NCBI GenBank assembly: GCA_017999835.1
Contig: JAGNLA010000001.1
Location: 62,001 to 126,000 of the forward strand
Length of the DNA: 64,000 bases
Origin: Caldisericia bacterium
GTDB taxonomy: Bacteria > Caldisericota > Caldisericia > JAAYUI01
Direction of reading: 5' to 3'
The notes beneath the pieces are model-generated. The model had not been told where the DNA came from. It saw only the letters and a list, made by a program, of their open reading frames with translations, and made no database searches. The translations under genes and the position numbers were made by a program. Positions within the stretch are counted from its first letter, which is position 1. Each line of letters opens with the position of its first letter. This document shows positions 1 through 64,000 of the stretch, piece after piece.

Positions 1-1
1 A

Positions 2-2908
2 AACCCAATCCAGTCGGAATCGTTTGTTACTCAGCCTGAAGGCGGAAAGAAGCATGAAACCCTCGTTTGCCAGCTTCCAGAAGACGGCATTACAATGGGC
101 AGAATGGATCTCGTTCTCGAAAAGTGCACCTGCCCGGTCAAGCCATACGTATTCAGAATGGAAAACGGCAGAAGAGTAATGAAAGCACGTTTCATCACGC
201 TCGATGGAAATGTTGCAGCAGACCAGAAAATCAGAAACGATTTTAAAGCTTCAGAGTCCCTCATGAATGCTGATTTTGCAAAGAGAGCTGGCGAATCTGC
301 ATGTGATATTACATCTTCCAATGCAAGATATGTCGACAATCCAATAGCCGAAGTCGCCTGCAAGGCAATGATGAAAGAAACAGGCTATGAGATTGCCCTT
401 ACGGACATCTGGACAACAACATCAAAGATTAAAAAGGGTTCATTCACAACAGGTGAACTTTTCAATATGTTCCCGAAAGATTCAAAAGTTTACAAATTAA
501 AACTTACAGGCAAACAAATCAAGGATGCCCTCATAAGAGCAGCCCAAGTTTATCGTACAACATCTGACAACAATTTCATTATCGCCAAGGGTTTCACTTA
601 TTCACTCGACGTAAGACCTGGCGCCACAAATCCAGTTCCAAACATTTCTCTTGACATGGACAAAACTTACAATGTCGTAACAAATTCATATATAGCATTT
701 GGCCAGGGTGGATACGTCTTCCCGAAAACACCAAAACCGGAAACAACAAACAGGAAACTCCTGGACATCGTTACAAAATACATCAAGGATAACGGTGGAC
801 GTCTGGAGTGCGCAGCCTCGAAGAATTGGTATGTTGTTCCAGATTATCTTGACCACTGGGCAAAGGACTACATTCAGGTTCTCATGGACAAGAAAATTGT
901 CGCTGGAGACAAGAATGGCAAGTACAATCCTGATGCAAACATGGTCAGAGCAGAAGCAGCAAAAATGGTTTTGACAATTTATGACCATGGTCAGACAAAA
1001 CCAGCAAAGGGAACTTTCACTGACCTTCCAGCAAACAATTGGGCCTACCCGTTTGTTGAAGGTGGAGCATCAAAAGGTATGTGGTTCTGGCTCAAAGGTA
1101 AGTTCGAGCCAAACAAGAACGTCACCAGAGAAGAAGTCTTCGTCAACATGGTCATCTCCATGGGCAAGAAGGCTGAAGCTGAAGCTGTAACCGATGCCGA
1201 TATCGCAAAGTTTACCTCCACATTCATGGATGCCGGCTCATCGTCTGCATGGGCAAAGAAATATCTCGTCTACGCAACACAAAATGGTCTTGTTGGCGGT
1301 TCATTGAAAAATGGACAGCTCTATCTTTCACCGACAGCAAACATCAAGCGTTCAGAAGTAGCCGTCGTATTGTCAAAGGCCAGATTCCCGGTTGTTGCAG
1401 CTCTCGGTACTGCAGATTTCAGATCAGAAGTTGATCAGTGGAGAACAAGCTTTGATGACAAACCAATTGGAGGCATTGCCGGTCTTGCTTACACAATTGG
1501 AACAATCAGAAGCTCATATGACAATTCAGTTCTTATCGATGCAGGCGGCATGCTCTCTGGCACAGCCTACGCAGAACTTGGCAATGGCAAGCTCGCCACA
1601 GGTCTTTATTCAGCACTTGGTTACGATGTAGCAGCTCTTTCAACGAAAGATTTCTATCTTGGCGGCGACAAACTCAAAACCAGAGTTGCCGACATTTCAT
1701 GCCCGGTAGTCGCATCAAACATCGAAGGACTCGATAAGTCAGTTAAGTCAACAACCCTTACCATCAATGGAATAAAAGTTGGTATCGTTGGTTTGGTTGA
1801 CCCTCAGGTTGCAGAACTTGTTTGCTCTGATGATCTTGGACAGATAAAGCTTAAAGACACAACCATCGATAAAGTTGCTGCAAACATCAATGCAGAAGCT
1901 GCATCGCTCAAGTCAAAAGGCGCAGAAATAGTCATTCTTGCTGGTGGTATCCAGGGTTATATTGAAATGGGTATGATAGCCAAGCAAGGATTCAAGGGGC
2001 CAGCAGCACAGCTTGCTTCAAAACTCTCAGGTATCAGCGCAATGTTTGTTTCTGGTTCACCAATGTCATTTGTTGCCCCTGCCTCAAACGGCATTCAGGT
2101 TATCGCTCCTGGCGTCGGTGGAACATCAGTAGGTCTTGCAAAAATCAGATTTGACACAAAGACCAGATCAATTGACTCAGTAACAGCAGGTCTTGAGACT
2201 GCATATGCAAAACCGCTCACAGTCAAAACAACTGCACAGGATCTCTACAATAAAGTTAACAGCTTTGTTTCCGGTCAGAAGTCCGCAATGAAGTCAGAAA
2301 TCGAGAAGGTTGTTGGAAGAACAGAAAATGGTCTTGCACATAACCAGAACAACGAAAGTCTCCTGGGCGACTTCATTACTGACTACATCAAAGAAGAAAC
2401 CAATGCTGACATTGTCGTCTTCCCATCCGAAATTGGCTGGAAGGGTATCGGTAAAGGAAACATCACAGCAAACGACATCTACAATGCCATTCCATATGAA
2501 TTCTCATGGTATAAGGCTGAATTTAAGGGTTCAAAACTCAGAGATATCGCCGAAAACTCAGTCGATGGCGAGAACAGTGTTCTTCAGATTGCTGGATTCA
2601 TGTTCATCTTCACGCGCTCTGCAGAAGTCGGGAATCGTGTTGTTGACATCAACCTAGTAGCTGGAGATCAAAAAGTTTCCATCGATGATGAAAAAACCTA
2701 CACAATTGCCCTTCCTTCACAGGATCTGTTTGCTCTTTCAGTGTATGGTAGAGAACTCTTCAAAACAGTTGCGGCAAACCCAAAGAATGCCTGTATATAT
2801 GTGAGAGCATCCCTTCTCTCAAGAATCTCCAAGCTCACAGAAGCCGGACAACCAGCAGATGCCAAGTTTGGTAACCCAGTTGATCAAAAAGGCAGATTCG
2901 AAGAATAA
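2..2908 (+). CDS. SLH-domain 5'-nucleotidase-like surface protein (5' end missing)
   Basis: The frame is open from base 2, so the gene starts upstream; residues here count from the ATG at 95. Order: a 5'-nucleotidase C-terminal-type domain (about 85-235, DIWTTTSKIKKGSFTTGELFNMFP), three SLH-like repeats (about 248-430) expected to bind the secondary cell-wall polymer, a metallophosphatase-like domain (about 455-700), and a second 5'-nucleotidase C-terminal-type domain (about 755-930, NESLLGDFITDYIKEETNADIV). The protein is thus a duplicated nucleotidase split by SLH repeats. In the second metallophosphatase region the metal-binding motifs are degenerate: DAGG for DAGD, STKDFYLG for GNHEFD, VSGSPM for GGHSH. 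This half is probably inactive; a first catalytic domain may lie upstream of the window. Envelope-located, perhaps structural. Confidence 0.8.
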   Translation, partial: NPIQSESFVTQPEGGKKHETLVCQLPEDGITMGRMDLVLEKCTCPVKPYVFRMENGRRVMKARFITLDGNVAADQKIRNDFKASESLMNADFAKRAGESACDITSSNARYVDNPIAEVACKAMMKETGYEIALTDIWTTTSKIKKGSFTTGELFNMFPKDSKVYKLKLTGKQIKDALIRAAQVYRTTSDNNFIIAKGFTYSLDVRPGATNPVPNISLDMDKTYNVVTNSYIAFGQGGYVFPKTPKPETTNRKLLDIVTKYIKDNGGRLECAASKNWYVVPDYLDHWAKDYIQVLMDKKIVAGDKNGKYNPDANMVRAEAAKMVLTIYDHGQTKPAKGTFTDLPANNWAYPFVEGGASKGMWFWLKGKFEPNKNVTREEVFVNMVISMGKKAEAEAVTDADIAKFTSTFMDAGSSSAWAKKYLVYATQNGLVGGSLKNGQLYLSPTANIKRSEVAVVLSKARFPVVAALGTADFRSEVDQWRTSFDDKPIGGIAGLAYTIGTIRSSYDNSVLIDAGGMLSGTAYAELGNGKLATGLYSALGYDVAALSTKDFYLGGDKLKTRVADISCPVVASNIEGLDKSVKSTTLTINGIKVGIVGLVDPQVAELVCSDDLGQIKLKDTTIDKVAANINAEAASLKSKGAEIVILAGGIQGYIEMGMIAKQGFKGPAAQLASKLSGISAMFVSGSPMSFVAPASNGIQVIAPGVGGTSVGLAKIRFDTKTRSIDSVTAGLETAYAKPLTVKTTAQDLYNKVNSFVSGQKSAMKSEIEKVVGRTENGLAHNQNNESLLGDFITDYIKEETNADIVVFPSEIGWKGIGKGNITANDIYNAIPYEFSWYKAEFKGSKLRDIAENSVDGENSVLQIAGFMFIFTRSAEVGNRVVDINLVAGDQKVSIDDEKTYTIALPSQDLFALSVYGRELFKTVAANPKNACIYVRASLLSRISKLTEAGQPADAKFGNPVDQKGRFEE

Positions 2909-2932
2909 GCTCAAAATTCTCAAGGACATAAC

Positions 2933-2967
2933 AAAACCCCACTCTTTCGAGTGGGGTTTTTCTTTTT
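2933..2967. terminator. Bidirectional intrinsic terminator
   Basis: A 12-bp stem (2933-2944 with 2949-2960) and TTTC loop are followed by a T-rich tail on the plus strand and preceded by A residues that give a U-tail on the minus strand. It ends the SLH gene and probably also the convergent rpmF-plsX-rnc operon. Confidence 0.9.
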
Positions 2968-2978
2968 AAAATGCCAAT

Positions 2979-3686
2979 TTACTGCTCAATCAAATTTAAG
3001 GCTTGTTTTGCGCTGTTTTGTTCTGCCTCTCTCTTTGACTTGCCAACGCCAATTCCGGCCACTTTTCCGCATATTATGACTTCCACATGGAACGTTGGAT
3101 TGTGACTTGGGCCTTCAACTTGGGCGATTCTATAGGTTGGGGTACCCAGACCTTTTTGTTGTGCCAAATTTTGAAGTTCAGACTTGTCATCTCTTATCAT
3201 TGAAGCATTTTTGACAATGTCCAGGCTGTCGAGAAATAAATATGCGCCATCGGAGCCTTTTGTGATAAATATCACAGCAATGATGGCTTCCATGATGTCG
3301 GCTAGGATTTTACTCTTGCCTGCGCCGCCTGAGTGAGCCTCACCTTTGCCCAATCTCAAGCATTTATCAATATTGAGTTGTTTGGAGATGATTGTCAAAG
3401 ATACTTCGGAAACGACAGAGGCTCTGGCTCTTGTGAGTTCTCCCTCTGACCAGTCAGGATGATCCTGGAAAAGCTTGATTGCCGTGTAGGTGTTGAGAAC
3501 CGCATCGCCAAGAAATTCCAGTCGCTGATAGTTTTTTGTGTTGTTCTCAACGGCAAAGGACGTGTGCGTCAACGATTCCAAAAAAAGAGCCACCGATGAA
3601 GGTGGCAGTTTCAGCCTGTCGAACAAACCCTGCTGACTTCGAGTCAGATCAGTTGGTCGCCTGATTAATCTTTTTAACCAATTCAT
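2979..3686 (-). CDS. rnc: Ribonuclease III
   Basis: 235 residues, normal length for bacterial RNase III, the endonuclease that cuts double-stranded RNA in rRNA and mRNA maturation. The signature NYQRLEFLGDAVLN contains the catalytic acidic residues (E57, D61), and the second acidic pair (D130, E133) lies in ADIMEAII. A double-stranded RNA-binding domain fills about 165-235. The ATG start lies inside the end of plsX, a 38-nt overlap, with only a weak Shine-Dalgarno. It is the last gene of rpmF-plsX-rnc; translation is probably coupled to plsX. Confidence 0.95.
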   Translation of the reverse strand: MNWLKRLIRRPTDLTRSQQGLFDRLKLPPSSVALFLESLTHTSFAVENNTKNYQRLEFLGDAVLNTYTAIKLFQDHPDWSEGELTRARASVVSEVSLTIISKQLNIDKCLRLGKGEAHSGGAGKSKILADIMEAIIAVIFITKGSDGAYLFLDSLDIVKNASMIRDDKSELQNLAQQKGLGTPTYRIAQVEGPSHNPTFHVEVIICGKVAGIGVGKSKREAEQNSAKQALNLIEQ

Positions 3687-4635
3687 TCTGCACGCACTTT
3701 GCAGCCTGGAGAATCGCCGATTTGATGGCGAATCTGTTGGATCTGCCGTGGGAGATTATTGAAATACCATTTACACCAAGCAGTGGAGCACCACCATACT
3801 CAGCGTAGTCAAACATTTTTTTTACTTTGTTAAGATTTTTCTTAAGGAACAATCCGCCTATTTTTCCAGAAAGATTTTCTGTGGCAGCGTTTTTGACCAA
3901 TTTCATAACCGATGTTGAGATTCCCTCAATGGCTTTGAGGATGATGTTGCCGGTAAAGCCGTCTGTGAGATAGACGTCGGCTACTCCTTTAACGATGTCC
4001 TTACTCTCAATGTTACCAATAAAATTGAGCTTTTCGTTTTGTAAAAGTTTGTAGGTTGCCTGCGTCAGTTCAGAGCCTTTTTCGGCCTCTTCGCCGATGT
4101 TAAGAAGGGCCACTCTTGGCTCTTCAATGCCCATTATGGTTTTTGCGTAGGCGTTTGCCATTTTTGCAAACTGGACAAGATTTATTGGTTTGCTGTCGGG
4201 AACGGCTCCAGCATCACAAAGCAGGCTGTAACCACCATAGATGTTTGGTACTATCTGCCCGATTCCTGGGCGCTCTACGCCTTTGAAACGACCCAAAATA
4301 AAAATTGCACCAGCCATTTGGGCACCAGTAGAGCCGGCCGAGACGACGGCATCACATCTGCCATCTGCTACGAGCCTGGTTGCAACAAAAATTGATGCAT
4401 CCTTCTTTTTTCTGAGAACATCCGATGGGTGATCGCCCATCTGGACAACTTCGGTTGTGTGGACAACTGGAAACTTGAATGGAGATTCAAGATCGGCCAG
4501 TATTTTGTCGATGACAGCGTTGTCGCCAACCAAAGTGATGTCCAGATCGGTTGTTTTTCTTGCTAGAATGGCTCCTGCGATTACTTCGAGTGGAGCGTGA
4601 TCTCCGCCCATCGCGTCAAGCGCTATTCTGATCAT
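3649..4635 (-). CDS. plsX: Phosphate acyltransferase PlsX
   Basis: 328 residues beginning MIRIALDAMGGDHAP, the family signature. PlsX makes acyl-phosphate from acyl-ACP, the donor for PlsY in phospholipid synthesis, and is peripheral at the membrane. It overlaps rpmF by 4 nt and rnc by 38 nt, the classic rpmF-plsX pairing. The fab genes (fabH, fabD, acpP) that often separate plsX from rnc are absent here. Confidence 0.96.
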   Translation of the reverse strand: MIRIALDAMGGDHAPLEVIAGAILARKTTDLDITLVGDNAVIDKILADLESPFKFPVVHTTEVVQMGDHPSDVLRKKKDASIFVATRLVADGRCDAVVSAGSTGAQMAGAIFILGRFKGVERPGIGQIVPNIYGGYSLLCDAGAVPDSKPINLVQFAKMANAYAKTIMGIEEPRVALLNIGEEAEKGSELTQATYKLLQNEKLNFIGNIESKDIVKGVADVYLTDGFTGNIILKAIEGISTSVMKLVKNAATENLSGKIGGLFLKKNLNKVKKMFDYAEYGGAPLLGVNGISIISHGRSNRFAIKSAILQAAKCVQNELVKKINQATN

Positions 4636-4847
4636 TCGTTAGTCTTTTTATCCTTTTTGACTTTCTGTGGAACGATGAGTTCGAGGTTGTCACCTGCACC
4701 GTAATGTCCGCAGAACGGGCAGACTCTGTGTGAGAGCTTTAGCTTGCCGCAATGCTCGCATGTTACCAGATTCGGCTTATCGATTTTCTGGTGCGCCCTG
4801 CGCATCTTTCCGCGCCTTGGCGTCTGTTTCTTTTTTGGGTTTGCCAT
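4632..4847 (-). CDS. rpmF: 50S ribosomal protein bL32
   Basis: 71 residues starting MANPKKKQTPRRGKMRRAHQ, as expected for bL32. It retains a four-cysteine zinc ribbon (CEHC and CPFC). The start follows a TTGGAGG Shine-Dalgarno. First gene of the rpmF-plsX-rnc operon. The lysine-rich C-terminal tail is a little longer than in many bL32 proteins. Confidence 0.95.
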   Translation of the reverse strand: MANPKKKQTPRRGKMRRAHQKIDKPNLVTCEHCGKLKLSHRVCPFCGHYGAGDNLELIVPQKVKKDKKTNE

Positions 4848-4888
4848 TTGTTTGCCTCCAATATAAACTATGTCAATACAGAAAAGCT

Positions 4889-4947
4889 AGTATATTATAC
4901 CGTTTTGCCGTGTCAACCCTTGACAGGTGAGATTTGAGCGTTAAACT
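4889..4947. promoter_or_regulatory. Divergent back-to-back promoters of rpmF and rpsT
   Basis: Minus strand (rpmF): TTGACA at 4911-4916 and TATACT at 4889-4894, 16-bp spacer. Plus strand (rpsT): TTGACA at 4920-4925 and TAAACT at 4942-4947, 16-bp spacer. The two -35 boxes form one inverted repeat, TGTCAACCCTTGACA, with only 3 bp between them, so two polymerases probably cannot bind at once. Confidence 0.75.
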
Positions 4948-4976
4948 TGCAAACGATTTTGCTTATGGAGGATTAA

Positions 4977-5246
4977 ATGCTTCGACACAAGTCTGCACAG
5001 AAGGCAGTAAGGCAGTCGGCAACAAGACGTACAAGAAACGTCTCACAGAAGTCGGCAGCAAAGACAGCAATAAAGAAAGCAATTGAGTCATTCGGAACAA
5101 CAACTGAAGCCGAATCGTTAAAGCTTGCGATCAAGAAGCTTGACAAGCTCGAGGCACACGGTATCTCGCACAAGAACGCCGTTGCCAGGAGAAAGTCAAG
5201 ACTGATGAAGAAACTCAACGCTTCAAAAGAAAAAGCTGCAGCCTGA
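4977..5246 (+). CDS. rpsT: 30S ribosomal protein bS20
   Basis: 89 residues, basic and alanine-rich, with the family core HKSAQKAVRQSATRRTRN and the conserved C-terminal helix HGISHKNAVARRKSRL. bS20 binds 16S rRNA early in 30S assembly. The ATG follows TATGGAGGATTAA, a strong Shine-Dalgarno. It is a single-gene unit with its own promoter and terminator. Confidence 0.95.
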   Translation: MLRHKSAQKAVRQSATRRTRNVSQKSAAKTAIKKAIESFGTTTEAESLKLAIKKLDKLEAHGISHKNAVARRKSRLMKKLNASKEKAAA

Positions 5247-5270
5247 TTTTTTAGGAAAGTTCTCAAATTT

Positions 5271-5300
5271 AAAAAGCCGCCCGAACAAGGCGGCTTTTTT
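5271..5300. terminator. Intrinsic terminator after rpsT
   Basis: An 11-bp stem (5271-5281 with 5289-5299) followed by a T-tract. The A-run before it gives a U-tail on the minus strand too, so it can also end the S41 gene. Confidence 0.9.
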
Positions 5301-5315
5301 GTTTTCAAAAAAACT

Positions 5316-7760
5316 CTATTTTGTCTTTAAGACCCAGTCCAGGACAGGATCGTTGCCCTGGAAGTAATCAAAAGATCTCAAATCGATTGGGATTGATGGG
5401 CTGAATGTGTTCAGGTTGACGTTCTGTTCGAAGTTATAGGATTGTGTTGGTATTTGGATGGTTAAGGATTCGTACTCCATAGTAACTATTTTGGGATTTC
5501 CACAGTGGTTTGCCTTTGAGCCAGCGTTTTCGCCAACGATGACCGCTTTGCAAAGGTTTCTTAATATGCATGCGTCATAAACGGCACTGCCTTGAGTGTA
5601 TCGGTCAATGATGACATAAACAGGCACTCTTGCTGAATTTGCCTTTACGATGATATCCCTGATAAAATCTTCAGCAAGTGCAGTTTCGCCACCACGGTTT
5701 CCTCTCAAATCCAGAATTATTTTTCTTGTGTTGTTGGAAAGATATTTCGTTTGGAAGTCTGCCGCAAAAACTGAGAACAGACACGAATCTTGCTCAGTTT
5801 TACTGAACCTGACATAAAGGGTGTTGCTCTCAGGAATGAATTCTGTCCAGTAATTGCCAGTTTTCTTACAATACAAAGGTGCAGTATCCGGCTTGTCGTA
5901 GGGCGGCACGATCAACAGATCGGCTTGATCATAATCCTCAAGTTTTATCGAAACATCTTCAATACAGCCGTCGCCTCCCTCAAATCCCATGTCGACGGTT
6001 TTAAATTCAGTCAGAATGCCTAAATGCTTCAAAATATCAGGGTAGATTGCGAAATCAGCAAAATTTGCAGCCATAGAGTTGAAGTTGTCCGATGGAAACA
6101 AGGATCTCATTTTCATCATCATTGCCACGTCAACATTCTTGCCGCCTATGGTTGCCAATCGTTTTCCAAGCAAGTTCTTGTTTTTTTCATTTGCAGAGTG
6201 AACAAAAACGCCATCAGGAAGTGATATAAATCTAACCGGAATACCAGGCAAGGATGAAAGGTCGACCCTGAGCATGGGTTGTCCCGAAGAAGCCAATAAA
6301 CTCTGGATTTCAAGCAGGATCAGCGAGTCTGAAAGAGATGAAATTTTTGTTTTTAATGCGTTAAGCTTCTTTTCAATTTCGGACACGTTTATGTTGATGT
6401 AGTTTGCTTCGCCTGATAATTTTTTAATCGCTTCGTCTATATCTTTTTCCCATCGTTTCTCTCTTGGCAATATTGGTTTTGGTTGCTCTTTCTTTTCCGG
6501 AATCTTCACCGTACCGTTGACAATGGCATCCATAATTGGATCAATTCCGGAAAAATACTCTTCCGATGTCGTTTCGATGGTGTCGTCGGGGTGAAGTGTG
6601 TCAACTTTGTCGTCGTAGAAGATCTTGAAATATTTCGTCGAATAGAAAACGTCCATCTTTGCCTTTTCAAGAGTAAAGTACCTCACCTCGCCATAATGGT
6701 TCGGTTTTCCTCCTGTTGGCTCACCAACAAATGTTGCGTTTGTACTTCTTTTGAGCTGTACAGCGTTGATTACGGCTGATGAAAATGTTGACTTGCCTGT
6801 TATTACAAACAGTTTGTCTGGTTTATTGACATATGACGAGGTGACCCAGTCGAGCAAAGGCGCCATGACGCTCGAACTGCCACCACCATTTTGCCTTATG
6901 TCGATGACAAGTTTGGATGGCGTATTTTGATTGAAGAACTTCTTTATGTCATCAACAAACTCAGTGAAAGAATAGTCTGTGTAGCTCCTACAGCGGTTGT
7001 ATTGAATATAAACCAGCGAGTATTGAGAAAAGTAGTCTCCCCAATAGTGATAGCGAGGTTGGCTTCTGTAAATGGGCGGATTTGTTCTCATGATATCTTC
7101 GTACTTGTCATCCTTGTCCCAAGAAACCGAATCCGATGAGTTGTATGCCATTGCTGATACATCCACTCTTTTGCCGTTTTTGTCCTCAAAGGTGTAAATG
7201 GCGTTCTTTGCGTCTTTTATGATACCAAGGCCTGTCAGGACATCTACGTCGATTAGCCAGTAAGTTAGGCTGTCTTGCAACCCATATTCGTTGTCATGGG
7301 AAACGCATTCGGAAACCATTTCAATGGCTTTGTTTATCTCAATTCCGCCGATGGCGACAAGCTTTTTGCACAAAGCTTCTTTTTGTGATGATGTCGCTGC
7401 TTCGCAGAAAATACCATCCTTGAGCCATATGAAATAAAATGGGAAAAAGCTGACAGCACTCAAATATGTAGATGTATGTCCATCGCCAACAGAGGCAACC
7501 GTCTTCATCATCTCGACTCTTATCTGGCTATCTGTGAGTTGATCGATGTTTTCTTTTAATTTGTCAAGTCTGTTGTTCCATTGGTCTTTAGTTATGTTGA
7601 AAAAAAGACTTTTATGAAGTTTTGGAAGCTGATCCTGAAGGATGCCAATTTCACTTGTCCACATTTCTTTTCTGTCTGCTGCGTTTACGGGTATGACAAA
7701 AACCTGAAACAGAATCGACACACAACAGAGAATGGCTAGAACTTTATCCCTAATAATCAT
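5316..7760 (-). CDS. Secreted protein with two tandem S41-type (tail-specific) protease domains
   Basis: 814 residues with a cleavable-looking signal peptide (about 1-28, ending VNA). Two S41-like units follow in one chain. Unit 1 (about 30-410) has KLVIDIRQNGGGSS and GKSTFSSAV with a candidate nucleophile Ser, then VGEPTGGKPNHYG. Unit 2 (about 440-814) has KIILDLRGNRGGE, DRYTQGSAV and VGENAGSKANHCG. The units align motif by motif, indicating internal duplication. No PDZ domain is obvious. The family cleaves proteins near their C termini; the substrate here is unknown. Single-gene unit on the minus strand, with an SD made largely of a G7 run. Confidence 0.8.
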   Translation of the reverse strand: MIIRDKVLAILCCVSILFQVFVIPVNAADRKEMWTSEIGILQDQLPKLHKSLFFNITKDQWNNRLDKLKENIDQLTDSQIRVEMMKTVASVGDGHTSTYLSAVSFFPFYFIWLKDGIFCEAATSSQKEALCKKLVAIGGIEINKAIEMVSECVSHDNEYGLQDSLTYWLIDVDVLTGLGIIKDAKNAIYTFEDKNGKRVDVSAMAYNSSDSVSWDKDDKYEDIMRTNPPIYRSQPRYHYWGDYFSQYSLVYIQYNRCRSYTDYSFTEFVDDIKKFFNQNTPSKLVIDIRQNGGGSSSVMAPLLDWVTSSYVNKPDKLFVITGKSTFSSAVINAVQLKRSTNATFVGEPTGGKPNHYGEVRYFTLEKAKMDVFYSTKYFKIFYDDKVDTLHPDDTIETTSEEYFSGIDPIMDAIVNGTVKIPEKKEQPKPILPREKRWEKDIDEAIKKLSGEANYININVSEIEKKLNALKTKISSLSDSLILLEIQSLLASSGQPMLRVDLSSLPGIPVRFISLPDGVFVHSANEKNKNLLGKRLATIGGKNVDVAMMMKMRSLFPSDNFNSMAANFADFAIYPDILKHLGILTEFKTVDMGFEGGDGCIEDVSIKLEDYDQADLLIVPPYDKPDTAPLYCKKTGNYWTEFIPESNTLYVRFSKTEQDSCLFSVFAADFQTKYLSNNTRKIILDLRGNRGGETALAEDFIRDIIVKANSARVPVYVIIDRYTQGSAVYDACILRNLCKAVIVGENAGSKANHCGNPKIVTMEYESLTIQIPTQSYNFEQNVNLNTFSPSIPIDLRSFDYFQGNDPVLDWVLKTK

Positions 7761-7792
7761 TTCCGCCCCCCCTTATCAAAGATGATGTTGGA

Positions 7793-7821
7793 ATTATATC
7801 AAACTAGGATTGTTTTGTCAC
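7793..7821 (-). promoter_or_regulatory. Promoter of the tandem S41 gene
   Basis: On the minus strand: GTGACA (7816-7821), 17-bp spacer, TATAAT (7793-7798). The start site would leave a leader of about 25 nt before the ATG at 7760. Confidence 0.6.
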
Positions 7822-7837
7822 TTAGGATTGAAAAAGC

Positions 7838-8824
7838 TTATTTTACCAGCTCAAAAAGCGCACTCTCGATAGCTTCGAGCGGTTTTGCTTTACCGGTTTT
7901 GAATGAGATTTCTGCGCTAGTCAAACGGTCAAGATACCTAACTAGATCGTCGTTTGTGAACATGTTTGCTGTCTGTAGGGCTTTTTTTGCGACGAACGGA
8001 TGGCAGGCCAGTTTCTTGGAAATTTCGGCTTGGGAGAGTTTTGACCCAGCCAGAGATTTTGCCATCATAACCCTGAAGAAGTGATTGTAGAGCATGGCGA
8101 TCAAACGTTCGGGCGGTTCCCCATTTGCCACTATTTTGTGCACTAGCTTGATGCCTTTTGCCGTCTGCTTTGCCGCCAATTCGTCCAATACCTGAAAGAT
8201 AATTATTTCAACCCGCTCCTTTGTGGTTTGGGAAACGTCAGCTGGTGTTACGGTTTTAGATTGACCAACAAAAAGTACGATCTTTTCAATTTCCTGGGCA
8301 AGCAAGGTCAAATCGCCCAAAGTTCTCTCAACAAGTATCGCCAAGGCTTCGTCACTGACCTGGCAGCCGTAGCCGTCGAATCGTTTTTTTGCCCATCCAA
8401 GCACAAGTTTGTTGTTCAGACCGGCTTCGTCGATGACAGTTGCTTTTGAGGACAGGAATTTGCCAAGCGATGTTGCACCTGATATTGAGTCATCCTTGAA
8501 AATGACTACGTTTGTCGGGCAGATGTCGCTTAAGGCTTCAACGATCTGTTTGCCCTTCTCGGCTTTAACCTTACCTGCATCGGTCACAACAATCACTTTA
8601 CCACCGGTCAGAAGCGACCCAGAACTGACGACAAACCTGAAATCATTAGGGTCTGTCTGACTAAGGTCAATTCGCTCAAGCGAGTTTGAGCCAGGATTTA
8701 TCTTGTCTGAAATTGCCTTGAAAAGCTCGCGTTCGAGATAGTCATTTGAAGCAGTAACCCAGTAAAGCTGTCTGGGATCTTCTTTTTTGACCCTCTTGAG
8801 CTCTTCAATGAGCGTTGTCGTCAT
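7838..8824 (-). CDS. holA: DNA polymerase III delta subunit
   Basis: 328 residues, close to the usual 330-345. The N-terminal pattern LYWVTASNDYLERELFKAI corresponds to the family's LYLLYGEEPYLI-type opening, and the C-terminal region (IKLVHKIVANGEPPERLIAMLYNHFF) matches the delta collar domain. HolA is the clamp-loader wrench that opens the sliding clamp. It overlaps the upstream asnS by 4 nt (ATGA), so the two are co-translated; the pairing looks lineage-specific. Confidence 0.85.
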   Translation of the reverse strand: MTTTLIEELKRVKKEDPRQLYWVTASNDYLERELFKAISDKINPGSNSLERIDLSQTDPNDFRFVVSSGSLLTGGKVIVVTDAGKVKAEKGKQIVEALSDICPTNVVIFKDDSISGATSLGKFLSSKATVIDEAGLNNKLVLGWAKKRFDGYGCQVSDEALAILVERTLGDLTLLAQEIEKIVLFVGQSKTVTPADVSQTTKERVEIIIFQVLDELAAKQTAKGIKLVHKIVANGEPPERLIAMLYNHFFRVMMAKSLAGSKLSQAEISKKLACHPFVAKKALQTANMFTNDDLVRYLDRLTSAEISFKTGKAKPLEAIESALFELVK

Positions 8825-10107
8825 GGATAGATGTGGTCAAGCAATCTCGGGAATGGAACAGTTTCCCTTACGTGTTCAGCATTTGCAAGCCAACCGGTCA
8901 TGCGCTCAATGCCCATGCCAAAACCTGAATGGACAAAGGTTCCGTACCTTCGAAGATCAAGATACCACTCGAAGGATTCAGTGCCATAGCCGTGTTCTTT
9001 GATTTTTCTGATTAGAATGTCAAGATTGTCTTCTCTTTGGGATGCGCCAATGATTTCACCGACACCTTCAGGGGCGATCATATCATCGCAGAGCACAACC
9101 TTTGGGTTCTCCGGATCCTGTTTCATGTAGAATGCTTTAACCTGGGCTGGGTACTTTTCAATCATGACCGGTCTGTCATACATCTCTGATATTATCGTTT
9201 CGTCCGGTGCGCCAAAGTCGCTGCCCCAAACGATTTCTGAGCCTTTCTCCTGAAGGACTTTGACAGCTTCGGTGTAGGTGATCCTTGGGAATGGAGTGAT
9301 GATTTTTTCAAGTTTTGATGTATCGCGTTCGATAGCCTTGAGCTCGGTTGCGCAGTTTTTGAGCACACTCTTGACGATGTACTCTACCATGTTTTCCTGA
9401 ACCTTCATGTTCTCAATGTGGTCGACAAAAGCTGCCTCGGGTTCCACCTGCCAGAACTCAATGAGATGTCTTCTGGTTTTGCTTTTTTCAGCCCTAAAAA
9501 CTGGACCGAAGCAATAAACCTTGCCAAAGGCTGCAGCCGCAGCTTCGTTGTAAAGCTGACCGGACTGGGAGAGGAAGGCTGGTTTGCCAAAATAGTCTGT
9601 TTCAAAAAGGGTTGTTGTGCCTTCGCATGCCGTTGGTGTAAGGCATGGTGCATCGATGTTGATGTATCCCTGTGATTCAAGGAATTCCCTTGTAGACTTG
9701 ATAACCTGGGCGCGAACGCGCAACGTTGCCCATTGTTTTGTTGAGCGGAGCCAGAGGTGTCTGTTTGCCATGAGGAAGCCCACACCGTGATCCTTTGGCG
9801 ATATTGGATAATCTACACTTTCACCAAGAGCTTCAAGTTCTTTGACGTCAAGTTCGTACACACCTGGCTGTTTTGGGTTTTCTTTGACTGTTCCCACAAC
9901 CGAGAAGCTTGCCTCTTGCGTTAAGGAGTTGGCTTTGGCAAAGATTTCCGGATTGACATTGCCTGAAAAAACAACGCACTGACACAGCCCCGTGCCATCT
10001 CTGATGACCAAAAAGACAAGCTTGCCAGATGATCTGGAGTTGTAAAGCCAGCCAGCCAGCTTGACTTCCTTACCCACATGTTTCCCAAGTTCTGCAATCG
10101 TAACCAT
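8821..10107 (-). CDS. asnS: Asparagine--tRNA ligase
   Basis: 428 residues. An N-terminal OB-fold anticodon-binding domain (about 1-105, VKLAGWLYNSRSSGKLVFLVIRDGTG) precedes a class II catalytic core with motif 2 (FRAEKSKTRRHLIEFWQVEPE) and motif 3 (FGMGIERMTGWL). Length and motifs favour AsnRS over AspRS, which is longer. The ATG has an AGGAGG Shine-Dalgarno 9 nt upstream. Its presence implies direct Asn-tRNA charging. Confidence 0.93.
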   Translation of the reverse strand: MVTIAELGKHVGKEVKLAGWLYNSRSSGKLVFLVIRDGTGLCQCVVFSGNVNPEIFAKANSLTQEASFSVVGTVKENPKQPGVYELDVKELEALGESVDYPISPKDHGVGFLMANRHLWLRSTKQWATLRVRAQVIKSTREFLESQGYINIDAPCLTPTACEGTTTLFETDYFGKPAFLSQSGQLYNEAAAAAFGKVYCFGPVFRAEKSKTRRHLIEFWQVEPEAAFVDHIENMKVQENMVEYIVKSVLKNCATELKAIERDTSKLEKIITPFPRITYTEAVKVLQEKGSEIVWGSDFGAPDETIISEMYDRPVMIEKYPAQVKAFYMKQDPENPKVVLCDDMIAPEGVGEIIGASQREDNLDILIRKIKEHGYGTESFEWYLDLRRYGTFVHSGFGMGIERMTGWLANAEHVRETVPFPRLLDHIYP

Positions 10108-10191
10108 TTGTCATTACCTCCTGAAGTTTATAAGAAAATATAGTATTTGCCTTCCAATTTCAAGGTAAAACTAGAGTTTTAACAAAAGTGC

Positions 10192-10220
10192 TTGAAAATT
10201 GGTTCGACTTCTGCTATAAA
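10192..10220 (+). promoter_or_regulatory. Promoter of secG
   Basis: TTGAAA (10192-10197), 17-bp spacer, TATAAA (10215-10220). This settles the secG start: an in-frame TTG at 10192 is part of the -35 box and cannot be a start codon. Confidence 0.75.
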
Positions 10221-10263
10221 CCTTCGAGTCGAAACTTTGTATCGGAGGCTATATAAGGAAAGT

Positions 10264-10503
10264 ATGCTTGAAAGAAACATATTCGTAATAATAACGATAA
10301 TATCAGGTCTTGGGATGGTGTTTGGATTCCTTTTCCAGTCGCCAAGAGCTTCAGGACTTGGAGCAATTTCAGGCACAGCCTCAAGGTTTAAAGTAAGAGC
10401 ACCAAAGGATAGTTTCCTTGAGAAAATGACAGCCATCTGCGCAATAGTTTTTACTGTATTTGTCATCATCCTTACAGTCATTAACCCAGCAGTTTGGAAG
10501 TGA
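10264..10503 (+). CDS. secG: Protein translocase subunit SecG
   Basis: 79 residues from the ATG at 10264, which follows an AAGGAA Shine-Dalgarno. Two hydrophobic segments (about 5-22 and 55-77) flank the SecG-type loop SGLGAISGTASRFKVRAPKDSFLEKMT. SecG is the small accessory subunit of SecYEG. The tRNA-Leu 34 bp downstream mirrors the secG-leuU arrangement of Escherichia coli. Length and motif both fit, so the call is firm for such a small protein. Confidence 0.88.
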   Translation: MLERNIFVIITIISGLGMVFGFLFQSPRASGLGAISGTASRFKVRAPKDSFLEKMTAICAIVFTVFVIILTVINPAVWK

Positions 10504-10537
10504 CCCTTACCTTCCAGGAGTAACTGTTTTGTAAAAT

Positions 10538-10622
10538 GCCGAGGTGGCGGAATTGGCAGACGCGTGCGTTTAAGGGGCGTATGTGGAGACACGTGCGGGT
10601 TCAAGTCCCGCCCTCGGCACCA
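10538..10622 (+). tRNA. tRNA-Leu, apparent anticodon AAG
   Basis: Class II tRNA: acceptor GCCGAGG/CCTCGGC, D stem GCG/CGC, anticodon stem TGCGT/GCGTA (with two G-U pairs) closing a 7-nt loop TTAAGGG, short variable arm (GTG-GAGA-CAC), T stem GCGGG/CCCGC with loop TTCAAGT, and encoded CCA. Standard numbering from position 26 puts AAG at 34-36. The alternative register giving TAA needs a G-G mismatch next to the loop. No separate promoter is clear, so it is probably co-transcribed with secG. Confidence 0.9.
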
Positions 10623-10634
10623 AAAGCCACAAAC

Positions 10635-10669
10635 AAAACCGGAGATGAAAGTCTCCGGTTTTTTATTTT
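10635..10669 (+). terminator. Intrinsic terminator after secG-tRNA-Leu
   Basis: An 11-bp stem (10635-10645 with 10652-10662), loop TGAAAG, then a T-rich tail. Confidence 0.9.
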
Positions 10670-10708
10670 CTTGCTATCGTTTATAATTTGTCCAGGTGAG
10701 GTGGTTGA

Positions 10709-11182
10709 ATGCCAAAGATATCGAATTGCCTGTGGTTTGATTCTAAAGCCCTGGAGGCTGCTGAATTCTACATGACTGTTTTCCCAAATTCATCCATAGG
10801 GAGAAAGTCGTATTACCCGGAAGGGTCATTCGGTGAGCCAGGAAGCCTTTTGACAGTCGAGTTTACTATCGATGGCAGCCATTTTATCGGGCTCAACGGT
10901 GGCAATTACTACAAAATGACTCCGGCGGTGTCGTTTCTTATTCACTGCAAAGACCAAAAAGAAATAGATTATTACTGGGGTAAACTGACAACTGGAGGAG
11001 AAATTCAGGCCTGTGGGTGGCTGGTGGACAAGTTCGGCGTATCGTGGCAGGTGGTTCCCGATCAGCTTGATGAAATGATGGCAGACCCGGACAAAGAAAA
11101 GTCTCAAAGAGTGTCTGACGCATTGCTGAAGATGAAAAAGATCGATTTATACGAGCTTGTGAAGATATATGAGAATAGTTAG
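10709..11182 (+). CDS. VOC-superfamily protein, PhnB/3-demethylubiquinone methyltransferase-like
   Basis: 157 residues. The opening ISNCLWFDSKALEAAEFYMTVFPNS and the internal LTVEFTIDGSHFIGLNGG, together with GWLVDKFGVSWQVVPDQL, are typical of the PhnB-like group of the vicinal oxygen chelate superfamily (the domain once annotated as 3-demethylubiquinone-9 3-methyltransferase). The family is mostly of unknown reaction. The start follows AGGTGAGGTGG. A TATAAT at 10682-10687 may be the -10. It overlaps the GNAT gene downstream by 14 nt, so the two form an operon. Confidence 0.82.
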   Translation: MPKISNCLWFDSKALEAAEFYMTVFPNSSIGRKSYYPEGSFGEPGSLLTVEFTIDGSHFIGLNGGNYYKMTPAVSFLIHCKDQKEIDYYWGKLTTGGEIQACGWLVDKFGVSWQVVPDQLDEMMADPDKEKSQRVSDALLKMKKIDLYELVKIYENS

Positions 11183-11747
11183 GCTTAACAAATCAAACCT
11201 TCAAGATAGCGTAGATATAATAATTGAAGCGTTTGGCGATCAATACAGGAGATTGTTTGGAGTAAGCCCTGTAAGGCTGAAACACTTTGTCAAACTCAGT
11301 CTGGAGACTGGCGAAACCTGGGTTCTGGGAGACTCTGAGGTAAAGGGTGTTCTTGTTTTGAAACACAAGCTTCACGAAGGTACTGGTTATGGAGACATTT
11401 TCAAGATATTGGCAAAATCGATACCTTTCTGGTCGATTGTTTATTCGGCAAGGTATGTCCTGGCACCAAAAATAGTGCTGAAAGACAGCGTCCACATCAG
11501 TCAGATTGGAGTCAGCAAGGCGTCCAGAAACCAAGGTGTAGGGTTCCAACTTTTAGAATTTGCCCAAACAAGAGCAAAAGAGCTTGGTTTTGGCTCAATA
11601 AACCTGAGAGTCAGAGCTGACAACCCTGCCGTAAACCTATACAAAAGGTTCGGATTTACGACTTTTAGGGAGATCAGCTCTGTAGTTTTCAGCTCTACCT
11701 CAGGTTGCAAGACAGTTTTTTATATGGTCAAAAACCTTGTTCCTTGA
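11169..11747 (+). CDS. GNAT-family N-acetyltransferase
   Basis: 192 residues. The acetyl-CoA-binding motif A is visible as HISQIGVSKASRNQGVGFQLLEFAQTRAKELGFGSINLRVRADNPAVNLYKRFGF, with the Q/R-x-x-G-x-G loop NQGVGF. The substrate cannot be inferred. Its start lies 14 nt inside the end of the VOC gene, suggesting translational coupling. Confidence 0.85.
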   Translation: MRIVRLNKSNLQDSVDIIIEAFGDQYRRLFGVSPVRLKHFVKLSLETGETWVLGDSEVKGVLVLKHKLHEGTGYGDIFKILAKSIPFWSIVYSARYVLAPKIVLKDSVHISQIGVSKASRNQGVGFQLLEFAQTRAKELGFGSINLRVRADNPAVNLYKRFGFTTFREISSVVFSSTSGCKTVFYMVKNLVP

Positions 11748-11771
11748 TTTGACCATGCAACTTGTTAAAAT
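11744..11771 (+). promoter_or_regulatory. Probable promoter of tRNA-Val
   Basis: TTGATT (11744-11749), 16-bp spacer, TAAAAT (11766-11771), ending 16 nt before the tRNA. The -35 overlaps the end of the GNAT gene. Confidence 0.5.
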
Positions 11772-11787
11772 GTTCCAAGTCCAATAC

Positions 11788-11862
11788 GGGTGGTTAGTTC
11801 AGCGGTAGAACGTCTGCCTTACACGCAGAAAGTCACAGGTTCGAATCCTGTATCACCCACCA
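11788..11862 (+). tRNA. tRNA-Val (UAC)
   Basis: Acceptor GGGTGGT/ATCACCC, anticodon stem TCTGC/GCAGA with loop CTTACAC giving anticodon TAC, T loop TTCGAAT, encoded CCA. No intrinsic terminator is seen; the downstream gene is convergent. Confidence 0.96.
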
Positions 11863-11881
11863 TTTCCTGTCTTTGAAATCC

Positions 11882-12901
11882 CTAAAAAGACCTTGCTACA
11901 ACAGGAATTTTTAGCGACCCTGTAAGGTTCTTGTGAGCAGCAAACCACTTGATTGTTGCATTCAAAGTTTCTTCCAGCGGTCTTGTCGTGTAACCCAGTT
12001 CCGTGCTGGCTTTTTGGTGAGAGATGTCGCAGTTGCTCTGCAACACTTCGATAGAATATGGAGTAAACCTTGGTTTTGTGTTGGTCAGTTTGTAATAGGC
12101 CGGTGCCATGGCTGCGATGGATTTTGCTAAATAAAACGGTACTCTTAAAAATCTTATCTTCCTGTTAGATAAATGCTTTACTGATTGGATAAAATCGATA
12201 ACCGATGTTTTGTGACCTGAGAGGATGTAGGTTTGACCAGTTCTGCCCTTTTGCCATGCAGAAATCATCCCAGTGGCAACATCCCTGACATCGACAAAGT
12301 CGTATGCGCCGTCAATGTAGAGCTGGTTGCTTGATTTAAGGCAATCGACCACGAGCTGACCCATCTCGGAAACCCTGTAATCATATGGTCCAATGACGCC
12401 TGTTGGGCAAACTATTATAGCGTCCAAACCTTTAGCGATTGCGTCCTGGACTAGCAACGATGCCTCTGCTTTCGACCTGTCGTAGGCTCCATAAGGGTTG
12501 TCTGAGTCAAACGGAAGACTCTCGTCCATCGTTTTGCCGTGTGCAATCCTTTTGAGCGCGTGGATGGAGCTGACATAGACCAATCTCTTGACTGAATGCT
12601 TGAAACATTGCTCGACGACGTTTCTGGTACCGTCGACGTTGACTTTTCTGACAGTTTCATTCTTTCCTGGCATGATTGTTATCAGCCCGGCAAGATGGAA
12701 CACCGACGAAACGTTTTCAAAAGCCTTTTCCAGAGAGTCATTGTCTAAGACATCACCGGAAACGATTTCTACATCCAAACCCCTTATCGGTTCGATGCTT
12801 TCCGATGGTAAAACCAACACCCTGGGCTTGATGCCAATCGAATTGAGACCTGCAACGAGAACATTTCCTATGTGTCCTGTTGCGCCTGTCACCAATATCA
12901 T
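11882..12901 (-). CDS. NAD(P)-dependent epimerase/dehydratase (extended SDR)
   Basis: 339 residues. Rossmann motif TGATGHIG at the N terminus and an active-site YxxxK (YDRSKAEAS), preceded by VSSIHAL, place it in the extended short-chain dehydrogenase family. It resembles dihydroflavonol-4-reductase-like or hopanoid-associated sugar epimerases; the substrate is unknown. Start is supported by AAGGAGG. Expression is probably controlled by a TetR-type repressor through the operator at 12933-12950. Confidence 0.85.
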   Translation of the reverse strand: MILVTGATGHIGNVLVAGLNSIGIKPRVLVLPSESIEPIRGLDVEIVSGDVLDNDSLEKAFENVSSVFHLAGLITIMPGKNETVRKVNVDGTRNVVEQCFKHSVKRLVYVSSIHALKRIAHGKTMDESLPFDSDNPYGAYDRSKAEASLLVQDAIAKGLDAIIVCPTGVIGPYDYRVSEMGQLVVDCLKSSNQLYIDGAYDFVDVRDVATGMISAWQKGRTGQTYILSGHKTSVIDFIQSVKHLSNRKIRFLRVPFYLAKSIAAMAPAYYKLTNTKPRFTPYSIEVLQSNCDISHQKASTELGYTTRPLEETLNATIKWFAAHKNLTGSLKIPVVARSF

Positions 12902-12932
12902 TTCTTTGCCTCCTTATCATGTCAGATGTTGC

Positions 12933-12974
12933 TGACTGACGAGTCAGTCATAGCACATAAATGCTTGCAGTCAA
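12933..12974 (-). promoter_or_regulatory. Epimerase promoter with TetR-type palindromic operator
   Basis: Minus-strand promoter: TTGACT (12969-12974), 16-bp spacer, TATGAC (12947-12952). A perfect 18-bp palindrome, TGACTGACGAGTCAGTCA (12933-12950; 8-bp arms, 2-bp centre), overlaps the -10 box and start site, where a bound repressor would block transcription. The form is typical of TetR-family operators. No tetR gene lies in the window. Confidence 0.75.
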
Positions 12975-12995
12975 TTGGTAAATGGTGTTATTTTG

Positions 12996-13734
12996 TTAAA
13001 TGTCTGGCAAATAGAAATTTGCAAATGTCACTGCAATGTTGATGGTCATGTGCAACGCGATAGGGTACACAAGAGACTTTTCACGTTCATAAAGCCAGAA
13101 AAACATCAAAAGCCGCTATAATTGTCAACACTGATTTGTAATGGAGCAATCCGAATATGGTTGAAGTGACAATTATGCCAACCCAGGGTTTGAAATACCT
13201 TCTAAACCATCCAAACAAAATGCCTCTAAAGTATATCTCCTCAATAATGGGACCAATAATTCCTATGACCAATATAAAAGCAAGAAACAAAAAGAAGTTG
13301 TTCGAAACAATGATTTCAAGAGTCGAATCTTTACGAAATGTTGGAATGTTTATTTTGGTAAGGTTTAGGATGTAAATTACTAAACCTTCAAATGCAACAA
13401 GAGCAACACCAAACAATACTATCTTTCCAACTCTCCTCCAATCGATCTTCAGAGGCTTTAACCCAAACGATTCCCACGAGTACTTTTTATTGCTAAGCCA
13501 CAGCACAGTCAAAATGAATGTTAAACTTGAAACTGTTAGTGATGCGAGGTGATATATCTGATCCGAAGGTGTTATATGCAAAGGTGCATTGATTTGATAA
13601 TTTGGATTCAGTAGCAAACCTGTTATGACCATGAATATTTTGCCGCAAAAGGATGAAACCAATATTCCAATGAATGGATACGATACAAGCTCAAAACAAT
13701 CACCAAGTTTGACTTTTGCTCTTGGTTCCGGCAC
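12996..13734 (-). pseudogene. Frameshifted CPBP intramembrane glutamic protease
   Basis: The intact part (13087-13734, 215 codons) has several membrane segments and the CPBP motifs IIEEIYFRG and FGLLHY, then stops at FDVFLAL. Downstream, in another frame, the minus strand encodes FFWLYEREKSLVYPIALHMTINIAV and a stop at 12996-12998, matching the C terminus of the neighbouring paralogue (MAWMYEREKNLAAPITFHILNNSIVV). The junction is about 3 codons shorter than in the paralogue, so a small deletion is the likely cause. The third conserved CPBP helix, with its His, is lost from the translated product. The start has a GGGAGG Shine-Dalgarno and is 22 nt from the upstream paralogue. Confidence 0.8.
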
Positions 13735-13756
13735 TCATTGCCTCCCAGGAAAATTC

Positions 13757-14587
13757 TTACAAATTTGGAAACAAAAACATCAACGTGACCACTATCGAGT
13801 TGTTCAGGATATGGAATGTAATGGGAGCAGCAAGGTTTTTTTCGCGTTCGTACATCCATGCCATATAAGCGCCAATTGAGATAGCAAAGATCATTCGGAG
13901 CATTGTTTCATAGTGAAGCAGCCCAAAGAACAAAGAAGAGATCAGTGTCCCAACCCACGGTTTGTAGTATCTTCTGAACCAGCCGTATATTGCGCCTCGG
14001 AAAAGGATTTCTTCACAAATTGGGCCGATAATGCCAATGGATAGAATGAAAACAAGATATAACCAGATGCTTCTGGATGATGGATTGAGGATGTCGAGAT
14101 TGCTTTTGCTAAACTCGGGCAGACTGAAGCCCAGTTTTTTTTGAAGGTATTCGATGAGCATCTCCAAACCATTCACACCGATAACGACCAAGACCGATTC
14201 AACAATCCACTGCCATTTTATTTTTAGTGGTTTTAATCCAAACAATTCCCACGAAAATTTCTTGAAACCAAAGCCAAAGATGAAAACTGGCAAAATCATT
14301 GCGATTTCTGTAACCCCCAATAACGTCAGCATCAACCCTTGAGCGATAACGTCAGTTGATAGACCTTTAAGCAAATCGGTTGATGGCATGTTTGAAAAAC
14401 TGTTTGAAGAAAGCATTGTTATAAGGAAATACATCAATAAAATGATTACCCCAATAACAAGCGAAAAAATCAAACCAAGGACAGGATATGATATCAGTTC
14501 TATCCAATCGCCTGCACGAGGTTTTTTAGGTTTTTCTGTTGCTGCTGAAACAATCCCAGTATCCATGTTGATTTCTTGTGAATCCAT
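13757..14587 (-). CDS. CPBP-family intramembrane glutamic endopeptidase
   Basis: 276 residues with about seven to eight hydrophobic segments. The family motifs are all present: EEILFRG (Glu-Glu-x3-Arg), FFGLLHYETM, and a C-terminal helix with ITFHILNNS. The CPBP (CAAX/Rce1-like) family includes prenyl-protein proteases and bacteriocin-immunity proteins; bacterial substrates are mostly unknown. Start is supported by GAGGAG. It lies directly upstream of a frameshifted paralogue, so the pair arose by tandem duplication. Confidence 0.85.
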   Translation of the reverse strand: MDSQEINMDTGIVSAATEKPKKPRAGDWIELISYPVLGLIFSLVIGVIILLMYFLITMLSSNSFSNMPSTDLLKGLSTDVIAQGLMLTLLGVTEIAMILPVFIFGFGFKKFSWELFGLKPLKIKWQWIVESVLVVIGVNGLEMLIEYLQKKLGFSLPEFSKSNLDILNPSSRSIWLYLVFILSIGIIGPICEEILFRGAIYGWFRRYYKPWVGTLISSLFFGLLHYETMLRMIFAISIGAYMAWMYEREKNLAAPITFHILNNSIVVTLMFLFPNL

Positions 14588-14617
14588 ATTTTGCTCCTCT
14601 AAGCTTTTCTTAGTGCA

Positions 14618-14664
14618 AATATATGTTTTTCATTTGTAAAATCAATATTATCGTAACGATAATA
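14618..14664 (-). promoter_or_regulatory. CPBP promoter with upstream palindrome
   Basis: Minus-strand promoter: TTGATT (14640-14645), 16-bp spacer, TATATT (14618-14623). A perfect inverted repeat with 9-bp arms and a 1-bp centre (14646-14664, core ATTATCGTAACGATAAT) abuts the -35 box, a position suited to an activator or a repressor. The region 14665-14850 shows no gene, only AT-rich sequence. Confidence 0.6.
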
Positions 14665-14852
14665 ATTCTTAATAATGTAGCATGAAAGGCAAACGGTGAC
14701 ACGACATACTCAATTCTGGAAGTTACATGAATAGTTTTTTGTTCATCAAAAGTAAAGTATGCAAAGGCTAGATGGTCTGGCTGGCATATACAATAAAATA
14801 CCGCATAGATGCGACATAAATACCTAAAAAGTTTTTTGTTTAACCTTTTTCC

Positions 14853-14880
14853 TTGACTGGGAAGGACAGCTAATTATAAT
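14853..14880 (+). promoter_or_regulatory. Promoter of tRNA-Asp
   Basis: TTGACT (14853-14858), 16-bp spacer, consensus TATAAT (14875-14880), 15 nt before the mature tRNA. Confidence 0.8.
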
Positions 14881-14895
14881 CGGTTTCACTTGTGC

Positions 14896-14971
14896 GGGGT
14901 CGTGGTGTAGCGGTCAACACGCTGGCCTGTCACGCCGGAGACCGGGGGTTCGAATCCCCTCGATCCCGCCA
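14896..14971 (+). tRNA. tRNA-Asp (GUC)
   Basis: Acceptor GGGGTCG/CGATCCC with one G-U pair, discriminator G73 as expected for tRNA-Asp, anticodon stem CTGGC/GCCGG with loop CTGTCAC giving GTC, T loop TTCGAAT, encoded CCA. Confidence 0.95.
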
Positions 14972-15080
14972 ATTAATTCCCTTCTGAAATCCCCATTAAA
15001 TTAAAATCAATTATTTTTCGTCTACTCCTTGCATTTGAAGTCTCTTCCTTTAAGATGATTAAAAACCTTTAGGAGGCTTG

Positions 15081-18000
15081 ATGAGACAGGCGGTTACTCT
15101 TGCGTTGTCGATTCTGCTTCTGTCGACTGCCACATTGCCTGTAGCAGCAAAGACACGGGTCGAAGACGAATTAATAAATGTTGTTGTGACCCTCAATGGC
15201 GATCCTTCCTGCTCTTTTCTACCTGAGAACTATGTTTCATTTAAATCTCCGACATTGGACAGAACTCTTGAAGCCACGTCCAAAAAAATTGAGCAGAACG
15301 CTTTGGATTTTGCCAATAACAATTGCAATGGGATGATCGTGGAACTTCATCATGCCTACGGTTTGCTCTTGAAGGGCTTTTCCTGTTCAATAAGAAAGTC
15401 CGATCTTGAGCGTCTTAGATTGATCAATGGCATCAAAAAAGTTACGGTTTCTCCAGAGTACGTACTGTGTGACAATTATGCTGATGCCCCCATGATTACT
15501 GGGGCAGTCGATACGTGGAGTCAAAAGGATTCCCGTGGAAGATTTGTTACTGGTATCGGACAGGTGATTGGAATCATAGACACTGGTCTTGACTGGAGAC
15601 ATCCAGCGCTTGGCGGAAAAATGGGTTCAGGCGCAAAGGTGATAAACGGCATCGATTTTTCCTCGGGAAATGGTATAGCTAAAGATCCACAGACTCATGG
15701 CACGTCGGTGGCTGGAGCGGCAGCGGGAAATGGTATCTACAAAGGTACAGCGCCTGATGCAAATCTAATAGGATTCAAGGTGTATTCCGACAAAGAAGGC
15801 GCAAGCACTGATGTCAGTGGAAATATCATCAAAGCCATGGAGCAGGCAGTTAACCTGAAATGCACAGTTGTAAACCTTTCATTGGGTACGGCAGGCGCAA
15901 AATCAGGCGAAGAAGATGGGGTCGATCCTTTCAGAAACGCTGTCAGGGCAGGTTTGGTAGTCTGTGCGTCGGCCGGCAACAATGGCGCCAGATCCGACCA
16001 GATTGGTTTTCAGGTTTCTTCTCCAAGTACAATCCCACAACTGATCAGTTGTGCGGCAACGGATGACACGCCTCATCCTGTAATCAAGATTACAAAACCG
16101 GATACTGCAGCCGATATGTCAATTACAGGCACGCCATTTGATAACAAAGAGTTGTGGCCAGCAGGAGATTATGAGGTTGCTGATGCTGGCTATGGGTTGA
16201 AAACTGATTTTTCTTCGAGTGACTTCAATGGTAAGATCGCTTTGATAATGAGAGGCCCTGTCGGTAAAGAAGCGATAACCTTTCATGAAAAAGCGATAAA
16301 TGCCAAAAATGCAGGCGCCATTGGTTGTGTAATCTACAACCACAGCTTGTCGTCATATTCAGGATCAATGTATCCCGATGATGCCACACGTAGCATTGAG
16401 CTCATACCGGCGATTGCCGTCACTTATTCTCAGGGTTACAAGCTAAAAATGATGACCCCCTATGGATTAAAGTTGAAGGTTGTCCCTGGCGTAACCTTTG
16501 GAATGATGTGCGATTTCACGTCCATGGGCCCCTCAACCGATTTCAAATTCAAACCAGAGCTTGCAGCACCAGGACTTGGCGTTATGACGCCAGTCTACAT
16601 GGGCGAAACGCCTGACTATAAAAATCCACCATACAAACCATTTTCAGGCACGTCCTGCGCTGCTCCGGTGATCTCTGGGGGTTGTGCTCTTGTCAGGCAG
16701 ATGAATCCAAACGACCCCCCACTGGTGATTAAATCGAAACTCATGTCGACGGCAACACTGCTTTTCAACAACAAAGCCAATGAATACATTCCTCTGATGC
16801 TTCAAGGGTCTGGGAGAATGAATGTTTCAAAAGCCATCAAGACCAAACAGTATTTCAACCCTCCTTCGGCTGCGTTGCAGGCCGACATCAAAGGAAAACA
16901 AGCTGGGGAAGCCTCCCTGTTTAATGATGCTGACACACCTGTTGAAGTATCTCTTTCGTATTGGTCGGTAGGCAGAAACACAACCTGTGATTTGCCTGAA
17001 AAGTTGTCAATTCCAGCAAAAAGTCACGCATCGTTTGATTTCCTCGTTCAAAGCATCGAGGGGAGCGAAGATATTTTGGAAGGGATAATTTTTGCAAAAA
17101 TCGGTGATGAGACGATTCACCTGCCTTTGATAATGGCCACATCCAAGATAGGCGTTTCCAGGAGAATCTCCGATTTGCGCATCAGCAAGCCTGTTATGGA
17201 TTTCTCAGACACTTTGCCGCCAACAATAACATATAAGATTAATTACGGCTCTTTTGAAAAGAACTCACCAGGAAGAGATGTTACCAGCAATTTCGCTGCT
17301 GGAAAGGTTGAACTGAGCAATATCGATGAGACACTTGGCGTAGTTATCTTCGATGATGACATGCAGGTAGGGTATTACCATAAACAGTGGGATGGCCATG
17401 ATTTTGAAAACAGATTATTTGCCCCTGATGGTTCGTATATTCTTAAAGGCATAGGTCTGGAAACAATTACTGAAGGCAGATGGTCGGCCATAAACAACCA
17501 AAGCGACCCTGCCACTACCTCTGTTCGGATCAAAAATTCTCCGTTGAAACAAGCGCCTTTCTTGAAGCTCAAGACAATACCCTCGCAACCAAGAGTTGGC
17601 GAGGAGTTTGAGCTCAGGTTTGTCTGTTCCCAATTTACCGGCGTTAACGAAATTAAATTTGATTTCACCTGGGATCAAAATGTTATGGAAATTGTGAGCG
17701 CTTTACCTGAAACCGTTTTTGGCAAGATAACAAGCGATGTCAGCGCTGAAACCAAGATCGATAACACAAACGGAAAGATGACGGTGCCATTGAAATCATC
17801 TTTGACAAAAGATTGTTCAGGCAGGGTTATTGCCTTCAAGTGCAAACCAAGGCAAGATGGACAGGTAAAATATACCATTGTCAACAGCGTGATAGACACA
17901 TTGGGCGGATTGATTGCGCCCAAAGAAGTATACAACTCGTTTAACATTGTTTATGGATATAGTTTTTACGATTTAAACAAAGATGGAATCGTCGATGAAC

Positions 18001-18152
18001 TGGATTCAAATTTGTTGATGAAACTGTATCATGTCTCGTATCAAGACACAAATTATCGGGAAGATTTCGATTTTAACATGGATAGCGTGATTGACCTGAT
18101 TGACATGATGATTCTTTCAAAAATGTTTGGAGTCAAAATGTCTCCCCCCTAG
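15081..18152 (+). CDS. Secreted S8 subtilase with PA insert, cohesin-like and dockerin modules
   Basis: 1023 residues from the ATG at 15081, four bases after an AGGAGG; an in-frame TTG at 15078 is too close to it. Signal peptide about 1-24. The S8 catalytic triad is intact: D167 (IIDTGLDWRHP), H206 (THGTSVAG), S525 (SGTSCAAP). A PA-like domain (about 340-470) is inserted between His and Ser. After a beta-rich region with an FlgD-like WDGHDFENRLFAPDGSYIL stretch, a cohesin-like domain (about 830-960, EIKFDFTWDQNVMEIVS) precedes a C-terminal dockerin. Its first loop (DLNKDGIVDELD, from 964) is canonical; the second (DFNMDSVIDLID, from 997) has Ser for Gly. Extracellular endopeptidase, first of a three-gene plus-strand cluster. 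Confidence 0.88.
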   Translation: MRQAVTLALSILLLSTATLPVAAKTRVEDELINVVVTLNGDPSCSFLPENYVSFKSPTLDRTLEATSKKIEQNALDFANNNCNGMIVELHHAYGLLLKGFSCSIRKSDLERLRLINGIKKVTVSPEYVLCDNYADAPMITGAVDTWSQKDSRGRFVTGIGQVIGIIDTGLDWRHPALGGKMGSGAKVINGIDFSSGNGIAKDPQTHGTSVAGAAAGNGIYKGTAPDANLIGFKVYSDKEGASTDVSGNIIKAMEQAVNLKCTVVNLSLGTAGAKSGEEDGVDPFRNAVRAGLVVCASAGNNGARSDQIGFQVSSPSTIPQLISCAATDDTPHPVIKITKPDTAADMSITGTPFDNKELWPAGDYEVADAGYGLKTDFSSSDFNGKIALIMRGPVGKEAITFHEKAINAKNAGAIGCVIYNHSLSSYSGSMYPDDATRSIELIPAIAVTYSQGYKLKMMTPYGLKLKVVPGVTFGMMCDFTSMGPSTDFKFKPELAAPGLGVMTPVYMGETPDYKNPPYKPFSGTSCAAPVISGGCALVRQMNPNDPPLVIKSKLMSTATLLFNNKANEYIPLMLQGSGRMNVSKAIKTKQYFNPPSAALQADIKGKQAGEASLFNDADTPVEVSLSYWSVGRNTTCDLPEKLSIPAKSHASFDFLVQSIEGSEDILEGIIFAKIGDETIHLPLIMATSKIGVSRRISDLRISKPVMDFSDTLPPTITYKINYGSFEKNSPGRDVTSNFAAGKVELSNIDETLGVVIFDDDMQVGYYHKQWDGHDFENRLFAPDGSYILKGIGLETITEGRWSAINNQSDPATTSVRIKNSPLKQAPFLKLKTIPSQPRVGEEFELRFVCSQFTGVNEIKFDFTWDQNVMEIVSALPETVFGKITSDVSAETKIDNTNGKMTVPLKSSLTKDCSGRVIAFKCKPRQDGQVKYTIVNSVIDTLGGLIAPKEVYNSFNIVYGYSFYDLNKDGIVDELDSNLLMKLYHVSYQDTNYREDFDFNMDSVIDLIDMMILSKMFGVKMSPP

Positions 18153-18209
18153 TTTAATATAAAATATGTGTTATAATCCAATGCAAATTGAGCTATCAAA
18201 GGAGTTGCT

Positions 18210-21200
18210 ATGATTAAAAAGCTAGTCATTACAATGGTTTTGTTGATAATGACCTTTTCCGTTTCTGTCCAAACTAAGACACTCACGTCTGACAAATCAA
18301 ACGACGTTTTTGTTTTATTTGAAAACGGGATGAAGCTTCAAAATAGCGATCCACAGCACATAAGGTCAATCTCAGGATTCAATGGTTTGTACTGCAACTA
18401 TCTTTCGTCAAGACTCGAGAAGATCGACTCAAGAATAAAAATTATAGAAAAATTCGATGTGATTTCCTTTGGTGTTTTCGCTCAAATCCCAGACTCGCTA
18501 CTTGGAACCGTCAGAAAACAAGCATTTGTAAAATCAATATCCTCATCAAACGAATATGAACCGACAGGCGACCAGTCAAATGCCGATCTTGTGAACGCGT
18601 CATCACTTTACGCTCTTCAGGATGAAAAAAGCCAATCCATTGCAGGCAAGGGAGTCATTGTTGGGGTGATTGATAGTGGTATCGATTACAGACACCCTGA
18701 CCTTGGCGCCGGGAAATATGGTGATTTGGGTAAAGTTATTGGTGGGATGAATTTTATTTCGAAATCAGATACGCCAATTGATGATGATAATATCGGCCAC
18801 GGCACCGCAATTGCTGGGATTATAGCCTGCGATACTCGATCACTTTATCCTGGTGTTGCTCCATCCGCCTTGCTAAGGTCGTACAAAGTTTTTAACAACA
18901 TCAAAAAGAATGTTTCCGAGGATGTTATTGTTTCTGCCCTTAATCAGGCAGTCAAAGACGGCTGCAATGTTATAAACATATCACTTTCTTCACCAGGCAC
19001 CGGTGATCAATCTGCACTTGCCAAAGCGGCTCAGCAGGCTGTTGATGCTGGTTTTATTGTTGTTGGCTCAGCCGGAGACTATGGTTCATTCAACTCCTCA
19101 GCTGCCGGAAGCGGCCCAGTTGGTGGCGCCGGAATAGCTGACAAGGCCATCTGTGTCGGTGCTTCCGATATCAGAAAAGGCTGCCAGATAACAATTGCAG
19201 GTAAAGACAAGACAATAACGGCAATGTTATCCAAGCCTCAAACAGATTTCCCTGAACAGCAAATGGAAATCGTTGATGGTGGCTACGGGACACTTGATGA
19301 AATTTCATCATTGACACTTAGAAACAAATACATTCTTGTAAAGAGGGGACCGGAAATTGGCGATGCTGTCCCTTATGTCCAGAAGATACTTTCAGCCAAA
19401 AGGAAGGGTGCCTCAGGAATAATCATCTGGAATCACTCACCAGGTGAGTTAACTCAAATGGATGTTGGCTACAACAAGGAAACTGGTGAATTGTTAACCG
19501 AGAAAGATTTAATTCCATCATGCTTCATGTCATATTCCGACGGACTATTTCTTCAATCGCAAATAAAAACCAGCTCGACACAAATCAAAGTGTCATCAAC
19601 CAAAATAATGAGCGTATCAAGATTTTCATCCATGGGCCCAACCCAAAACCTGAAGTTCAAGCCTGATCTTTGTGCACCTGGAATTGGCATCAATGCGCCG
19701 ATGTCAATGAATCCTGCTACTCCAAATGTTGCAAAATACACAACATCTTTTGCCGGAACCTCAGCAAGTACGGCATTGGTTTCCGGAGCATGCTCTCTTC
19801 TTAAACAGCTTAAACCATCGTGGTCACCGGTCGAAGTTAAGCTTGCACTCATGAACACTGCAACAGTTTTGATAAACTCCAACTCTGGTGATCCGTCAAG
19901 TTTTCTAATTCAAGGTGCGGGTTCAATTGATACTACTGCCGCAGCAAACACCCCAGCATTCATCTCTCCTGGCGGAATCATTTTGACCGGAGACACTAAA
20001 TCAGTTAAATTATCAATAAAAGGAATAACCTCGACAAGTCTAAATATAAGCACAAAAGTTTATAACGGCATGGGTGAATTTGTAAAACTTAATGCTTCTA
20101 CCTCATCAATAACCACATCAAAAGACAAAGAAGAATCCGTAACAATAACTGCAGATTATGATCCAGCCAACCTACCCATGAATGCTCAGGGAATGGTTTT
20201 CTTTGAGTCCAATGGAGCAAAGCTCCATGTCCCGGTTATCATCTGGAAAGAATACGTTGGAACCCCTCAAAACCCTGTTCTGGTCGCAAACTATAATAAC
20301 AATAGTTTTGATTACACAAAACCCGACAACAAGATAACATTTAGTTTCTCAATCGGATGTGGAGACAAAAATTATACAAACCCGCTCAAATACCATATTT
20401 CCAAAGCGAACAACGATGATTCATCAAAATTCAATAAACTCACAGGTCTCAACATTGACCTTGTTGATGGAAATGGTGACACCTGGATAACAATAAAAAG
20501 ATTTGAAGATATTGAGTATGGCTCATATTCCTTCACATGGGACGGGCTTGACGCTGAAAAATTGTCCAAAGTTCCAAATGGGCGTTTCCGGATAAAACTT
20601 GTTCAAATTGAGACACTTCCAGTGTCTGGTTCGACAAGCAGAACAATCTCCGAGTCCAACTTGTTGATGAAGGGCGCCGTAAAAATCCTAGGTTCCGATA
20701 TTCCTCAACCACCACAGTTCTTTATGATGGTCAAACCACTGATCCCTTCAGAAAATCAGAAATTTGTCATCGATGTCTACGTCACAAACGCCAAGGACAT
20801 TGGTCTTGTGAAGGGCGACATTGTCTATCCAGGTGAAGAGGTCAACGTTTTGGAGGTAAAGTCAGGCAATTTCCTTGGGAATGACGGTGCGGTTTTTGAA
20901 TCTGACATATTCATTCAGGATAAGGTTGACGAAAAAGGAATATCGATTGGAAGAATTTCTTTTAATCAAAAAAGGTCTAACGATAAAGGCGCTGACGGCT
21001 GGGGAGTGATTGCCAGAATTATTGCAGAGTGTCCAAAGTCAGGAAATCCCGAAATTACATTCAGAAATCAAAGTTTGTACAACTCCAAGGGCGAATGGGT
21101 CAATCATATGGCAAGCCCATTGATTCTGGAAATCTCAACAGATGAACCCCTTATCGGTGACCTGAATTTTGATGGAATTGTAGATATATCCGATATTTTC

Positions 21201-21332
21201 GTGTTTACACAATCGTATGGTCTTACAAGAAGCGACCCGGATTTTAATATTTTAGCAGATTTCAACAATGATGGCATTGTAGATGGAAAAGATTATGATA
21301 TATTAAGAAAGAATCTCGGAAAGAGGAACTAA
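18210..21332 (+). CDS. Secreted S8 subtilase paralogue with PA insert, cohesin-like and dockerin modules
   Basis: 1040 residues with the same architecture as its upstream neighbour, so the two are paralogues. Signal peptide about 1-22. Triad D155 (VIDSGIDYRHPDL), H197 (GHGTAIAG), S518 (AGTSASTALVSG). PA-like insert about 325-465. Cohesin-like domain about 830-980 (FMMVKPLIPSENQKFVIDVYV). C-terminal dockerin with two canonical calcium loops, DLNFDGIVDISD (from 984) and DFNNDGIVDGKD (from 1017). Start supported by AAAGGAG. A TATAAT at 18172-18177 may give it its own promoter, but the -35 is poor and read-through from the first subtilase is possible. Confidence 0.88.
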   Translation: MIKKLVITMVLLIMTFSVSVQTKTLTSDKSNDVFVLFENGMKLQNSDPQHIRSISGFNGLYCNYLSSRLEKIDSRIKIIEKFDVISFGVFAQIPDSLLGTVRKQAFVKSISSSNEYEPTGDQSNADLVNASSLYALQDEKSQSIAGKGVIVGVIDSGIDYRHPDLGAGKYGDLGKVIGGMNFISKSDTPIDDDNIGHGTAIAGIIACDTRSLYPGVAPSALLRSYKVFNNIKKNVSEDVIVSALNQAVKDGCNVINISLSSPGTGDQSALAKAAQQAVDAGFIVVGSAGDYGSFNSSAAGSGPVGGAGIADKAICVGASDIRKGCQITIAGKDKTITAMLSKPQTDFPEQQMEIVDGGYGTLDEISSLTLRNKYILVKRGPEIGDAVPYVQKILSAKRKGASGIIIWNHSPGELTQMDVGYNKETGELLTEKDLIPSCFMSYSDGLFLQSQIKTSSTQIKVSSTKIMSVSRFSSMGPTQNLKFKPDLCAPGIGINAPMSMNPATPNVAKYTTSFAGTSASTALVSGACSLLKQLKPSWSPVEVKLALMNTATVLINSNSGDPSSFLIQGAGSIDTTAAANTPAFISPGGIILTGDTKSVKLSIKGITSTSLNISTKVYNGMGEFVKLNASTSSITTSKDKEESVTITADYDPANLPMNAQGMVFFESNGAKLHVPVIIWKEYVGTPQNPVLVANYNNNSFDYTKPDNKITFSFSIGCGDKNYTNPLKYHISKANNDDSSKFNKLTGLNIDLVDGNGDTWITIKRFEDIEYGSYSFTWDGLDAEKLSKVPNGRFRIKLVQIETLPVSGSTSRTISESNLLMKGAVKILGSDIPQPPQFFMMVKPLIPSENQKFVIDVYVTNAKDIGLVKGDIVYPGEEVNVLEVKSGNFLGNDGAVFESDIFIQDKVDEKGISIGRISFNQKRSNDKGADGWGVIARIIAECPKSGNPEITFRNQSLYNSKGEWVNHMASPLILEISTDEPLIGDLNFDGIVDISDIFVFTQSYGLTRSDPDFNILADFNNDGIVDGKDYDILRKNLGKRN

Positions 21333-21348
21333 GAAAGAGGTTTTGCTG

Positions 21349-24300
21349 ATGAAAAAGGCTTTATTGGCGTTTTTGACAGTTGTTTTATGCTGTACGATGT
21401 TTGCCGCGCCTACGTTAAGGGCTGAAGACAAACCAAAGGTTTCAATCAATATTGAGCAGATTATTGGCGTCATGCCTGATGACTATATTGGTTCAATGCA
21501 GCTTAGCGATGTCAACACCAGCGAAGAGGATTATCTGATTGGCAGATATTATCCAGTAGTTGGCATGAGTGTTGGAAATGATAGTCTCTTTATCGGAGAC
21601 ACTGGATATGGCAGAGTTCATATCCTAAGCCAGGATCTTTCTCACAGATCAGTTTTTGGTTCTCTTGGTATGGGCGACAATAAGTACCAGCTGCCATCGG
21701 ACATTGGTTTCGATAAAGACGGCAACGCCTACATCGCTGACCTCTACAATTGCAACATTACAGTAGTTGACAAGAGAGGCGAATTTGTCAAAAAATTTGG
21801 CTCTGAAGGAACAGAAAACGGTCAGTTCCTTGCTCCTGCAGGCGTCTGCGTTGACGGCAATGGCAACATTTACGTCTCAGACGGAATCTCTGCAAGGGTT
21901 CAGAAATTCGACAGCAATTTTTCATATGTAACAACATTCGGAAAACCTGGTGACAAAACCCAAATGGTCTCTCCAGGTGCTCTCAGGATTGGGTCAAACG
22001 GTAACGTATTGATTGCTGATTATAAGTCAGGCGTCGTTTTTGAGTACACGACAGACGGAAAATACGTAAAACTCGCAGTAAATCCAACTGATGACAAAAA
22101 ATTCAATGCAATGGGTCCATTCGATTTTGATAAAGATGGCAACATTTGGATCGTTGACAGAGCACCGACTGCAACAGCAGTCAAAATGTTCGGCTCAGAT
22201 GGTTCATTCAAGAAAGCTGTTGATGTTGGCGATGGCGATGCAATATGCGATGGACTCTGCGTTGGCGCAGACGGAATCTTTGTCCATGTAATTGGAACCC
22301 CAACCGAATCTGACAGATACACACCAGATAACCCATTCTTTGTGCCAAGCATTCAGGCTCTCTACAAGCTTGATTTCCAGGGCAAGGTGATCTCATCATT
22401 CAAGAGTGATCCTGGGACAAGCGGCAGAGGTGGAGAAGTCACAGGCGTTGCCGTTGATTCAAAAGGAACAATTTACGCTGTTTCAAGAAAAGCTTTTTCT
22501 GGAGACAAGATCTCATCAAAAGTGTTTGTTTATGGTCCTGACGGAACTCTTTCAGACACAATCACATCATCAAACCTTGATATCCCATCAAGTGCGGTAA
22601 TCAAGAATGTTACTATCGACTCATATGATAACGTTTATTTCGTCATACAAGATGCCTCAAATGGTTATGTTGTCAAACTTACAGACACCGACAATGCTTT
22701 TGGCAAAGAAGACATCATTGAACCAGCTTCCATCACAACTGACAGAATGGATAACATATACATCGGTGATAACTCAAAAAAACAAGTTCTTGTTTTTACA
22801 AATCAAGGCAAAAAACGTGATGAACTCAGAGTCAATTCAAGCATAAGGTCAATTGCAGTTGATCCATACAGAAACATTGCTGTTGCCTCCGATGCATCTA
22901 TATCCGTCATTGACAAAAAAGGTAAAGATGTCGGTAGCATGGGTGGAGCTGGCAGAAAAAGCGGCGCAATTTATTACCCAACAGGCATTGTTTTCACAGA
23001 CAAAGGCAGCCTGATCGTAGCCGATACCGAAAATGGAAGACTTCAAATTTACGACAAAACAGAAACTGGCAAATTCAAGATTTCGTATACATCTCCAAGA
23101 ATGTTCTATTGCGCTGGCGGTCTTGCGTGGGGTAAAGACAACAAGCTTTATCTGACAGACATGCTCCATAATGTAGTGTACAAATTATCAATTCCTGGCT
23201 ATCTTCCTCCAGGAACGGGTGATTCAGGCCCAAGACCTCCGATGCCACCACAGCCACCAGAACCACAAATAATTCCTTCCGATAGCGAACTTTCATTCAA
23301 TCCGAAAGACATCAAAGCCACGGCAGGAACAGTTTTCGAATGCACGATCGATGTGAAATATGCCCAGAACTTTTCCGGTGTTGGACTTAAAGTCAAGTTT
23401 GACCCAAAATATGCAAAATTCGAGAAGGCAGAGGCGGGATCATTCCTTTCATCAGATGGCAACTTCAACTTTTTCTATGTAATTGATAAAGAAAAGGATA
23501 AAGGCATTGTCGAAATAGTTGGCCCGATGAGAACCGGTTCAGTCTCAGGTATGGATGGTCAGGGAACACTTATAAAGCTTCGTTTCACGGCGACAAATCA
23601 AGGCGACACAAAACTAGAGATGACTGATGTTGTCGTCAAGGACCCAAACCTTGACAATATTCAGGTAACAACAGTAGGCGCCAAAGTTACAATCGCACCA
23701 CCTGATTCGACACCACCAGTTCTCAACATCACCTCTTCAAATTGTGCCTTTGAATCAATCACCGTAGTGCAGGGCAAGACTGAAGCAGGTGCAAAGGTTG
23801 AATATGACTTTGATGGCAATACAACAACAGCGCAGGTCTTTGCTGATGGTTCATTCAACATCAAACTCAACCTGAAATCTGGTGAAAACAAATTTGTTAT
23901 TCGTTCCTCTGATGCAGCAGGGAACGTAACTGAAAAGAAACTTACCCTTGTTTTCAAAACAAGAAACGTAATCATAATGTGGATTGACAAGTACGACTAC
24001 ATCGCAAACAGCAAACAGGCCAAGTTCAAAGTTGCACCATTGGTTCAGGGCGGAACCACATATGTTCCGTTTAGGGCTCTTGGAGAACTTCTTAACTGCA
24101 AAGTTGATTGGGATCAGAACGAGAAGAAAGCAACATATTCTTACGAAGATTCGTGTTCTGGCAACAAGATTGTTCTTGAAGCCTGGATCGGTAAATCAAT
24201 TGGTAAGAAAAATGGTGCGATGATTGACTACAAAAAGGCTCCTGTAATTCTTAAAGGCAGCACAATGGTTCCGCTTCGTGCCATTTCAGAAGGTCTCGGC

Positions 24301-24360
24301 GCACTGGTTGAGTATGATGCAGCTGAGAAGAGAATCACACTCACACATCCAAAACCATGA
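21349..24360 (+). CDS. Secreted NHL-repeat protein with cohesin, Ig-like and CuAO-N stalk domains
   Basis: 1003 residues from the ATG at 21349, placed 8 nt after AAAGAGG; in-frame TTG and CTG codons just upstream are rejected. Signal peptide about 1-26. NHL beta-propeller repeats (about 60-630; GFDKDGNAYIADLYNCNITVVDKRGEFVKKFG-type units), a proline-rich linker near 625-640, a cohesin domain (about 642-780, VGLKVKFDPKYAKFEKAEAGSFLSSDG), a glucodextranase-like Ig domain (about 785-870) and a copper-amine-oxidase N1-type domain (about 875-1003, YVPFRALGELL and MVPLRAISEGLGA). No catalytic site and no dockerin. Last of the cluster; a plausible surface scaffold for dockerin-bearing proteases. Confidence 0.85.
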   Translation: MKKALLAFLTVVLCCTMFAAPTLRAEDKPKVSINIEQIIGVMPDDYIGSMQLSDVNTSEEDYLIGRYYPVVGMSVGNDSLFIGDTGYGRVHILSQDLSHRSVFGSLGMGDNKYQLPSDIGFDKDGNAYIADLYNCNITVVDKRGEFVKKFGSEGTENGQFLAPAGVCVDGNGNIYVSDGISARVQKFDSNFSYVTTFGKPGDKTQMVSPGALRIGSNGNVLIADYKSGVVFEYTTDGKYVKLAVNPTDDKKFNAMGPFDFDKDGNIWIVDRAPTATAVKMFGSDGSFKKAVDVGDGDAICDGLCVGADGIFVHVIGTPTESDRYTPDNPFFVPSIQALYKLDFQGKVISSFKSDPGTSGRGGEVTGVAVDSKGTIYAVSRKAFSGDKISSKVFVYGPDGTLSDTITSSNLDIPSSAVIKNVTIDSYDNVYFVIQDASNGYVVKLTDTDNAFGKEDIIEPASITTDRMDNIYIGDNSKKQVLVFTNQGKKRDELRVNSSIRSIAVDPYRNIAVASDASISVIDKKGKDVGSMGGAGRKSGAIYYPTGIVFTDKGSLIVADTENGRLQIYDKTETGKFKISYTSPRMFYCAGGLAWGKDNKLYLTDMLHNVVYKLSIPGYLPPGTGDSGPRPPMPPQPPEPQIIPSDSELSFNPKDIKATAGTVFECTIDVKYAQNFSGVGLKVKFDPKYAKFEKAEAGSFLSSDGNFNFFYVIDKEKDKGIVEIVGPMRTGSVSGMDGQGTLIKLRFTATNQGDTKLEMTDVVVKDPNLDNIQVTTVGAKVTIAPPDSTPPVLNITSSNCAFESITVVQGKTEAGAKVEYDFDGNTTTAQVFADGSFNIKLNLKSGENKFVIRSSDAAGNVTEKKLTLVFKTRNVIIMWIDKYDYIANSKQAKFKVAPLVQGGTTYVPFRALGELLNCKVDWDQNEKKATYSYEDSCSGNKIVLEAWIGKSIGKKNGAMIDYKKAPVILKGSTMVPLRAISEGLGALVEYDAAEKRITLTHPKP

Positions 24361-24387
24361 TCAAGGCTTGTAAATAATATCGCATAC

Positions 24388-24417
24388 AAAGCCTCCAGAT
24401 TTTCTGGAGGCTTTTTT
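24388..24417 (+). terminator. Intrinsic terminator of the subtilase/NHL cluster
   Basis: An 11-bp stem (24388-24398 with 24404-24414) and 5-nt loop followed by a T-run. Confidence 0.9.
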
Positions 24418-24496
24418 GTTAAGTAACAGATGTTGAATTAGGGTGTCAAATTCATTACCAATTTGCACCAAGCAACAAAAATTCAACCTGTCAAAT

Positions 24497-24516
24497 GGGT
24501 GAAATGGAGAAACCAA
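24497..24516 (+). repeat. GGGTGAAATGGAGAAACCAA repeat, copy 1
   Basis: Lies over the Shine-Dalgarno of yitT. Identical 20-mer at 25658-25677; its first 16 nt also occur on the minus strand at 27513-27528. Confidence 0.7.
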
Positions 24517-24517
24517 A

Positions 24518-25456
24518 ATGAAGAAGAAGAGAGTCGAGATAACGCCTGAAAGAAAGGCAGCCATTTTGGAGAGGAGAAAAAACATAAGGAAGGAGTTGGT
24601 CAGGGTTCTCCTGATAATACTTGGAGCCTGCATTTCTGCGACAGCTCAGTCATTCTTCCTGCTCCAGGCAAAACTTGCCCCTGGTGGATTGTACGGTATC
24701 GCTATGATCATAAATGATAAAGTTCCAATCAATATCGGTTTGGCCTTCTTCCTTATGAATATTCCATTCTTCATCTGGGCGCTGAAAGTGTTAGGTTTGA
24801 AATATATCCTGAGAACCGGTTTGGCAATTGCAGTCTCATCTTTGATGGTGGACGTCGGTACAAACATTCTCTATCCAATGGTTAAAAGCCACATATCAAT
24901 GCCGAACCCCAACGATCTTATTCTGTATTCAATTTTCGGTGGTGCGATACTCGGAATTGGTGTCGGCCTGGTGTTCAGAAACGTTGCCAGTACGGGCGGC
25001 ACCGATCTGATTTCACAACTGATCTATTATTCAACAGGATTTGAGTATGGTAAGTTGGTTATGATCTTTGATGCGACAATAATTGTTTCTGTCGCAATAA
25101 ATTTCAAAAATGTCAATCTTGCCATGTACTCAATTGTAACATTGTTCATATACAGCCAGGTTCTAAACATTGTCCAATCCGGAATGACTTCGACACGGAT
25201 GGCTATGATAATTACCGATGCTTACGACAGAGTCCGAGAGGCGATCATTGAAAAAATGAGACGAGGAGTAACCATACTTGACGCAAAAGGTGGGTACCAG
25301 CTCAACGAAAGAAAAGTTTTGATGGTGGCTGTGCCTCAGTCAGAGATTAGCATGATAAAGGAGATTGTGACCGAGGTAGATCCGAAAGCATTTGTAATGA
25401 TAAGCGAGTTGTCAGAGGTCTGGGGCAAGGGGTTCGAGCGAAAATTACCAGCCTAA
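24518..25456 (+). CDS. YitT-family membrane protein
   Basis: 312 residues: a basic cytosolic N terminus, five to six hydrophobic segments (about 28-210) and a soluble C-terminal DUF2179 domain (about 220-305, MTSTRMAMIITDAYDRVREAIIEKMRRGVTILDAKGGY). The glycine-rich GGAILGIGVGLVFRNVASTGGTD stretch is the YitT hallmark. Function is not established for the family; it is an inner-membrane protein common in Firmicutes. ATG with a GGAG upstream. Its terminator lies at 25487-25515. Confidence 0.9.
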   Translation: MKKKRVEITPERKAAILERRKNIRKELVRVLLIILGACISATAQSFFLLQAKLAPGGLYGIAMIINDKVPINIGLAFFLMNIPFFIWALKVLGLKYILRTGLAIAVSSLMVDVGTNILYPMVKSHISMPNPNDLILYSIFGGAILGIGVGLVFRNVASTGGTDLISQLIYYSTGFEYGKLVMIFDATIIVSVAINFKNVNLAMYSIVTLFIYSQVLNIVQSGMTSTRMAMIITDAYDRVREAIIEKMRRGVTILDAKGGYQLNERKVLMVAVPQSEISMIKEIVTEVDPKAFVMISELSEVWGKGFERKLPA

Positions 25457-25486
25457 AACGAGGCTCATTTTTGAAAGATTTTGAGG

Positions 25487-25515
25487 CAGGGTATGTGTTT
25501 CATGCCCTGTTTTTG
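25487..25515 (+). terminator. Intrinsic terminator after yitT
   Basis: A 9-bp stem with one T-G pair (25487-25495 with 25501-25509), loop TGTTT, then TTTTT. It lies just 15 nt before the methyltransferase start, leaving no room for a promoter between them. Confidence 0.75.
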
Positions 25516-25530
25516 TATCATTGGAGGAAA

Positions 25531-26181
25531 ATGGACAACAAAGTTTGGGATTTTGACAGCTGGGCCAAAAGTTATGACGTGTCGGTTCGAGATGGCAACT
25601 GGATACATGAAAGCTATGACCAGACGCTTGAGTTGGTTACAAGCAAGGTAGTCGAGAGGGTGAAATGGAGAAACCAATCGATGCTAGACATCGGAGCTGG
25701 CACTGGCAACCTGGAGAGTCTGCTTACTGGCTGTCAGGGGTTATCGATAACTGCCATCGAACCATCAGCTTCGATGAGAGAGAAATTTAGTCAAAAACAT
25801 CCAACTCTAAAAGTCCTTCCTGGTAACATCCCAGATGGCCTTCCGGAGTTTGAAGAAAAGTTTGACATCATAACCTCAACTTATGTTGTTCATCATGTGC
25901 CGTTTGACCAACTGGAGAAAATGATAAAGTCGCTGTGTGACATTTTAAACAACGATGGTTTGGTAATAATTATTGACCCAATGTTTGAGTCGGCACAATT
26001 TAGGGATGAGCATATCGAACAATTGAAAAGGAATGGCTGCAACGAATTGGCAGAAGAGATAGAGGATGAGTTTTTTCACTCTGTTGCTGAGGTTAGAGCC
26101 TGTTTTGAGAAACTCGGCTTTGAAGTCGAAGCCAGCCGGTTGACCTTTTATGTTTGGATGGTTCAGGCAAAAAGACATTAA
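25531..26181 (+). CDS. Class I SAM-dependent methyltransferase (YrrT-like)
   Basis: 216 residues from the ATG at 25531, which follows TTGGAGG; a longer reading from 25471 would start inside the upstream terminator. SAM-binding motif I is MLDIGAGTGNLESLL, followed by the acidic strand TAIEPSASMREKF and the post-motif FDIITSTYVVHHV. The opening DFDSWAKSYDVSV resembles YrrT-type enzymes. Substrate unknown. No promoter lies between it and the yitT terminator, so expression may depend on read-through, unless the terminator acts as an attenuator. Confidence 0.82.
   Translation: MDNKVWDFDSWAKSYDVSVRDGNWIHESYDQTLELVTSKVVERVKWRNQSMLDIGAGTGNLESLLTGCQGLSITAIEPSASMREKFSQKHPTLKVLPGNIPDGLPEFEEKFDIITSTYVVHHVPFDQLEKMIKSLCDILNNDGLVIIIDPMFESAQFRDEHIEQLKRNGCNELAEEIEDEFFHSVAEVRACFEKLGFEVEASRLTFYVWMVQAKRH
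25658..25677 (+). repeat. GGGTGAAATGGAGAAACCAA repeat, copy 2
   Basis: Inside the methyltransferase coding sequence; identical over 20 nt to the copy at 24497-24516, in a different context. Confidence 0.6.
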
Positions 26182-26185
26182 TAGT

Positions 26186-26240
26186 TTGACAGCTATTCAA
26201 AATGCTCTATAATTGTAAACGCTAGACCTAGCGTTTACAA
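26186..26240 (+). promoter_or_regulatory. Consensus promoter with 28-bp palindrome upstream of the serine recombinase
   Basis: Perfect consensus TTGACA (26186-26191), 16-bp spacer, TATAAT (26208-26213). Directly after, sharing one base, is a perfect palindrome (26213-26240): 13-bp arms TTGTAAACGCTAG / CTAGCGTTTACAA around a 2-bp centre AC. That geometry fits a serine-recombinase crossover site, and bound recombinase would repress its own promoter. Confidence 0.8.
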
Positions 26241-26253
26241 AACAAGGAGCCAG

Positions 26254-26961
26254 ATGATGGACACAAAACCAAAAGCCATAGGCTACATAAGAGTATCCTC
26301 TGATGAACAGGCTCGAGAGGGCTTGAGCCTCGAAGCCCAAAAGCGCAAGATAAATGCCTATTGCGAGTTAAAAGACCTTGATTTGGTGACTATCTTCTCC
26401 GATGAAGCGATCTCAGGTTTCAAGCCATTTGAAAAACGACCTGGCGGAGCGAAGGCCTATGGGATGTTGGTAACAGGTGAAGCTGATCATTTGGTCGCCA
26501 TCAAACTGGACCGACTTTTCAGAAACACCGGTGATGCAATAGCAAAAGCCACAGAATTCCAAAAAAAGAATATAAACCTTCACCTTCTCGATGTCTCTGT
26601 TGACACGAGCACAGCCACAGGGAAGATGTTTTTTACAGTTCTGGCCATGCTTGCCCAGTTTGAGCGTGACATAACCGGCGAGAGAACAAAAGTTGTTTTA
26701 GACATGAAGCGCAAGGACGGCAAGGTTTACAACCATACCCCATTTGGTTTTGACCGCGATGGTGACAGGTTTATCGAAAACCCTCAGGAACAAAAGGCAA
26801 TCGAGTTGATTGTCAAGATGAGAAACAATGGCGATTCTTTCAGAGACATCGCTTCTGAGCTTGAATTGATGGGCATCAGGCCTAAGAACTCGAATACATG
26901 GCAGGCGATGGCTGTCAAAAAAATATGTGACAGATACAGGGTTTTACCAAAGCTTTTTTAG
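26254..26961 (+). CDS. Serine recombinase (resolvase/invertase family)
   Basis: 235 residues. The catalytic serine lies in AIGYIRVSSDEQAREGLSLEAQ; the conserved arginines are in VAIKLDRLFRNTGD and the helix-E region is AMLAQFERDITGERTK. A short C-terminal DNA-binding part (PFGFDRDGDRFIENPQEQKAIELI) resembles the start of the Recombinase domain of large serine integrases, but the protein is far shorter than those and sits between classical resolvases and integrases. Two adjacent ATGs (26254, 26257) fit the AAGGAG. No transposase or terminal repeats are seen. Its 3' end overlaps the convergent GNAT gene by 18 nt. Confidence 0.9.
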   Translation: MMDTKPKAIGYIRVSSDEQAREGLSLEAQKRKINAYCELKDLDLVTIFSDEAISGFKPFEKRPGGAKAYGMLVTGEADHLVAIKLDRLFRNTGDAIAKATEFQKKNINLHLLDVSVDTSTATGKMFFTVLAMLAQFERDITGERTKVVLDMKRKDGKVYNHTPFGFDRDGDRFIENPQEQKAIELIVKMRNNGDSFRDIASELELMGIRPKNSNTWQAMAVKKICDRYRVLPKLF

Positions 26962-27456
26962 CATCAACCTGTGAATGGTTTTATATCCTTTGCTTTCATA
27001 AAGTTTTATGGCGCCAATGTTGAACTCCTGGGCTGTCAGGGTGATGTTCTCAACCCCGTGGCTTCGGCACCAGGCTTCAGCGCTTTCAAGCAACTTTGAA
27101 CCAATACCTTTGTTTTGCCAATTCTCATCTATCATCAGCTCGAAAATCTCTATATAGGGCGGTTTTACAAACTCGTTCTTCTCTTCCCAGCTGTCGGCAG
27201 CCAGCAACCCGATTATCTGTCCGCGTTCATCTCTTGCAACCAACACCAATGATTCTGGGTTATTGAGTGTATCTTCGAATCCATGAATCCTTATTTCGTC
27301 CAACTCAAGGTCTACTTCTTCGAGCCCGATTTCTCGATTCAGCCTGCGTCCATATTCTGCCGTCAGGGCTTTGAAGCTCTCAACCAACATTGGGTATTCA
27401 AAAGCACGGTTCGGTTCTTCGATTTTGTAGTTCGGTTTCTCGATTTCGTCTGTCAT
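26944..27456 (-). CDS. GNAT-family N-acetyltransferase
   Basis: 170 residues with motif A FELMIDENWQNKGIGSKLLESAEAWCRSHGVENITLTAQEFNIGAIKLYESKGY, including the Q-x-x-G-I-G acetyl-CoA loop. Substrate unknown. The acidic N terminus (MTDEIEKPNYKIEEPNR) is coded by a locally repetitive stretch. There is no Shine-Dalgarno; the -10 ends 6 nt before the ATG, which points to a leaderless mRNA. Overlaps the recombinase gene tail-to-tail by 18 nt. Confidence 0.85.
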   Translation of the reverse strand: MTDEIEKPNYKIEEPNRAFEYPMLVESFKALTAEYGRRLNREIGLEEVDLELDEIRIHGFEDTLNNPESLVLVARDERGQIIGLLAADSWEEKNEFVKPPYIEIFELMIDENWQNKGIGSKLLESAEAWCRSHGVENITLTAQEFNIGAIKLYESKGYKTIHRLMLKKLW

Positions 27457-27462
27457 GTCCCA

Positions 27463-27471
27463 ATTGTATCA
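27463..27471 (-). promoter_or_regulatory. Extended -10 promoter of the GNAT gene
   Basis: Minus strand TGATACAAT: an extended -10 (TG-n-TACAAT, hexamer 27463-27468) 6 nt before the ATG, with no good -35. It would place the transcription start at or next to the start codon. Confidence 0.5.
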
Positions 27472-27512
27472 TTTCTCGATTACCGTATCGAGTCACTTCG
27501 ATTTCAAATCGA

Positions 27513-27528
27513 TTTCTCCATTTCACCC
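27513..27528 (-). repeat. GGGTGAAATGGAGAAA repeat, copy 3 (minus strand)
   Basis: The first 16 nt of the 20-mer found at 24497 and 25658, here in non-coding DNA upstream of the GNAT gene and in opposite orientation. Confidence 0.6.
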
Positions 27529-27545
27529 TCACGACACCCCCCGCC

Positions 27546-27580
27546 AAAACAAAACAGGCCAGCTTTCAAGCCAGCCTGTT
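27546..27580 (-). terminator. Intrinsic terminator of the Fn3/CuAO-N gene
   Basis: Stem of 7 bp plus 4 bp with a 2x2 internal mismatch (27553-27565 with 27568-27580). On the minus strand it is followed by TTTTGTTTTGG. Confidence 0.75.
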
Positions 27581-27600
27581 GTAGCGTTATCGATGTCTTT

Positions 27601-29385
27601 TTAAGGTCTTACAACCAAAACAAGCGTAATGGACTTGGTTTCTGCGTTGTAATCAACCTTTGCGCCAAGAGCTTCTGCGATAAACCTGAAAGGAACCATG
27701 ACCCTGCCACCAATGTTTACAGCTTTTGAGCCGATAGCCTTCACTTCTCCGTTAACTATGGCCGTGTCTTTATCAAGCGTTATCTGTATCGTCTTCTCTC
27801 GAAGGACGATTGTTGCTGTTCTGGTGTTGGCGTCCCAGTTAACCGAGGCTCCAAAAGCATCGGCAACAGCACGAAGCGGCACGAGTGTCTTGCCTGCAAC
27901 TATCGTTGGCGCTGGTTTTATGGATACCTCTTTGTCATTGACATACATCTTTTCCGAACCAATAATGAGGATTACTTTTGAATTTAGAATGTTTATGACC
28001 TTTCCAGCGTTTATCTTGGCAGTGTTCTTGTATTTATCTGTTGCCTTAACCTCAACATTTGTTGCGCTTGGTGCAGGAAGAAGGTTGATGGTTGCTTTAA
28101 ATTTGTCACCTTCGACAGTTGCTGCGATATTATTTACCCAAACAGACGCCCCTGGTTCTACGGCTCCTGAAACCGTGTACTGAAGTTGATTTGATACTTC
28201 TGTCAGCTGGTCAACGGTGATATCTGGAGGTGTTGTATCAGGTTTGATGCGCACGATTACAGAAATCATTTGGAAATCGGTCGTTCCCCATGTAATCTTC
28301 ACTGTCCCATCGTAATTGACGTTTGGTTTGGCTTTACTTTGGTCAATGGAAATCTCGATATCGGCTCGTTTTGCCTTGTCGATTTTTAGCGTTTGCGGGG
28401 TGACCACCATCCATTCATCAGAAGGTTCCAGCTTCACATCAGCTTCTATGTCGCCATAATTTGAAAGTTTTACTTTTACAGGCTTAATCTTTTCTGCTTC
28501 AATAAGCCCAAAATCTACAGTATCTTTGTCTGGAATTATTTTTGCAACTGGCGTGTATGTAACGGTTAACGGGGCTTTTGGGCCTTCAACCAGCCACGGT
28601 GACACAGCTGAAATGCTGTACTTATAAGTTTTGCCAGCTTCAACATTACAATCTTTAAAATATGTTGTTGATGGATCAAGTGTTTTTACAAATACGTCAT
28701 CTTTATAAAATTTGTAATGGTCGATTTCCATTGTTAACGACGACTTTTGCGGTTTTGCCCATGATATTTTGAGACACCCAATATCGTTCTCAGCTTTTAC
28801 ATCTGTCGGATTTGGTGGCTGGGTGGTGTCGGCAAAATCGACCATTTTGTCTGACCATTCGGTTTCATCACAGTTTTTTGTTTCCTTTGTGTTTACATCT
28901 TGAATCATAAGTATGAATTTTATATTCGCGCAAACAAGCTTAGTATTATTTCTTTCTTCTATTGCTTCGATTATTGATCTATCAGAATCTCTGTCGGTTA
29001 TCTTGATATACCCTATACCACCAGATAATACGCCTGAGAATGAGAAAATATCCTGAAACGTGGTTGAATTACCATTAGAATCAATTACTTCAAGTAGCAT
29101 TATTACGCCAAGAACATTATCGCCTATTGCTTCAAATCGAGAATGAGTTGTTGCTGATATGGTCAGCTTTCTAATTTGTTTGCCATCCGAATTTCTAGAT
29201 CTTGATACTTCCAATGTTACAGTTTTTAAATCGTTCGGTCCGCCTTTTAACTCTGCAGGGTCATTTATCTCAATCCTGTTTACACCACCGCAAGAAAGTG
29301 TGTCACCGTCATCACAGGTCACCCTGCCCGGCAATGTTGCAAAAATAAGCATCATTGTGGCAAAAACAGCAAGAACTCTTTTCAT
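27601..29385 (-). CDS. Secreted Fn3 / Ig-like protein with C-terminal CuAO-N stalk domain
   Basis: 594 residues from the ATG at 29385, 6 nt after TTGGAG; upstream in-frame starts lie in the Shine-Dalgarno. Signal peptide about 1-24. A unique N-terminal beta-rich domain (to about 190), a fibronectin type III domain (about 193-285, PPNPTDVKAENDIGCLKISWAKPQ), an ASH/BACON-like domain (about 290-385, KDTVDFGLIEAEKIKPVKVKLSNYGD), a glucodextranase-like Ig domain (about 395-470) and a copper-amine-oxidase N1-type domain (about 475-594, TLVPLRAVADAFGASVNWD, MVPFRFIAEALGAKVDYN). No enzyme motif. Its tail is of the same type as those of the NHL and giant proteins. Confidence 0.82.
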   Translation of the reverse strand: MKRVLAVFATMMLIFATLPGRVTCDDGDTLSCGGVNRIEINDPAELKGGPNDLKTVTLEVSRSRNSDGKQIRKLTISATTHSRFEAIGDNVLGVIMLLEVIDSNGNSTTFQDIFSFSGVLSGGIGYIKITDRDSDRSIIEAIEERNNTKLVCANIKFILMIQDVNTKETKNCDETEWSDKMVDFADTTQPPNPTDVKAENDIGCLKISWAKPQKSSLTMEIDHYKFYKDDVFVKTLDPSTTYFKDCNVEAGKTYKYSISAVSPWLVEGPKAPLTVTYTPVAKIIPDKDTVDFGLIEAEKIKPVKVKLSNYGDIEADVKLEPSDEWMVVTPQTLKIDKAKRADIEISIDQSKAKPNVNYDGTVKITWGTTDFQMISVIVRIKPDTTPPDITVDQLTEVSNQLQYTVSGAVEPGASVWVNNIAATVEGDKFKATINLLPAPSATNVEVKATDKYKNTAKINAGKVINILNSKVILIIGSEKMYVNDKEVSIKPAPTIVAGKTLVPLRAVADAFGASVNWDANTRTATIVLREKTIQITLDKDTAIVNGEVKAIGSKAVNIGGRVMVPFRFIAEALGAKVDYNAETKSITLVLVVRP

Positions 29386-29420
29386 ATCCATCTCCAATAT
29401 CAGTTATTATCTATATTTTA

Positions 29421-29448
29421 ACTTTATCTCATTTCTGCTGTTTTGCAA
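29421..29448 (-). promoter_or_regulatory. Possible promoter of the Fn3/CuAO-N gene
   Basis: Minus strand: TTGCAA (29443-29448), 16-bp spacer, TAAAGT (29421-29426). The -10 is weak; a TAAAAT a few bases downstream is an alternative. Confidence 0.4.
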
Positions 29449-29456
29449 CACCCTAT

Positions 29457-29490
29457 AAAAAAACCGGAACCAGCAATGGTTCCGGTTTTT
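29457..29490 (-). terminator. Intrinsic terminator of the repeat-protein gene
   Basis: A 14-bp stem (29459-29472 with 29477-29490), loop GCAA, with a seven-A run on the plus strand that gives a U7 tail on the minus strand. Confidence 0.9.
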
Positions 29491-29516
29491 GGGGAAGAGG
29501 GTAACGTCAGGTTTGC

Positions 29517-31298
29517 TTATGGTCTTGGTTCGCCTTCTGGTGGTGGATTCTGGCCGTCGTCTTGTGGGTTTGGGTTCTGTGGTCTCTCGATTTTCATTAT
29601 CGAGATGGCTGTGTTTGCGTTGTTGGCTTCTTGGTATTCAACCCTGATCCACTGGTCAGCCTTAAATTCGTCGATTTTGACTTCTTTCTTGCCTTCGCGT
29701 GTCATTGTGTAGTACTTTGTATTGGCGTTGATTGTGAATTCTAGAGTTTTCTTCTCGTCTGTGTTGTCTTTGTTTGGTGCTGTTGGAACCTGGATGATGA
29801 CCTTTGATGCTGAGATTTCTGTGATTTTACCCATTGCAACCGGGTTCGGGAAAGCATCGATGACCATGACCATAAACACTGTTCCTTCAATCTTTGGCTG
29901 TGGCTTGTCTTCGTTTGGCTTTGTCTGACCATCGTTTGGTTTGCCATTGTTTTTTCTATCAACAATTGCACTGACTACAAGCTTGTCGCCTGCCTTGATG
30001 TCGCTCTGTTTGATGATTTCTGGTCTCTTGCCTTCTTCGGCCTGTTTTACAAATACGCATTCCGGATCCATTGCAAGAGTAGATGAGGCATCTACCTTGT
30101 TCGGCTTGAAGGTTATGCTGTACTGCCCGAAGCTTTCAAGAGTCCCAAAGACTTTTACTTCTCTGTTTGTGCCTGGATTTGGGAAATTCTGCATAACCCT
30201 GACAGTCTTGGCATAAAGTGCCCACTCATTGTTGGTTTCCCTCATCTGGACTGTCATGACGAGTTTGTCTTTTTCTCTGATGTCTGCTGGCTTGATTGTT
30301 TCAATCTTACTGCCTGTGTTGAGAACAAAGATTGTTGACGAATCATACTTCACTGTGACGGTTTTTTCGGTCTTCTGTTCTGGCGGTTGGGTGTCATCGT
30401 TGGCGCCAATGTTATTTCCATTGTCCTTGTTTCCTGGTCTTGGATCATTTCCACCATTGTCATTGCCCTGCCCTGGTCTAGGATCATTTTTATTATCAAT
30501 CCTGACAGGGGTCACAGTGAGAGTATTGTTTTCTGAAGAGATAACCGTTGCTGCAAGCTGTTCAGTTCTCATTTCAGGGAAGGAATCAAGAATCTTCACA
30601 AGAACTGCATACATTTGGACATTATTGCTTGCGTCATCGCTCTTGTCTCCAAGTGGCATGACTGATACTGCAATCTTGGAGCCTGTCTTGATGTCAGAAG
30701 CTTTGAGTTGAGTGACATTTTCCATCTTTTCATCAGCTTTAAAAACAATCATGTTGTCATAAAGATTGATTGTCAGAGCTTCTACCTTTTTGTCACTCGG
30801 ACGTGGGCCGTATGGCATGACAGACATTGTTTTTCCATCAATCTTTTCAACGGTTCCAAGGGTGTCTCTGGCTCTGATACCCATGATGGTGCCTTTGAGG
30901 TCGGATCTTGAAACAAGTCTGGCAAATTGTTTGCCCACTTTGCCATCTTCAATTGGTGAACCAAAGATCGAGTTCACAAATATGTAGTCACCCTTTTTTA
31001 ATGAGTTTGGATCAAGATTTGTTGGCTGTGAGCCGATAACAATGTTCTTGTATTCCGTTAGACCGCTTATAAGCATAACATCTGTTGTTGAGGACTCAGG
31101 CATGAAGGTAACCTTCATGGTTGAAACCCAATCATTTTCTTTCTTGATTGAGTCGAAAACTGCAATTCTTCCAAAGTTCGGCATGTCTTTGCCTGGATTC
31201 TTTTTATCGTCAACTGGTTTGTCGATTGCGAATGCTGCTGGTAGTGCAAGTGTTACGGCCATTATGGCCACTAATATCGATGTTGCTATCTTTTTCAT
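29517..31298 (-). CDS. Secreted protein of about four tandem beta-rich repeats, unknown function
   Basis: 593 residues, not recognised as a known family. Signal peptide about 1-24 (ends AFA). Degenerate repeats of roughly 100-130 residues follow a pattern: (S/A)DIK-x-GDKL-x-V, then an extended strand pair ending in (V/I)xxFPNP or DSFPEM, then a strand-rich 'time/ITVxP' segment with a TxxxDxxxxFV step. Examples: KASDIKTGSKIAVSV, KPADIREKDKLVMTV, KQSDIKAGDKLVVSA, KIDEFKADQWIRVEY. Long Asn/Pro/Gly-rich linkers and a proline-rich C terminus suggest an extended extracellular chain. Start has AGGAGG. A palindrome overlaps its promoter. Confidence 0.7.
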   Translation of the reverse strand: MKKIATSILVAIMAVTLALPAAFAIDKPVDDKKNPGKDMPNFGRIAVFDSIKKENDWVSTMKVTFMPESSTTDVMLISGLTEYKNIVIGSQPTNLDPNSLKKGDYIFVNSIFGSPIEDGKVGKQFARLVSRSDLKGTIMGIRARDTLGTVEKIDGKTMSVMPYGPRPSDKKVEALTINLYDNMIVFKADEKMENVTQLKASDIKTGSKIAVSVMPLGDKSDDASNNVQMYAVLVKILDSFPEMRTEQLAATVISSENNTLTVTPVRIDNKNDPRPGQGNDNGGNDPRPGNKDNGNNIGANDDTQPPEQKTEKTVTVKYDSSTIFVLNTGSKIETIKPADIREKDKLVMTVQMRETNNEWALYAKTVRVMQNFPNPGTNREVKVFGTLESFGQYSITFKPNKVDASSTLAMDPECVFVKQAEEGKRPEIIKQSDIKAGDKLVVSAIVDRKNNGKPNDGQTKPNEDKPQPKIEGTVFMVMVIDAFPNPVAMGKITEISASKVIIQVPTAPNKDNTDEKKTLEFTINANTKYYTMTREGKKEVKIDEFKADQWIRVEYQEANNANTAISIMKIERPQNPNPQDDGQNPPPEGEPRP

Positions 31299-31337
31299 TA
31301 CTAACCTCCTAGGTTTTTAAGTTGATGTCACATCTAC

Positions 31338-31377
31338 TACTATGGATAGTAATACGATCTAACTTTATGTTTGTCAG
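31338..31377 (-). promoter_or_regulatory. Promoter with palindrome upstream of the repeat-protein gene
   Basis: Minus strand: CTGACA (31372-31377), 17-bp spacer, TATTAC (31349-31354). The palindrome TACTATGGATAGTA (31338-31351) overlaps the downstream edge of the -10 and the start site, an operator-like position. Confidence 0.5.
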
Positions 31378-31394
31378 GAAAGATTTGGTTAAAC

Positions 31395-31427
31395 AAAAAA
31401 AGGTGGCCTTGCGACCACCTTTTTTTG
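31395..31427 (-). terminator. Intrinsic terminator of the rpoB operon
   Basis: A 12-bp stem (31395-31406 with 31415-31426) with 8-nt loop; the A-run gives a U7 tail on the minus strand. Located 19 nt after the rpoC stop codon. Confidence 0.92.
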
Positions 31428-31445
31428 AATCTAATGTTTATTTTC

Positions 31446-34400
31446 TCAAACTGCAGCCTGAGGAGGAATATCAGAGATAAGCGTGAGTTCATCAGCTTTC
31501 TCAGGTTCCACATTGACGCAAAGGCTTCTGTAGCGCTCGGTGCCTGTTCCGGCTGGGATGAGCTGAGCAACAATGACAGCTTCTTTCAAACCGTGGATTG
31601 GGTCGTACTTACCTTTGATTGCCGCCTCTGCAAGAACTCTTGGGGTTTCTTGGAATGAAGCAGCAGAAAGGAATGACTCTGAAGTGATGGCGGATTTTGT
31701 GACTCTTTGCAAGATTGGCTCAAACGTTCCCGGTTTCTTGTTCTGGGAGATAAGAACTCTGTTTTCTTCCTCGAGTTCCTGCTTGTCAGCGGTTTCGCCA
31801 GGAAGGAATCTTGAATCGCCGGAATCTTTGATTCTGACTCTTCGTATAAGCTGTCTGATAATGACTTCGATGTGTTTGCCGTTGATATCTGAACCCTGAG
31901 ATTTGTAAACCTTCTGGATTGATTCGATGAGGTATGCTGCTGTTGCGTCAACACCTTTGACTTTCAGAAGTTCGTGTGGGTTGAGAGAGCCTTCAGAAAT
32001 TGCGTCACCAGCTTCGATATCTTCGCCTTCTTTGGTAAGAAGCTGATAGGTGTATGGAACTTCATATGACCTTATTTCGCCCTCTTTGCTGGTAATTGTG
32101 ACTTTCAGGAGTTCACAGCCAGGTTCAAGGTGAACTTTCCCTGAAATCTCAGCAATTGGAGCTTCACCTTTTGGTCGTCTGGCTTCGAAAAGTTCCTCAA
32201 CACGGGGTAGACCGGTTGTGATGTCGACAGCAGCAACGCCGCCTGAGTGGAAGGTTTTAAGTGTAAGCTGGGTGCCGGGTTCTCCGATTGATTGAGCTGC
32301 AACAATACCGACAGCTTCTCCAACATTTACAAGGATGCCTGAAGACAGGTCGCGACCATAGCATTTTGCACAGACGCCTTCATGGCTTTCGCATGTGAGC
32401 GCTGAACGAACTTTTGCCTGAAGGATATTGGCTTCTGTGATTTTTTCGACTGCACTTTCGTCGATCATTTGGTCCGCTTTAACCAGAACAACAGGATCTC
32501 CTGTTGCGACTCTAATCGTGTCTTTGCCTACTTTTTTGGCTTGCTTGAGCATGGTTTTTGAAATCTTTGATCCAGCTGTGTAGATAATCTTGCCAAAATG
32601 GGCAATGTCTTCAGCAAGTATTTCACCTACAATGCTTTCGTTGTCAACCTGCTCCATTTTGTATGGATATGCCGTGATGTCATCGATTGTAATTCTGCCA
32701 AGAATTCTTTCACCAAGAGTCTTGATTACACGCTTTCCGTCATAAAGTGGCATAATAACTATACCATCCACCACAGTTCTGACGACAGCTTGTTGCACGC
32801 CTGCATCGTCCATCTGCAGAGCTTTTTTCCAGGTTACTGTTTGGCCATCCTTGACAATGACTTCCCCGGTTTTCGGGTTGACAATGTCACCGATTGCCGT
32901 CTTACCAACAGCTTGCCTGGAGATTGGTTTTACACAATAACCGGCAATAATAATTGGGCTGATTTCGCTTGTTGCACAGTCGATCTCCCTGATGATTGTG
33001 TCATGAGATACATCGACTAGTCTTCTGGTGAGGTAACCTGAGTCAGAAGTTCTAAGAGCAGTATCAGCCTGTCCCTTTCTCGAACCGTGGGTTGACATGA
33101 AGTACTCAAGCACTGTCAAACCTTCTTTGAAGTTTGACTTGATCGGGAACTCCATGATTTTGTTAGTTGGGTCGGTCATAAGACCACGGATGCCTACTAT
33201 CTGGTTAATCTGACCGGGTGAGCCTCTTGCGCCAGAGTTTGCCATCATGTAGATGGAATCAAGCTTATCGAAGTTTGTGAATACGGCAGATTTGATTTCG
33301 TCGGTAGCACTCATCCAGGTTGTAACAATGGCCTCGTAACGCTCGTTGTCACTAATGAAGCCTTTGTTGTAGAAGTCAATGATCTTCTCGTGTTCTGCTT
33401 CAGCCTTTTTAATGATTTCCTGTCTCTTTGGCGGGATTTTCATGTCATCAAGACCGACGGTAACGCCAGCAACGGTTGACATCTCAAAACCAATCTGCTT
33501 GATGGTGTCGAGGAATTCACCAGTAATTGCCGGACCATAATGTCTGTAACATTCCTTGACCTGAAGAATGATGTTTTTGAGGAACATGAGATCGTTGAAG
33601 AATGGAAGATTCCACTTACTGGAAATGGTGTCGTCGCCGGCCATTTCTGCAATTTCTGCTCTGTGGACAACACTCTTCAGGAGCTCTCTTCTGATCCTTC
33701 CATTGTAGATGACTCTGCCAACTGTGGTAATAATTTCTGCACCTGGCTTGTTGGTTACTTTTTTGAATTTTCCACCTTCAAAATAGGAGTAACCGTATGG
33801 AATTCTGTATTTTACCTTGTCGCGAAGTTTGAGCAGTCTGTTTTCATAGGCTGCCTGGACTTCGAAGAAATCGTCAAAGACCAGCCCAGTATCCTTGTCA
33901 CCTTCAAGATTGATGTAATAAATGCCCAAAACGATGTCCTGAATTGGTGTGAATGTTGGTGCTCCTGTTGCAGGAGAAAGTATTGATTGGGAGGACAGCA
34001 TGAGCATTATTGATTCCATCTGAGCTGAAAGTGTCAATGGAACGTGAACAGCCATCTGGTCACCGTCGAAGTCAGCGTTGAATGGCTGGCAAACGAGCGG
34101 TGGGATTTGAAGGGCTTTGCCTTCTACCAGAATTGGTTCAAATGCTTCAATACCAAGTCTGTGAAGTGTTGGGGCGCGGTTGAGGAGAACTGGGTGACCT
34201 TTGACGACTTCACTTAGAATCTTGTAAACCTCTGGATGCTGCTGGTCGATGAGTGACCTTGCCTGCCTGAGGCTCTGGGTGAATCCGGTTCTGACAAGAC
34301 CTTCCATGACGAATGGCTTAAAGAGTTCAACAGCCATTTCCTTTGGAAGTCCGCACTGGTCAACTTTGAGCTGTGGGTTGACAACGATTACGGAACGACC

Positions 34401-35399
34401 TGAGTAGTCAACACGCTTACCAAGTAAGTTCTGTCTGAAACGACCTTCTTTACCCTTGAGGATGTCCGAGAGCGATTTGAGTGGTCTCTGGGCTGTGCCA
34501 AGAATTGGGCGATCACGTTTGGAGTTGTCAAAGAGCGCGTCAACTGATTCCTGAAGCATACGTTTTTCGTTCTGAATCATGATGTCAGGTGCTTTGACTT
34601 CCATGAGCTTTTTAAGTCTGGTGTTCCTGTTGATTACGCGCTGATAGAGGTCGTTGAGGTCTGCTGTGGCAAATCTGCCGCCTTCAAGCTGAATGAGTGG
34701 ACGAAGATCTGGTGGCACAACAGGGATAACCTCAAGGATCATGTTTGACGGTGCTCTTTGTGTATCCTTGAAAGCCTGAATAACTTCGAGACGCTTTATT
34801 GCCTTGACTTTTTTCTGGGCATTGCCAGAGTTAAGTTCATCGACAAGCTCCAATTCGACCTTTGAAATCTCGATTTCGTTGATAAGGTCAAGAATGGCTT
34901 CAGCGCCTTTTTTTGCTACAAAGTTGAATTTTCTCTTGTTTTCTCTGTATTCTTCATCAGAGAGCAGCTGCATCTTAGAAAGCGGAGAGTTGCCTGGATC
35001 GATAACGATGTAGTTGATGAAATAAACAACTTTTTCAAGAACTTTTGATGTAATCTTGAGCAGCAAGGCGATGTACGGCATGGTTTTGAGATACCATGTG
35101 TGAACGACCGGTGCTGCAAGCTCGATATGACCAAAACGTTCACGACGGACTTTGTTGACTGTGATTTCTACACCGCAACGGTCGCAGATGACGCCTTTAT
35201 AGCGTGCGCCTTTGAATTTTCCGCAACGGCATTCATAATCTCTGGATGGTCCAAAGATTTTTTCACAGAAAAGTCCATCTGGTTCTGGCTTGAAGTTTCT
35301 GTAAGAAATCGTTTCTGATTTCTTGACTTCGCCATGGCTCCATGACCTGATCTCTTCAGGTGTGGCAAGCAGAATTCGAACTGCCTGATTGTTATCCAC
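31446..35399 (-). CDS. rpoC: RNA polymerase beta' subunit
   Basis: 1317 residues. The N-terminal zinc ribbon (CRCGKFKG...CDRCG), the catalytic NADFDGDQMAVH, the trigger-loop region and the C-terminal GEPGTQLTLKTFHSGGVA are intact. A GEILAEDIAHFGKIIYTAGSKIS module precedes the second zinc site (CESHEGVCAKCYGRD), as usual in beta'. Start is GTG at 35399 with AAGGAGG upstream. Last gene of the operon, separated from rpoB by an EF-G paralogue. Confidence 0.97.
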   Translation of the reverse strand: MDNNQAVRILLATPEEIRSWSHGEVKKSETISYRNFKPEPDGLFCEKIFGPSRDYECRCGKFKGARYKGVICDRCGVEITVNKVRRERFGHIELAAPVVHTWYLKTMPYIALLLKITSKVLEKVVYFINYIVIDPGNSPLSKMQLLSDEEYRENKRKFNFVAKKGAEAILDLINEIEISKVELELVDELNSGNAQKKVKAIKRLEVIQAFKDTQRAPSNMILEVIPVVPPDLRPLIQLEGGRFATADLNDLYQRVINRNTRLKKLMEVKAPDIMIQNEKRMLQESVDALFDNSKRDRPILGTAQRPLKSLSDILKGKEGRFRQNLLGKRVDYSGRSVIVVNPQLKVDQCGLPKEMAVELFKPFVMEGLVRTGFTQSLRQARSLIDQQHPEVYKILSEVVKGHPVLLNRAPTLHRLGIEAFEPILVEGKALQIPPLVCQPFNADFDGDQMAVHVPLTLSAQMESIMLMLSSQSILSPATGAPTFTPIQDIVLGIYYINLEGDKDTGLVFDDFFEVQAAYENRLLKLRDKVKYRIPYGYSYFEGGKFKKVTNKPGAEIITTVGRVIYNGRIRRELLKSVVHRAEIAEMAGDDTISSKWNLPFFNDLMFLKNIILQVKECYRHYGPAITGEFLDTIKQIGFEMSTVAGVTVGLDDMKIPPKRQEIIKKAEAEHEKIIDFYNKGFISDNERYEAIVTTWMSATDEIKSAVFTNFDKLDSIYMMANSGARGSPGQINQIVGIRGLMTDPTNKIMEFPIKSNFKEGLTVLEYFMSTHGSRKGQADTALRTSDSGYLTRRLVDVSHDTIIREIDCATSEISPIIIAGYCVKPISRQAVGKTAIGDIVNPKTGEVIVKDGQTVTWKKALQMDDAGVQQAVVRTVVDGIVIMPLYDGKRVIKTLGERILGRITIDDITAYPYKMEQVDNESIVGEILAEDIAHFGKIIYTAGSKISKTMLKQAKKVGKDTIRVATGDPVVLVKADQMIDESAVEKITEANILQAKVRSALTCESHEGVCAKCYGRDLSSGILVNVGEAVGIVAAQSIGEPGTQLTLKTFHSGGVAAVDITTGLPRVEELFEARRPKGEAPIAEISGKVHLEPGCELLKVTITSKEGEIRSYEVPYTYQLLTKEGEDIEAGDAISEGSLNPHELLKVKGVDATAAYLIESIQKVYKSQGSDINGKHIEVIIRQLIRRVRIKDSGDSRFLPGETADKQELEEENRVLISQNKKPGTFEPILQRVTKSAITSESFLSAASFQETPRVLAEAAIKGKYDPIHGLKEAVIVAQLIPAGTGTERYRSLCVNVEPEKADELTLISDIPPQAAV

Positions 35400-35408
35400 T
35401 TTGCCTCC

Positions 35409-37499
35409 TTAGCCTTCTTTTTCGGCCTCAAGCTTTGCTTTTTCAACAACTTCGTCAGTTACTCTTGGTGGGGCTTCTTCGTAGTGGTCAAAGTCCATTT
35501 CAAACGTTCCGCGTCCACCTGTGATTGAATTGAGGTCTATGGCATATCTCTGAACTTCGGCAAGAGGAGCCTGTGCTTTGATAATCTGGTATTTGCCCTT
35601 TGCTTCTGAGCCAAGGATTCTGCCGCGTCTGGAGCTGATGTCGCCCATGATGTCGCCCATGTAGGAGTCTGGAATGATGATAGTGAGGTTGTAAATTGGC
35701 TCTAGGAGTGAGGTTCCACCGTCTTCCATTGCTTTCTTGAATGCAATGTTAGCTGCAAGCTTGAATGCCAGTTCTGACGAGTCAACATCGTGGTACGAAC
35801 CGTCGAGAACCGTTATTCCGATGTCGATTACTGGATAACCTGCAAGTGTTCCTTTTACAATTGATTCCCTCATACCTTTTTCAATGGCTGGGATAAAATT
35901 CTTTGGAATGCGTCCCTGGGTAACTGCATCTGTAAAGGTGAAGCCTGTTCCTCTTGGAAGTGGTTCGGCCTTGATGATGCAATGGCCATACTGACCGTGT
36001 CCACCAGTCTGTTTTTTATGTTTTCCTTCAGCTTTTTCAACAGTTTTTCTGATTGTTTCCCTGTATGGAATCTTTGGGATGGAAAGGGTTACCTGAACAC
36101 CAAACTTATTCTGGAGTTTTTCGGCTGCAGCATTGATATGCGTTTCGCCCTGACCGCCAAGGATGAACTCTCTTGATTCTTCGCTTCTTGTGTATTCAAG
36201 CGATGGGTCTTCTTCGAGCAACCTTGGAATTGCTGTACCGATTTTGTCTTCGTCAGCTTTGTTCTTTGGGTTGACAGCCATGCGAAGGACTGGTTTCGGG
36301 AATTCGATGCCCTTGATGAGAACTTGGTTCGACTGCTCGCAAAGAGTGTCTCCTGTGAGAGTGTTGGCAAGTTTTGTTACCACTCCAATGTCTCCAGCTT
36401 TGAGTTCTGAAACTGGATCTTGTTTCTTGCCAAGTGGAACCGCAACGGCAGAAATTCTTTCAGCTGCATCCTTCTTTGTGTTGTACGGTTTTACGTCTGT
36501 GTTGAGTGTTCCCTGCATGACCTTAAAATATGTGATTCTGCCAACAAACGGGTCGGCTGAGGTTTTGAAGACAAGTGATGCAAATGTTTTTGATGTGTCG
36601 CAGTTGAGTTTGATTTCCGATTTTGTTTTAAGATCAGTTGCTTCTTCCTGTGGTCTCTGGTTCGGGGCAGGGAAAAGATCGACTATTGCATCCATGATAT
36701 TTTGGACACCGACGTTGGTGAGACCGGCTGAGGCAAAGATTGGGTAAATTTTGCCGTGCTTTACTGACTCGTGAAGAACTTTGTTGAGCTGTTCTGATGT
36801 TGGCTTCTTTCCTTCAAGGAACATTTCAAGGAGTTCATCGTCAGATTCAGAAACAACTTCGACTAATTTGTCGTAGTATTCGTCTCTTTTTGCTGCGAGA
36901 TTTGCAGGGATGTCGCCTTCTGTAAATTTTCTTCCGTTGTCAGTGAACGTATAGGCTTTTCCTTTAATAACGTCTACCACACCTTTGAAGTTTACACCTT
37001 CACCGATTGGGAATGTCACAACAAGACCGCTCTTTGTGAGGCTTTCATTGATTTGGTCGAGAGCCTGATCAAAGTTTGCGTTTTCACGGTCGACTTTGTT
37101 GATGACGATTGCTCTTGGGAGGTTTCTCTTGTCGCAAAGGCTCCACATTTTTTCGGTACCGACTTGAACACCTGAGATTACATCAACAAAAATTATTGAT
37201 GCATCAGCGGCTCTGATTCCAGAAATCGCTTCTCCCTGGAAATCGAATGAACCCGGAGTGTCAATGAAGTTGATTTTCACATCTTTGTACTGGAGTGGGA
37301 CAACCGAGAGGTTGATCGAGATTTGACGCTTTGCTTCGTCCTGGTCAAAGTCAGAGATTGTGTTTCCGGCAGTGATGGTGCCCATTCTGTCTGTGATACC
37401 GGTGTCATAAGCTGCTGCCTCTACCCACGATGTCTTGCCCGAGCTGCCATGAGAGCAGAGAACGACGTTTCTGATGGCTGATGTTTCGAATACTTTCAT
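35409..37499 (-). CDS. EF-G-like translational GTPase (FusA2-type paralogue)
   Basis: 696 residues with the full EF-G domain layout. The P-loop is CSHGSSGKT (15-23) and NKVD is at 134-137. The switch II motif reads DTPGSFDF, so the catalytic His of canonical EF-G (DTPGHVDF) is Ser84; switch I has DFDQDEAKRQISIN. Both are features of the EF-G-like paralogue group whose role is poorly known, rather than of the main translocase. It sits between rpoB (1-nt overlap, TAATG) and rpoC (9-nt gap), where bacteria normally have nothing. Canonical fusA is not in the window. Confidence 0.85.
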   Translation of the reverse strand: MKVFETSAIRNVVLCSHGSSGKTSWVEAAAYDTGITDRMGTITAGNTISDFDQDEAKRQISINLSVVPLQYKDVKINFIDTPGSFDFQGEAISGIRAADASIIFVDVISGVQVGTEKMWSLCDKRNLPRAIVINKVDRENANFDQALDQINESLTKSGLVVTFPIGEGVNFKGVVDVIKGKAYTFTDNGRKFTEGDIPANLAAKRDEYYDKLVEVVSESDDELLEMFLEGKKPTSEQLNKVLHESVKHGKIYPIFASAGLTNVGVQNIMDAIVDLFPAPNQRPQEEATDLKTKSEIKLNCDTSKTFASLVFKTSADPFVGRITYFKVMQGTLNTDVKPYNTKKDAAERISAVAVPLGKKQDPVSELKAGDIGVVTKLANTLTGDTLCEQSNQVLIKGIEFPKPVLRMAVNPKNKADEDKIGTAIPRLLEEDPSLEYTRSEESREFILGGQGETHINAAAEKLQNKFGVQVTLSIPKIPYRETIRKTVEKAEGKHKKQTGGHGQYGHCIIKAEPLPRGTGFTFTDAVTQGRIPKNFIPAIEKGMRESIVKGTLAGYPVIDIGITVLDGSYHDVDSSELAFKLAANIAFKKAMEDGGTSLLEPIYNLTIIIPDSYMGDIMGDISSRRGRILGSEAKGKYQIIKAQAPLAEVQRYAIDLNSITGGRGTFEMDFDHYEEAPPRVTDEVVEKAKLEAEKEG

Positions 37500-40400
37500 T
37501 ATTTCTCCTCCAAGTTGACTTCCTCGACATCGTCGGAAAGCGATATTGATTCAAATGTTTCTTCTGGCATGTCAAGTTTTATGCTCTCTTCAGTGCCCAG
37601 CATCGATTCCTTGTCAAGCTTAAGTGTGATTGGCCCAGCTTCTTCTCTCTTTTCATCGAGATCCTGTTCATGGCCAACGATCGAAAGGCTAATGCACAGA
37701 CCGCGAAGTTCGCGCTGGATGACCTTGAATGATTCAGGTGTGCCTGATTCAGGAATGATCTTTCCTCTGCAGATAGCTTCATAAGCTTTGATTCTGCCTT
37801 CGGTATCGTCTGATTTGAGGGTGAGCATTTCTCGAAGTGTGTGAGCTGCGCCGTAAGCTTCAAGAGCCCAAACTTCCATTTCTCCAAGTCTCTGGCCACC
37901 AAACTGTGCTTTACCGCCAAGTGGCTGCTGAGTGATAAGGGCGTATGGGCCAGTTGATCTGGCATGGATTTTGTCTTCAACAAGGTGGTTGAGTTTCAAC
38001 ATGTAAGCAATGCCAACCGTAACCTTGCTTTCAAATGGGACACCTGTATAGCCGTCAACGAGCGTCACTTTCCCGTTTGGAGGAATGTCACATTTTACCA
38101 TAGTATCGACAACATCCTGCTCGGCCGCACCCATGAACACTGGTGTAGCAAAGTATACACCGAGTTTTTTTGCTGCCAGACCAAGGTTTACTTCTAGAAT
38201 CTGACCAAGGTTCATACGAGAAGGTACGCCAAGTGGTGAAAGGATAATGTCTACTGATGTTCCGTCTTCCATGTACGGCATGTCGTAGATTGGCAGAATT
38301 TTAGAGATAACGCCTTTGTTACCGTGTCTTCCTGACATTTTATCGCCGACTTGGATTTTTCTCTTCTCGGCAACATAGACTTTTGCGAGCATGTTTACGC
38401 CGACTTGGAGTTCATCGGATTTGTCACGCTTGAATAGTTGAGTAGCAATGACAACACCCTTTTCTCCTGGGCTGACTCTGTGTGAGGTGTCTCTGACGTC
38501 CTGACCTTTGCGGTCAAACATGGCTCTCCAGAGTTTCATTTCCGGGGTGAATTCAGATTCGGCTTTTGGAGTGACTTTTCCAACAAGGATGTCACCGGCC
38601 TTTACTTCGGTGCCTACACGGATAATTCCGTTTTCATCAAGATTTCTGAGGAGTTCCTCAGAAACGTTTGGAATTTCCCTTGTAAGTTCTTCTGGTCCGA
38701 CCTTTGTGTCACGAACCGGACACTTGTATTCCTTGATATGAATCGACGTATAGACATCGTCGCAGACAAGTCTCTCGGAAACAATAATAGCATCCTGATA
38801 GTTGTAACCACGCCACGGGATATATGCTGCCAAAACATTTTGACCAAGAGCGAGATCGCCCCTATCGCAGGCTTCGCCATCAATAATGACGTCACCGGCT
38901 GAGACAAAGTCACCTTTGCGAACCAATGCTCTTTGGTTGATGCATATGTCTTGGTTGCTTCTGAAGAACTTCTGAAGCTTATAAGTTGACTCATAACTGA
39001 CATGGACTTCATCTATGCCTATAGAAGCAAGTTTTCTAAGTAAATCCATGGTAAGATATGAGCCTTTGTATGCAACGGTGTCTTCTTTGTTCTCCATGAT
39101 GTCTTCGGCAAGAATCCTTGAGGAAGACAGAAGTTTTTTGTCAAGAACGTAAACATCATCCTCGTGCAAGGCCATGATATCAACAACTCTTATTTCGCTT
39201 ACGCCCTTCTGGAGAAGTTGCCTGAGAACATCCTCGGTGACAAATGCCGAGTCAATGCTCTCGGAACTGGTTTCGTCCTTTGGTCCATGAAGTAAAATCT
39301 TTCCAAGGAAAGTATTCCTGGATGTTCCAACCTTAAGCAGGGCTACTGGGAAGATTTCATGTGAACCTTCAATGTCAAGAACAACTTCTTTGACTCCCGA
39401 GACGTAGAGTCTCTGAAGGCTGCTTTCGGTTATTTTCTTGCCTGAAGCAATGACTGTTTTGCCTTCGCCATCGAGTGCCGGTTCAAAAAGTACTTTACCT
39501 ATAAGCTCGTTGTTGACCTCAACCTTGACAAATTCGCCAAGATTTATTGTTTCAACGTCATCCCTTTTGATTGTTCTGACTTTGAAGATACTCTTCTGAA
39601 TAAGTTTTCTTGCTATGGTTCCATCGATGAGATCGCCGATTCTACCGACTTCATCAATGTTTTCACCCAAGAATTTGTAAAGGACTTCCTTGTTGATGTT
39701 GCCAAGCTGGTATTTTACCGGCTGAGCATCAAGCGAGGCAATTTTGATTGTGCCAGCGTCAACGTACGAAACTACGCCGGATTCCTTCGCAAGCACAACC
39801 GAACAGTTGTCAACAACAACCTGGTGTTCCATGCCTGTACCAACCCTTGGAGCTTCCGGATTGACAAGCGGAACCGCCTGATGTTGCATGTTGCATCCCA
39901 TAAGGGCTCTGTTGGCATCGTCATGCTCAAGGAATGGAATCAACGCTGCTGAAGCTGAAAGAACCTGATCCGGTGAAATGTCAATAAGATCCACTTCTTC
40001 AGCCTCGCATGTGGTGATTTCGCCCTTGTACCTGATTGCGCAGATGCCTTTGATTTTGTTGTTTCGTTCGAGTTCAGTGTTGGCCTGGGCAATACGGTAG
40101 TTTTCTTCATCGTCGGCTGTTAGATAGATGATCTCGTTTGTAACCGTCTGGTCTACAACTTTGAGGTATGGAGCTCTGATAAATCCGAAGTCGTCAACGA
40201 TGGCGTGTGTGGTAAGTGAGTTGATAAGACCAATGTTTCCACCTTCAGGGGTTTCGATCGGACAGATACGTGAGTAATGAGAGTGGTGGACGTCACGAAC
40301 ATCGGCGCCTGCACGGTCTCTGTTTAAGCCGCCTGGTCCAAGTGACGAAAGCCTTCTTTTGTGTGTAAGGGCTGCGACAGGATTGGTTTGTTCCATGAAT

Positions 40401-41722
40401 TGGGACAGTTGACCAAGACCAAAGAATTCTCTGATTGCTGCAATAATTGGTCTTACGTTGATGATGTTTTGGACGGTCAGCTCTTCATCTGGAAGAGTAA
40501 TGATTTTTTCTCTGACTATCTTAAGCATTCTAAGGAAACCAATTCGGAGCTGGTTTTCAAGCAACTCACCAACTGATCTGATTCTCTTGTTTGCAAGGTG
40601 GTCTTTGTTGTCCGGAGCCACAAGTCCCAGTTTGAGTTTGTATAAGAACTTCAGAATTGCTCTGACATCCTCAAGGGTGACAAGGCTTGAATCAAGATTA
40701 AGACCTAGTTTTTTGTTGATTTTGTATCGGCCGACTTCTGAAAGGTTGTTTCTTCTTGGGTCACGAAGTAGGTTGTGGATAAGGTTTTCAGCGTTTTCAA
40801 TTGTTGGACGTTCGCCAGGCCTGATATGCTTAAACATATCAACAAGAGCTTCTTCTCTTGTCTTTGTCTGATCCTTTTCGAGAGTAGCAGTTACAAATCC
40901 TGCGATATCCTTATCTCGATAAGTGATCCTCTTTATGTTTAGCCTTTTAAGCTCATCGACGATTATTGGAGTAAGGACAGTTCCAGGCTCATAGAGATCA
41001 TCACCGGTTGTTGGATGATAAATGTTGTCCTCAAGAACCTTTCCTGCGGCTTTGTCAAAATCACCCTTTATTTCGCTGGTAGCTTCGACAACTTTGTCTT
41101 CGATGAATAGATTCTTGATCTCTTCATCGGTGTAATCGCCCATAACTCGAAGGAGTTCTGTGACAGGGAACTTTTTTGATTTCTTGTCAATTTTTACATA
41201 CGCAATGTCATCATCGCCCATTTCAAACTCAAGCCAGGATCCACGGTCAGGAATTACCGTTGCCAAAACATGATGTTTGTTGCTGTTTGGCATCTGCTCG
41301 TTTTCAAAATAGACACCAGGAGACCTTACAAGTTGTGAGACCACTACTCTTTCGACGCCATTGACGACGAATACGCCTGATTCGGTCATCATCAGCAATT
41401 CACCGGCAAAGAGCTCTTGCTCCTTGATTTCTCCAGTTTCTTTATTGATGAGCCTTACCGTGAGTTTTAGTGGTACCGTGTAGTTGATGCCACGTTCTTT
41501 ACACTCAAATGGTGTGTAAACGGGATCGCCCAGACTGTAATCGACAAACTCGACCTCTACTTTTCCGGATTCACGTAAAGACCTATCTTCATTGAGTGAC
41601 TGAATGAGGTGTTTTAGGTTTACTTTAAGGAATTTGTTGTATGAATCCGTCTGAAGCTTGATGAGGTTGGGTGGTTTAATCGTGTTTCTTCTTTTTCCAA
41701 ACCAAACCCTTTCAATTCTCAT
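37499..41722 (-). CDS. rpoB: RNA polymerase beta subunit with large insertion
   Basis: 1407 residues. Canonical blocks are present: NGVERVVVSQLVRSPGVYF, the rifampicin region (QLSQFMEQTNP...THKRRLSSLGPGG), RICPIETPEGGNIGLI, GDKMSGRHGNKG, and the C-terminal GGKAQFGGQRLGEMEVWALEAYGA. Between SYVDAGTIKI (about 655) and FFRSNQDICINQ (about 915) lie about 255 residues where E. coli has about 30; the insert contains at least three copies of a GKxLxE-(x)n-G-x-xIT-xxLxxLxxxG(I/V)xEVxV module. Start ATG follows GGAAGGAAG. First gene of rpoB-EF-G-like-rpoC. rplJL is not adjacent upstream. Confidence 0.96.
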   Translation of the reverse strand: MRIERVWFGKRRNTIKPPNLIKLQTDSYNKFLKVNLKHLIQSLNEDRSLRESGKVEVEFVDYSLGDPVYTPFECKERGINYTVPLKLTVRLINKETGEIKEQELFAGELLMMTESGVFVVNGVERVVVSQLVRSPGVYFENEQMPNSNKHHVLATVIPDRGSWLEFEMGDDDIAYVKIDKKSKKFPVTELLRVMGDYTDEEIKNLFIEDKVVEATSEIKGDFDKAAGKVLEDNIYHPTTGDDLYEPGTVLTPIIVDELKRLNIKRITYRDKDIAGFVTATLEKDQTKTREEALVDMFKHIRPGERPTIENAENLIHNLLRDPRRNNLSEVGRYKINKKLGLNLDSSLVTLEDVRAILKFLYKLKLGLVAPDNKDHLANKRIRSVGELLENQLRIGFLRMLKIVREKIITLPDEELTVQNIINVRPIIAAIREFFGLGQLSQFMEQTNPVAALTHKRRLSSLGPGGLNRDRAGADVRDVHHSHYSRICPIETPEGGNIGLINSLTTHAIVDDFGFIRAPYLKVVDQTVTNEIIYLTADDEENYRIAQANTELERNNKIKGICAIRYKGEITTCEAEEVDLIDISPDQVLSASAALIPFLEHDDANRALMGCNMQHQAVPLVNPEAPRVGTGMEHQVVVDNCSVVLAKESGVVSYVDAGTIKIASLDAQPVKYQLGNINKEVLYKFLGENIDEVGRIGDLIDGTIARKLIQKSIFKVRTIKRDDVETINLGEFVKVEVNNELIGKVLFEPALDGEGKTVIASGKKITESSLQRLYVSGVKEVVLDIEGSHEIFPVALLKVGTSRNTFLGKILLHGPKDETSSESIDSAFVTEDVLRQLLQKGVSEIRVVDIMALHEDDVYVLDKKLLSSSRILAEDIMENKEDTVAYKGSYLTMDLLRKLASIGIDEVHVSYESTYKLQKFFRSNQDICINQRALVRKGDFVSAGDVIIDGEACDRGDLALGQNVLAAYIPWRGYNYQDAIIVSERLVCDDVYTSIHIKEYKCPVRDTKVGPEELTREIPNVSEELLRNLDENGIIRVGTEVKAGDILVGKVTPKAESEFTPEMKLWRAMFDRKGQDVRDTSHRVSPGEKGVVIATQLFKRDKSDELQVGVNMLAKVYVAEKRKIQVGDKMSGRHGNKGVISKILPIYDMPYMEDGTSVDIILSPLGVPSRMNLGQILEVNLGLAAKKLGVYFATPVFMGAAEQDVVDTMVKCDIPPNGKVTLVDGYTGVPFESKVTVGIAYMLKLNHLVEDKIHARSTGPYALITQQPLGGKAQFGGQRLGEMEVWALEAYGAAHTLREMLTLKSDDTEGRIKAYEAICRGKIIPESGTPESFKVIQRELRGLCISLSIVGHEQDLDEKREEAGPITLKLDKESMLGTEESIKLDMPEETFESISLSDDVEEVNLEEK

Positions 41723-41735
41723 AAGGCTTCCTTCC

Positions 41736-41755
41736 TGCCTGCATTTTTGCAGGCA
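41736..41755 (-). other. Hairpin in the rpoB mRNA leader
   Basis: An 8-bp perfect stem TGCCTGCA / TGCAGGCA with a 4-nt loop, immediately 5' of the rpoB Shine-Dalgarno. No U-tract follows on the minus strand, so it is not a terminator. It may insulate or regulate rpoB translation. Confidence 0.5.
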
Positions 41756-41786
41756 TACCTATACTAATAAGCAATGACAAACAAAG

Positions 41787-41815
41787 ATTTTACTATTGCT
41801 TTGGTTTTCTGTCAA
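41787..41815 (-). promoter_or_regulatory. Promoter of the rpoB operon
   Basis: Minus strand TTGACA (41810-41815), 17-bp spacer, TAAAAT (41787-41792). The -35 is 12 nt beyond the stop codon of the giant gene. Predicted leader about 57 nt. Confidence 0.8.
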
Positions 41816-41827
41816 TTGTTTATTGAG

Positions 41828-44800
41828 TTAAGGAAGCCAGATTTTCGCAAAGTTTACGGTACCTTTGACTGGATCGGCCAAACAATCAATCGACAGGTTA
41901 TTGGCAATAGTTGCTGGTGACAAGAAGATTGCTCCGTTATACATCCTAGGAGCATCAACAAGAGTCACCGTATCGTTGTCAATGAGCGCTGAGGTTGATC
42001 CAGACTCAAAGATAATGGTCATTCCGAAAATCTTGAGAGTGCAGATGGTGCCTGAGAGTTCATAGGATGCACCAAACATTGCTCTGAGCGCATCAACGGG
42101 AACCCAGAGGTCATCGGCAGTTGGAACCTGCATCTCCGATATAACTTCGTTCTTTTCGTTGTAGACATTCTTCTGACCTTTGACGATATATCCGATAAAT
42201 CTTTCGAATACCGGAATGATGAATTCTTTTTTGTTTATGTTGCCAGACTGGTCATAAGCCTCTAACTTGATTGTGTTGTTACCTGTTTTAAGATTAACCT
42301 TGGCAACAAACAGATCATAAACCACTGTGGCTTCGACGCCATTTATCATAACTTTTGATCCTGGCTCGACTCTACCATTTATCTCATACTCCTGGGCTCC
42401 AAAAAGTTCAGGAATTTTGCTGATAAGAAATTCTGGCGGAATTGTGTCAAGAACAATCGATATTTGTTCTGTGGCTGGAGGAATATCTGCTAGCTCAGCT
42501 CTTACGGTAAGATTGTTAACGCCTTCCTGGAGAGTGATCTTTACGGAGAACGATCCATCACTTGAAACCTGAGCTGACTGCTGTCCAACCGTAACCTTCG
42601 CGCCTGGTGAGGTCTTACCTTTGATTGTTACAGTTTTCTGGTTTGTCGATTGTGGGTATGCATCAATGTTTAGAACTGGAGGATTCCTAAGTTTGCCGAT
42701 ATAGACAATCTTTTCTCCACCGACATACTTGGCAGCCGTTGCTTTGATGATTATTCTTCCGGTTTGTGTAGGATTGATTTCAAATTTTGCCGTACCTTTA
42801 AGGTCGGTTGTTGTGTCAACATCAAATTCATCAGATATGAGCCTGACTTTTGCATCGGTAACAATGGCTTTTGTGGCTCTGTCTGTTATCTTGATGACCA
42901 CTTCATTCTTAGTGTTTGTGATTATTGAATCAGGTTCGACGACTTCAATTCCTAAACCGGCTGCACTGTCCATTTCGAGAACAGGGTAGAGATAATAGTC
43001 AACCGGAGAGTCTTTGAGAGAGAGCTCGTAAGGCATTTTGTCAAGCAGTGTGTTTTTGCTCTTGTAACCAAACTGGGTTACGCCCTTTCCTTCACCGTCA
43101 GGGATAATAGTCATATAGGTTATTGGTGCGGTTCTGTCTGGAAGTTTTGCAAATGTACCCATACCTTTGAAACTATGTTCAGAGCCAGTGACGAATATTG
43201 ACCCGCCGCCCTTTATTGAAAGATCGCGGTCATCTGCCGGCTTGGCCTCAACGAGTAAGGCATTTTCGTAGTCATAGACAAGATCATAATTTGAAACGCT
43301 GAGTAATTCAGTTCCCAGCGGCATTTCCGTGTCTGCTGACTTGAACGAGAATTGAGGCGAACCTACTTTTGCAAATGTGTCAGCAAATGCGTCCCAGTCA
43401 AGACAGAATGTTCCATCACGGCTGCCCATCTCCTGGCCTTTGAGGTATCCAGAGCTCAACGTGTAACGGTATCTCATCATTGCAAAACCCGGATCAGTAT
43501 AATAAGGCATTGGAGCACCAGCAACATCGCCATAGACTTTGTCAGCAGTATAGTTATTGCAAGCTACCAAACCGCCGACATTTACCGTGTCCTCGGCAAA
43601 GATGTAGAATGTAACTGATCCAAGCTCGTCAAGGAGAAGGAAATCTTTATAGTTAAGTAGCCCATCCTTCTCTCTGTCAACAAACAAGAATGTTCCATCG
43701 TATGCTTTGTTATAGATACAACCAAGACCCCATCCGGTTATATCCCACTGGTATTCTGGTTGAAGATAAATTGATGCTCTGTTGCTAAAGGTGTTATCAT
43801 TAAAATGAACGTTTGTGGTGTTGTAATATACATTTGAATACATCGGGAGGATATAGGAATCCCTTGTTGATGAATCCCATGCCTCAAATTCACGCTGAGT
43901 TGCAAATGTTCCAAAGGTGTTCAGCTCGTTATTGCCTCTTTGAATAATGCCATCTTCATTGTAGTCAAAGCCAATATGGATACCGTAAGTGGTCTTGCAT
44001 GATGAACACGGCCACCAGTTTCTCGGTTTCATGTTCGATGGAATGTTAATTACTGGCGTAAAGTGAGCAGGATACAGCACTTTTGAATTACACGTTCTTA
44101 CTGATTCAGGTGGCTGCTTGATGAGTTTGCCCTGAACATTTCTACAGACAGCTGTTATCTTGTAGATTCTGTTATCTGCGGCAGTCATAATGAAATCAGG
44201 TTCACCTGGGGTAACGAATTCTTTTCTCTCCGTGTCTTCGGTGTTTGTGATTTTGTATTCTACTTTTGGCAAGGCCACTTTTACTTTTGCCGTGCCCATG
44301 TGCTTTCTGTCGGGGGTGAAGACAGTAAGATCAAACTCGCCAGCATCGTTGGCAACAAAACCCTTAAAAATATATGTGCCAATTCTTGCTTTCGTAAAGT
44401 CGATTGTTATTGGCTGGAAAGAATCTTTGTCGTCTTGCCAGTTGCTGAAGAAGAAGTTATTGGAGTAGAAATCATCAGAAGTGTTGTGCAAATCGGTTCT
44501 TACCCAATAATATTGGGGTAGTCTCGCCCCAAAACCATATCTTTCGGTTTGGTCTGGATGCCAGTCCTTAAAACAGTTTATCCATGCATCTTCTTCGTCG
44601 ACTGTTCTGTCACCCATCATATCCGGAACACCTTCAAGGAGGTTGACAAATACTCCAGCGCTGTCAGTTACACTTATGGTAAGTGGCTGGGTTGGGTCAA
44701 CAAACTCGTTGGCAACACCAGCAGTCAGAGGCTGTGGCGATACTGTGACATTGAGATCTTCTGCCGGTTCAATTGGAACCCTGGCTTCGCCAGCAAGATA

Positions 44801-47800
44801 CACCTCGTGCGTGTAGGCTGCATCAAACCATTCATGCATGTAATATGGAGCATTTGAACGATCGTTGTTGTCATCACCGTACTTATATGCATTGATGTAT
44901 ACGGGCGTGATTTCGTTGTCCGAGACGCAGTGGTCTGAAGGTCTCATGAACCTTGCCATTCCACCTGCACGCATACCACCAATATCCATACCGTAGTCGG
45001 TAACTTCACAATTTGCGGCTTTTGTCAAATCGACAGAATAGTCGCCATTATTAACCAAATAGGTTCTGGCATCGACCATACCACCAGACCAGGTATTGGT
45101 TGAGAAGTAATAAGTTCCAATGATTTCTGTTTCCCAATCACCGAAGCTGATTTTGCCGTCGTCGTTGAAGTCTTGCCTATCCGTAAACATGGCAGCACCG
45201 GTTCTCCAACTGTTGCGCATCGGCATTGGAAGACCCATTGTTCTGCCGTCGCCCATGCCCACGTGGATTGGTTCATCCATTCCTTCAATCTGGAATGCAA
45301 TACCCCTGTCTTGCCAGATGTACACAAAAGCATCGTTACAAGCTGCTTCAACCTGCATTGGTAAGTTTTCGGTGATTCTTACGTTGAGATGAATGTCCTG
45401 GCCGATTGGAATTCTGTCTGGCATGCCTGAAATTGTCAAGCCGTGGACAGGTATATATGTTTCGTTCTTGTCAGAACAGCAGTCCTGGAAAGTTTTTGTT
45501 GTGCCATCAAACAAGACAACTTCGATTTCGATTTTTCCTGAACCAACGGGAGTGAGTTCATCGGCGATCATCACATTATCCACACCCGTATAGTTCATAC
45601 GATGGTTCCAACGAAGGAAACCGTTTTGCTCAATGGCGGCATACACCAGTTTATCCGGGCCGTAGCCTGTAATACCAGTGAAATCGGCACCGTCAAACTC
45701 GTTGTATGTGTAGTTTGTGTTATCAATAATAACCTGCTGTGAATAGTCATAAACCAATGGAAGTTTGATCATTCCTCCAAAACCAAAGTCAGTTGTTATT
45801 CTGCCGGTGATCGGATCCATAACCTTTGGCTTTTTGAATGGTCCAGTGATTTTGATGCGTTTGAGCATCAATCCTTGCGAGGTTGGATTTGTGGTTGTAC
45901 CTGGGTCAAAGGTGTAGTGATTACCATTGCCATCTTTTAAAACAAAGAAAATTCCATAGTCGGTCAGAGGCATGAATTCGACGCCGAGTTTGTTGAAGTT
46001 AACCTTCCTTTGTAACTCATCGTCATCTCTGTCTCTGCCTAAAGCTCTACTGGATTTGTTGTATCGTTGACCCCATTCAGACCAAATGGCTGGATAGGAG
46101 TTCCACCCATGGACAAGACCTCTTATGGCTCCGTCAGGGATATTGATGGTTCTGCCAACGTGAGTTTGCCCACCAGGATAAACACGGAAATCATCTTGAT
46201 AATTACGAAGGATTGGATTGTAAGGAAACTGGATTTGAGGCGCTGGGAACTCGAGCGGGAAGGAGGCCAGGTAACCAGAGGTATAGTTTTGTTTTGAATA
46301 CTGGAGACCGTGGTCGATGATCTGGAATTCGGAGAAATTGAGCTTTCCATCAATTGGTGGGGTTTTAACCGTAACATAGCCTGAATAGTCGAGACCGAGA
46401 TGAGTTTCAAGACTGAACTGGGCAGGATGAAGTCTTTTGCTATTGTAGTCAAGCATAATCGAATGACTTGAGAGTCTCAACTTAACTGTTCCTGGTTCAA
46501 CAGGTTTTATCGTTGCCAGTGCCCATCCACCAACATCAGTCGTGCTGAAAAAGCCTCTGCTTGTGATGTAGGTTGGAATACCAAAAGTTTCGATTTTGCC
46601 AAACCTGACACCAGTTTTAGGATCGACGGTTTCATTGTCAAAGACGCCGAGGAAGTCGCCCTTCGTTACAATGCCTCTTGGAATAAAGCCATCGTCTTCG
46701 TAAGAGTTCTTGGTAATATCAGCAGAGAGGTCATTGTCTGTAAGTTCAGTGACTGCCTTAACTTCAACGGGCTTCTGCGTTCCGGTGTATGCTGGAGGAA
46801 TGAAGTTTGGATCATCACCAAGGTAGTCACCTGAGTCAAGAACACCAGGGATTGGTCCGACATCGTTCCAGTACCAGAAGTAATACCTGTGGCTGTTAAG
46901 GTACTCAATGATGTATTTCTGTCCGTTTTCGCCTGTGGCAGTTGCCATCCAGAGAATGCCTGATCCTGTTGCGTTGAAGAAAACAATTGAGTTTTCATTT
47001 TTCCCAAGAGCAAACGGGATGCAGCAAGTGTCGTTGACATCTGTGGGGTTGTCGCCATCGTAGCACTCAAGTGAGACATTTGGAAATCTCTCTTCAAGCT
47101 GGTCAAGGCATTTTCTTGTCGAAGCGAGCTCAAGCCATTCCGAATAAACCCTGAGATATCCTGCTTCAAAACAATCATAACTGTCAGAAATTGATAGCGG
47201 AACAATTGGCTGCGGGAATGCAGCCGGAACTGCCGTTTGAGTCTGCAGAGGATTGGCAATGTTGTCAGTGGGCATGTATCTGGTTGCAAAGAACATATCC
47301 TGATACGCGCCAGACACTGGCATTAGCTTGTCCTTGGATCCAGCGAGCTCAGCAAAAGCGTAAACACAGACCGGCTCGTAAGCGCCATTGTGTAGCAATG
47401 AGCCTCTGTATGGCGTTATTTCGAAATTGAGTTCAGGTTTATCGAAAGTAATAACATCTGTCTGGTCGAACGGGGATATGCCATTTTGGTTGATGTCTTT
47501 TATTGTTATGTAGACCTTGTCACCCTTCTGGAGGTTTATGCCCGTCTTTATCTTTATCTTTGATGTTTGTTCGACACGAAGCGGTTTGTCGGTTTCAACA
47601 TAAAGTTCCATTTTGCCAGGGAGCATCGGGATGTCTATGCCGGTCTGTGAGCCACATTTTTTTGTTGAGAGACCGTAAATCTGGTATTGATGTACCCAAA
47701 CATTCCACTCATCAACAATATCGCCGCACTGGTACGCATAGAAGCCCATCTTCAACGGACTCATTCTTACGTCGCCATAATCTATGATGTTGTTATTGTT

Positions 47801-49966
47801 TATATCATTATAGATTGTTTCGTTTGGCTGGAGTTCACCGTCAGGCTGAAGGTTCCCCTGAGCCTGATCGTAGAAACAAAGTGTCGACTGCAAAGCCATA
47901 AGCGCTTGACCAACGTCAAGATCGCCCTGTGTGACTACTGAACCAGCTTTATATGTTGCAGTTGTGTTATTCCTATAAACTTCAGTATCGAAAAGCCTTA
48001 TGTCGGAAACCTCAACAAGATTGTTGTTTGTAGAGGATTTTCGGTAGATTGACTTGTTGCATCCATATTGACCCGACACATCAACTGGAGTTTTGTAAAG
48101 AGCGCTAAACTTTACAAGCCCTTCGCCACCCCAAATTGGGGGTACGGTTCTGTAGGCATCTGGACAGTCAAGGTCACCCTTTGCACCGATAAATGATTCT
48201 GCCTGAGACAAAGATTTGTAATCATCGAGAAGGTTTGCAGGATATGTGTCAGATTCGGGGTCAAAACTGTTGTCAATTCCATTGTCGTTAAATATTGAGA
48301 CGCCATAGAAAGACCTATAGTTTGAATGGATATTAAAGAATGTCGAGACCGGTAGACTGAATAACTGAGCAGTCGGTTCGAGCGAAGTGTCTTTGTTTAT
48401 GTTTTGCGACCCGGTCAATGGTTTGCCATTGGGATCAAAGATTGATGCTGCAGCAGTAGACGGATCCTTGCCTGACCAGATGTCAGACTCGACCATGATA
48501 TCGTAAGTTGGCGCCTTTGGACCACATTTAAGTGTTTCAACAGCCAAGAGCAAATCGCCTGGCATCATGCCACCAAGCGAACAGACTCCATAACCATTTG
48601 TTGCGCCAGATCTTTTCGCATTCGTATTGATATCCGTCAGTGCAAAGTCAGCGCTCCCGACAGACGCTATCGAGTCGGCCTTCCTGTAGATGAATTCACC
48701 CGGATTGTACATGCTGTTGACAGAAACATTCTCAGAGTGCATTTCTGTGTTTGGAGCGACAGAGCCCGTATACACAAACTGTATTAGAGATTTGCCAACA
48801 TCAAGATCATCCCCAGGGTCAAGAACGCCAAGGGTACCGTTGTCAATTACCGACGAGCCAGCAAGATATGTTCTTGGCTTGCCTGTCGACATTATCACGA
48901 CGACATCGGTAAGTCTGACGTCGCCGTTTGCGACGACTGGTTGTGTAATAAGATTTGTAGTTCTTTTATATATCCACTCGCCTGGCGTGTAATGACTATC
49001 AGTACTTATATTTTCACAGTGCCATTCTTCACCCTGTTCAAAATTTGCATCATTATCCGAAACAAATGTGACCAAAGGACTATTCAAATCCCATCTGGCA
49101 ATTGGCTGATAGGAAACAGGTCTTGGTTTGAGTGTTGTGCCAATTGAAGGGATTATTGGATAGTCTGTTGTTGGAGATTTGTCCTGGATGAGAGGGAAGT
49201 CTGGCATGTCGCACCAGCCAAGCTGGAAGAGTCGTGTGTAAATCGGTGGTTTTTTGTTGACCGGATCAGGCATGAATCCATCCCACATCTCTTGGTCAAC
49301 TCTGAAATATATTGGTTTGTTTGGAATATATGATGGTTGCGCAGTTCCATCTTGCTTAGTCGGGAGTATGAAATATGGCCCCTGGGTATTGTTTGAAGAA
49401 ATTGGGTCAACAAAACAGTTGTGGTTGTTGAGAACACAATCCCAGCTGACTGATATGTCAGGATCGTTCATATAATTTGGATCTTGAGGGTTTGAGTACC
49501 CATAATATCGACAATCATTGAAACTTCCATCGGGATCAAGCCAAAGTTGCCCAGCAGAGTCAATAACTGCAAAATATTTTGAACTGAGTGCGTTTGATTT
49601 GTATATATCCCTGTCAAGATAGAACATGCACCAGTAAACAGGTTGCGTTGAGGCGGTCTCAGTAGCTCTTACATTATATCCGCCAGAAACAGCAAGCTGG
49701 GCATCAGGCATTCTGAAAACACCACGACCCCATGTGACTCGGCTTTTTGCACCGAAAGAATAATCGGATGCCTCAATAAGCTGGTCGCCACTCCATGAGT
49801 AACCTACAGGGGCAAAACGAATAGCTGCAAATACTGCAGTCTTGTTATTTGTAACGGCTTTTGCCGGTGTGTAGCTAATTAAGGTTGAGCATAGTATTAC
49901 TGAAAGTAGTACGCAGTAACCTTTTTTTTTCATATCAATCAAAATATTGTTCAAATCAATCTTCAT
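41828..49966 (-). CDS. Giant secreted multidomain surface protein with Ig-like and CuAO-N C terminus
   Basis: 2712 residues from the ATG at 49966, chosen because it lies 7 nt after a good -10 box; the ATG at 49975 overlaps that box. Signal peptide about 12-38 (MKKKGYCVLLSVILCSTLISYTPAKA). The N-terminal third has repeats of the form HSENVSVNSMYNPGEFIYRK...DV/GD with DPGDDLDVGKSLIQF. Calcium-loop-like motifs are scattered: DINNNNIIDYGD, DFNDDGKISFGD, DYNEDGIIQRGN, DREKDGLLNYKD. The C terminus has two glucodextranase-like Ig domains and a degenerate CuAO-N1-type domain (WVPVDALRAMFGASYE). Cysteine pairs are frequent. No protease motif is recognised; a structural or adhesive role is inferred. 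Divergent from the C25 gene. Confidence 0.8.
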   Translation of the reverse strand: MKIDLNNILIDMKKKGYCVLLSVILCSTLISYTPAKAVTNNKTAVFAAIRFAPVGYSWSGDQLIEASDYSFGAKSRVTWGRGVFRMPDAQLAVSGGYNVRATETASTQPVYWCMFYLDRDIYKSNALSSKYFAVIDSAGQLWLDPDGSFNDCRYYGYSNPQDPNYMNDPDISVSWDCVLNNHNCFVDPISSNNTQGPYFILPTKQDGTAQPSYIPNKPIYFRVDQEMWDGFMPDPVNKKPPIYTRLFQLGWCDMPDFPLIQDKSPTTDYPIIPSIGTTLKPRPVSYQPIARWDLNSPLVTFVSDNDANFEQGEEWHCENISTDSHYTPGEWIYKRTTNLITQPVVANGDVRLTDVVVIMSTGKPRTYLAGSSVIDNGTLGVLDPGDDLDVGKSLIQFVYTGSVAPNTEMHSENVSVNSMYNPGEFIYRKADSIASVGSADFALTDINTNAKRSGATNGYGVCSLGGMMPGDLLLAVETLKCGPKAPTYDIMVESDIWSGKDPSTAAASIFDPNGKPLTGSQNINKDTSLEPTAQLFSLPVSTFFNIHSNYRSFYGVSIFNDNGIDNSFDPESDTYPANLLDDYKSLSQAESFIGAKGDLDCPDAYRTVPPIWGGEGLVKFSALYKTPVDVSGQYGCNKSIYRKSSTNNNLVEVSDIRLFDTEVYRNNTTATYKAGSVVTQGDLDVGQALMALQSTLCFYDQAQGNLQPDGELQPNETIYNDINNNNIIDYGDVRMSPLKMGFYAYQCGDIVDEWNVWVHQYQIYGLSTKKCGSQTGIDIPMLPGKMELYVETDKPLRVEQTSKIKIKTGINLQKGDKVYITIKDINQNGISPFDQTDVITFDKPELNFEITPYRGSLLHNGAYEPVCVYAFAELAGSKDKLMPVSGAYQDMFFATRYMPTDNIANPLQTQTAVPAAFPQPIVPLSISDSYDCFEAGYLRVYSEWLELASTRKCLDQLEERFPNVSLECYDGDNPTDVNDTCCIPFALGKNENSIVFFNATGSGILWMATATGENGQKYIIEYLNSHRYYFWYWNDVGPIPGVLDSGDYLGDDPNFIPPAYTGTQKPVEVKAVTELTDNDLSADITKNSYEDDGFIPRGIVTKGDFLGVFDNETVDPKTGVRFGKIETFGIPTYITSRGFFSTTDVGGWALATIKPVEPGTVKLRLSSHSIMLDYNSKRLHPAQFSLETHLGLDYSGYVTVKTPPIDGKLNFSEFQIIDHGLQYSKQNYTSGYLASFPLEFPAPQIQFPYNPILRNYQDDFRVYPGGQTHVGRTINIPDGAIRGLVHGWNSYPAIWSEWGQRYNKSSRALGRDRDDDELQRKVNFNKLGVEFMPLTDYGIFFVLKDGNGNHYTFDPGTTTNPTSQGLMLKRIKITGPFKKPKVMDPITGRITTDFGFGGMIKLPLVYDYSQQVIIDNTNYTYNEFDGADFTGITGYGPDKLVYAAIEQNGFLRWNHRMNYTGVDNVMIADELTPVGSGKIEIEVVLFDGTTKTFQDCCSDKNETYIPVHGLTISGMPDRIPIGQDIHLNVRITENLPMQVEAACNDAFVYIWQDRGIAFQIEGMDEPIHVGMGDGRTMGLPMPMRNSWRTGAAMFTDRQDFNDDGKISFGDWETEIIGTYYFSTNTWSGGMVDARTYLVNNGDYSVDLTKAANCEVTDYGMDIGGMRAGGMARFMRPSDHCVSDNEITPVYINAYKYGDDNNDRSNAPYYMHEWFDAAYTHEVYLAGEARVPIEPAEDLNVTVSPQPLTAGVANEFVDPTQPLTISVTDSAGVFVNLLEGVPDMMGDRTVDEEDAWINCFKDWHPDQTERYGFGARLPQYYWVRTDLHNTSDDFYSNNFFFSNWQDDKDSFQPITIDFTKARIGTYIFKGFVANDAGEFDLTVFTPDRKHMGTAKVKVALPKVEYKITNTEDTERKEFVTPGEPDFIMTAADNRIYKITAVCRNVQGKLIKQPPESVRTCNSKVLYPAHFTPVINIPSNMKPRNWWPCSSCKTTYGIHIGFDYNEDGIIQRGNNELNTFGTFATQREFEAWDSSTRDSYILPMYSNVYYNTTNVHFNDNTFSNRASIYLQPEYQWDITGWGLGCIYNKAYDGTFLFVDREKDGLLNYKDFLLLDELGSVTFYIFAEDTVNVGGLVACNNYTADKVYGDVAGAPMPYYTDPGFAMMRYRYTLSSGYLKGQEMGSRDGTFCLDWDAFADTFAKVGSPQFSFKSADTEMPLGTELLSVSNYDLVYDYENALLVEAKPADDRDLSIKGGGSIFVTGSEHSFKGMGTFAKLPDRTAPITYMTIIPDGEGKGVTQFGYKSKNTLLDKMPYELSLKDSPVDYYLYPVLEMDSAAGLGIEVVEPDSIITNTKNEVVIKITDRATKAIVTDAKVRLISDEFDVDTTTDLKGTAKFEINPTQTGRIIIKATAAKYVGGEKIVYIGKLRNPPVLNIDAYPQSTNQKTVTIKGKTSPGAKVTVGQQSAQVSSDGSFSVKITLQEGVNNLTVRAELADIPPATEQISIVLDTIPPEFLISKIPELFGAQEYEINGRVEPGSKVMINGVEATVVYDLFVAKVNLKTGNNTIKLEAYDQSGNINKKEFIIPVFERFIGYIVKGQKNVYNEKNEVISEMQVPTADDLWVPVDALRAMFGASYELSGTICTLKIFGMTIIFESGSTSALIDNDTVTLVDAPRMYNGAIFLSPATIANNLSIDCLADPVKGTVNFAKIWLP

Positions 49967-49973
49967 GATTTGC

Positions 49974-50001
49974 ATTTTATTTGTTCATTTCATCATGTCA
50001 A
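49974..50001 (-). promoter_or_regulatory. Promoter of the giant-protein gene (leaderless)
   Basis: Minus strand TTGACA (49996-50001), 16-bp spacer, TAAAAT (49974-49979). An ATG begins 7 nt after the -10, at the expected transcription start, and no Shine-Dalgarno is present. Confidence 0.7.
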
Positions 50002-50019
50002 GACATTTTGACCGCACTC

Positions 50020-50047
50020 TTGTGGTTTAAGGATGAAATGATATGAT
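50020..50047 (+). promoter_or_regulatory. Promoter of the C25 protease gene (near-leaderless)
   Basis: TTGTGG (50020-50025), 16-bp spacer, TATGAT (50042-50047). The ATG begins 9 nt after the -10 and lacks a Shine-Dalgarno. Confidence 0.6.
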
Positions 50048-50056
50048 ATTTGACAA

Positions 50057-52225
50057 ATGAAGAATTTGATTGCCATTCTGACGTCGCTGATACTTCTGCC
50101 GTTTTTCTCGTGTATTAATCAAGTTACGGCAAAAACCGAACCCGGGTACCTGATAATATCGGCCACAAGTTCATCTTCAATCGATAATCTCATCCAATAC
50201 AGGAAGTCCCAGGGATTTAACGTAATCGTAAAGAACACAAAAGACTTTTCCAATTCTGATGGAAAAGTTACAGCAACTTCTATCATGGAATTTCTAAAAG
50301 AGAATGTGAAAATAAATGACATCAGATATTTACTGATTGTTGGATACGACTATGAAATTCCAATGGTGATATGCCACCCTGAAGGCAACTTGCCATCTTT
50401 AGACATGCTTGTTGCCACCCCTACAGATTACCCTTATTGTTGCCCAAACTCGCCATGGGACAAGGATGGGGATGGAAAACTAGGGGAATGGCCAGACGAT
50501 GGCATTTGTGCTTTCGAACCAGAAATTGCTGTTGGAAGAATACCGTTTTCAGAACCCAAGAAGGTTTCTAATGCGTGTACATCGATCATTGAATTCGATT
50601 CACTTTCTGACTGGCAGAAATCAAAACTACTTTTTGCAGGAGCAATGTTAGGCTACAAAGGTGAAGTCTGGGAAGGAAAACTTCTCGAACGAACCGATGG
50701 TGGTTATTATTGCGATAAAGTCTGGGAAGATAATTTTGCAGGCAACAGTTTCTCAAGATTCAGAATGTACGAGAAAGAAGGTTTCCTTCCATCACCGTTT
50801 GCATGCGAAGAGCCACTTAACGGCTCAAATCTTATTGATAAAATCAGCGATCGGTACGGTCTGGTTCTCTGGACTGGTCACGGCAACTCTGAATCGGTAG
50901 TACGAACCGTGTGGTCTAACAGCGGAAACAAATCTGCGCCAGGGAAAGGAGAAACCGCACAGCCAAAGCTTGTCACCGCTGACATTGTACAAACGAAAAC
51001 AGTAAAATGGGGAATTGTTGTTGCGGCATCATGTTCTACTGCTGATCCCTCCAATACAACCAACCTGGGGGCAAGTTTTATCAGCTCAGGAGCATCAGGA
51101 TATATCGGTTCATCCAGGGTTTCGTGGTCTCCATCGTATTGGAGGGGGCCACAAGATGGTGGCATGGATACGATACTCCATCTTTTTTGCAAATACATAT
51201 CAAAACCCGGAATGACTCAGGGTATGGCATTGGCAAAGGCCAAAGAAGAATTTGGAAGGCTATACTTTTACGGCGACAAGGAAGATCCCGAAGGCGCTGC
51301 TCAAATGAATCTGTACAACTATAACCTCTATGGGGATCCGGCAGTAACATTGCGATCGAACGAAGTGTTCCCAAACATTATCGTTGATGAGCCTTCGATC
51401 AGAAGCCATCCTTCATCACAAGCCGAATGGTCAGGGTTGCTCTCGGGCAATATCGACGAATCCTTCAAGATTCAGGTTGTTCCGTCGCAAAAAGACATGG
51501 CATGGGCAATACCTGTAATGGTTCTCGGGGAAAACAAATGGAACATATCAGTCACTATTCCCGCAGAAATAGAATCTGGCAGGCGAACCTGGCTAATTAG
51601 AATCACCCAGGGCAAGAATTTTTCAACCATCCCCATTGTCCTCAACATTGGTGACTTATCAGAGATAGACATGGCAAAAAACACAACACCAGGATTGATA
51701 GGAAAGAAAATGCCGTTTTCTATCACTCTCCCAAACACAAAAAACGTCAAACTGTACGAATTTATCATTAAATATGATCCTTATGATGTTGAGCTTTCCA
51801 GTATAGATCATCTGAAAAAACCCAGCTCGAAGTTTGAAATAATCGACAATTATTTCGGAATGGCATACATTAGGGGCGAAGGCACATTTGCAGACGACCT
51901 GGTAAAGGTAAACTTCAAGGCTTCAAAAACATTCACAGGAAAGCCTATTGCTGTCTCATCGATAAGGCTTATTACCGACAAATCAACCAATCTAGTTGCC
52001 TACCCATATACAATTGAAATCAGACGCGACTCAAGGGATGACTGGAGACTTATGGCTGATTTTAATGACACAGGAACAGTCGACGATGCTGATATGGCTA
52101 TCGCAATTCAGCACATATTTTCACCTGCAAACCCATACCGTAAAGTCTTTGATCTCAAAAACGATGGCAAGCTGAACGTTCTCGATCTTTTGGAAATCAA
52201 AGCAAGATTCACTCACGTTCAATAG
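50057..52225 (+). CDS. Secreted C25 (gingipain-type) cysteine protease with cohesin-like and dockerin modules
   Basis: 722 residues. Signal peptide about 1-25. The Peptidase C25 catalytic dyad is recognisable: H275 in LVLWTGHGNSESV and C326 in VVAASCSTAD. The N-terminal subdomain (PGYLIISATSSSSIDNLIQYRKSQGFNVIVK, IRYLLIVGYDYEIP) and the GRIPFSEP step fit the family. Then a beta-sandwich, a cohesin-like domain (about 540-655, VKLYEFIIKYDPYDVELSS) and a C-terminal dockerin with degenerate first loop (DFNDTGTVDDAD, from 668) and second loop DLKNDGKLNVLD (from 699). C25 enzymes cleave after Arg or Lys in Porphyromonas; specificity here is unknown. Same module order as the two subtilases. Confidence 0.88.
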   Translation: MKNLIAILTSLILLPFFSCINQVTAKTEPGYLIISATSSSSIDNLIQYRKSQGFNVIVKNTKDFSNSDGKVTATSIMEFLKENVKINDIRYLLIVGYDYEIPMVICHPEGNLPSLDMLVATPTDYPYCCPNSPWDKDGDGKLGEWPDDGICAFEPEIAVGRIPFSEPKKVSNACTSIIEFDSLSDWQKSKLLFAGAMLGYKGEVWEGKLLERTDGGYYCDKVWEDNFAGNSFSRFRMYEKEGFLPSPFACEEPLNGSNLIDKISDRYGLVLWTGHGNSESVVRTVWSNSGNKSAPGKGETAQPKLVTADIVQTKTVKWGIVVAASCSTADPSNTTNLGASFISSGASGYIGSSRVSWSPSYWRGPQDGGMDTILHLFCKYISKPGMTQGMALAKAKEEFGRLYFYGDKEDPEGAAQMNLYNYNLYGDPAVTLRSNEVFPNIIVDEPSIRSHPSSQAEWSGLLSGNIDESFKIQVVPSQKDMAWAIPVMVLGENKWNISVTIPAEIESGRRTWLIRITQGKNFSTIPIVLNIGDLSEIDMAKNTTPGLIGKKMPFSITLPNTKNVKLYEFIIKYDPYDVELSSIDHLKKPSSKFEIIDNYFGMAYIRGEGTFADDLVKVNFKASKTFTGKPIAVSSIRLITDKSTNLVAYPYTIEIRRDSRDDWRLMADFNDTGTVDDADMAIAIQHIFSPANPYRKVFDLKNDGKLNVLDLLEIKARFTHVQ

Positions 52226-52256
52226 CCAGTTCCTGACTAACTGCTATAATATAAAT

Positions 52257-52291
52257 AAACCCCCGAATTGTATCGGGGGTTTATTATTTTA
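52257..52291. terminator. Bidirectional terminator between the C25 gene and purH
   Basis: A 10-bp stem (52257-52266 with 52273-52282), loop ATTGTA, T-rich tail on both strands. It serves both convergent genes. Confidence 0.85.
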
Positions 52292-52304
52292 CCGCTAAAC
52301 TTTA

Positions 52305-53822
52305 TTAATGGAGAAAGTGTCTTTGTCCGGTTATCACAACGCCAATACCCAGTTCATTTGCTTTTTCAATGACTTTTTCATCGTTAACCGATCCGCCTGG
52401 TTCAATAATCGCCTTCACGCCATAGCTTTTTGCAAGCTCAATAGTATCCGGGAATGGGATGAAACCGTCTGAAGCGAGATAACATCCAACCGATTTATCT
52501 CCTGCCTGCTCAAGGGCGATTTTTGCTGAGCCCACTCTGTTGGGCTGGCCAGCGCCAACGCCGATGGTTGTGAATCCCTTTGTTGCCACTATGGCGTTAC
52601 TCTTGACATGCTTGGCAACTGTCATTGCAAACACAAGCTCTTTTAGATCGTTCTCTGATACTGGGGCGGTACCTGCAACCTTGAGTTCAGTAAAGATTGA
52701 ATTGTCGTATTCCTGAACAAGCGTGCCAAACAGTGTTGACCTTAGGCTTAAAGATGGTTTCTTTGTAAAACTGGATTTTATCACTATTGTGCTTTTTTTC
52801 TTTGCAAACACCTCAAGCGCGCCTGGGAGGAATTCAGTAGCAATCATTATGTCGGTTTTAATTTTCATGATTTCTTCAGCAGTGACAACATCGCATGGTC
52901 TGTTGATCGCGATAATCCCACCAAATCTTGATACAGGATCGCATTCTGTTGCCATCTTGTAAGCTTCGAGGACATTTTTCCCAATCGCCACTCCGCATGG
53001 GGTGAGATGTTTGACGACAACAGCTGCTGGAGAGTCAAACTCCAGAACCGTAGAGATGGCAGCGTCCATGTCCAAAATGTTGTTGTAGGAAACTTCTTTG
53101 CCATGCAAGTGCTCAATTTTCCACTCACCCATGCCAAGGCTGTAGAGTCCGGCTTTTTGGTGTGGGTTTTCGCCGTATCTCATCGGCATGATTTGCTTGG
53201 CGTTGACTGTTTTGTCAAACGAGAATTCATTACCAGCAGATGTTTCTTGGCAAGACTCAAAGTAGGATGAAATCACATCGTCATAATGGCAGGTTTTCTT
53301 AAAAGCGTAGATGGCAAGATTCTTTTTGTAGTCAGGCTCAAATCTACCATTTTGAAGCCTTTCTATGAATTCCGGATACTGGTCGGGATTACTCAGAATC
53401 ACAACATGTTGATGGTTTTTTGCGGCTGCACGAATCATTGCCACGCCACCAATGTCTATCTCTTCAATTGCCTGTTCAAACGTGCAGTTTTGCTTTCCGG
53501 TGGTCTGTTCGAACGGATAAAGGTTACAGACTACGATGTCGATGGTCGGAAAACTCATTGTCTGCATCTGTTCCATGTGCTTTGCGTCGGCTCTGTTTGC
53601 AAGGATGCCTGCATAAATTTTTGGATGGAGCGTTTTCACTCTTCCACCCAAAATTTCCGGACTGCCAGTGAAATTGCTCACGTCCATAACATCAAAACCG
53701 TTTTCGCGCAACATTTTTGCTGTTCCGCCTGTTGAAAGAAGTTTATACCCATTTTCAATAAGAACACGCGCAAGCGGTTCAAGTCCTGATTTGTTCGAAA
53801 CCGAAATAAGTGCATAACTCAT
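52305..53822 (-). CDS. purH: Bifunctional AICAR formyltransferase / IMP cyclohydrolase
   Basis: 505 residues. The N-terminal cyclohydrolase domain has FTGSPEILGGRVKTLHPKIYAGIL; the C-terminal transformylase has VVKHLTPCGVAIG and ends IGVVITGQRHFLH. It carries out the last two steps of IMP synthesis. Overlaps purN by 4 nt in the purM-purN-purH operon. Length is standard. Confidence 0.96.
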   Translation of the reverse strand: MSYALISVSNKSGLEPLARVLIENGYKLLSTGGTAKMLRENGFDVMDVSNFTGSPEILGGRVKTLHPKIYAGILANRADAKHMEQMQTMSFPTIDIVVCNLYPFEQTTGKQNCTFEQAIEEIDIGGVAMIRAAAKNHQHVVILSNPDQYPEFIERLQNGRFEPDYKKNLAIYAFKKTCHYDDVISSYFESCQETSAGNEFSFDKTVNAKQIMPMRYGENPHQKAGLYSLGMGEWKIEHLHGKEVSYNNILDMDAAISTVLEFDSPAAVVVKHLTPCGVAIGKNVLEAYKMATECDPVSRFGGIIAINRPCDVVTAEEIMKIKTDIMIATEFLPGALEVFAKKKSTIVIKSSFTKKPSLSLRSTLFGTLVQEYDNSIFTELKVAGTAPVSENDLKELVFAMTVAKHVKSNAIVATKGFTTIGVGAGQPNRVGSAKIALEQAGDKSVGCYLASDGFIPFPDTIELAKSYGVKAIIEPGGSVNDEKVIEKANELGIGVVITGQRHFLH

Positions 53823-54421
53823 AAAATTTCCACCTTTCTGCCTTTTATCTTGAATTTGCCGTCTAAAACAATTTTTACGGCTTGCCAGAATATTTCATGT
53901 TCAACCTTGTGGATTTTCTCCTCAAGTATTTCTAGTGTGTCTGTCTCTAGAATCTCTACTGTTTTTTGCATGATTATTTCACCATCATCGCATCCATGAG
54001 AGACAAATATCACACTTACTCCAGTAAATTTTACACCGTATTCAAATGCCTGCTTTATGCCATCAACGCCTGGAAACGAGGGTAGCAGCGCTGGGTGAAT
54101 GTTGAGCATGCGATATTTGAAATGGTCGACAAAATTCTCCGGGACAAGAAGCATGTAGCCGGCCAACACAACAAGGTTGCACCCGGCTTTTTCGATTTCG
54201 TCGATCATCGCATTAGCATGGTCAACTCTTGTTGGATAATCCTTGAGTTTCATGACAAGGCAAGGAAGATTGTTTTCTCTGCAATACTCCAACGCTGGCG
54301 CATCTTTCTTGTTGCTTATGACAAGCCCGACTTGAGCGTTTAATCTGCCATCAAGCGTTGCCTTGTGGAGGGCTATCATGTTTGTGCCCCTGCCTGAAAC
54401 CAGGATTGCCAGCTTGTTCAT
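53819..54421 (-). CDS. purN: Phosphoribosylglycinamide formyltransferase
   Basis: 200 residues. The active-site NIHPALLPSFPG (Asn and His) and the aspartate in DDGEII are present, as is the opening LVSGRGTNM. It formylates GAR using 10-formyl-THF. It overlaps purM and purH by 4 nt each. Confidence 0.95.
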   Translation of the reverse strand: MNKLAILVSGRGTNMIALHKATLDGRLNAQVGLVISNKKDAPALEYCRENNLPCLVMKLKDYPTRVDHANAMIDEIEKAGCNLVVLAGYMLLVPENFVDHFKYRMLNIHPALLPSFPGVDGIKQAFEYGVKFTGVSVIFVSHGCDDGEIIMQKTVEILETDTLEILEEKIHKVEHEIFWQAVKIVLDGKFKIKGRKVEIL

Positions 54422-55419
54422 TCAAGCCTGAATGAAGGTTTTCCCTTTCCTTCAACCTTTCCGATGATTGCTGCGTCTTTGAAAATCGATTTAATCTTGT
54501 CGAATTCTGATTTGTTGGCAAACAGTGCCATGCCGATGCCCATGTTGAGGGTTTTGAAGGATTCGTATTCTTCAAGTTTTGCCTCGGAAAGCACCAGGTC
54601 AATGATTGGAATCTTCGGGATTGATGACTTGTTCAAAACCGCCGTACCAAAAGGCATAACTCTTGGAAGGTTGTCAGCTAGTCCGCCGCCTGTGATGTGT
54701 GAGATGGCGTGGATATCGGCAATCTTGAGCAGCTCAACGAGCTTCTTGCAATATATTTTTGTAGGCTCAAGCAAAGCCAGACCGATGTTGTCTATGTCTC
54801 CAATTTTCTGGTCAACTTTATACTTTGGAAAGAGGACTTTTCTGGCAAGCGAATACCCGTTTGAATGGAGCCCTGATGATGGTAAGCCAATGATAATGTC
54901 GTTTTCTTCTATCTTTGAACCGTCGATGATGTCATCTTTTTCGACAATTCCGACGGCAAACCCGGCAAGGTCATACTCATTTGGCTGGTAAAGGTCGCCC
55001 ATCTGGGCTGTCTCTCCACCAACCAGTGCGCATCCAGCCATCTTGCAGCCTTCGGCCACTCCTGCCACAATCTGAGATGAAACCTCTAGATCAAGGTTGT
55101 TTACAGCAAGGTAGTCAAGGAAAAACAATGGTTTTGCACCTGAACAAACAATGTCGTCAACATTCATTGCAACACAGTCGATGCCGACAGTGTCGTGTTT
55201 TCCGAGCTCGATGGCAATTTTTACCTTTGTACCAACACCATCAGCGCCAGAAACCAACACTGGTTTGCTATAACCCTGAGGCATCTCGAAAAGCCCGCCA
55301 AAAAAACCTATAGAGCCAATAACACCAGGTATCTTTGTGCTGTCAACGCTTGCCCTTATCTTTTCGATGAAAAGATCGCCCTTATCGATACTGACACCTG
55401 ACTGTTCGTACTTACCCAT
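54418..55419 (-). CDS. purM: Phosphoribosylformylglycinamidine cyclo-ligase
   Basis: 333 residues. Motifs VLVSGADGVGTKVKIA and DCVAMNVDDIVCSGAKPLFFLDYLA are diagnostic of AIR synthetase. ATP-dependent ring closure of FGAM to AIR. First gene of the purM-purN-purH unit; start follows GTGAGGTGAT. Confidence 0.95.
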   Translation of the reverse strand: MGKYEQSGVSIDKGDLFIEKIRASVDSTKIPGVIGSIGFFGGLFEMPQGYSKPVLVSGADGVGTKVKIAIELGKHDTVGIDCVAMNVDDIVCSGAKPLFFLDYLAVNNLDLEVSSQIVAGVAEGCKMAGCALVGGETAQMGDLYQPNEYDLAGFAVGIVEKDDIIDGSKIEENDIIIGLPSSGLHSNGYSLARKVLFPKYKVDQKIGDIDNIGLALLEPTKIYCKKLVELLKIADIHAISHITGGGLADNLPRVMPFGTAVLNKSSIPKIPIIDLVLSEAKLEEYESFKTLNMGIGMALFANKSEFDKIKSIFKDAAIIGKVEGKGKPSFRLE

Positions 55420-55450
55420 ATCACCTCACATTTGTTTTGATAATCATTAG

Positions 55451-55479
55451 AGCATAAAGATACACCAACATTTTAACAA
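55451..55479 (-). promoter_or_regulatory. Promoter of purM-purN-purH
   Basis: Minus strand TTGTTA (55474-55479), 17-bp spacer, TATGCT (55451-55456), between the purL terminator and purM. No purine riboswitch or PurR-like box was recognised. Confidence 0.55.
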
Positions 55480-55492
55480 AAAATACTCAAAC

Positions 55493-55516
55493 AAAAAGCC
55501 CTCCAATTCGGAGGGC
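55493..55516 (-). terminator. Intrinsic terminator after purL
   Basis: Stem GCCCTCC/GGAGGGC (55498-55504 with 55510-55516), 5-nt loop; the A-run before it gives a U-tail on the minus strand. It separates the purL unit from purMNH. Confidence 0.88.
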
Positions 55517-55524
55517 CTGGATTT

Positions 55525-57720
55525 TCATGATTGAGTCATCCGTTTGCGCAACGAATTGAAGTACAAATCCTTCAATTCTGCAAGCTGGATGTCGATTGTG
55601 CCTGAGATTGACAGCGTCGAACCACCAACCACGCCAATGATCTTGCATGGAACGTTGAGCTCTGTAGCCAGTTCAGTTACTCTCTGAATCTTTGCCGGAT
55701 TGACCGAAATTAATGCCCTGGCTGCCGATTCAGAGAACAGCTGTTCGGTCAGGCTGATGCCCGATTTCAGGGTTATGTTTGCGCCAAGACCAGACTCGCA
55801 TGTGCATTCAATGAGGGCTTGCGCAAGTCCGCCATCAGAAAGGTCTGTTGCCGACTGGACTAGCAACTCATCGGTCAGTTTATAGAGCAAATCTGCAAGA
55901 GCTTTTTCCTCATTCATTCTGACCTGAGGAATGACACCGAACGTTTCGCCAGTAAGCATGCGGTAAAAAGCGCTTCCGCCAAGCTCTGGATGCGTATTGC
56001 CAAGCAAAACAATGATGTCGCCATTGTTTTGGAACTCTGGTTTGTTAATTTTTCCGAGTTTTCCAAGACCAACCATTACGACTACAGGGTTTGGTTTGAC
56101 CGGCAACCCCGGACTTTCATTGTAGAAGCTGACGTTGCCGGAGATGACCGGAATGTTGAACTCCCTCAAAGCTTCGGACATGCCTTCGACTGATTGATCG
56201 AATTCGTAATAGATTTCAGGGTTTGTTGGGTCGGCAAAGTTCAGGCAGTCTGAGATGGCAAGTGGTTTTGCGCCAGTTGCAGCAAGATTTCGTACAGCTT
56301 CGCAGATTATGTGGGCGCCGCCATGTTTTGGCGAAAGCCATACCCAGCCAGGCTTGGAATCGGATTTTACAGCGATAACCTTGTCTGTTCCTTTGACCCT
56401 TCCGGCTCCTGGTCCAAGGTATGGAGGAAGAACAGTATTGGTTAGAAGTGTTGTGTCATACTGATGAATGACCCACTCTTTCGAGCAGCCATTCCATGAG
56501 GATGCCATTTTCTTGATCAAGCTTGCGTGATCCCAGCTTGGAAGCTGGAAACCTGACGGCTCACGCCTTCGCGCTTCCAGGTCTGGCATCTGTTTTGGCA
56601 TTTCGTACGCTGGTGCGCCTTCGGTAAGATGAACAACAGGCACGCTGCAAACGGTTTCACCTTTTTCGATGATTGTTATGTTGCCGTCTTCAGTGACTTC
56701 ACCAATTACGGCTGATTCGAGATCCCACTTTGATAAAGTGGCGTGGATACTGTCGACCATGTCAGGCTTTACAACTACCAACATTCTTTCCTGTGATTCT
56801 GAGAGCATCATCTCGTAAGCTGTGAGGTTTTCTGCGCGTTTTGGAACCGCATCTACATTGAGAACTATGCCACGAACACCACGCCCAGCCATTTCGACTG
56901 ACGACGAGGTAAGGCCTGCAGCGCCAAGATCCTGTACTCCTTGAATGAGTTTGTTTTGGATGAGTTCAAGTGTTGCTTCAATGAGGAGTTTTTCAAGGAA
57001 CGGGTCACCAACCTGTACTGCAGAACGTTTCTCTTCTGATTCAGAGCTGAGGACATCAGAGGCAAATGTTGCCCCGTGGATGCCGTCGCGACCGGTTCTG
57101 GCGCCGATTATCATGACTATGTCGCCAGGTTCAGAGGCACGCGCATAAGCGATGTCGTCATGTTTTGCAATGCCAAGACAGAAAACGTTTATCAGTGGGT
57201 TTGTCTTGTAGGATTTGTCAAACAGCAGCTCACCGCCAAAGTTCGGCACGCCCACACAGTTGCCATAACCAGCAATGCCAGATACAACGCCTTCAAGAAG
57301 CCCTCTTGAATGTGGATCGTCTGGATCGCCGAAAAACAACGGATCAAGCGTCATGATTGGTCTTGCGCCCATCGTGAACACATCACGAATGATGCCGCCA
57401 ACACCGGTTGCTGCACCCTGGTAAGGTTCGATGGCTGACGGATGGTTGTGACTCTCGACTTTAAAAATCAATGCAAGGTTGTCACCAATGTCAACAACTC
57501 CGGCATTTTCACCTGGTCCTTGAATGACGGCTGGACCGGTTGTCGGGAATTTTTTTAGTACTTTTCTGGAAGATTTGTAGGAACAGTGTTCGGACCACAT
57601 GACTGAGAAGATTGCCAGTTCAAGGTAGTTCGGGACTCTCCCAAGCCTTGCGATGATGTCCTGGTATTCTTTTTCAAACAAACCAAACTCTCTTGCGTCC
57701 TTAAGCGTTCCTTCCCTCAT
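55525..57720 (-). CDS. purL: Phosphoribosylformylglycinamidine synthase II (small PurL)
   Basis: 731 residues, the short form that needs PurQ and PurS. Motifs FKVESHNHPSAIEPYQGAATGVGGIIRDVFTMGARP and GYGNCVGVPNFGGE are typical. ATP-dependent FGAR amidation. Neither purS nor purQ is adjacent; purL follows ackA with a 1-nt gap, an unusual pairing. Confidence 0.96.
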   Translation of the reverse strand: MREGTLKDAREFGLFEKEYQDIIARLGRVPNYLELAIFSVMWSEHCSYKSSRKVLKKFPTTGPAVIQGPGENAGVVDIGDNLALIFKVESHNHPSAIEPYQGAATGVGGIIRDVFTMGARPIMTLDPLFFGDPDDPHSRGLLEGVVSGIAGYGNCVGVPNFGGELLFDKSYKTNPLINVFCLGIAKHDDIAYARASEPGDIVMIIGARTGRDGIHGATFASDVLSSESEEKRSAVQVGDPFLEKLLIEATLELIQNKLIQGVQDLGAAGLTSSSVEMAGRGVRGIVLNVDAVPKRAENLTAYEMMLSESQERMLVVVKPDMVDSIHATLSKWDLESAVIGEVTEDGNITIIEKGETVCSVPVVHLTEGAPAYEMPKQMPDLEARRREPSGFQLPSWDHASLIKKMASSWNGCSKEWVIHQYDTTLLTNTVLPPYLGPGAGRVKGTDKVIAVKSDSKPGWVWLSPKHGGAHIICEAVRNLAATGAKPLAISDCLNFADPTNPEIYYEFDQSVEGMSEALREFNIPVISGNVSFYNESPGLPVKPNPVVVMVGLGKLGKINKPEFQNNGDIIVLLGNTHPELGGSAFYRMLTGETFGVIPQVRMNEEKALADLLYKLTDELLVQSATDLSDGGLAQALIECTCESGLGANITLKSGISLTEQLFSESAARALISVNPAKIQRVTELATELNVPCKIIGVVGGSTLSISGTIDIQLAELKDLYFNSLRKRMTQS

Positions 57721-57721
57721 C

Positions 57722-58918
57722 TCACTTGCCTTCCACTAGTCTCTTTGTGTCTCTTGCAATTACGAGTTCTTCGTTTGTTGGAATTACGAAGACTTTTACC
57801 TTGGAATCGCTTGCAGAAATCTCTGTTGGTTCCTTGCAGCGACCGTCGTTTTTGGCATCGTCAAGTTTAACCCCCAGGAACTCTAGTTCGGATAAGGCGT
57901 GATGTCTTGTGATGTGTGAATTCTCGCCGATTCCAGCAGTAAAAACTATTGCATCGACTCCACCCATGACGGCTGCATATGAACCAATGTACTTTTTAAG
58001 TCTTCTGCAGAACATGTTAAAAGCCAGCGTTGCCTGTTCGTCACCTTTTGCCATATGATCTTCGACGTCTCTTGAATCGTTAAAGCCACAAATACCGAGT
58101 AAACCTGATTGCTTGTTGAGAACTTTATCAACTGTCTTGAGATCCATCTTGAGCGTGTCCATAAAGTAGATTGGCAGCTGAGGATCGAGGTCACCACAAC
58201 GGGTTCCCATTACAAGGCCTTCAAGCGGGGTCATCCCCATGGATGTGTCTACAGATTTGCCATTCTTGATTGCCGCAATCGAGCAGCCATTGCCAAGGTG
58301 GCAGGTGATTATTTTACACTGATCATAAGGTTTGCCAAGCATTTCTGATGCTTTGTGCGAAACGTAAAGGTGAGAAGTGCCATGGAAACCATATCTTCTG
58401 ATTCTGTGTTTTTCGTAGAATTCGTATGGGATTGCATAAAGGAATGCTTCCTTCTCCATCGTCTGGTGGAATGCGGTATCGAAAACACCACACTGCTTGA
58501 CACCTGGAAGCACTCTTCTGAAAGCCTCAATTCCAGCCAGGTTTGGCGGGTTGTGGAGCGGGGCAAGGGGGATGCACTCTGTCATCTTGTCGATGACTTC
58601 CTGGGTGATTACCTGCGACCCGGAGAAAGTTTCTGCTCCATGAACAACTCTGTGTCCAACTGCACCGATTTCATGTACGTCTTTGAGGACACCTTTTGAT
58701 GAGTCTGTAATATTTTCAAGAATAATCTTGATTCCAGAGTCGTAATCGGGTATCGGGCAATTTTTCTGATATTTCTGATCACCTTTTTTGTGGTTTACGA
58801 TGGCATCATGAGAGCCAACACGCTCCAGCAAACCTGAACAAAGCTCAGTCTCGGTTTCCATGTCGTAAAGTTTGTACTTGATTGACGATGAACCGCAATT
58901 GATGACTAGAACTTTCAA
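57722..58918 (-). CDS. ackA: Acetate kinase
   Basis: 398 residues from a TTG at 58918, 5 nt after AGGAGG; the longer reading starts before this Shine-Dalgarno. Signature KVLVINCGSSSIKYKLYD and RYGFHGTSHLYVS. Interconverts acetate/ATP and acetyl phosphate, the substrate-level phosphorylation step in fermenters. pta is not next to it. Co-transcribed with purL. Confidence 0.95.
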   Translation of the reverse strand: MKVLVINCGSSSIKYKLYDMETETELCSGLLERVGSHDAIVNHKKGDQKYQKNCPIPDYDSGIKIILENITDSSKGVLKDVHEIGAVGHRVVHGAETFSGSQVITQEVIDKMTECIPLAPLHNPPNLAGIEAFRRVLPGVKQCGVFDTAFHQTMEKEAFLYAIPYEFYEKHRIRRYGFHGTSHLYVSHKASEMLGKPYDQCKIITCHLGNGCSIAAIKNGKSVDTSMGMTPLEGLVMGTRCGDLDPQLPIYFMDTLKMDLKTVDKVLNKQSGLLGICGFNDSRDVEDHMAKGDEQATLAFNMFCRRLKKYIGSYAAVMGGVDAIVFTAGIGENSHITRHHALSELEFLGVKLDDAKNDGRCKEPTEISASDSKVKVFVIPTNEELVIARDTKRLVEGK

Positions 58919-58949
58919 TGCAACCTCCTGGTTTTTCAAATCGATACAA

Positions 58950-58977
58950 AGTATAGATTTTGGTAGATTATTATCAA
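58950..58977 (-). promoter_or_regulatory. Promoter of ackA-purL
   Basis: Minus strand TTGATA (58972-58977), 16-bp spacer, TATACT (58950-58955). The -35 overlaps the bioY stop codon. Confidence 0.6.
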
Positions 58978-59525
58978 GTCAAAGACTTTCTGTTTCTCCA
59001 CATCAGTTCAGGAGCAATCTTGCTCATGGTTTGGGCAAAACCAAAAAGCACTCCGCCAAGAACAATGTCTTTTGCCAGGAATGGAAGCATTACCAAAACG
59101 GCAGCTCCAAATTCCTGAGGCTTTTTTGCGTTCATAATCAGCCAAAAATATGGAATGCCAATGACGTAGCCTGAAAGGACTGAAAGGATTATGGCCAGAA
59201 TTCTCCGTGGCCAAGTATCGGCCCACAGGACCCCGGAAATGTACGAGCTGAGAACAAAACCGATGATAAACCCAAATGATGGGCTGATGAAATAGATTAT
59301 TCCGCCACCACTTGCAAACACCGGCAAACCGGCAAGACCTGCGACCATATAAACGGCCATGGATATTGGGCCATACACCGGGCCAAGAAACAAACCTGAG
59401 GCAACAGCAACAAACAGCTGAAACGTAATTGGAACCAATGGAGTTGGAATCTTGATGTAGGCTGCAACTGACATCAGGCAGACGAAAACAGCCATCATCA
59501 CAAGCGTCTTGACGTTATTCTTCAT
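58974..59525 (-). CDS. bioY: BioY biotin transporter (ECF S-component)
   Basis: 183 residues with about six membrane segments. The family pattern IPTPLVPITFQLFVAVASGLFLGPVYGPISMAVYMVAGLAGLPVFASGGG is clear. BioY binds biotin and works alone or with the ECF ATPase/T-component module, none of which is nearby. Overlaps hemW by 4 nt. Confidence 0.93.
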   Translation of the reverse strand: MKNNVKTLVMMAVFVCLMSVAAYIKIPTPLVPITFQLFVAVASGLFLGPVYGPISMAVYMVAGLAGLPVFASGGGIIYFISPSFGFIIGFVLSSYISGVLWADTWPRRILAIILSVLSGYVIGIPYFWLIMNAKKPQEFGAAVLVMLPFLAKDIVLGGVLFGFAQTMSKIAPELMWRNRKSLT

Positions 59526-60601
59526 AATCCAAGAACCTTTCCAAAAATCCGATTTGAAATGTACACCTTTGACGGGTGTATTGTGAACTTTTGATTGTTA
59601 AATACAAGGTCTCCGGTGCTTACAAGCTCATCCAGTTCTGGGATCTGTTTTCTTACTTGTTCGTCAACTGAAACACCTTCTACAAGCAAACGAAGACCAA
59701 GCATCAGTTTTTCCCTTATCTTTTCTATACCCTCTACATTCTCCTCAAAAAATCTTGTGCCAAAGGGGTTGGCAATATAAGCATCCAAATCGTTTTTATT
59801 TTTGAACCTAATGTTTTCCAGATGCGACGACGCTCCCGCTCCAAGCCCAACATATTCTTGGCAACGCCAGTAGATCAGGTTGTGTTTGCATTCGAATCCT
59901 GGTTTTGCATAGTTGGAAATTTCATATTGAACAAAACCTTTTGATGCCAACAGTTGATTGGCCTGTTCAAGTAATTCGACCTGAAAATCGTCATCAGGCG
60001 TATCCTTGAGCGGGTTTCTGCCAAGAGGGGTTTCATGCTCAAGCTGTAAGCCGTAGGCTGAAAGATGTTTGATGCCTGAGTCGGTTAGAACCTCAAGCGT
60101 TTCTTCAAGGGTTTGCCAAGTTTGTCCAGGCAATCCAACGATGACGTCTGCCGAGACAGATTCGAAGCCAAGGTTTAATGCTATTTCCAACGCTTTCAGC
60201 GCTTGCTTTTTGTCGTGAATCCTGCCAACGGCTTTTAGCTGGTAATCATCAAGCGATTGAATGCCAATCGATATCCTTGACACTCCACCGGATTTGCATG
60301 TTTGAAGGAATTCGACTGTTGCTGATTCTGGATTCACTTCAACGGTCGTTTCAACCGATTTTATCAAAAGCTTTGAGCGTAAACCCTCAAGAAGTTTTTC
60401 AAATAATTTGGTTCCAAGAAGACTTGGCGTGCCACCGCCAAAGAAAACCGTATCGAAGGTTAGATGCTTATAACATTCGGCTTCATATAACAAGGCATCG
60501 ACGTAATTCTGCATTGATGATTCCTTGTTTGGAAGTGAGTAAAAATCACAATAGAAGCACTTTTGCGCGCAGAATGGGATATGAATGTAAAGACCGGTCA
60601 A
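59522..60601 (-). CDS. hemW: Radical SAM protein HemW
   Basis: 359 residues from a TTG at 60601 that overlaps the lepA stop codon (TTGA). The longer reading to 60745 would run 148 nt into lepA and begins with a nonhomologous basic stretch. Radical SAM cluster motif CAQKCFYCDF after YIHIPF, then FFGGGTPSLL. HemW is a haem chaperone related to coproporphyrinogen dehydrogenase HemN but with a shorter C-terminal region. The lepA-hemW pairing is widespread in bacteria. Confidence 0.92.
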   Translation of the reverse strand: MTGLYIHIPFCAQKCFYCDFYSLPNKESSMQNYVDALLYEAECYKHLTFDTVFFGGGTPSLLGTKLFEKLLEGLRSKLLIKSVETTVEVNPESATVEFLQTCKSGGVSRISIGIQSLDDYQLKAVGRIHDKKQALKALEIALNLGFESVSADVIVGLPGQTWQTLEETLEVLTDSGIKHLSAYGLQLEHETPLGRNPLKDTPDDDFQVELLEQANQLLASKGFVQYEISNYAKPGFECKHNLIYWRCQEYVGLGAGASSHLENIRFKNKNDLDAYIANPFGTRFFEENVEGIEKIREKLMLGLRLLVEGVSVDEQVRKQIPELDELVSTGDLVFNNQKFTIHPSKVYISNRIFGKVLGL

Positions 60602-62400
60602 TCTTCCTCGATGTCGTCCATGCTCATGATCCTGAGGAAAGCGTCGTTTGGAATCTCGACAGCTCCAATCATCTTCATGCGCTTTTTGCCTTCTTTTTGC
60701 TTTTCTAACAGTTTTTTCTTTCGTGTGGAGTCTCCACCATAGCATTTAGCCAGAACGTCTTTCCTGTATGGCACAATATCCTCGCGGGCGATGACCTTAC
60801 CGTTGATGGCTGCCTGGAGAGGGATCTTGAAGTTTTGCCTTGGAATGATTTTTCGAAGCCTTGTTATCAGGTCTCTGCCCTTATAAACAGCTGTATCTTC
60901 ATGAGAAATAAAGGACAATGCATCAACGACGTCACCGTTTACAAGCACATCGACTTTGGTCAGTTCACCTTTCTTGTAGCCGATGAGCTCATAATCCATG
61001 CTTGCGTATCCTCGACTGTACGTTTTTAGCTTGTCATAGAAGTCGGTGATGATTTCACCTAGAGGAAACTCATAATTGAGAACAGTTCTTCTCTGGTCTG
61101 GATACTCCATCGTGATAATTACGCCGCGCTTGGCTTTTGCCAGATCCATGATTGGACCGATGAACTCGTTTGGCACGATGATTTCAGTTTTTACGTACGG
61201 TTCTTCAATGTGCTCAATTTCTGTAGGATTAGGAAACTGTGATGGGTTCTCAATCATCAGCTCTTTGCCTCTGGTTGTTATAACTTTGTATTTTACAGAA
61301 GGAAGAGTTGCAACAATGTCTTGTTCCCACTCCCTTCTAAGTCTCTCGATGGTGATTTCCATGTGGAGCATTCCAAGAAAGCCAACACGAAAACCTTGTC
61401 CCAACGCGGCAGAACTCTCTTTCTCATAAGAGATTGAAGAGTCGTTAAGGGTGAATTTGTCGAGTACATCCTTGAGTTTTTCATAATCGACCGTGTTGAT
61501 TGGATAGAATCCACAAAAAACCATGGACAGTGCGCGTTTGAAACCTGGAATAGCAGGTGTTTCGGGATAGTCTGGGGAAATAATTGTATCACCAACCTGA
61601 ATGTCTGCCACATCACGAATGATGGCCGAAACATAACCAACATCTCCATCGTGAAGCTCTTCACTTTTTAGAAGCCTTAGTCCGAAATATCCGACTTCTT
61701 CAACCTGAAAAATTTTCCCTGTGGATTTGATTTGTATCTTGTCGCCAGGTTTTATCGATCCTGAAAAAACGCGAAGGTGGGGAATGACGCCTTTGTAATA
61801 GTCGTAGTGAGAGTCAAAAATCAAACACTGGAGCGGATCTTCGTCGTTGTGTTCCGGTGGCGGGATGCGCTGGACAACTGCCTCCAGAAGCTCATGGACT
61901 CCTGTTCCGTCCTTGGCTGAAACCAAAAGCACATCGTCGCTTGAAATGCCTATCATATCTTCGAGCTCAAGCTTGCAGTCATCGATTCTTGAGTTTGGAA
62001 GGTCAATTTTGTTGATGACAGGAATGATCTTAAGATTGGCATCAATGGCAAGGAATGCGTTGGCAATGGTCTGTGCCTCAACGCCTTGTGTGGCATCGAT
62101 GAGAAGCACTGCACCTTCGCACGCTTTAAGCGACCTTGAGACCTCATAATTAAAGTCCACGTGGCCCGGGGTGTCGATGAGGTTGAGAACGTACTCGTTG
62201 CCATCATCTGATTTATATGGAATGCGGACAGGTGAGGCTTTTATGGTTATGCCTCTCTCCTTTTCCAGATCCATCGAGTCAAGTATCTGCTCATTGCCTT
62301 TTGTGTGAACCACATCGTTCATCTCCAGAATGCGGTCTGCAAGCGTAGACTTGCCGTGGTCGATATGAGCAATGATACAAAAATTTCTGATATTTTTCAC
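60598..62400 (-). CDS. lepA: Elongation factor 4 (LepA)
   Basis: 600 residues, standard length. G-domain motifs AHIDHGKST, DTPGHVDF and NKIDLPN; the LepA-specific C-terminal domain ends in KCYGGDSTRKKKLLEKQKEGKKRMKMIG. Back-translocating GTPase / assembly factor on the ribosome. The GTG start has no good Shine-Dalgarno and sits 8 nt from a -10 box. Confidence 0.97.
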   Translation of the reverse strand: MKNIRNFCIIAHIDHGKSTLADRILEMNDVVHTKGNEQILDSMDLEKERGITIKASPVRIPYKSDDGNEYVLNLIDTPGHVDFNYEVSRSLKACEGAVLLIDATQGVEAQTIANAFLAIDANLKIIPVINKIDLPNSRIDDCKLELEDMIGISSDDVLLVSAKDGTGVHELLEAVVQRIPPPEHNDEDPLQCLIFDSHYDYYKGVIPHLRVFSGSIKPGDKIQIKSTGKIFQVEEVGYFGLRLLKSEELHDGDVGYVSAIIRDVADIQVGDTIISPDYPETPAIPGFKRALSMVFCGFYPINTVDYEKLKDVLDKFTLNDSSISYEKESSAALGQGFRVGFLGMLHMEITIERLRREWEQDIVATLPSVKYKVITTRGKELMIENPSQFPNPTEIEHIEEPYVKTEIIVPNEFIGPIMDLAKAKRGVIITMEYPDQRRTVLNYEFPLGEIITDFYDKLKTYSRGYASMDYELIGYKKGELTKVDVLVNGDVVDALSFISHEDTAVYKGRDLITRLRKIIPRQNFKIPLQAAINGKVIAREDIVPYRKDVLAKCYGGDSTRKKKLLEKQKEGKKRMKMIGAVEIPNDAFLRIMSMDDIEED

Positions 62401-62408
62401 AATTGGCT

Positions 62409-62437
62409 ATTTTACCAAGAATGCAAATTCCTTTCAA
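62409..62437 (-). promoter_or_regulatory. Promoter of lepA-hemW-bioY (near-leaderless)
   Basis: Minus strand TTGAAA (62432-62437), 17-bp spacer, TAAAAT (62409-62414), 8 nt before the GTG. Confidence 0.65.
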
Positions 62438-62508
62438 CAAATTTCGTTGTTGGTCAGTAGGCACAAATGGAATGCTTGTTGCAAAATGCAAGTTTTTGGC
62501 CACAACAC

Positions 62509-62537
62509 TTGACATTTGGAAAAACAGTCCTTATACA
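62509..62537 (+). promoter_or_regulatory. Promoter of topB (near-leaderless)
   Basis: TTGACA (62509-62514), 17-bp spacer, TATACA (62532-62537). The ATG is 12 nt on; an in-frame TTG at 62544 is 6 nt on. Confidence 0.6.
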
Positions 62538-62549
62538 AAACGCTTGACT

Positions 62550-64000
62550 ATGAATAAGAAATTGATATTGACCGAAAAACCTTCCGTTGCAGCTGATATC
62601 GCCGAAGCACTTGGCGGTTTTACTAAATCAAAAGAGCACTACGAGAGTGACACAGCCTATATTACCTGGGCTGTCGGTCATCTAGTAACTCTTGCTGAAC
62701 CTGAAGATTATAACAAGGCTTACAAATATTGGACACTCCAATCGCTCCCTATTGTTCCTGAACATTTTGACCTCAAGCCTATTGAGAAGACTGAATCCAG
62801 GCTCAAACACATCAAAGAACTCCTTAAAAAGAAAGAAGTGGACGAGATTATCAACGCATGCGACGCAGGACGTGAGGGTGAATTGATTTTCAGATACATC
62901 ACGGATTTCCTCGAAGCAGGCGACGTCAAGGCCGAAAGGCTTTGGCTCCAGTCTATGACCCGAAGGGCCATTGCTGAAGGCTTCAAACAGCTTCGTCCAA
63001 GCAATGAGCTCGAAAACCTTGCACAGGCGGCAAGATGCAGGTCTCAAGCAGACTGGTTGATAGGTATCAACTCGACAAGAGCATTCACTCGTCGCATGGG
63101 CACATTGCTTTCAATCGGCCGCGTTCAGACTCCTACCCTTTCTATCCTTGTTGAACGTGAAAAAATCATAACTTCCTTTGACCCTCAGACATACTACGAA
63201 GTTTACGCAACATTCCAGGCAAAATCAGGCAAATACCAAGGCAAGTGGTTCATTGAAGCGCCAAAGAATAGCAAAGCCTCGCTGTTGGATTCAAAAGAGC
63301 TTGAAGCATTCGCAAACTCTCAGGGAATTGTTTCCAAGTCAGCCGTCAAGTTTGATTCAAACATCAAAAAAGGCGACAGACTCGAAAAACTTGCAGATGC
63401 ACAAGCAGCAGAAAAGATTCTCTCATCGATTGACGGACAGGAAGGCACAGTCACCCAGGAAGAGACAAAGCTGACAAAAGAAAGTCCAGGATTGCTCTTT
63501 GATCTTAACGAGCTCCAGCGTCAATCAAACAAGCGTTTCGGTTTCTCAGCCTCAACCACACTCAACATTGCCCAGGCTTTGTACGAAGAAAAGAAGCTCA
63601 TCACCTACCCAAGAACCGACAGCAAATATCTTCCGGAAGATTACACAACTGTTGTTCCAACAATCTTTAAGGAGCTATCCAATTCGCAATATTCGGATGT
63701 CGTAGAACCACTGCTAAAAAAAACCGTTGAAAAAAAGAAAAGAGTCTTTGACACATCAAAAATTTCCGACCACTTCGCCATTATTCCTACTGAAAAGTCT
63801 CCTGATGGTATCGAAATGACACCAGCACAGGCAAAAGTCTATGATCTCATTGTCAAACGTTTCCTCGCAGCTTTCTACCCGGATGCCGTTTGGGAGGAAA
63901 CACGCAGAGTCACGACGGTTGAGGAATACACTTTCAGAACTGATTCCAAGAACCTAAAAGATCCAGGTTTCTATGAGGTATACGGCAGAGAATCCGAGGA
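62550..64000 (+). CDS. topB: DNA topoisomerase III, 5' part (runs off the window)
   Basis: The frame is open from the ATG at 62550 to the window end (483 codons). Toprim domain: LILTEKPSVAADIAEAL and ACDAGREGELIFRYI (metal-binding DxD-like acidic cluster). The active-site tyrosine is in KKLITYPRTDSKYL, and LLSIGRVQTPTL is also conserved. The lack of a long N-terminal insert and the EKPSVA opening favour type III (TopB) over type I (TopA). It relaxes and decatenates single-stranded regions. No Shine-Dalgarno precedes the start; the remaining third or so of the protein lies beyond the window. Confidence 0.92.
   Translation, partial: MNKKLILTEKPSVAADIAEALGGFTKSKEHYESDTAYITWAVGHLVTLAEPEDYNKAYKYWTLQSLPIVPEHFDLKPIEKTESRLKHIKELLKKKEVDEIINACDAGREGELIFRYITDFLEAGDVKAERLWLQSMTRRAIAEGFKQLRPSNELENLAQAARCRSQADWLIGINSTRAFTRRMGTLLSIGRVQTPTLSILVEREKIITSFDPQTYYEVYATFQAKSGKYQGKWFIEAPKNSKASLLDSKELEAFANSQGIVSKSAVKFDSNIKKGDRLEKLADAQAAEKILSSIDGQEGTVTQEETKLTKESPGLLFDLNELQRQSNKRFGFSASTTLNIAQALYEEKKLITYPRTDSKYLPEDYTTVVPTIFKELSNSQYSDVVEPLLKKTVEKKKRVFDTSKISDHFAIIPTEKSPDGIEMTPAQAKVYDLIVKRFLAAFYPDAVWEETRRVTTVEEYTFRTDSKNLKDPGFYEVYGRESE

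Follow-up and report, generated by a model that had tools for sequence, protein, structure and literature searches.

A putative one-cohesin surface anchor encoded next to dockerin-bearing proteases in Caldisericia

Most cohesins and dockerins outside cellulosomes are orphans whose partners are not known. A gene cluster in a genome of the poorly known class Caldisericia (Caldisericota), in which two neighbouring genes for dockerin-bearing proteases (P1 and P2) are followed by a gene for a cohesin protein (P3), raises the question of whether a partner can be recognized from gene order and module conservation. We analyzed a 64,000-nucleotide stretch of one contig (the window), in which all features described below lie on the forward strand. 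The open reading frames of P1 (15081..18152), P2 (18210..21332) and P3 (21349..24360) were found where a first-pass annotation of this DNA had placed them. P1 has alternative starts at 15078 and 15081, with a perfect AGGAGG preceding the ATG at 15081; for P3 (21343 or 21349), orthologues use the second site. The strongest terminator-like site of the region by consensus match, a hairpin with a 12-bp stem and a T tail (24388..24414), lies 3' of P3, and the same scan found no site of comparable strength between the three genes. Judged from the sequence, P1, P2 and P3 most likely make up an operon whose products would degrade proteins outside the cell while attached to its surface.

Both proteases are S8 subtilases predicted to be secreted, and P1 starts with a stretch that resembles a signal peptide by eye. 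The catalytic domain of P1 (15555..16775; PF00082, 151.5 bits, 4.1e-44) carries a PA insert (about 16182-16445; PF02225, 3.7e-13), and the Asp/His/Ser triad of an active S8 subtilase (D168/H207/S526) is unchanged in 51 of 51 homologues. The cohesin-like module (17550..17942) scored 23.6 bits against PF00963 (cut-off 24.1) and 27.5 bits, above the cut-off, in the genome search; the profile A3 matches solved cohesins. Only a few residues separate the cohesin from the dockerin in these S8 chains. The P1 dockerin (17967..18125; PF00404, 23.1 bits, cut-off 22.9) contains the calcium loops DLNKDGIVDELD and, as the second, DFNMDSVIDLID, and profile A3 matched 2y3n_B at 3.5e-16. P2 has the same architecture: Pfam called S8 (150.6 bits), PA and a dockerin (21156..21317; 25.4 bits, cut-off 22.9) with the loops DLNFDGIVDISD and DFNNDGIVDGKD. 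Its cohesin-fold module (20715..21131) was missed by Pfam and emerged from an AlphaFold2 (AF2) model of the P2 C-terminus (pLDDT 92, pTM 0.86), whose top 50 PDB matches in Foldseek were all cohesin-containing entries. The first-pass description of P1 and P2 as subtilases ending in cohesin and dockerin modules is thereby borne out, and the three calcium loops it quoted are real.

P3 combines an NHL beta-propeller region (21460..23202; PF01436, 2e-23), a cohesin (23269..23700), an Ig domain and a C-terminal CuAO_N1 module (24007..24339; PF07833, 120 bits, 5.7e-35). The Pfam scan called NHL, Big_6 and CuAO_N1, and returned no cohesin, catalytic family or dockerin. The cohesin was recognized by other means: a profile of the module matched 33 PDB entries, exclusively cohesins (best 2e-9), and the top 50 PDB matches of its AF2 model (pLDDT 83) were cohesin entries only, led by 2xdh (Foldseek 5e-12, TM 0.77-0.82). 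Across the class, Pfam detects a cohesin in 11 of 14 members of the P3 family (best 1.4e-12), that of the window being divergent, and CuAO_N1 is present in all 14. P3 is thus as first described, an NHL/cohesin/CuAO-N protein with neither catalytic site nor dockerin. The Pfam check proposed at that stage succeeded for the dockerins of P1, P2 and a more distant C25 protease, each with two loops, and for the P1 cohesin (23.6-27.5 bits), but not for the cohesins of P2 and P3.

One cohesin, PF07833 and no dockerin are also the module content of the anchoring scaffoldins OlpC (Clostridium thermocellum) and ScaG (Acetivibrio cellulolyticus, C. clariflavum), which pair their cohesin with a CuAO-like domain (PMC4582956, PMC3413522, PMC4217186). 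In OlpC, the only protein for which such binding has been reported, this domain binds secondary cell-wall polymers (PMC4582956), and ScaG attaches single dockerin enzymes directly. P3 differs from these proteins in its additional Ig domain and large NHL propeller, in carrying CuAO_N1 at its C-terminus and in being co-operonic with proteases, in a genome where no cellulosome enzymes were seen among the dockerin proteins. By module content and analogy, P3 most likely serves dockerin proteases as a surface anchor with a single socket. We propose that P3 is secreted and that its C-terminal CuAO_N1 tethers it to the cell envelope, much as OlpC is retained in C. thermocellum through its CuAO-like domain; the OlpC precedent comes from a Gram-positive organism with another envelope, and in Caldisericia CuAO_N1 is a candidate surface-binding module. 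The cohesin of P3 would take up, in a calcium-dependent manner, the dockerin at the C-terminus of P1, P2 or the C25 enzyme; since the chain has just one cohesin, each anchor would retain a single protease on the cell. The NHL propeller may contribute either spacing or substrate binding. The cohesin-fold module within the S8 chain may be a spacer or stabilize the dockerin rather than provide a second socket, comparable to the X-modules that precede type II dockerins. We consider this model, taken as a whole, probable.

One argument for such a pairing comes from gene order. A gene for a dockerin-bearing S8 protease is directly followed by a P3-type gene in 27 genomes from five of the six sampled families, with gaps of -4 to 24 bp; the two genes are unlinked in family f3 (G006 and G014). 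A scan of genome contigs with P1 as a single-protein query gave no match and was repeated with an alignment of P3. In every one of the nine Cryosericum-family genomes whose operon is intact, the dockerin of the S8 protease is the sole Pfam dockerin (E<=1e-4), and the sole Pfam cohesins are the protease's own and that of P3. The conserved operon and this exclusion together suggest P3 as the partner. By our tally, about 43 of 48 Pfam dockerins in families f2 and f4 sit on S8 or C25 proteases. Neighbours of P3, YitT and an FGGY kinase among them, are not conserved in the arrangement. Sequence and gene order together constitute strong evidence for the proposed protease-anchor system. Gene order, the minimal Cryosericum-family complement, the conservation of the modules and the precedent of OlpC lend good support to the first-pass suggestion that proteases dock on a surface protein with a cohesin.

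Could the modules be present without binding one another, the cohesin folds serving as stalks and the EF-hand repeats as calcium-stabilized chain ends? Cohesin-like Ig-type folds are common among surface proteins, and the sequences have diverged widely. We nevertheless regard this as very unlikely: both modules match type II partners best, the dockerin is conserved, the modules strictly co-occur, and five genomes of the other class of the phylum have neither module. Among 14 control genomes, Pfam finds a cohesin in one and an over-threshold dockerin in two; this rarity and the class-wide S8-to-P3 order argue against chance calls. Chance or EF-hand-only dockerins were likewise rejected on the cut-off scores, the conservation across the class and the cellulosomal dockerins found as best PDB matches.

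A C25 (gingipain-family) protease is encoded elsewhere in the window (50057..52225; PF01364, 127 bits, 1.3e-36). It carries GHGN and ASCS motifs, which we take, from gingipains, to contain the catalytic His and Cys; the Caldisericum C25 enzymes carry NAHGN and SASC. A phmmer search of the C25 protease against the PDB gave no match. The proposal that it shares the module order of P1 and P2 holds for the dockerin (PF00404, 29.2 bits, cut-off 22.9), which is divergent, loop 1 having a Thr where a calcium ligand is expected; its cohesin match is weak (PF00963, 15.8 bits, below the cut-off of 24.1). Two further relatives, Caldisericum sp. L094 and Caldisericaceae L096, have a C25-dockerin gene inside the operon, between the S8 and P3 genes, which links the distant C25 protease to the proposed system, as had been surmised. 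The Caldisericum C25 enzymes have a dockerin without any preceding cohesin module of the S8 type.

Module conservation bears on what the S8 cohesin does. Between our genome and the sister genus, identity is 26% for the S8 cohesin, 50% for the dockerin, 51% for the P3 cohesin and 48% for NHL. The direction is the same in Caldisericaceae (30, 67 and 52% for S8 cohesin, dockerin and P3 cohesin) and, weakly, in Cryosericum (73, 89 and 79%). The S8 cohesin is therefore the least conserved and fastest-diverging module, and the dockerin and P3 cohesin are kept. This is unlike co-evolving partners and speaks against an intramolecular pair, in which the S8 dockerin would pack on its own preceding cohesin, sealing the C-terminus with a stable cap, and P3 would have some other ligand. 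The short linker is compatible with such a cap, and the confidence of the P2 model across both modules suggests a fixed relative placement; X-modules, however, also sit beside dockerins, packing against them without taking up the cohesin site. Given also that the Caldisericum C25 enzymes are free of such a cohesin, and that a cap would not explain why a gene for a cohesin-CuAO_N1 protein is coupled to the proteases throughout the class, we consider it quite improbable.

The same divergence weighs against head-to-tail chaining, also raised by the first-pass annotation, in which each S8 dockerin would bind the cohesin of the next protease to give fibres capped by P3. Six S8 proteases of the genome have a cohesin-like module and a dockerin in one chain, as judged by Pfam, profile or aligned position, and in Acetivibrio ScaP, which joins peptidase, cohesin and X-dockerin, the cohesin of a peptidase chain can bind a dockerin (PMC4217186). 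Yet the P2 cohesin is not callable by Pfam, and cohesin-free C25 enzymes could serve only as chain ends. The poor conservation of the S8 cohesin and its absence from Caldisericum C25 enzymes leave chaining unsupported, and we regard it as very improbable.

We favour P3 as the anchor of P1, P2 and C25, and the genome-wide complement shows the setting in which it would act. Twelve proteins carry a Pfam dockerin: six S8 proteases (the two in the window scanned in full), one C25 protease, two PQQ-propeller proteins, one esterase and two uncertain cases. No glycoside hydrolase family was seen among them, and each cohesin hit is single within its ORF; two cohesins in one ORF were found only at G012:C248. 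With neither glycoside hydrolases on dockerin proteins nor a multi-cohesin scaffoldin, which in cellulosomes usually carries a CBM, a cellulosome was rejected. CuAO_N1, hugely expanded in this lineage (117 domain hits), occurs in none of the 12 dockerin proteins, in each of the five cohesin proteins of the genome found to lack a dockerin and in 10 of 10 scanned cohesin-candidate, dockerin-free proteins, nine of them from relatives. Besides P3, the five comprise proteins on C4, C6, C10 and C26, and dockerin partners are therefore not unique in this genome. The dockerins might then serve CuAO_N1-cohesin anchors across the genome, with P3 one of several interchangeable partners. At least five such anchor-like proteins fit this picture, as does a second array of S8-dockerin genes at C5:42.5-53 kb, marked by a motif of its own (YNWRCDLNYD); we nonetheless hold it to be unlikely, as the S8-P3 operon linkage and the one-dockerin Cryosericum-family genomes mark P1 and P3 as a conserved core.

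Proteolytic cohesin-dockerin systems have been proposed before, and the first-pass impression of an unfamiliar protease set overstated its novelty, being preceded by the planctosome, Stygibacter, the mucinolysome and OlpC/ScaG/ScaP. The planctosome of Nemodlikiaceae (Planctomycetes), a hypothetical non-cellulosomal machine for polypeptide degradation, likewise has an anchor protein and dockerin peptidases, but its peptidases belong to M12B and M14, its adaptor combines a dockerin with a cohesin and its anchor is of the lamin-tail kind (PMC6461901); the NHL/CuAO_N1 protein and S8/C25 operon of Caldisericia are not described there. The cellulosome-like complex of Candidatus Stygibacter (Cloacimonadota) shares C-terminal dockerins on S8 and C25 peptidases but additionally has GH18/GH57 enzymes, and its one scaffoldin (3,755 aa) combines repeated cohesins with CBM2/3 (PMC8542988), where Caldisericia have a one-cohesin CuAO_N1 anchor inside the protease operon. 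The Limousia mucinolysome, a non-cellulose system including dockerin peptidases, is CAZyme-centred, with multi-cohesin scaffoldins and a sortase anchor (PMC12997984). Acetivibrio ScaO/ScaP and the S8 double-dockerin protease of C. thermocellum, presumed to be attached to the cell surface (PMC12484212), are cellulosome accessories, unlike the class-wide stand-alone system of Caldisericia. A limited literature search found no paper tying Caldiserica to dockerin or cohesin systems.

The Caldisericia system appears to be a pared-down relative of the cellulosome. More speculatively, and with slightly less confidence than an even chance would warrant, a dedicated 'proteolysome' may be ancestral in Caldisericia: a minimal system, kept throughout the class, in which one dockerin and one cohesin hold proteases at the surface in the absence of any cellulosome. 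It might be an early or an independent version of the cohesin-dockerin machinery, and some lineages would have recruited extra proteases (a second S8, C25) into its operon. The arrangement in Caldisericia is the simplest natural cohesin-dockerin system known to us for testing, with orthologous pairs that span a thermophilic-to-psychrophilic series, and it would offer a concrete mechanism by which uncultured anaerobes living in permafrost, in sediments and in digesters retain proteases at the cell.

Reading of the open reading frames confirmed the coordinates that the first-pass annotation had assigned to three genes encoding P1 and P2, S8 subtilases with cohesin-like and dockerin ends, and P3, an NHL–cohesin–Ig–CuAO_N1 protein without a dockerin. 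P1 starts at ATG 15081 (+), preceded by AGGAGG, and P2 at 18210 (+); the probable start of P3 is ATG 21349 (+), where its orthologues begin. The genes are co-directional, with gaps of 57 bp (P1/P2) and 10–16 bp (P2/P3). A strong terminator-like hairpin, identified by consensus match only, follows P3 at 24388–24414, and the same type of consensus-only search found no comparable terminator between the three genes. Directly before the operon lies a tRNA-like sequence read by eye (14901–14971, candidate Asp GTC), with an 11/12 consensus promoter match just 5' of it. Two neighbouring CAAX-protease (Rce1-like/CPBP) genes (13087–14587, −) diverge from the cluster, and a lone short serine recombinase, comprising a resolvase domain and the start of a recombinase domain, is found at 26254–26961.

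The proposed module content was borne out for the dockerins and only partly for the cohesins by Pfam, which calls S8, PA and Dockerin in both P1 and P2, plus a borderline Cohesin in P1 only; NHL, Big_6 and CuAO_N1 in P3; and, in the gingipain-family C25 protease (50057–52225, +), C25 and Dockerin, with Cohesin scoring below threshold. The cohesins left uncalled in P2 and P3 are supported by other means. The C-terminus of P2 has a confident predicted fold of cohesin plus dockerin. A profile of the P3 module, built from named relatives (Caldisericales, Caldisericum, Caldisericaceae and Candidatus Cryosericum), matched only cohesins in the PDB. In a structure search with the P3 cohesin model, all top 50 PDB matches were cohesins, among them the OlpC cohesin 4dh2, and the best was 2xdh, a non-cellulosomal Archaeoglobus cohesin. 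Pfam calls Cohesin in 11 of 14 P3 orthologues, and the copy in the window is therefore simply divergent. Profile comparison with the PDB places both modules nearest to type II examples, with dockerin 2y3n_B (3.5e-16) for the dockerin part and cohesin 3l8q (2e-9) for that of P3, matches that would be consistent with a pairing of the two.

The named relatives place the window in the class Caldisericia. P1 homologues (E<=1e-40) were found in 42 of the 61 relatives searched, and in the best of them the match runs through the cohesin–dockerin end. A dockerin-S8 gene followed by a P3-type gene, with a gap of −4 to 24 bp, occurs in 27 genomes from five of the six sampled Caldisericia families (f1, f2, f4, f5 and f6); in f3, both genes are present and unlinked. 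The genomes surveyed are mostly MAGs, and these counts are lower bounds. The order is S8-S8-P3-S8 in the sister genus and, in two f4 genomes, S8-Doc, C25-Doc, P3. The latter arrangement, with a C25-dockerin gene inside the operon, ties the C25 protease of the window to the same system, as had been proposed. Adjoining this protease and rpoB is a 2,715-residue ORF (41828–49975, −) that contains Ig-like (Glucodextran_B) repeats and, at its C-terminus, a weak CuAO_N1. Five genomes of the other class of the phylum yielded neither dockerin nor cohesin at E<=1e-4 (Pfam).

The nine genomes of the Cryosericum family (f2) with an intact operon narrow the choice of docking partner. Each has exactly one Pfam dockerin, on the S8 protease, and two Pfam cohesins, one on the protease itself and one on P3; this complement covers Pfam-detectable modules and misses more divergent ones. 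The detectable partner of the dockerin is therefore either its own chain or P3. We favour P3 on the basis of three observations. First, the S8 cohesin diverges faster than the dockerin and the P3 cohesin, about twofold in the own–sister and Caldisericaceae comparisons and slightly in Cryosericum. Second, the C25-dockerin proteases of Caldisericum have no inner cohesin. Third, the operon joins the protease with P3 rather than leaving it alone. About 43 of 48 dockerins in f2 and f4 are on S8 or C25 proteases, a tally obtained by matching the coordinates of separate searches by hand. We infer that P1, P2, P3 and the C25 protease form a secreted, surface-located system with calcium-dependent binding.

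Elsewhere in the genome of the window (G000), a second array encodes three S8-dockerin proteases (L034:4465-14971, contig C5), and a fourth lies apart (L037:140-3583, contig C6). The motif YNWRCDLNYD is common to the dockerins of all four, a hint that these proteases may dock with a specificity of their own. An esterase-type (BD-FAE) protein carries a dockerin mid-chain (L039:3786-5990, contig C11).

P3 looks like an anchor protein. It shares its pairing of cohesin and CuAO_N1 with the cohesin and CuAO-like pairing of the anchoring scaffoldins OlpC (Clostridium thermocellum) and ScaG (Acetivibrio cellulolyticus, C. clariflavum), and the CuAO-like domain of OlpC is a reported binder of secondary cell-wall polymers (PMC4582956). 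Of the G000 proteins, the five found with a cohesin and no dockerin all carry CuAO_N1, and the 12 with a dockerin all lack it. CuAO_N1 was also found in 10 of 10 scanned dockerin-free cohesin candidates (nine from relatives, one from G000); for two of these, that scan gave no Cohesin call, and their candidacy rests on a genome-search match and on the A2 profile, respectively. The class also has S8 proteases with a CuAO_N1-like sequence or SLH at their own C-terminus, as if a dockerin and a separate anchor stood in place of the built-in one. The 1.9-Mb G000 has 117 CuAO_N1 (PF07833) domain matches (for example, at 24007–24339, 27601–29397 and 41828–49975 of the window), and the domain is seemingly a general surface module of the lineage. 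Within the class, two Pfam cohesin matches in one ORF were seen just once, in a relative (L120:660-5339, G012:C248), and that ORF has a CuAO_N1-like C-terminal end.

A dedicated protease set, unfamiliar to the first-pass annotation, has precedents: protease-directed cohesin–dockerin machines have been proposed, including the planctosome (PMC6461901), and Stygibacter has S8 and C25 dockerin peptidases (PMC8542988). The mucinolysome includes peptidases (PMC12997984), and ScaP (PMC4217186) and a double-dockerin S8 protease (PMC12484212) are further examples. Our literature search found no paper on such a cohesin–dockerin system in Caldisericota. What is new is a one-socket design that is encoded in an operon across the class and has an NHL/CuAO_N1 anchor, as is the existence of genomes in which this design appears to be the entire cohesin–dockerin complement.
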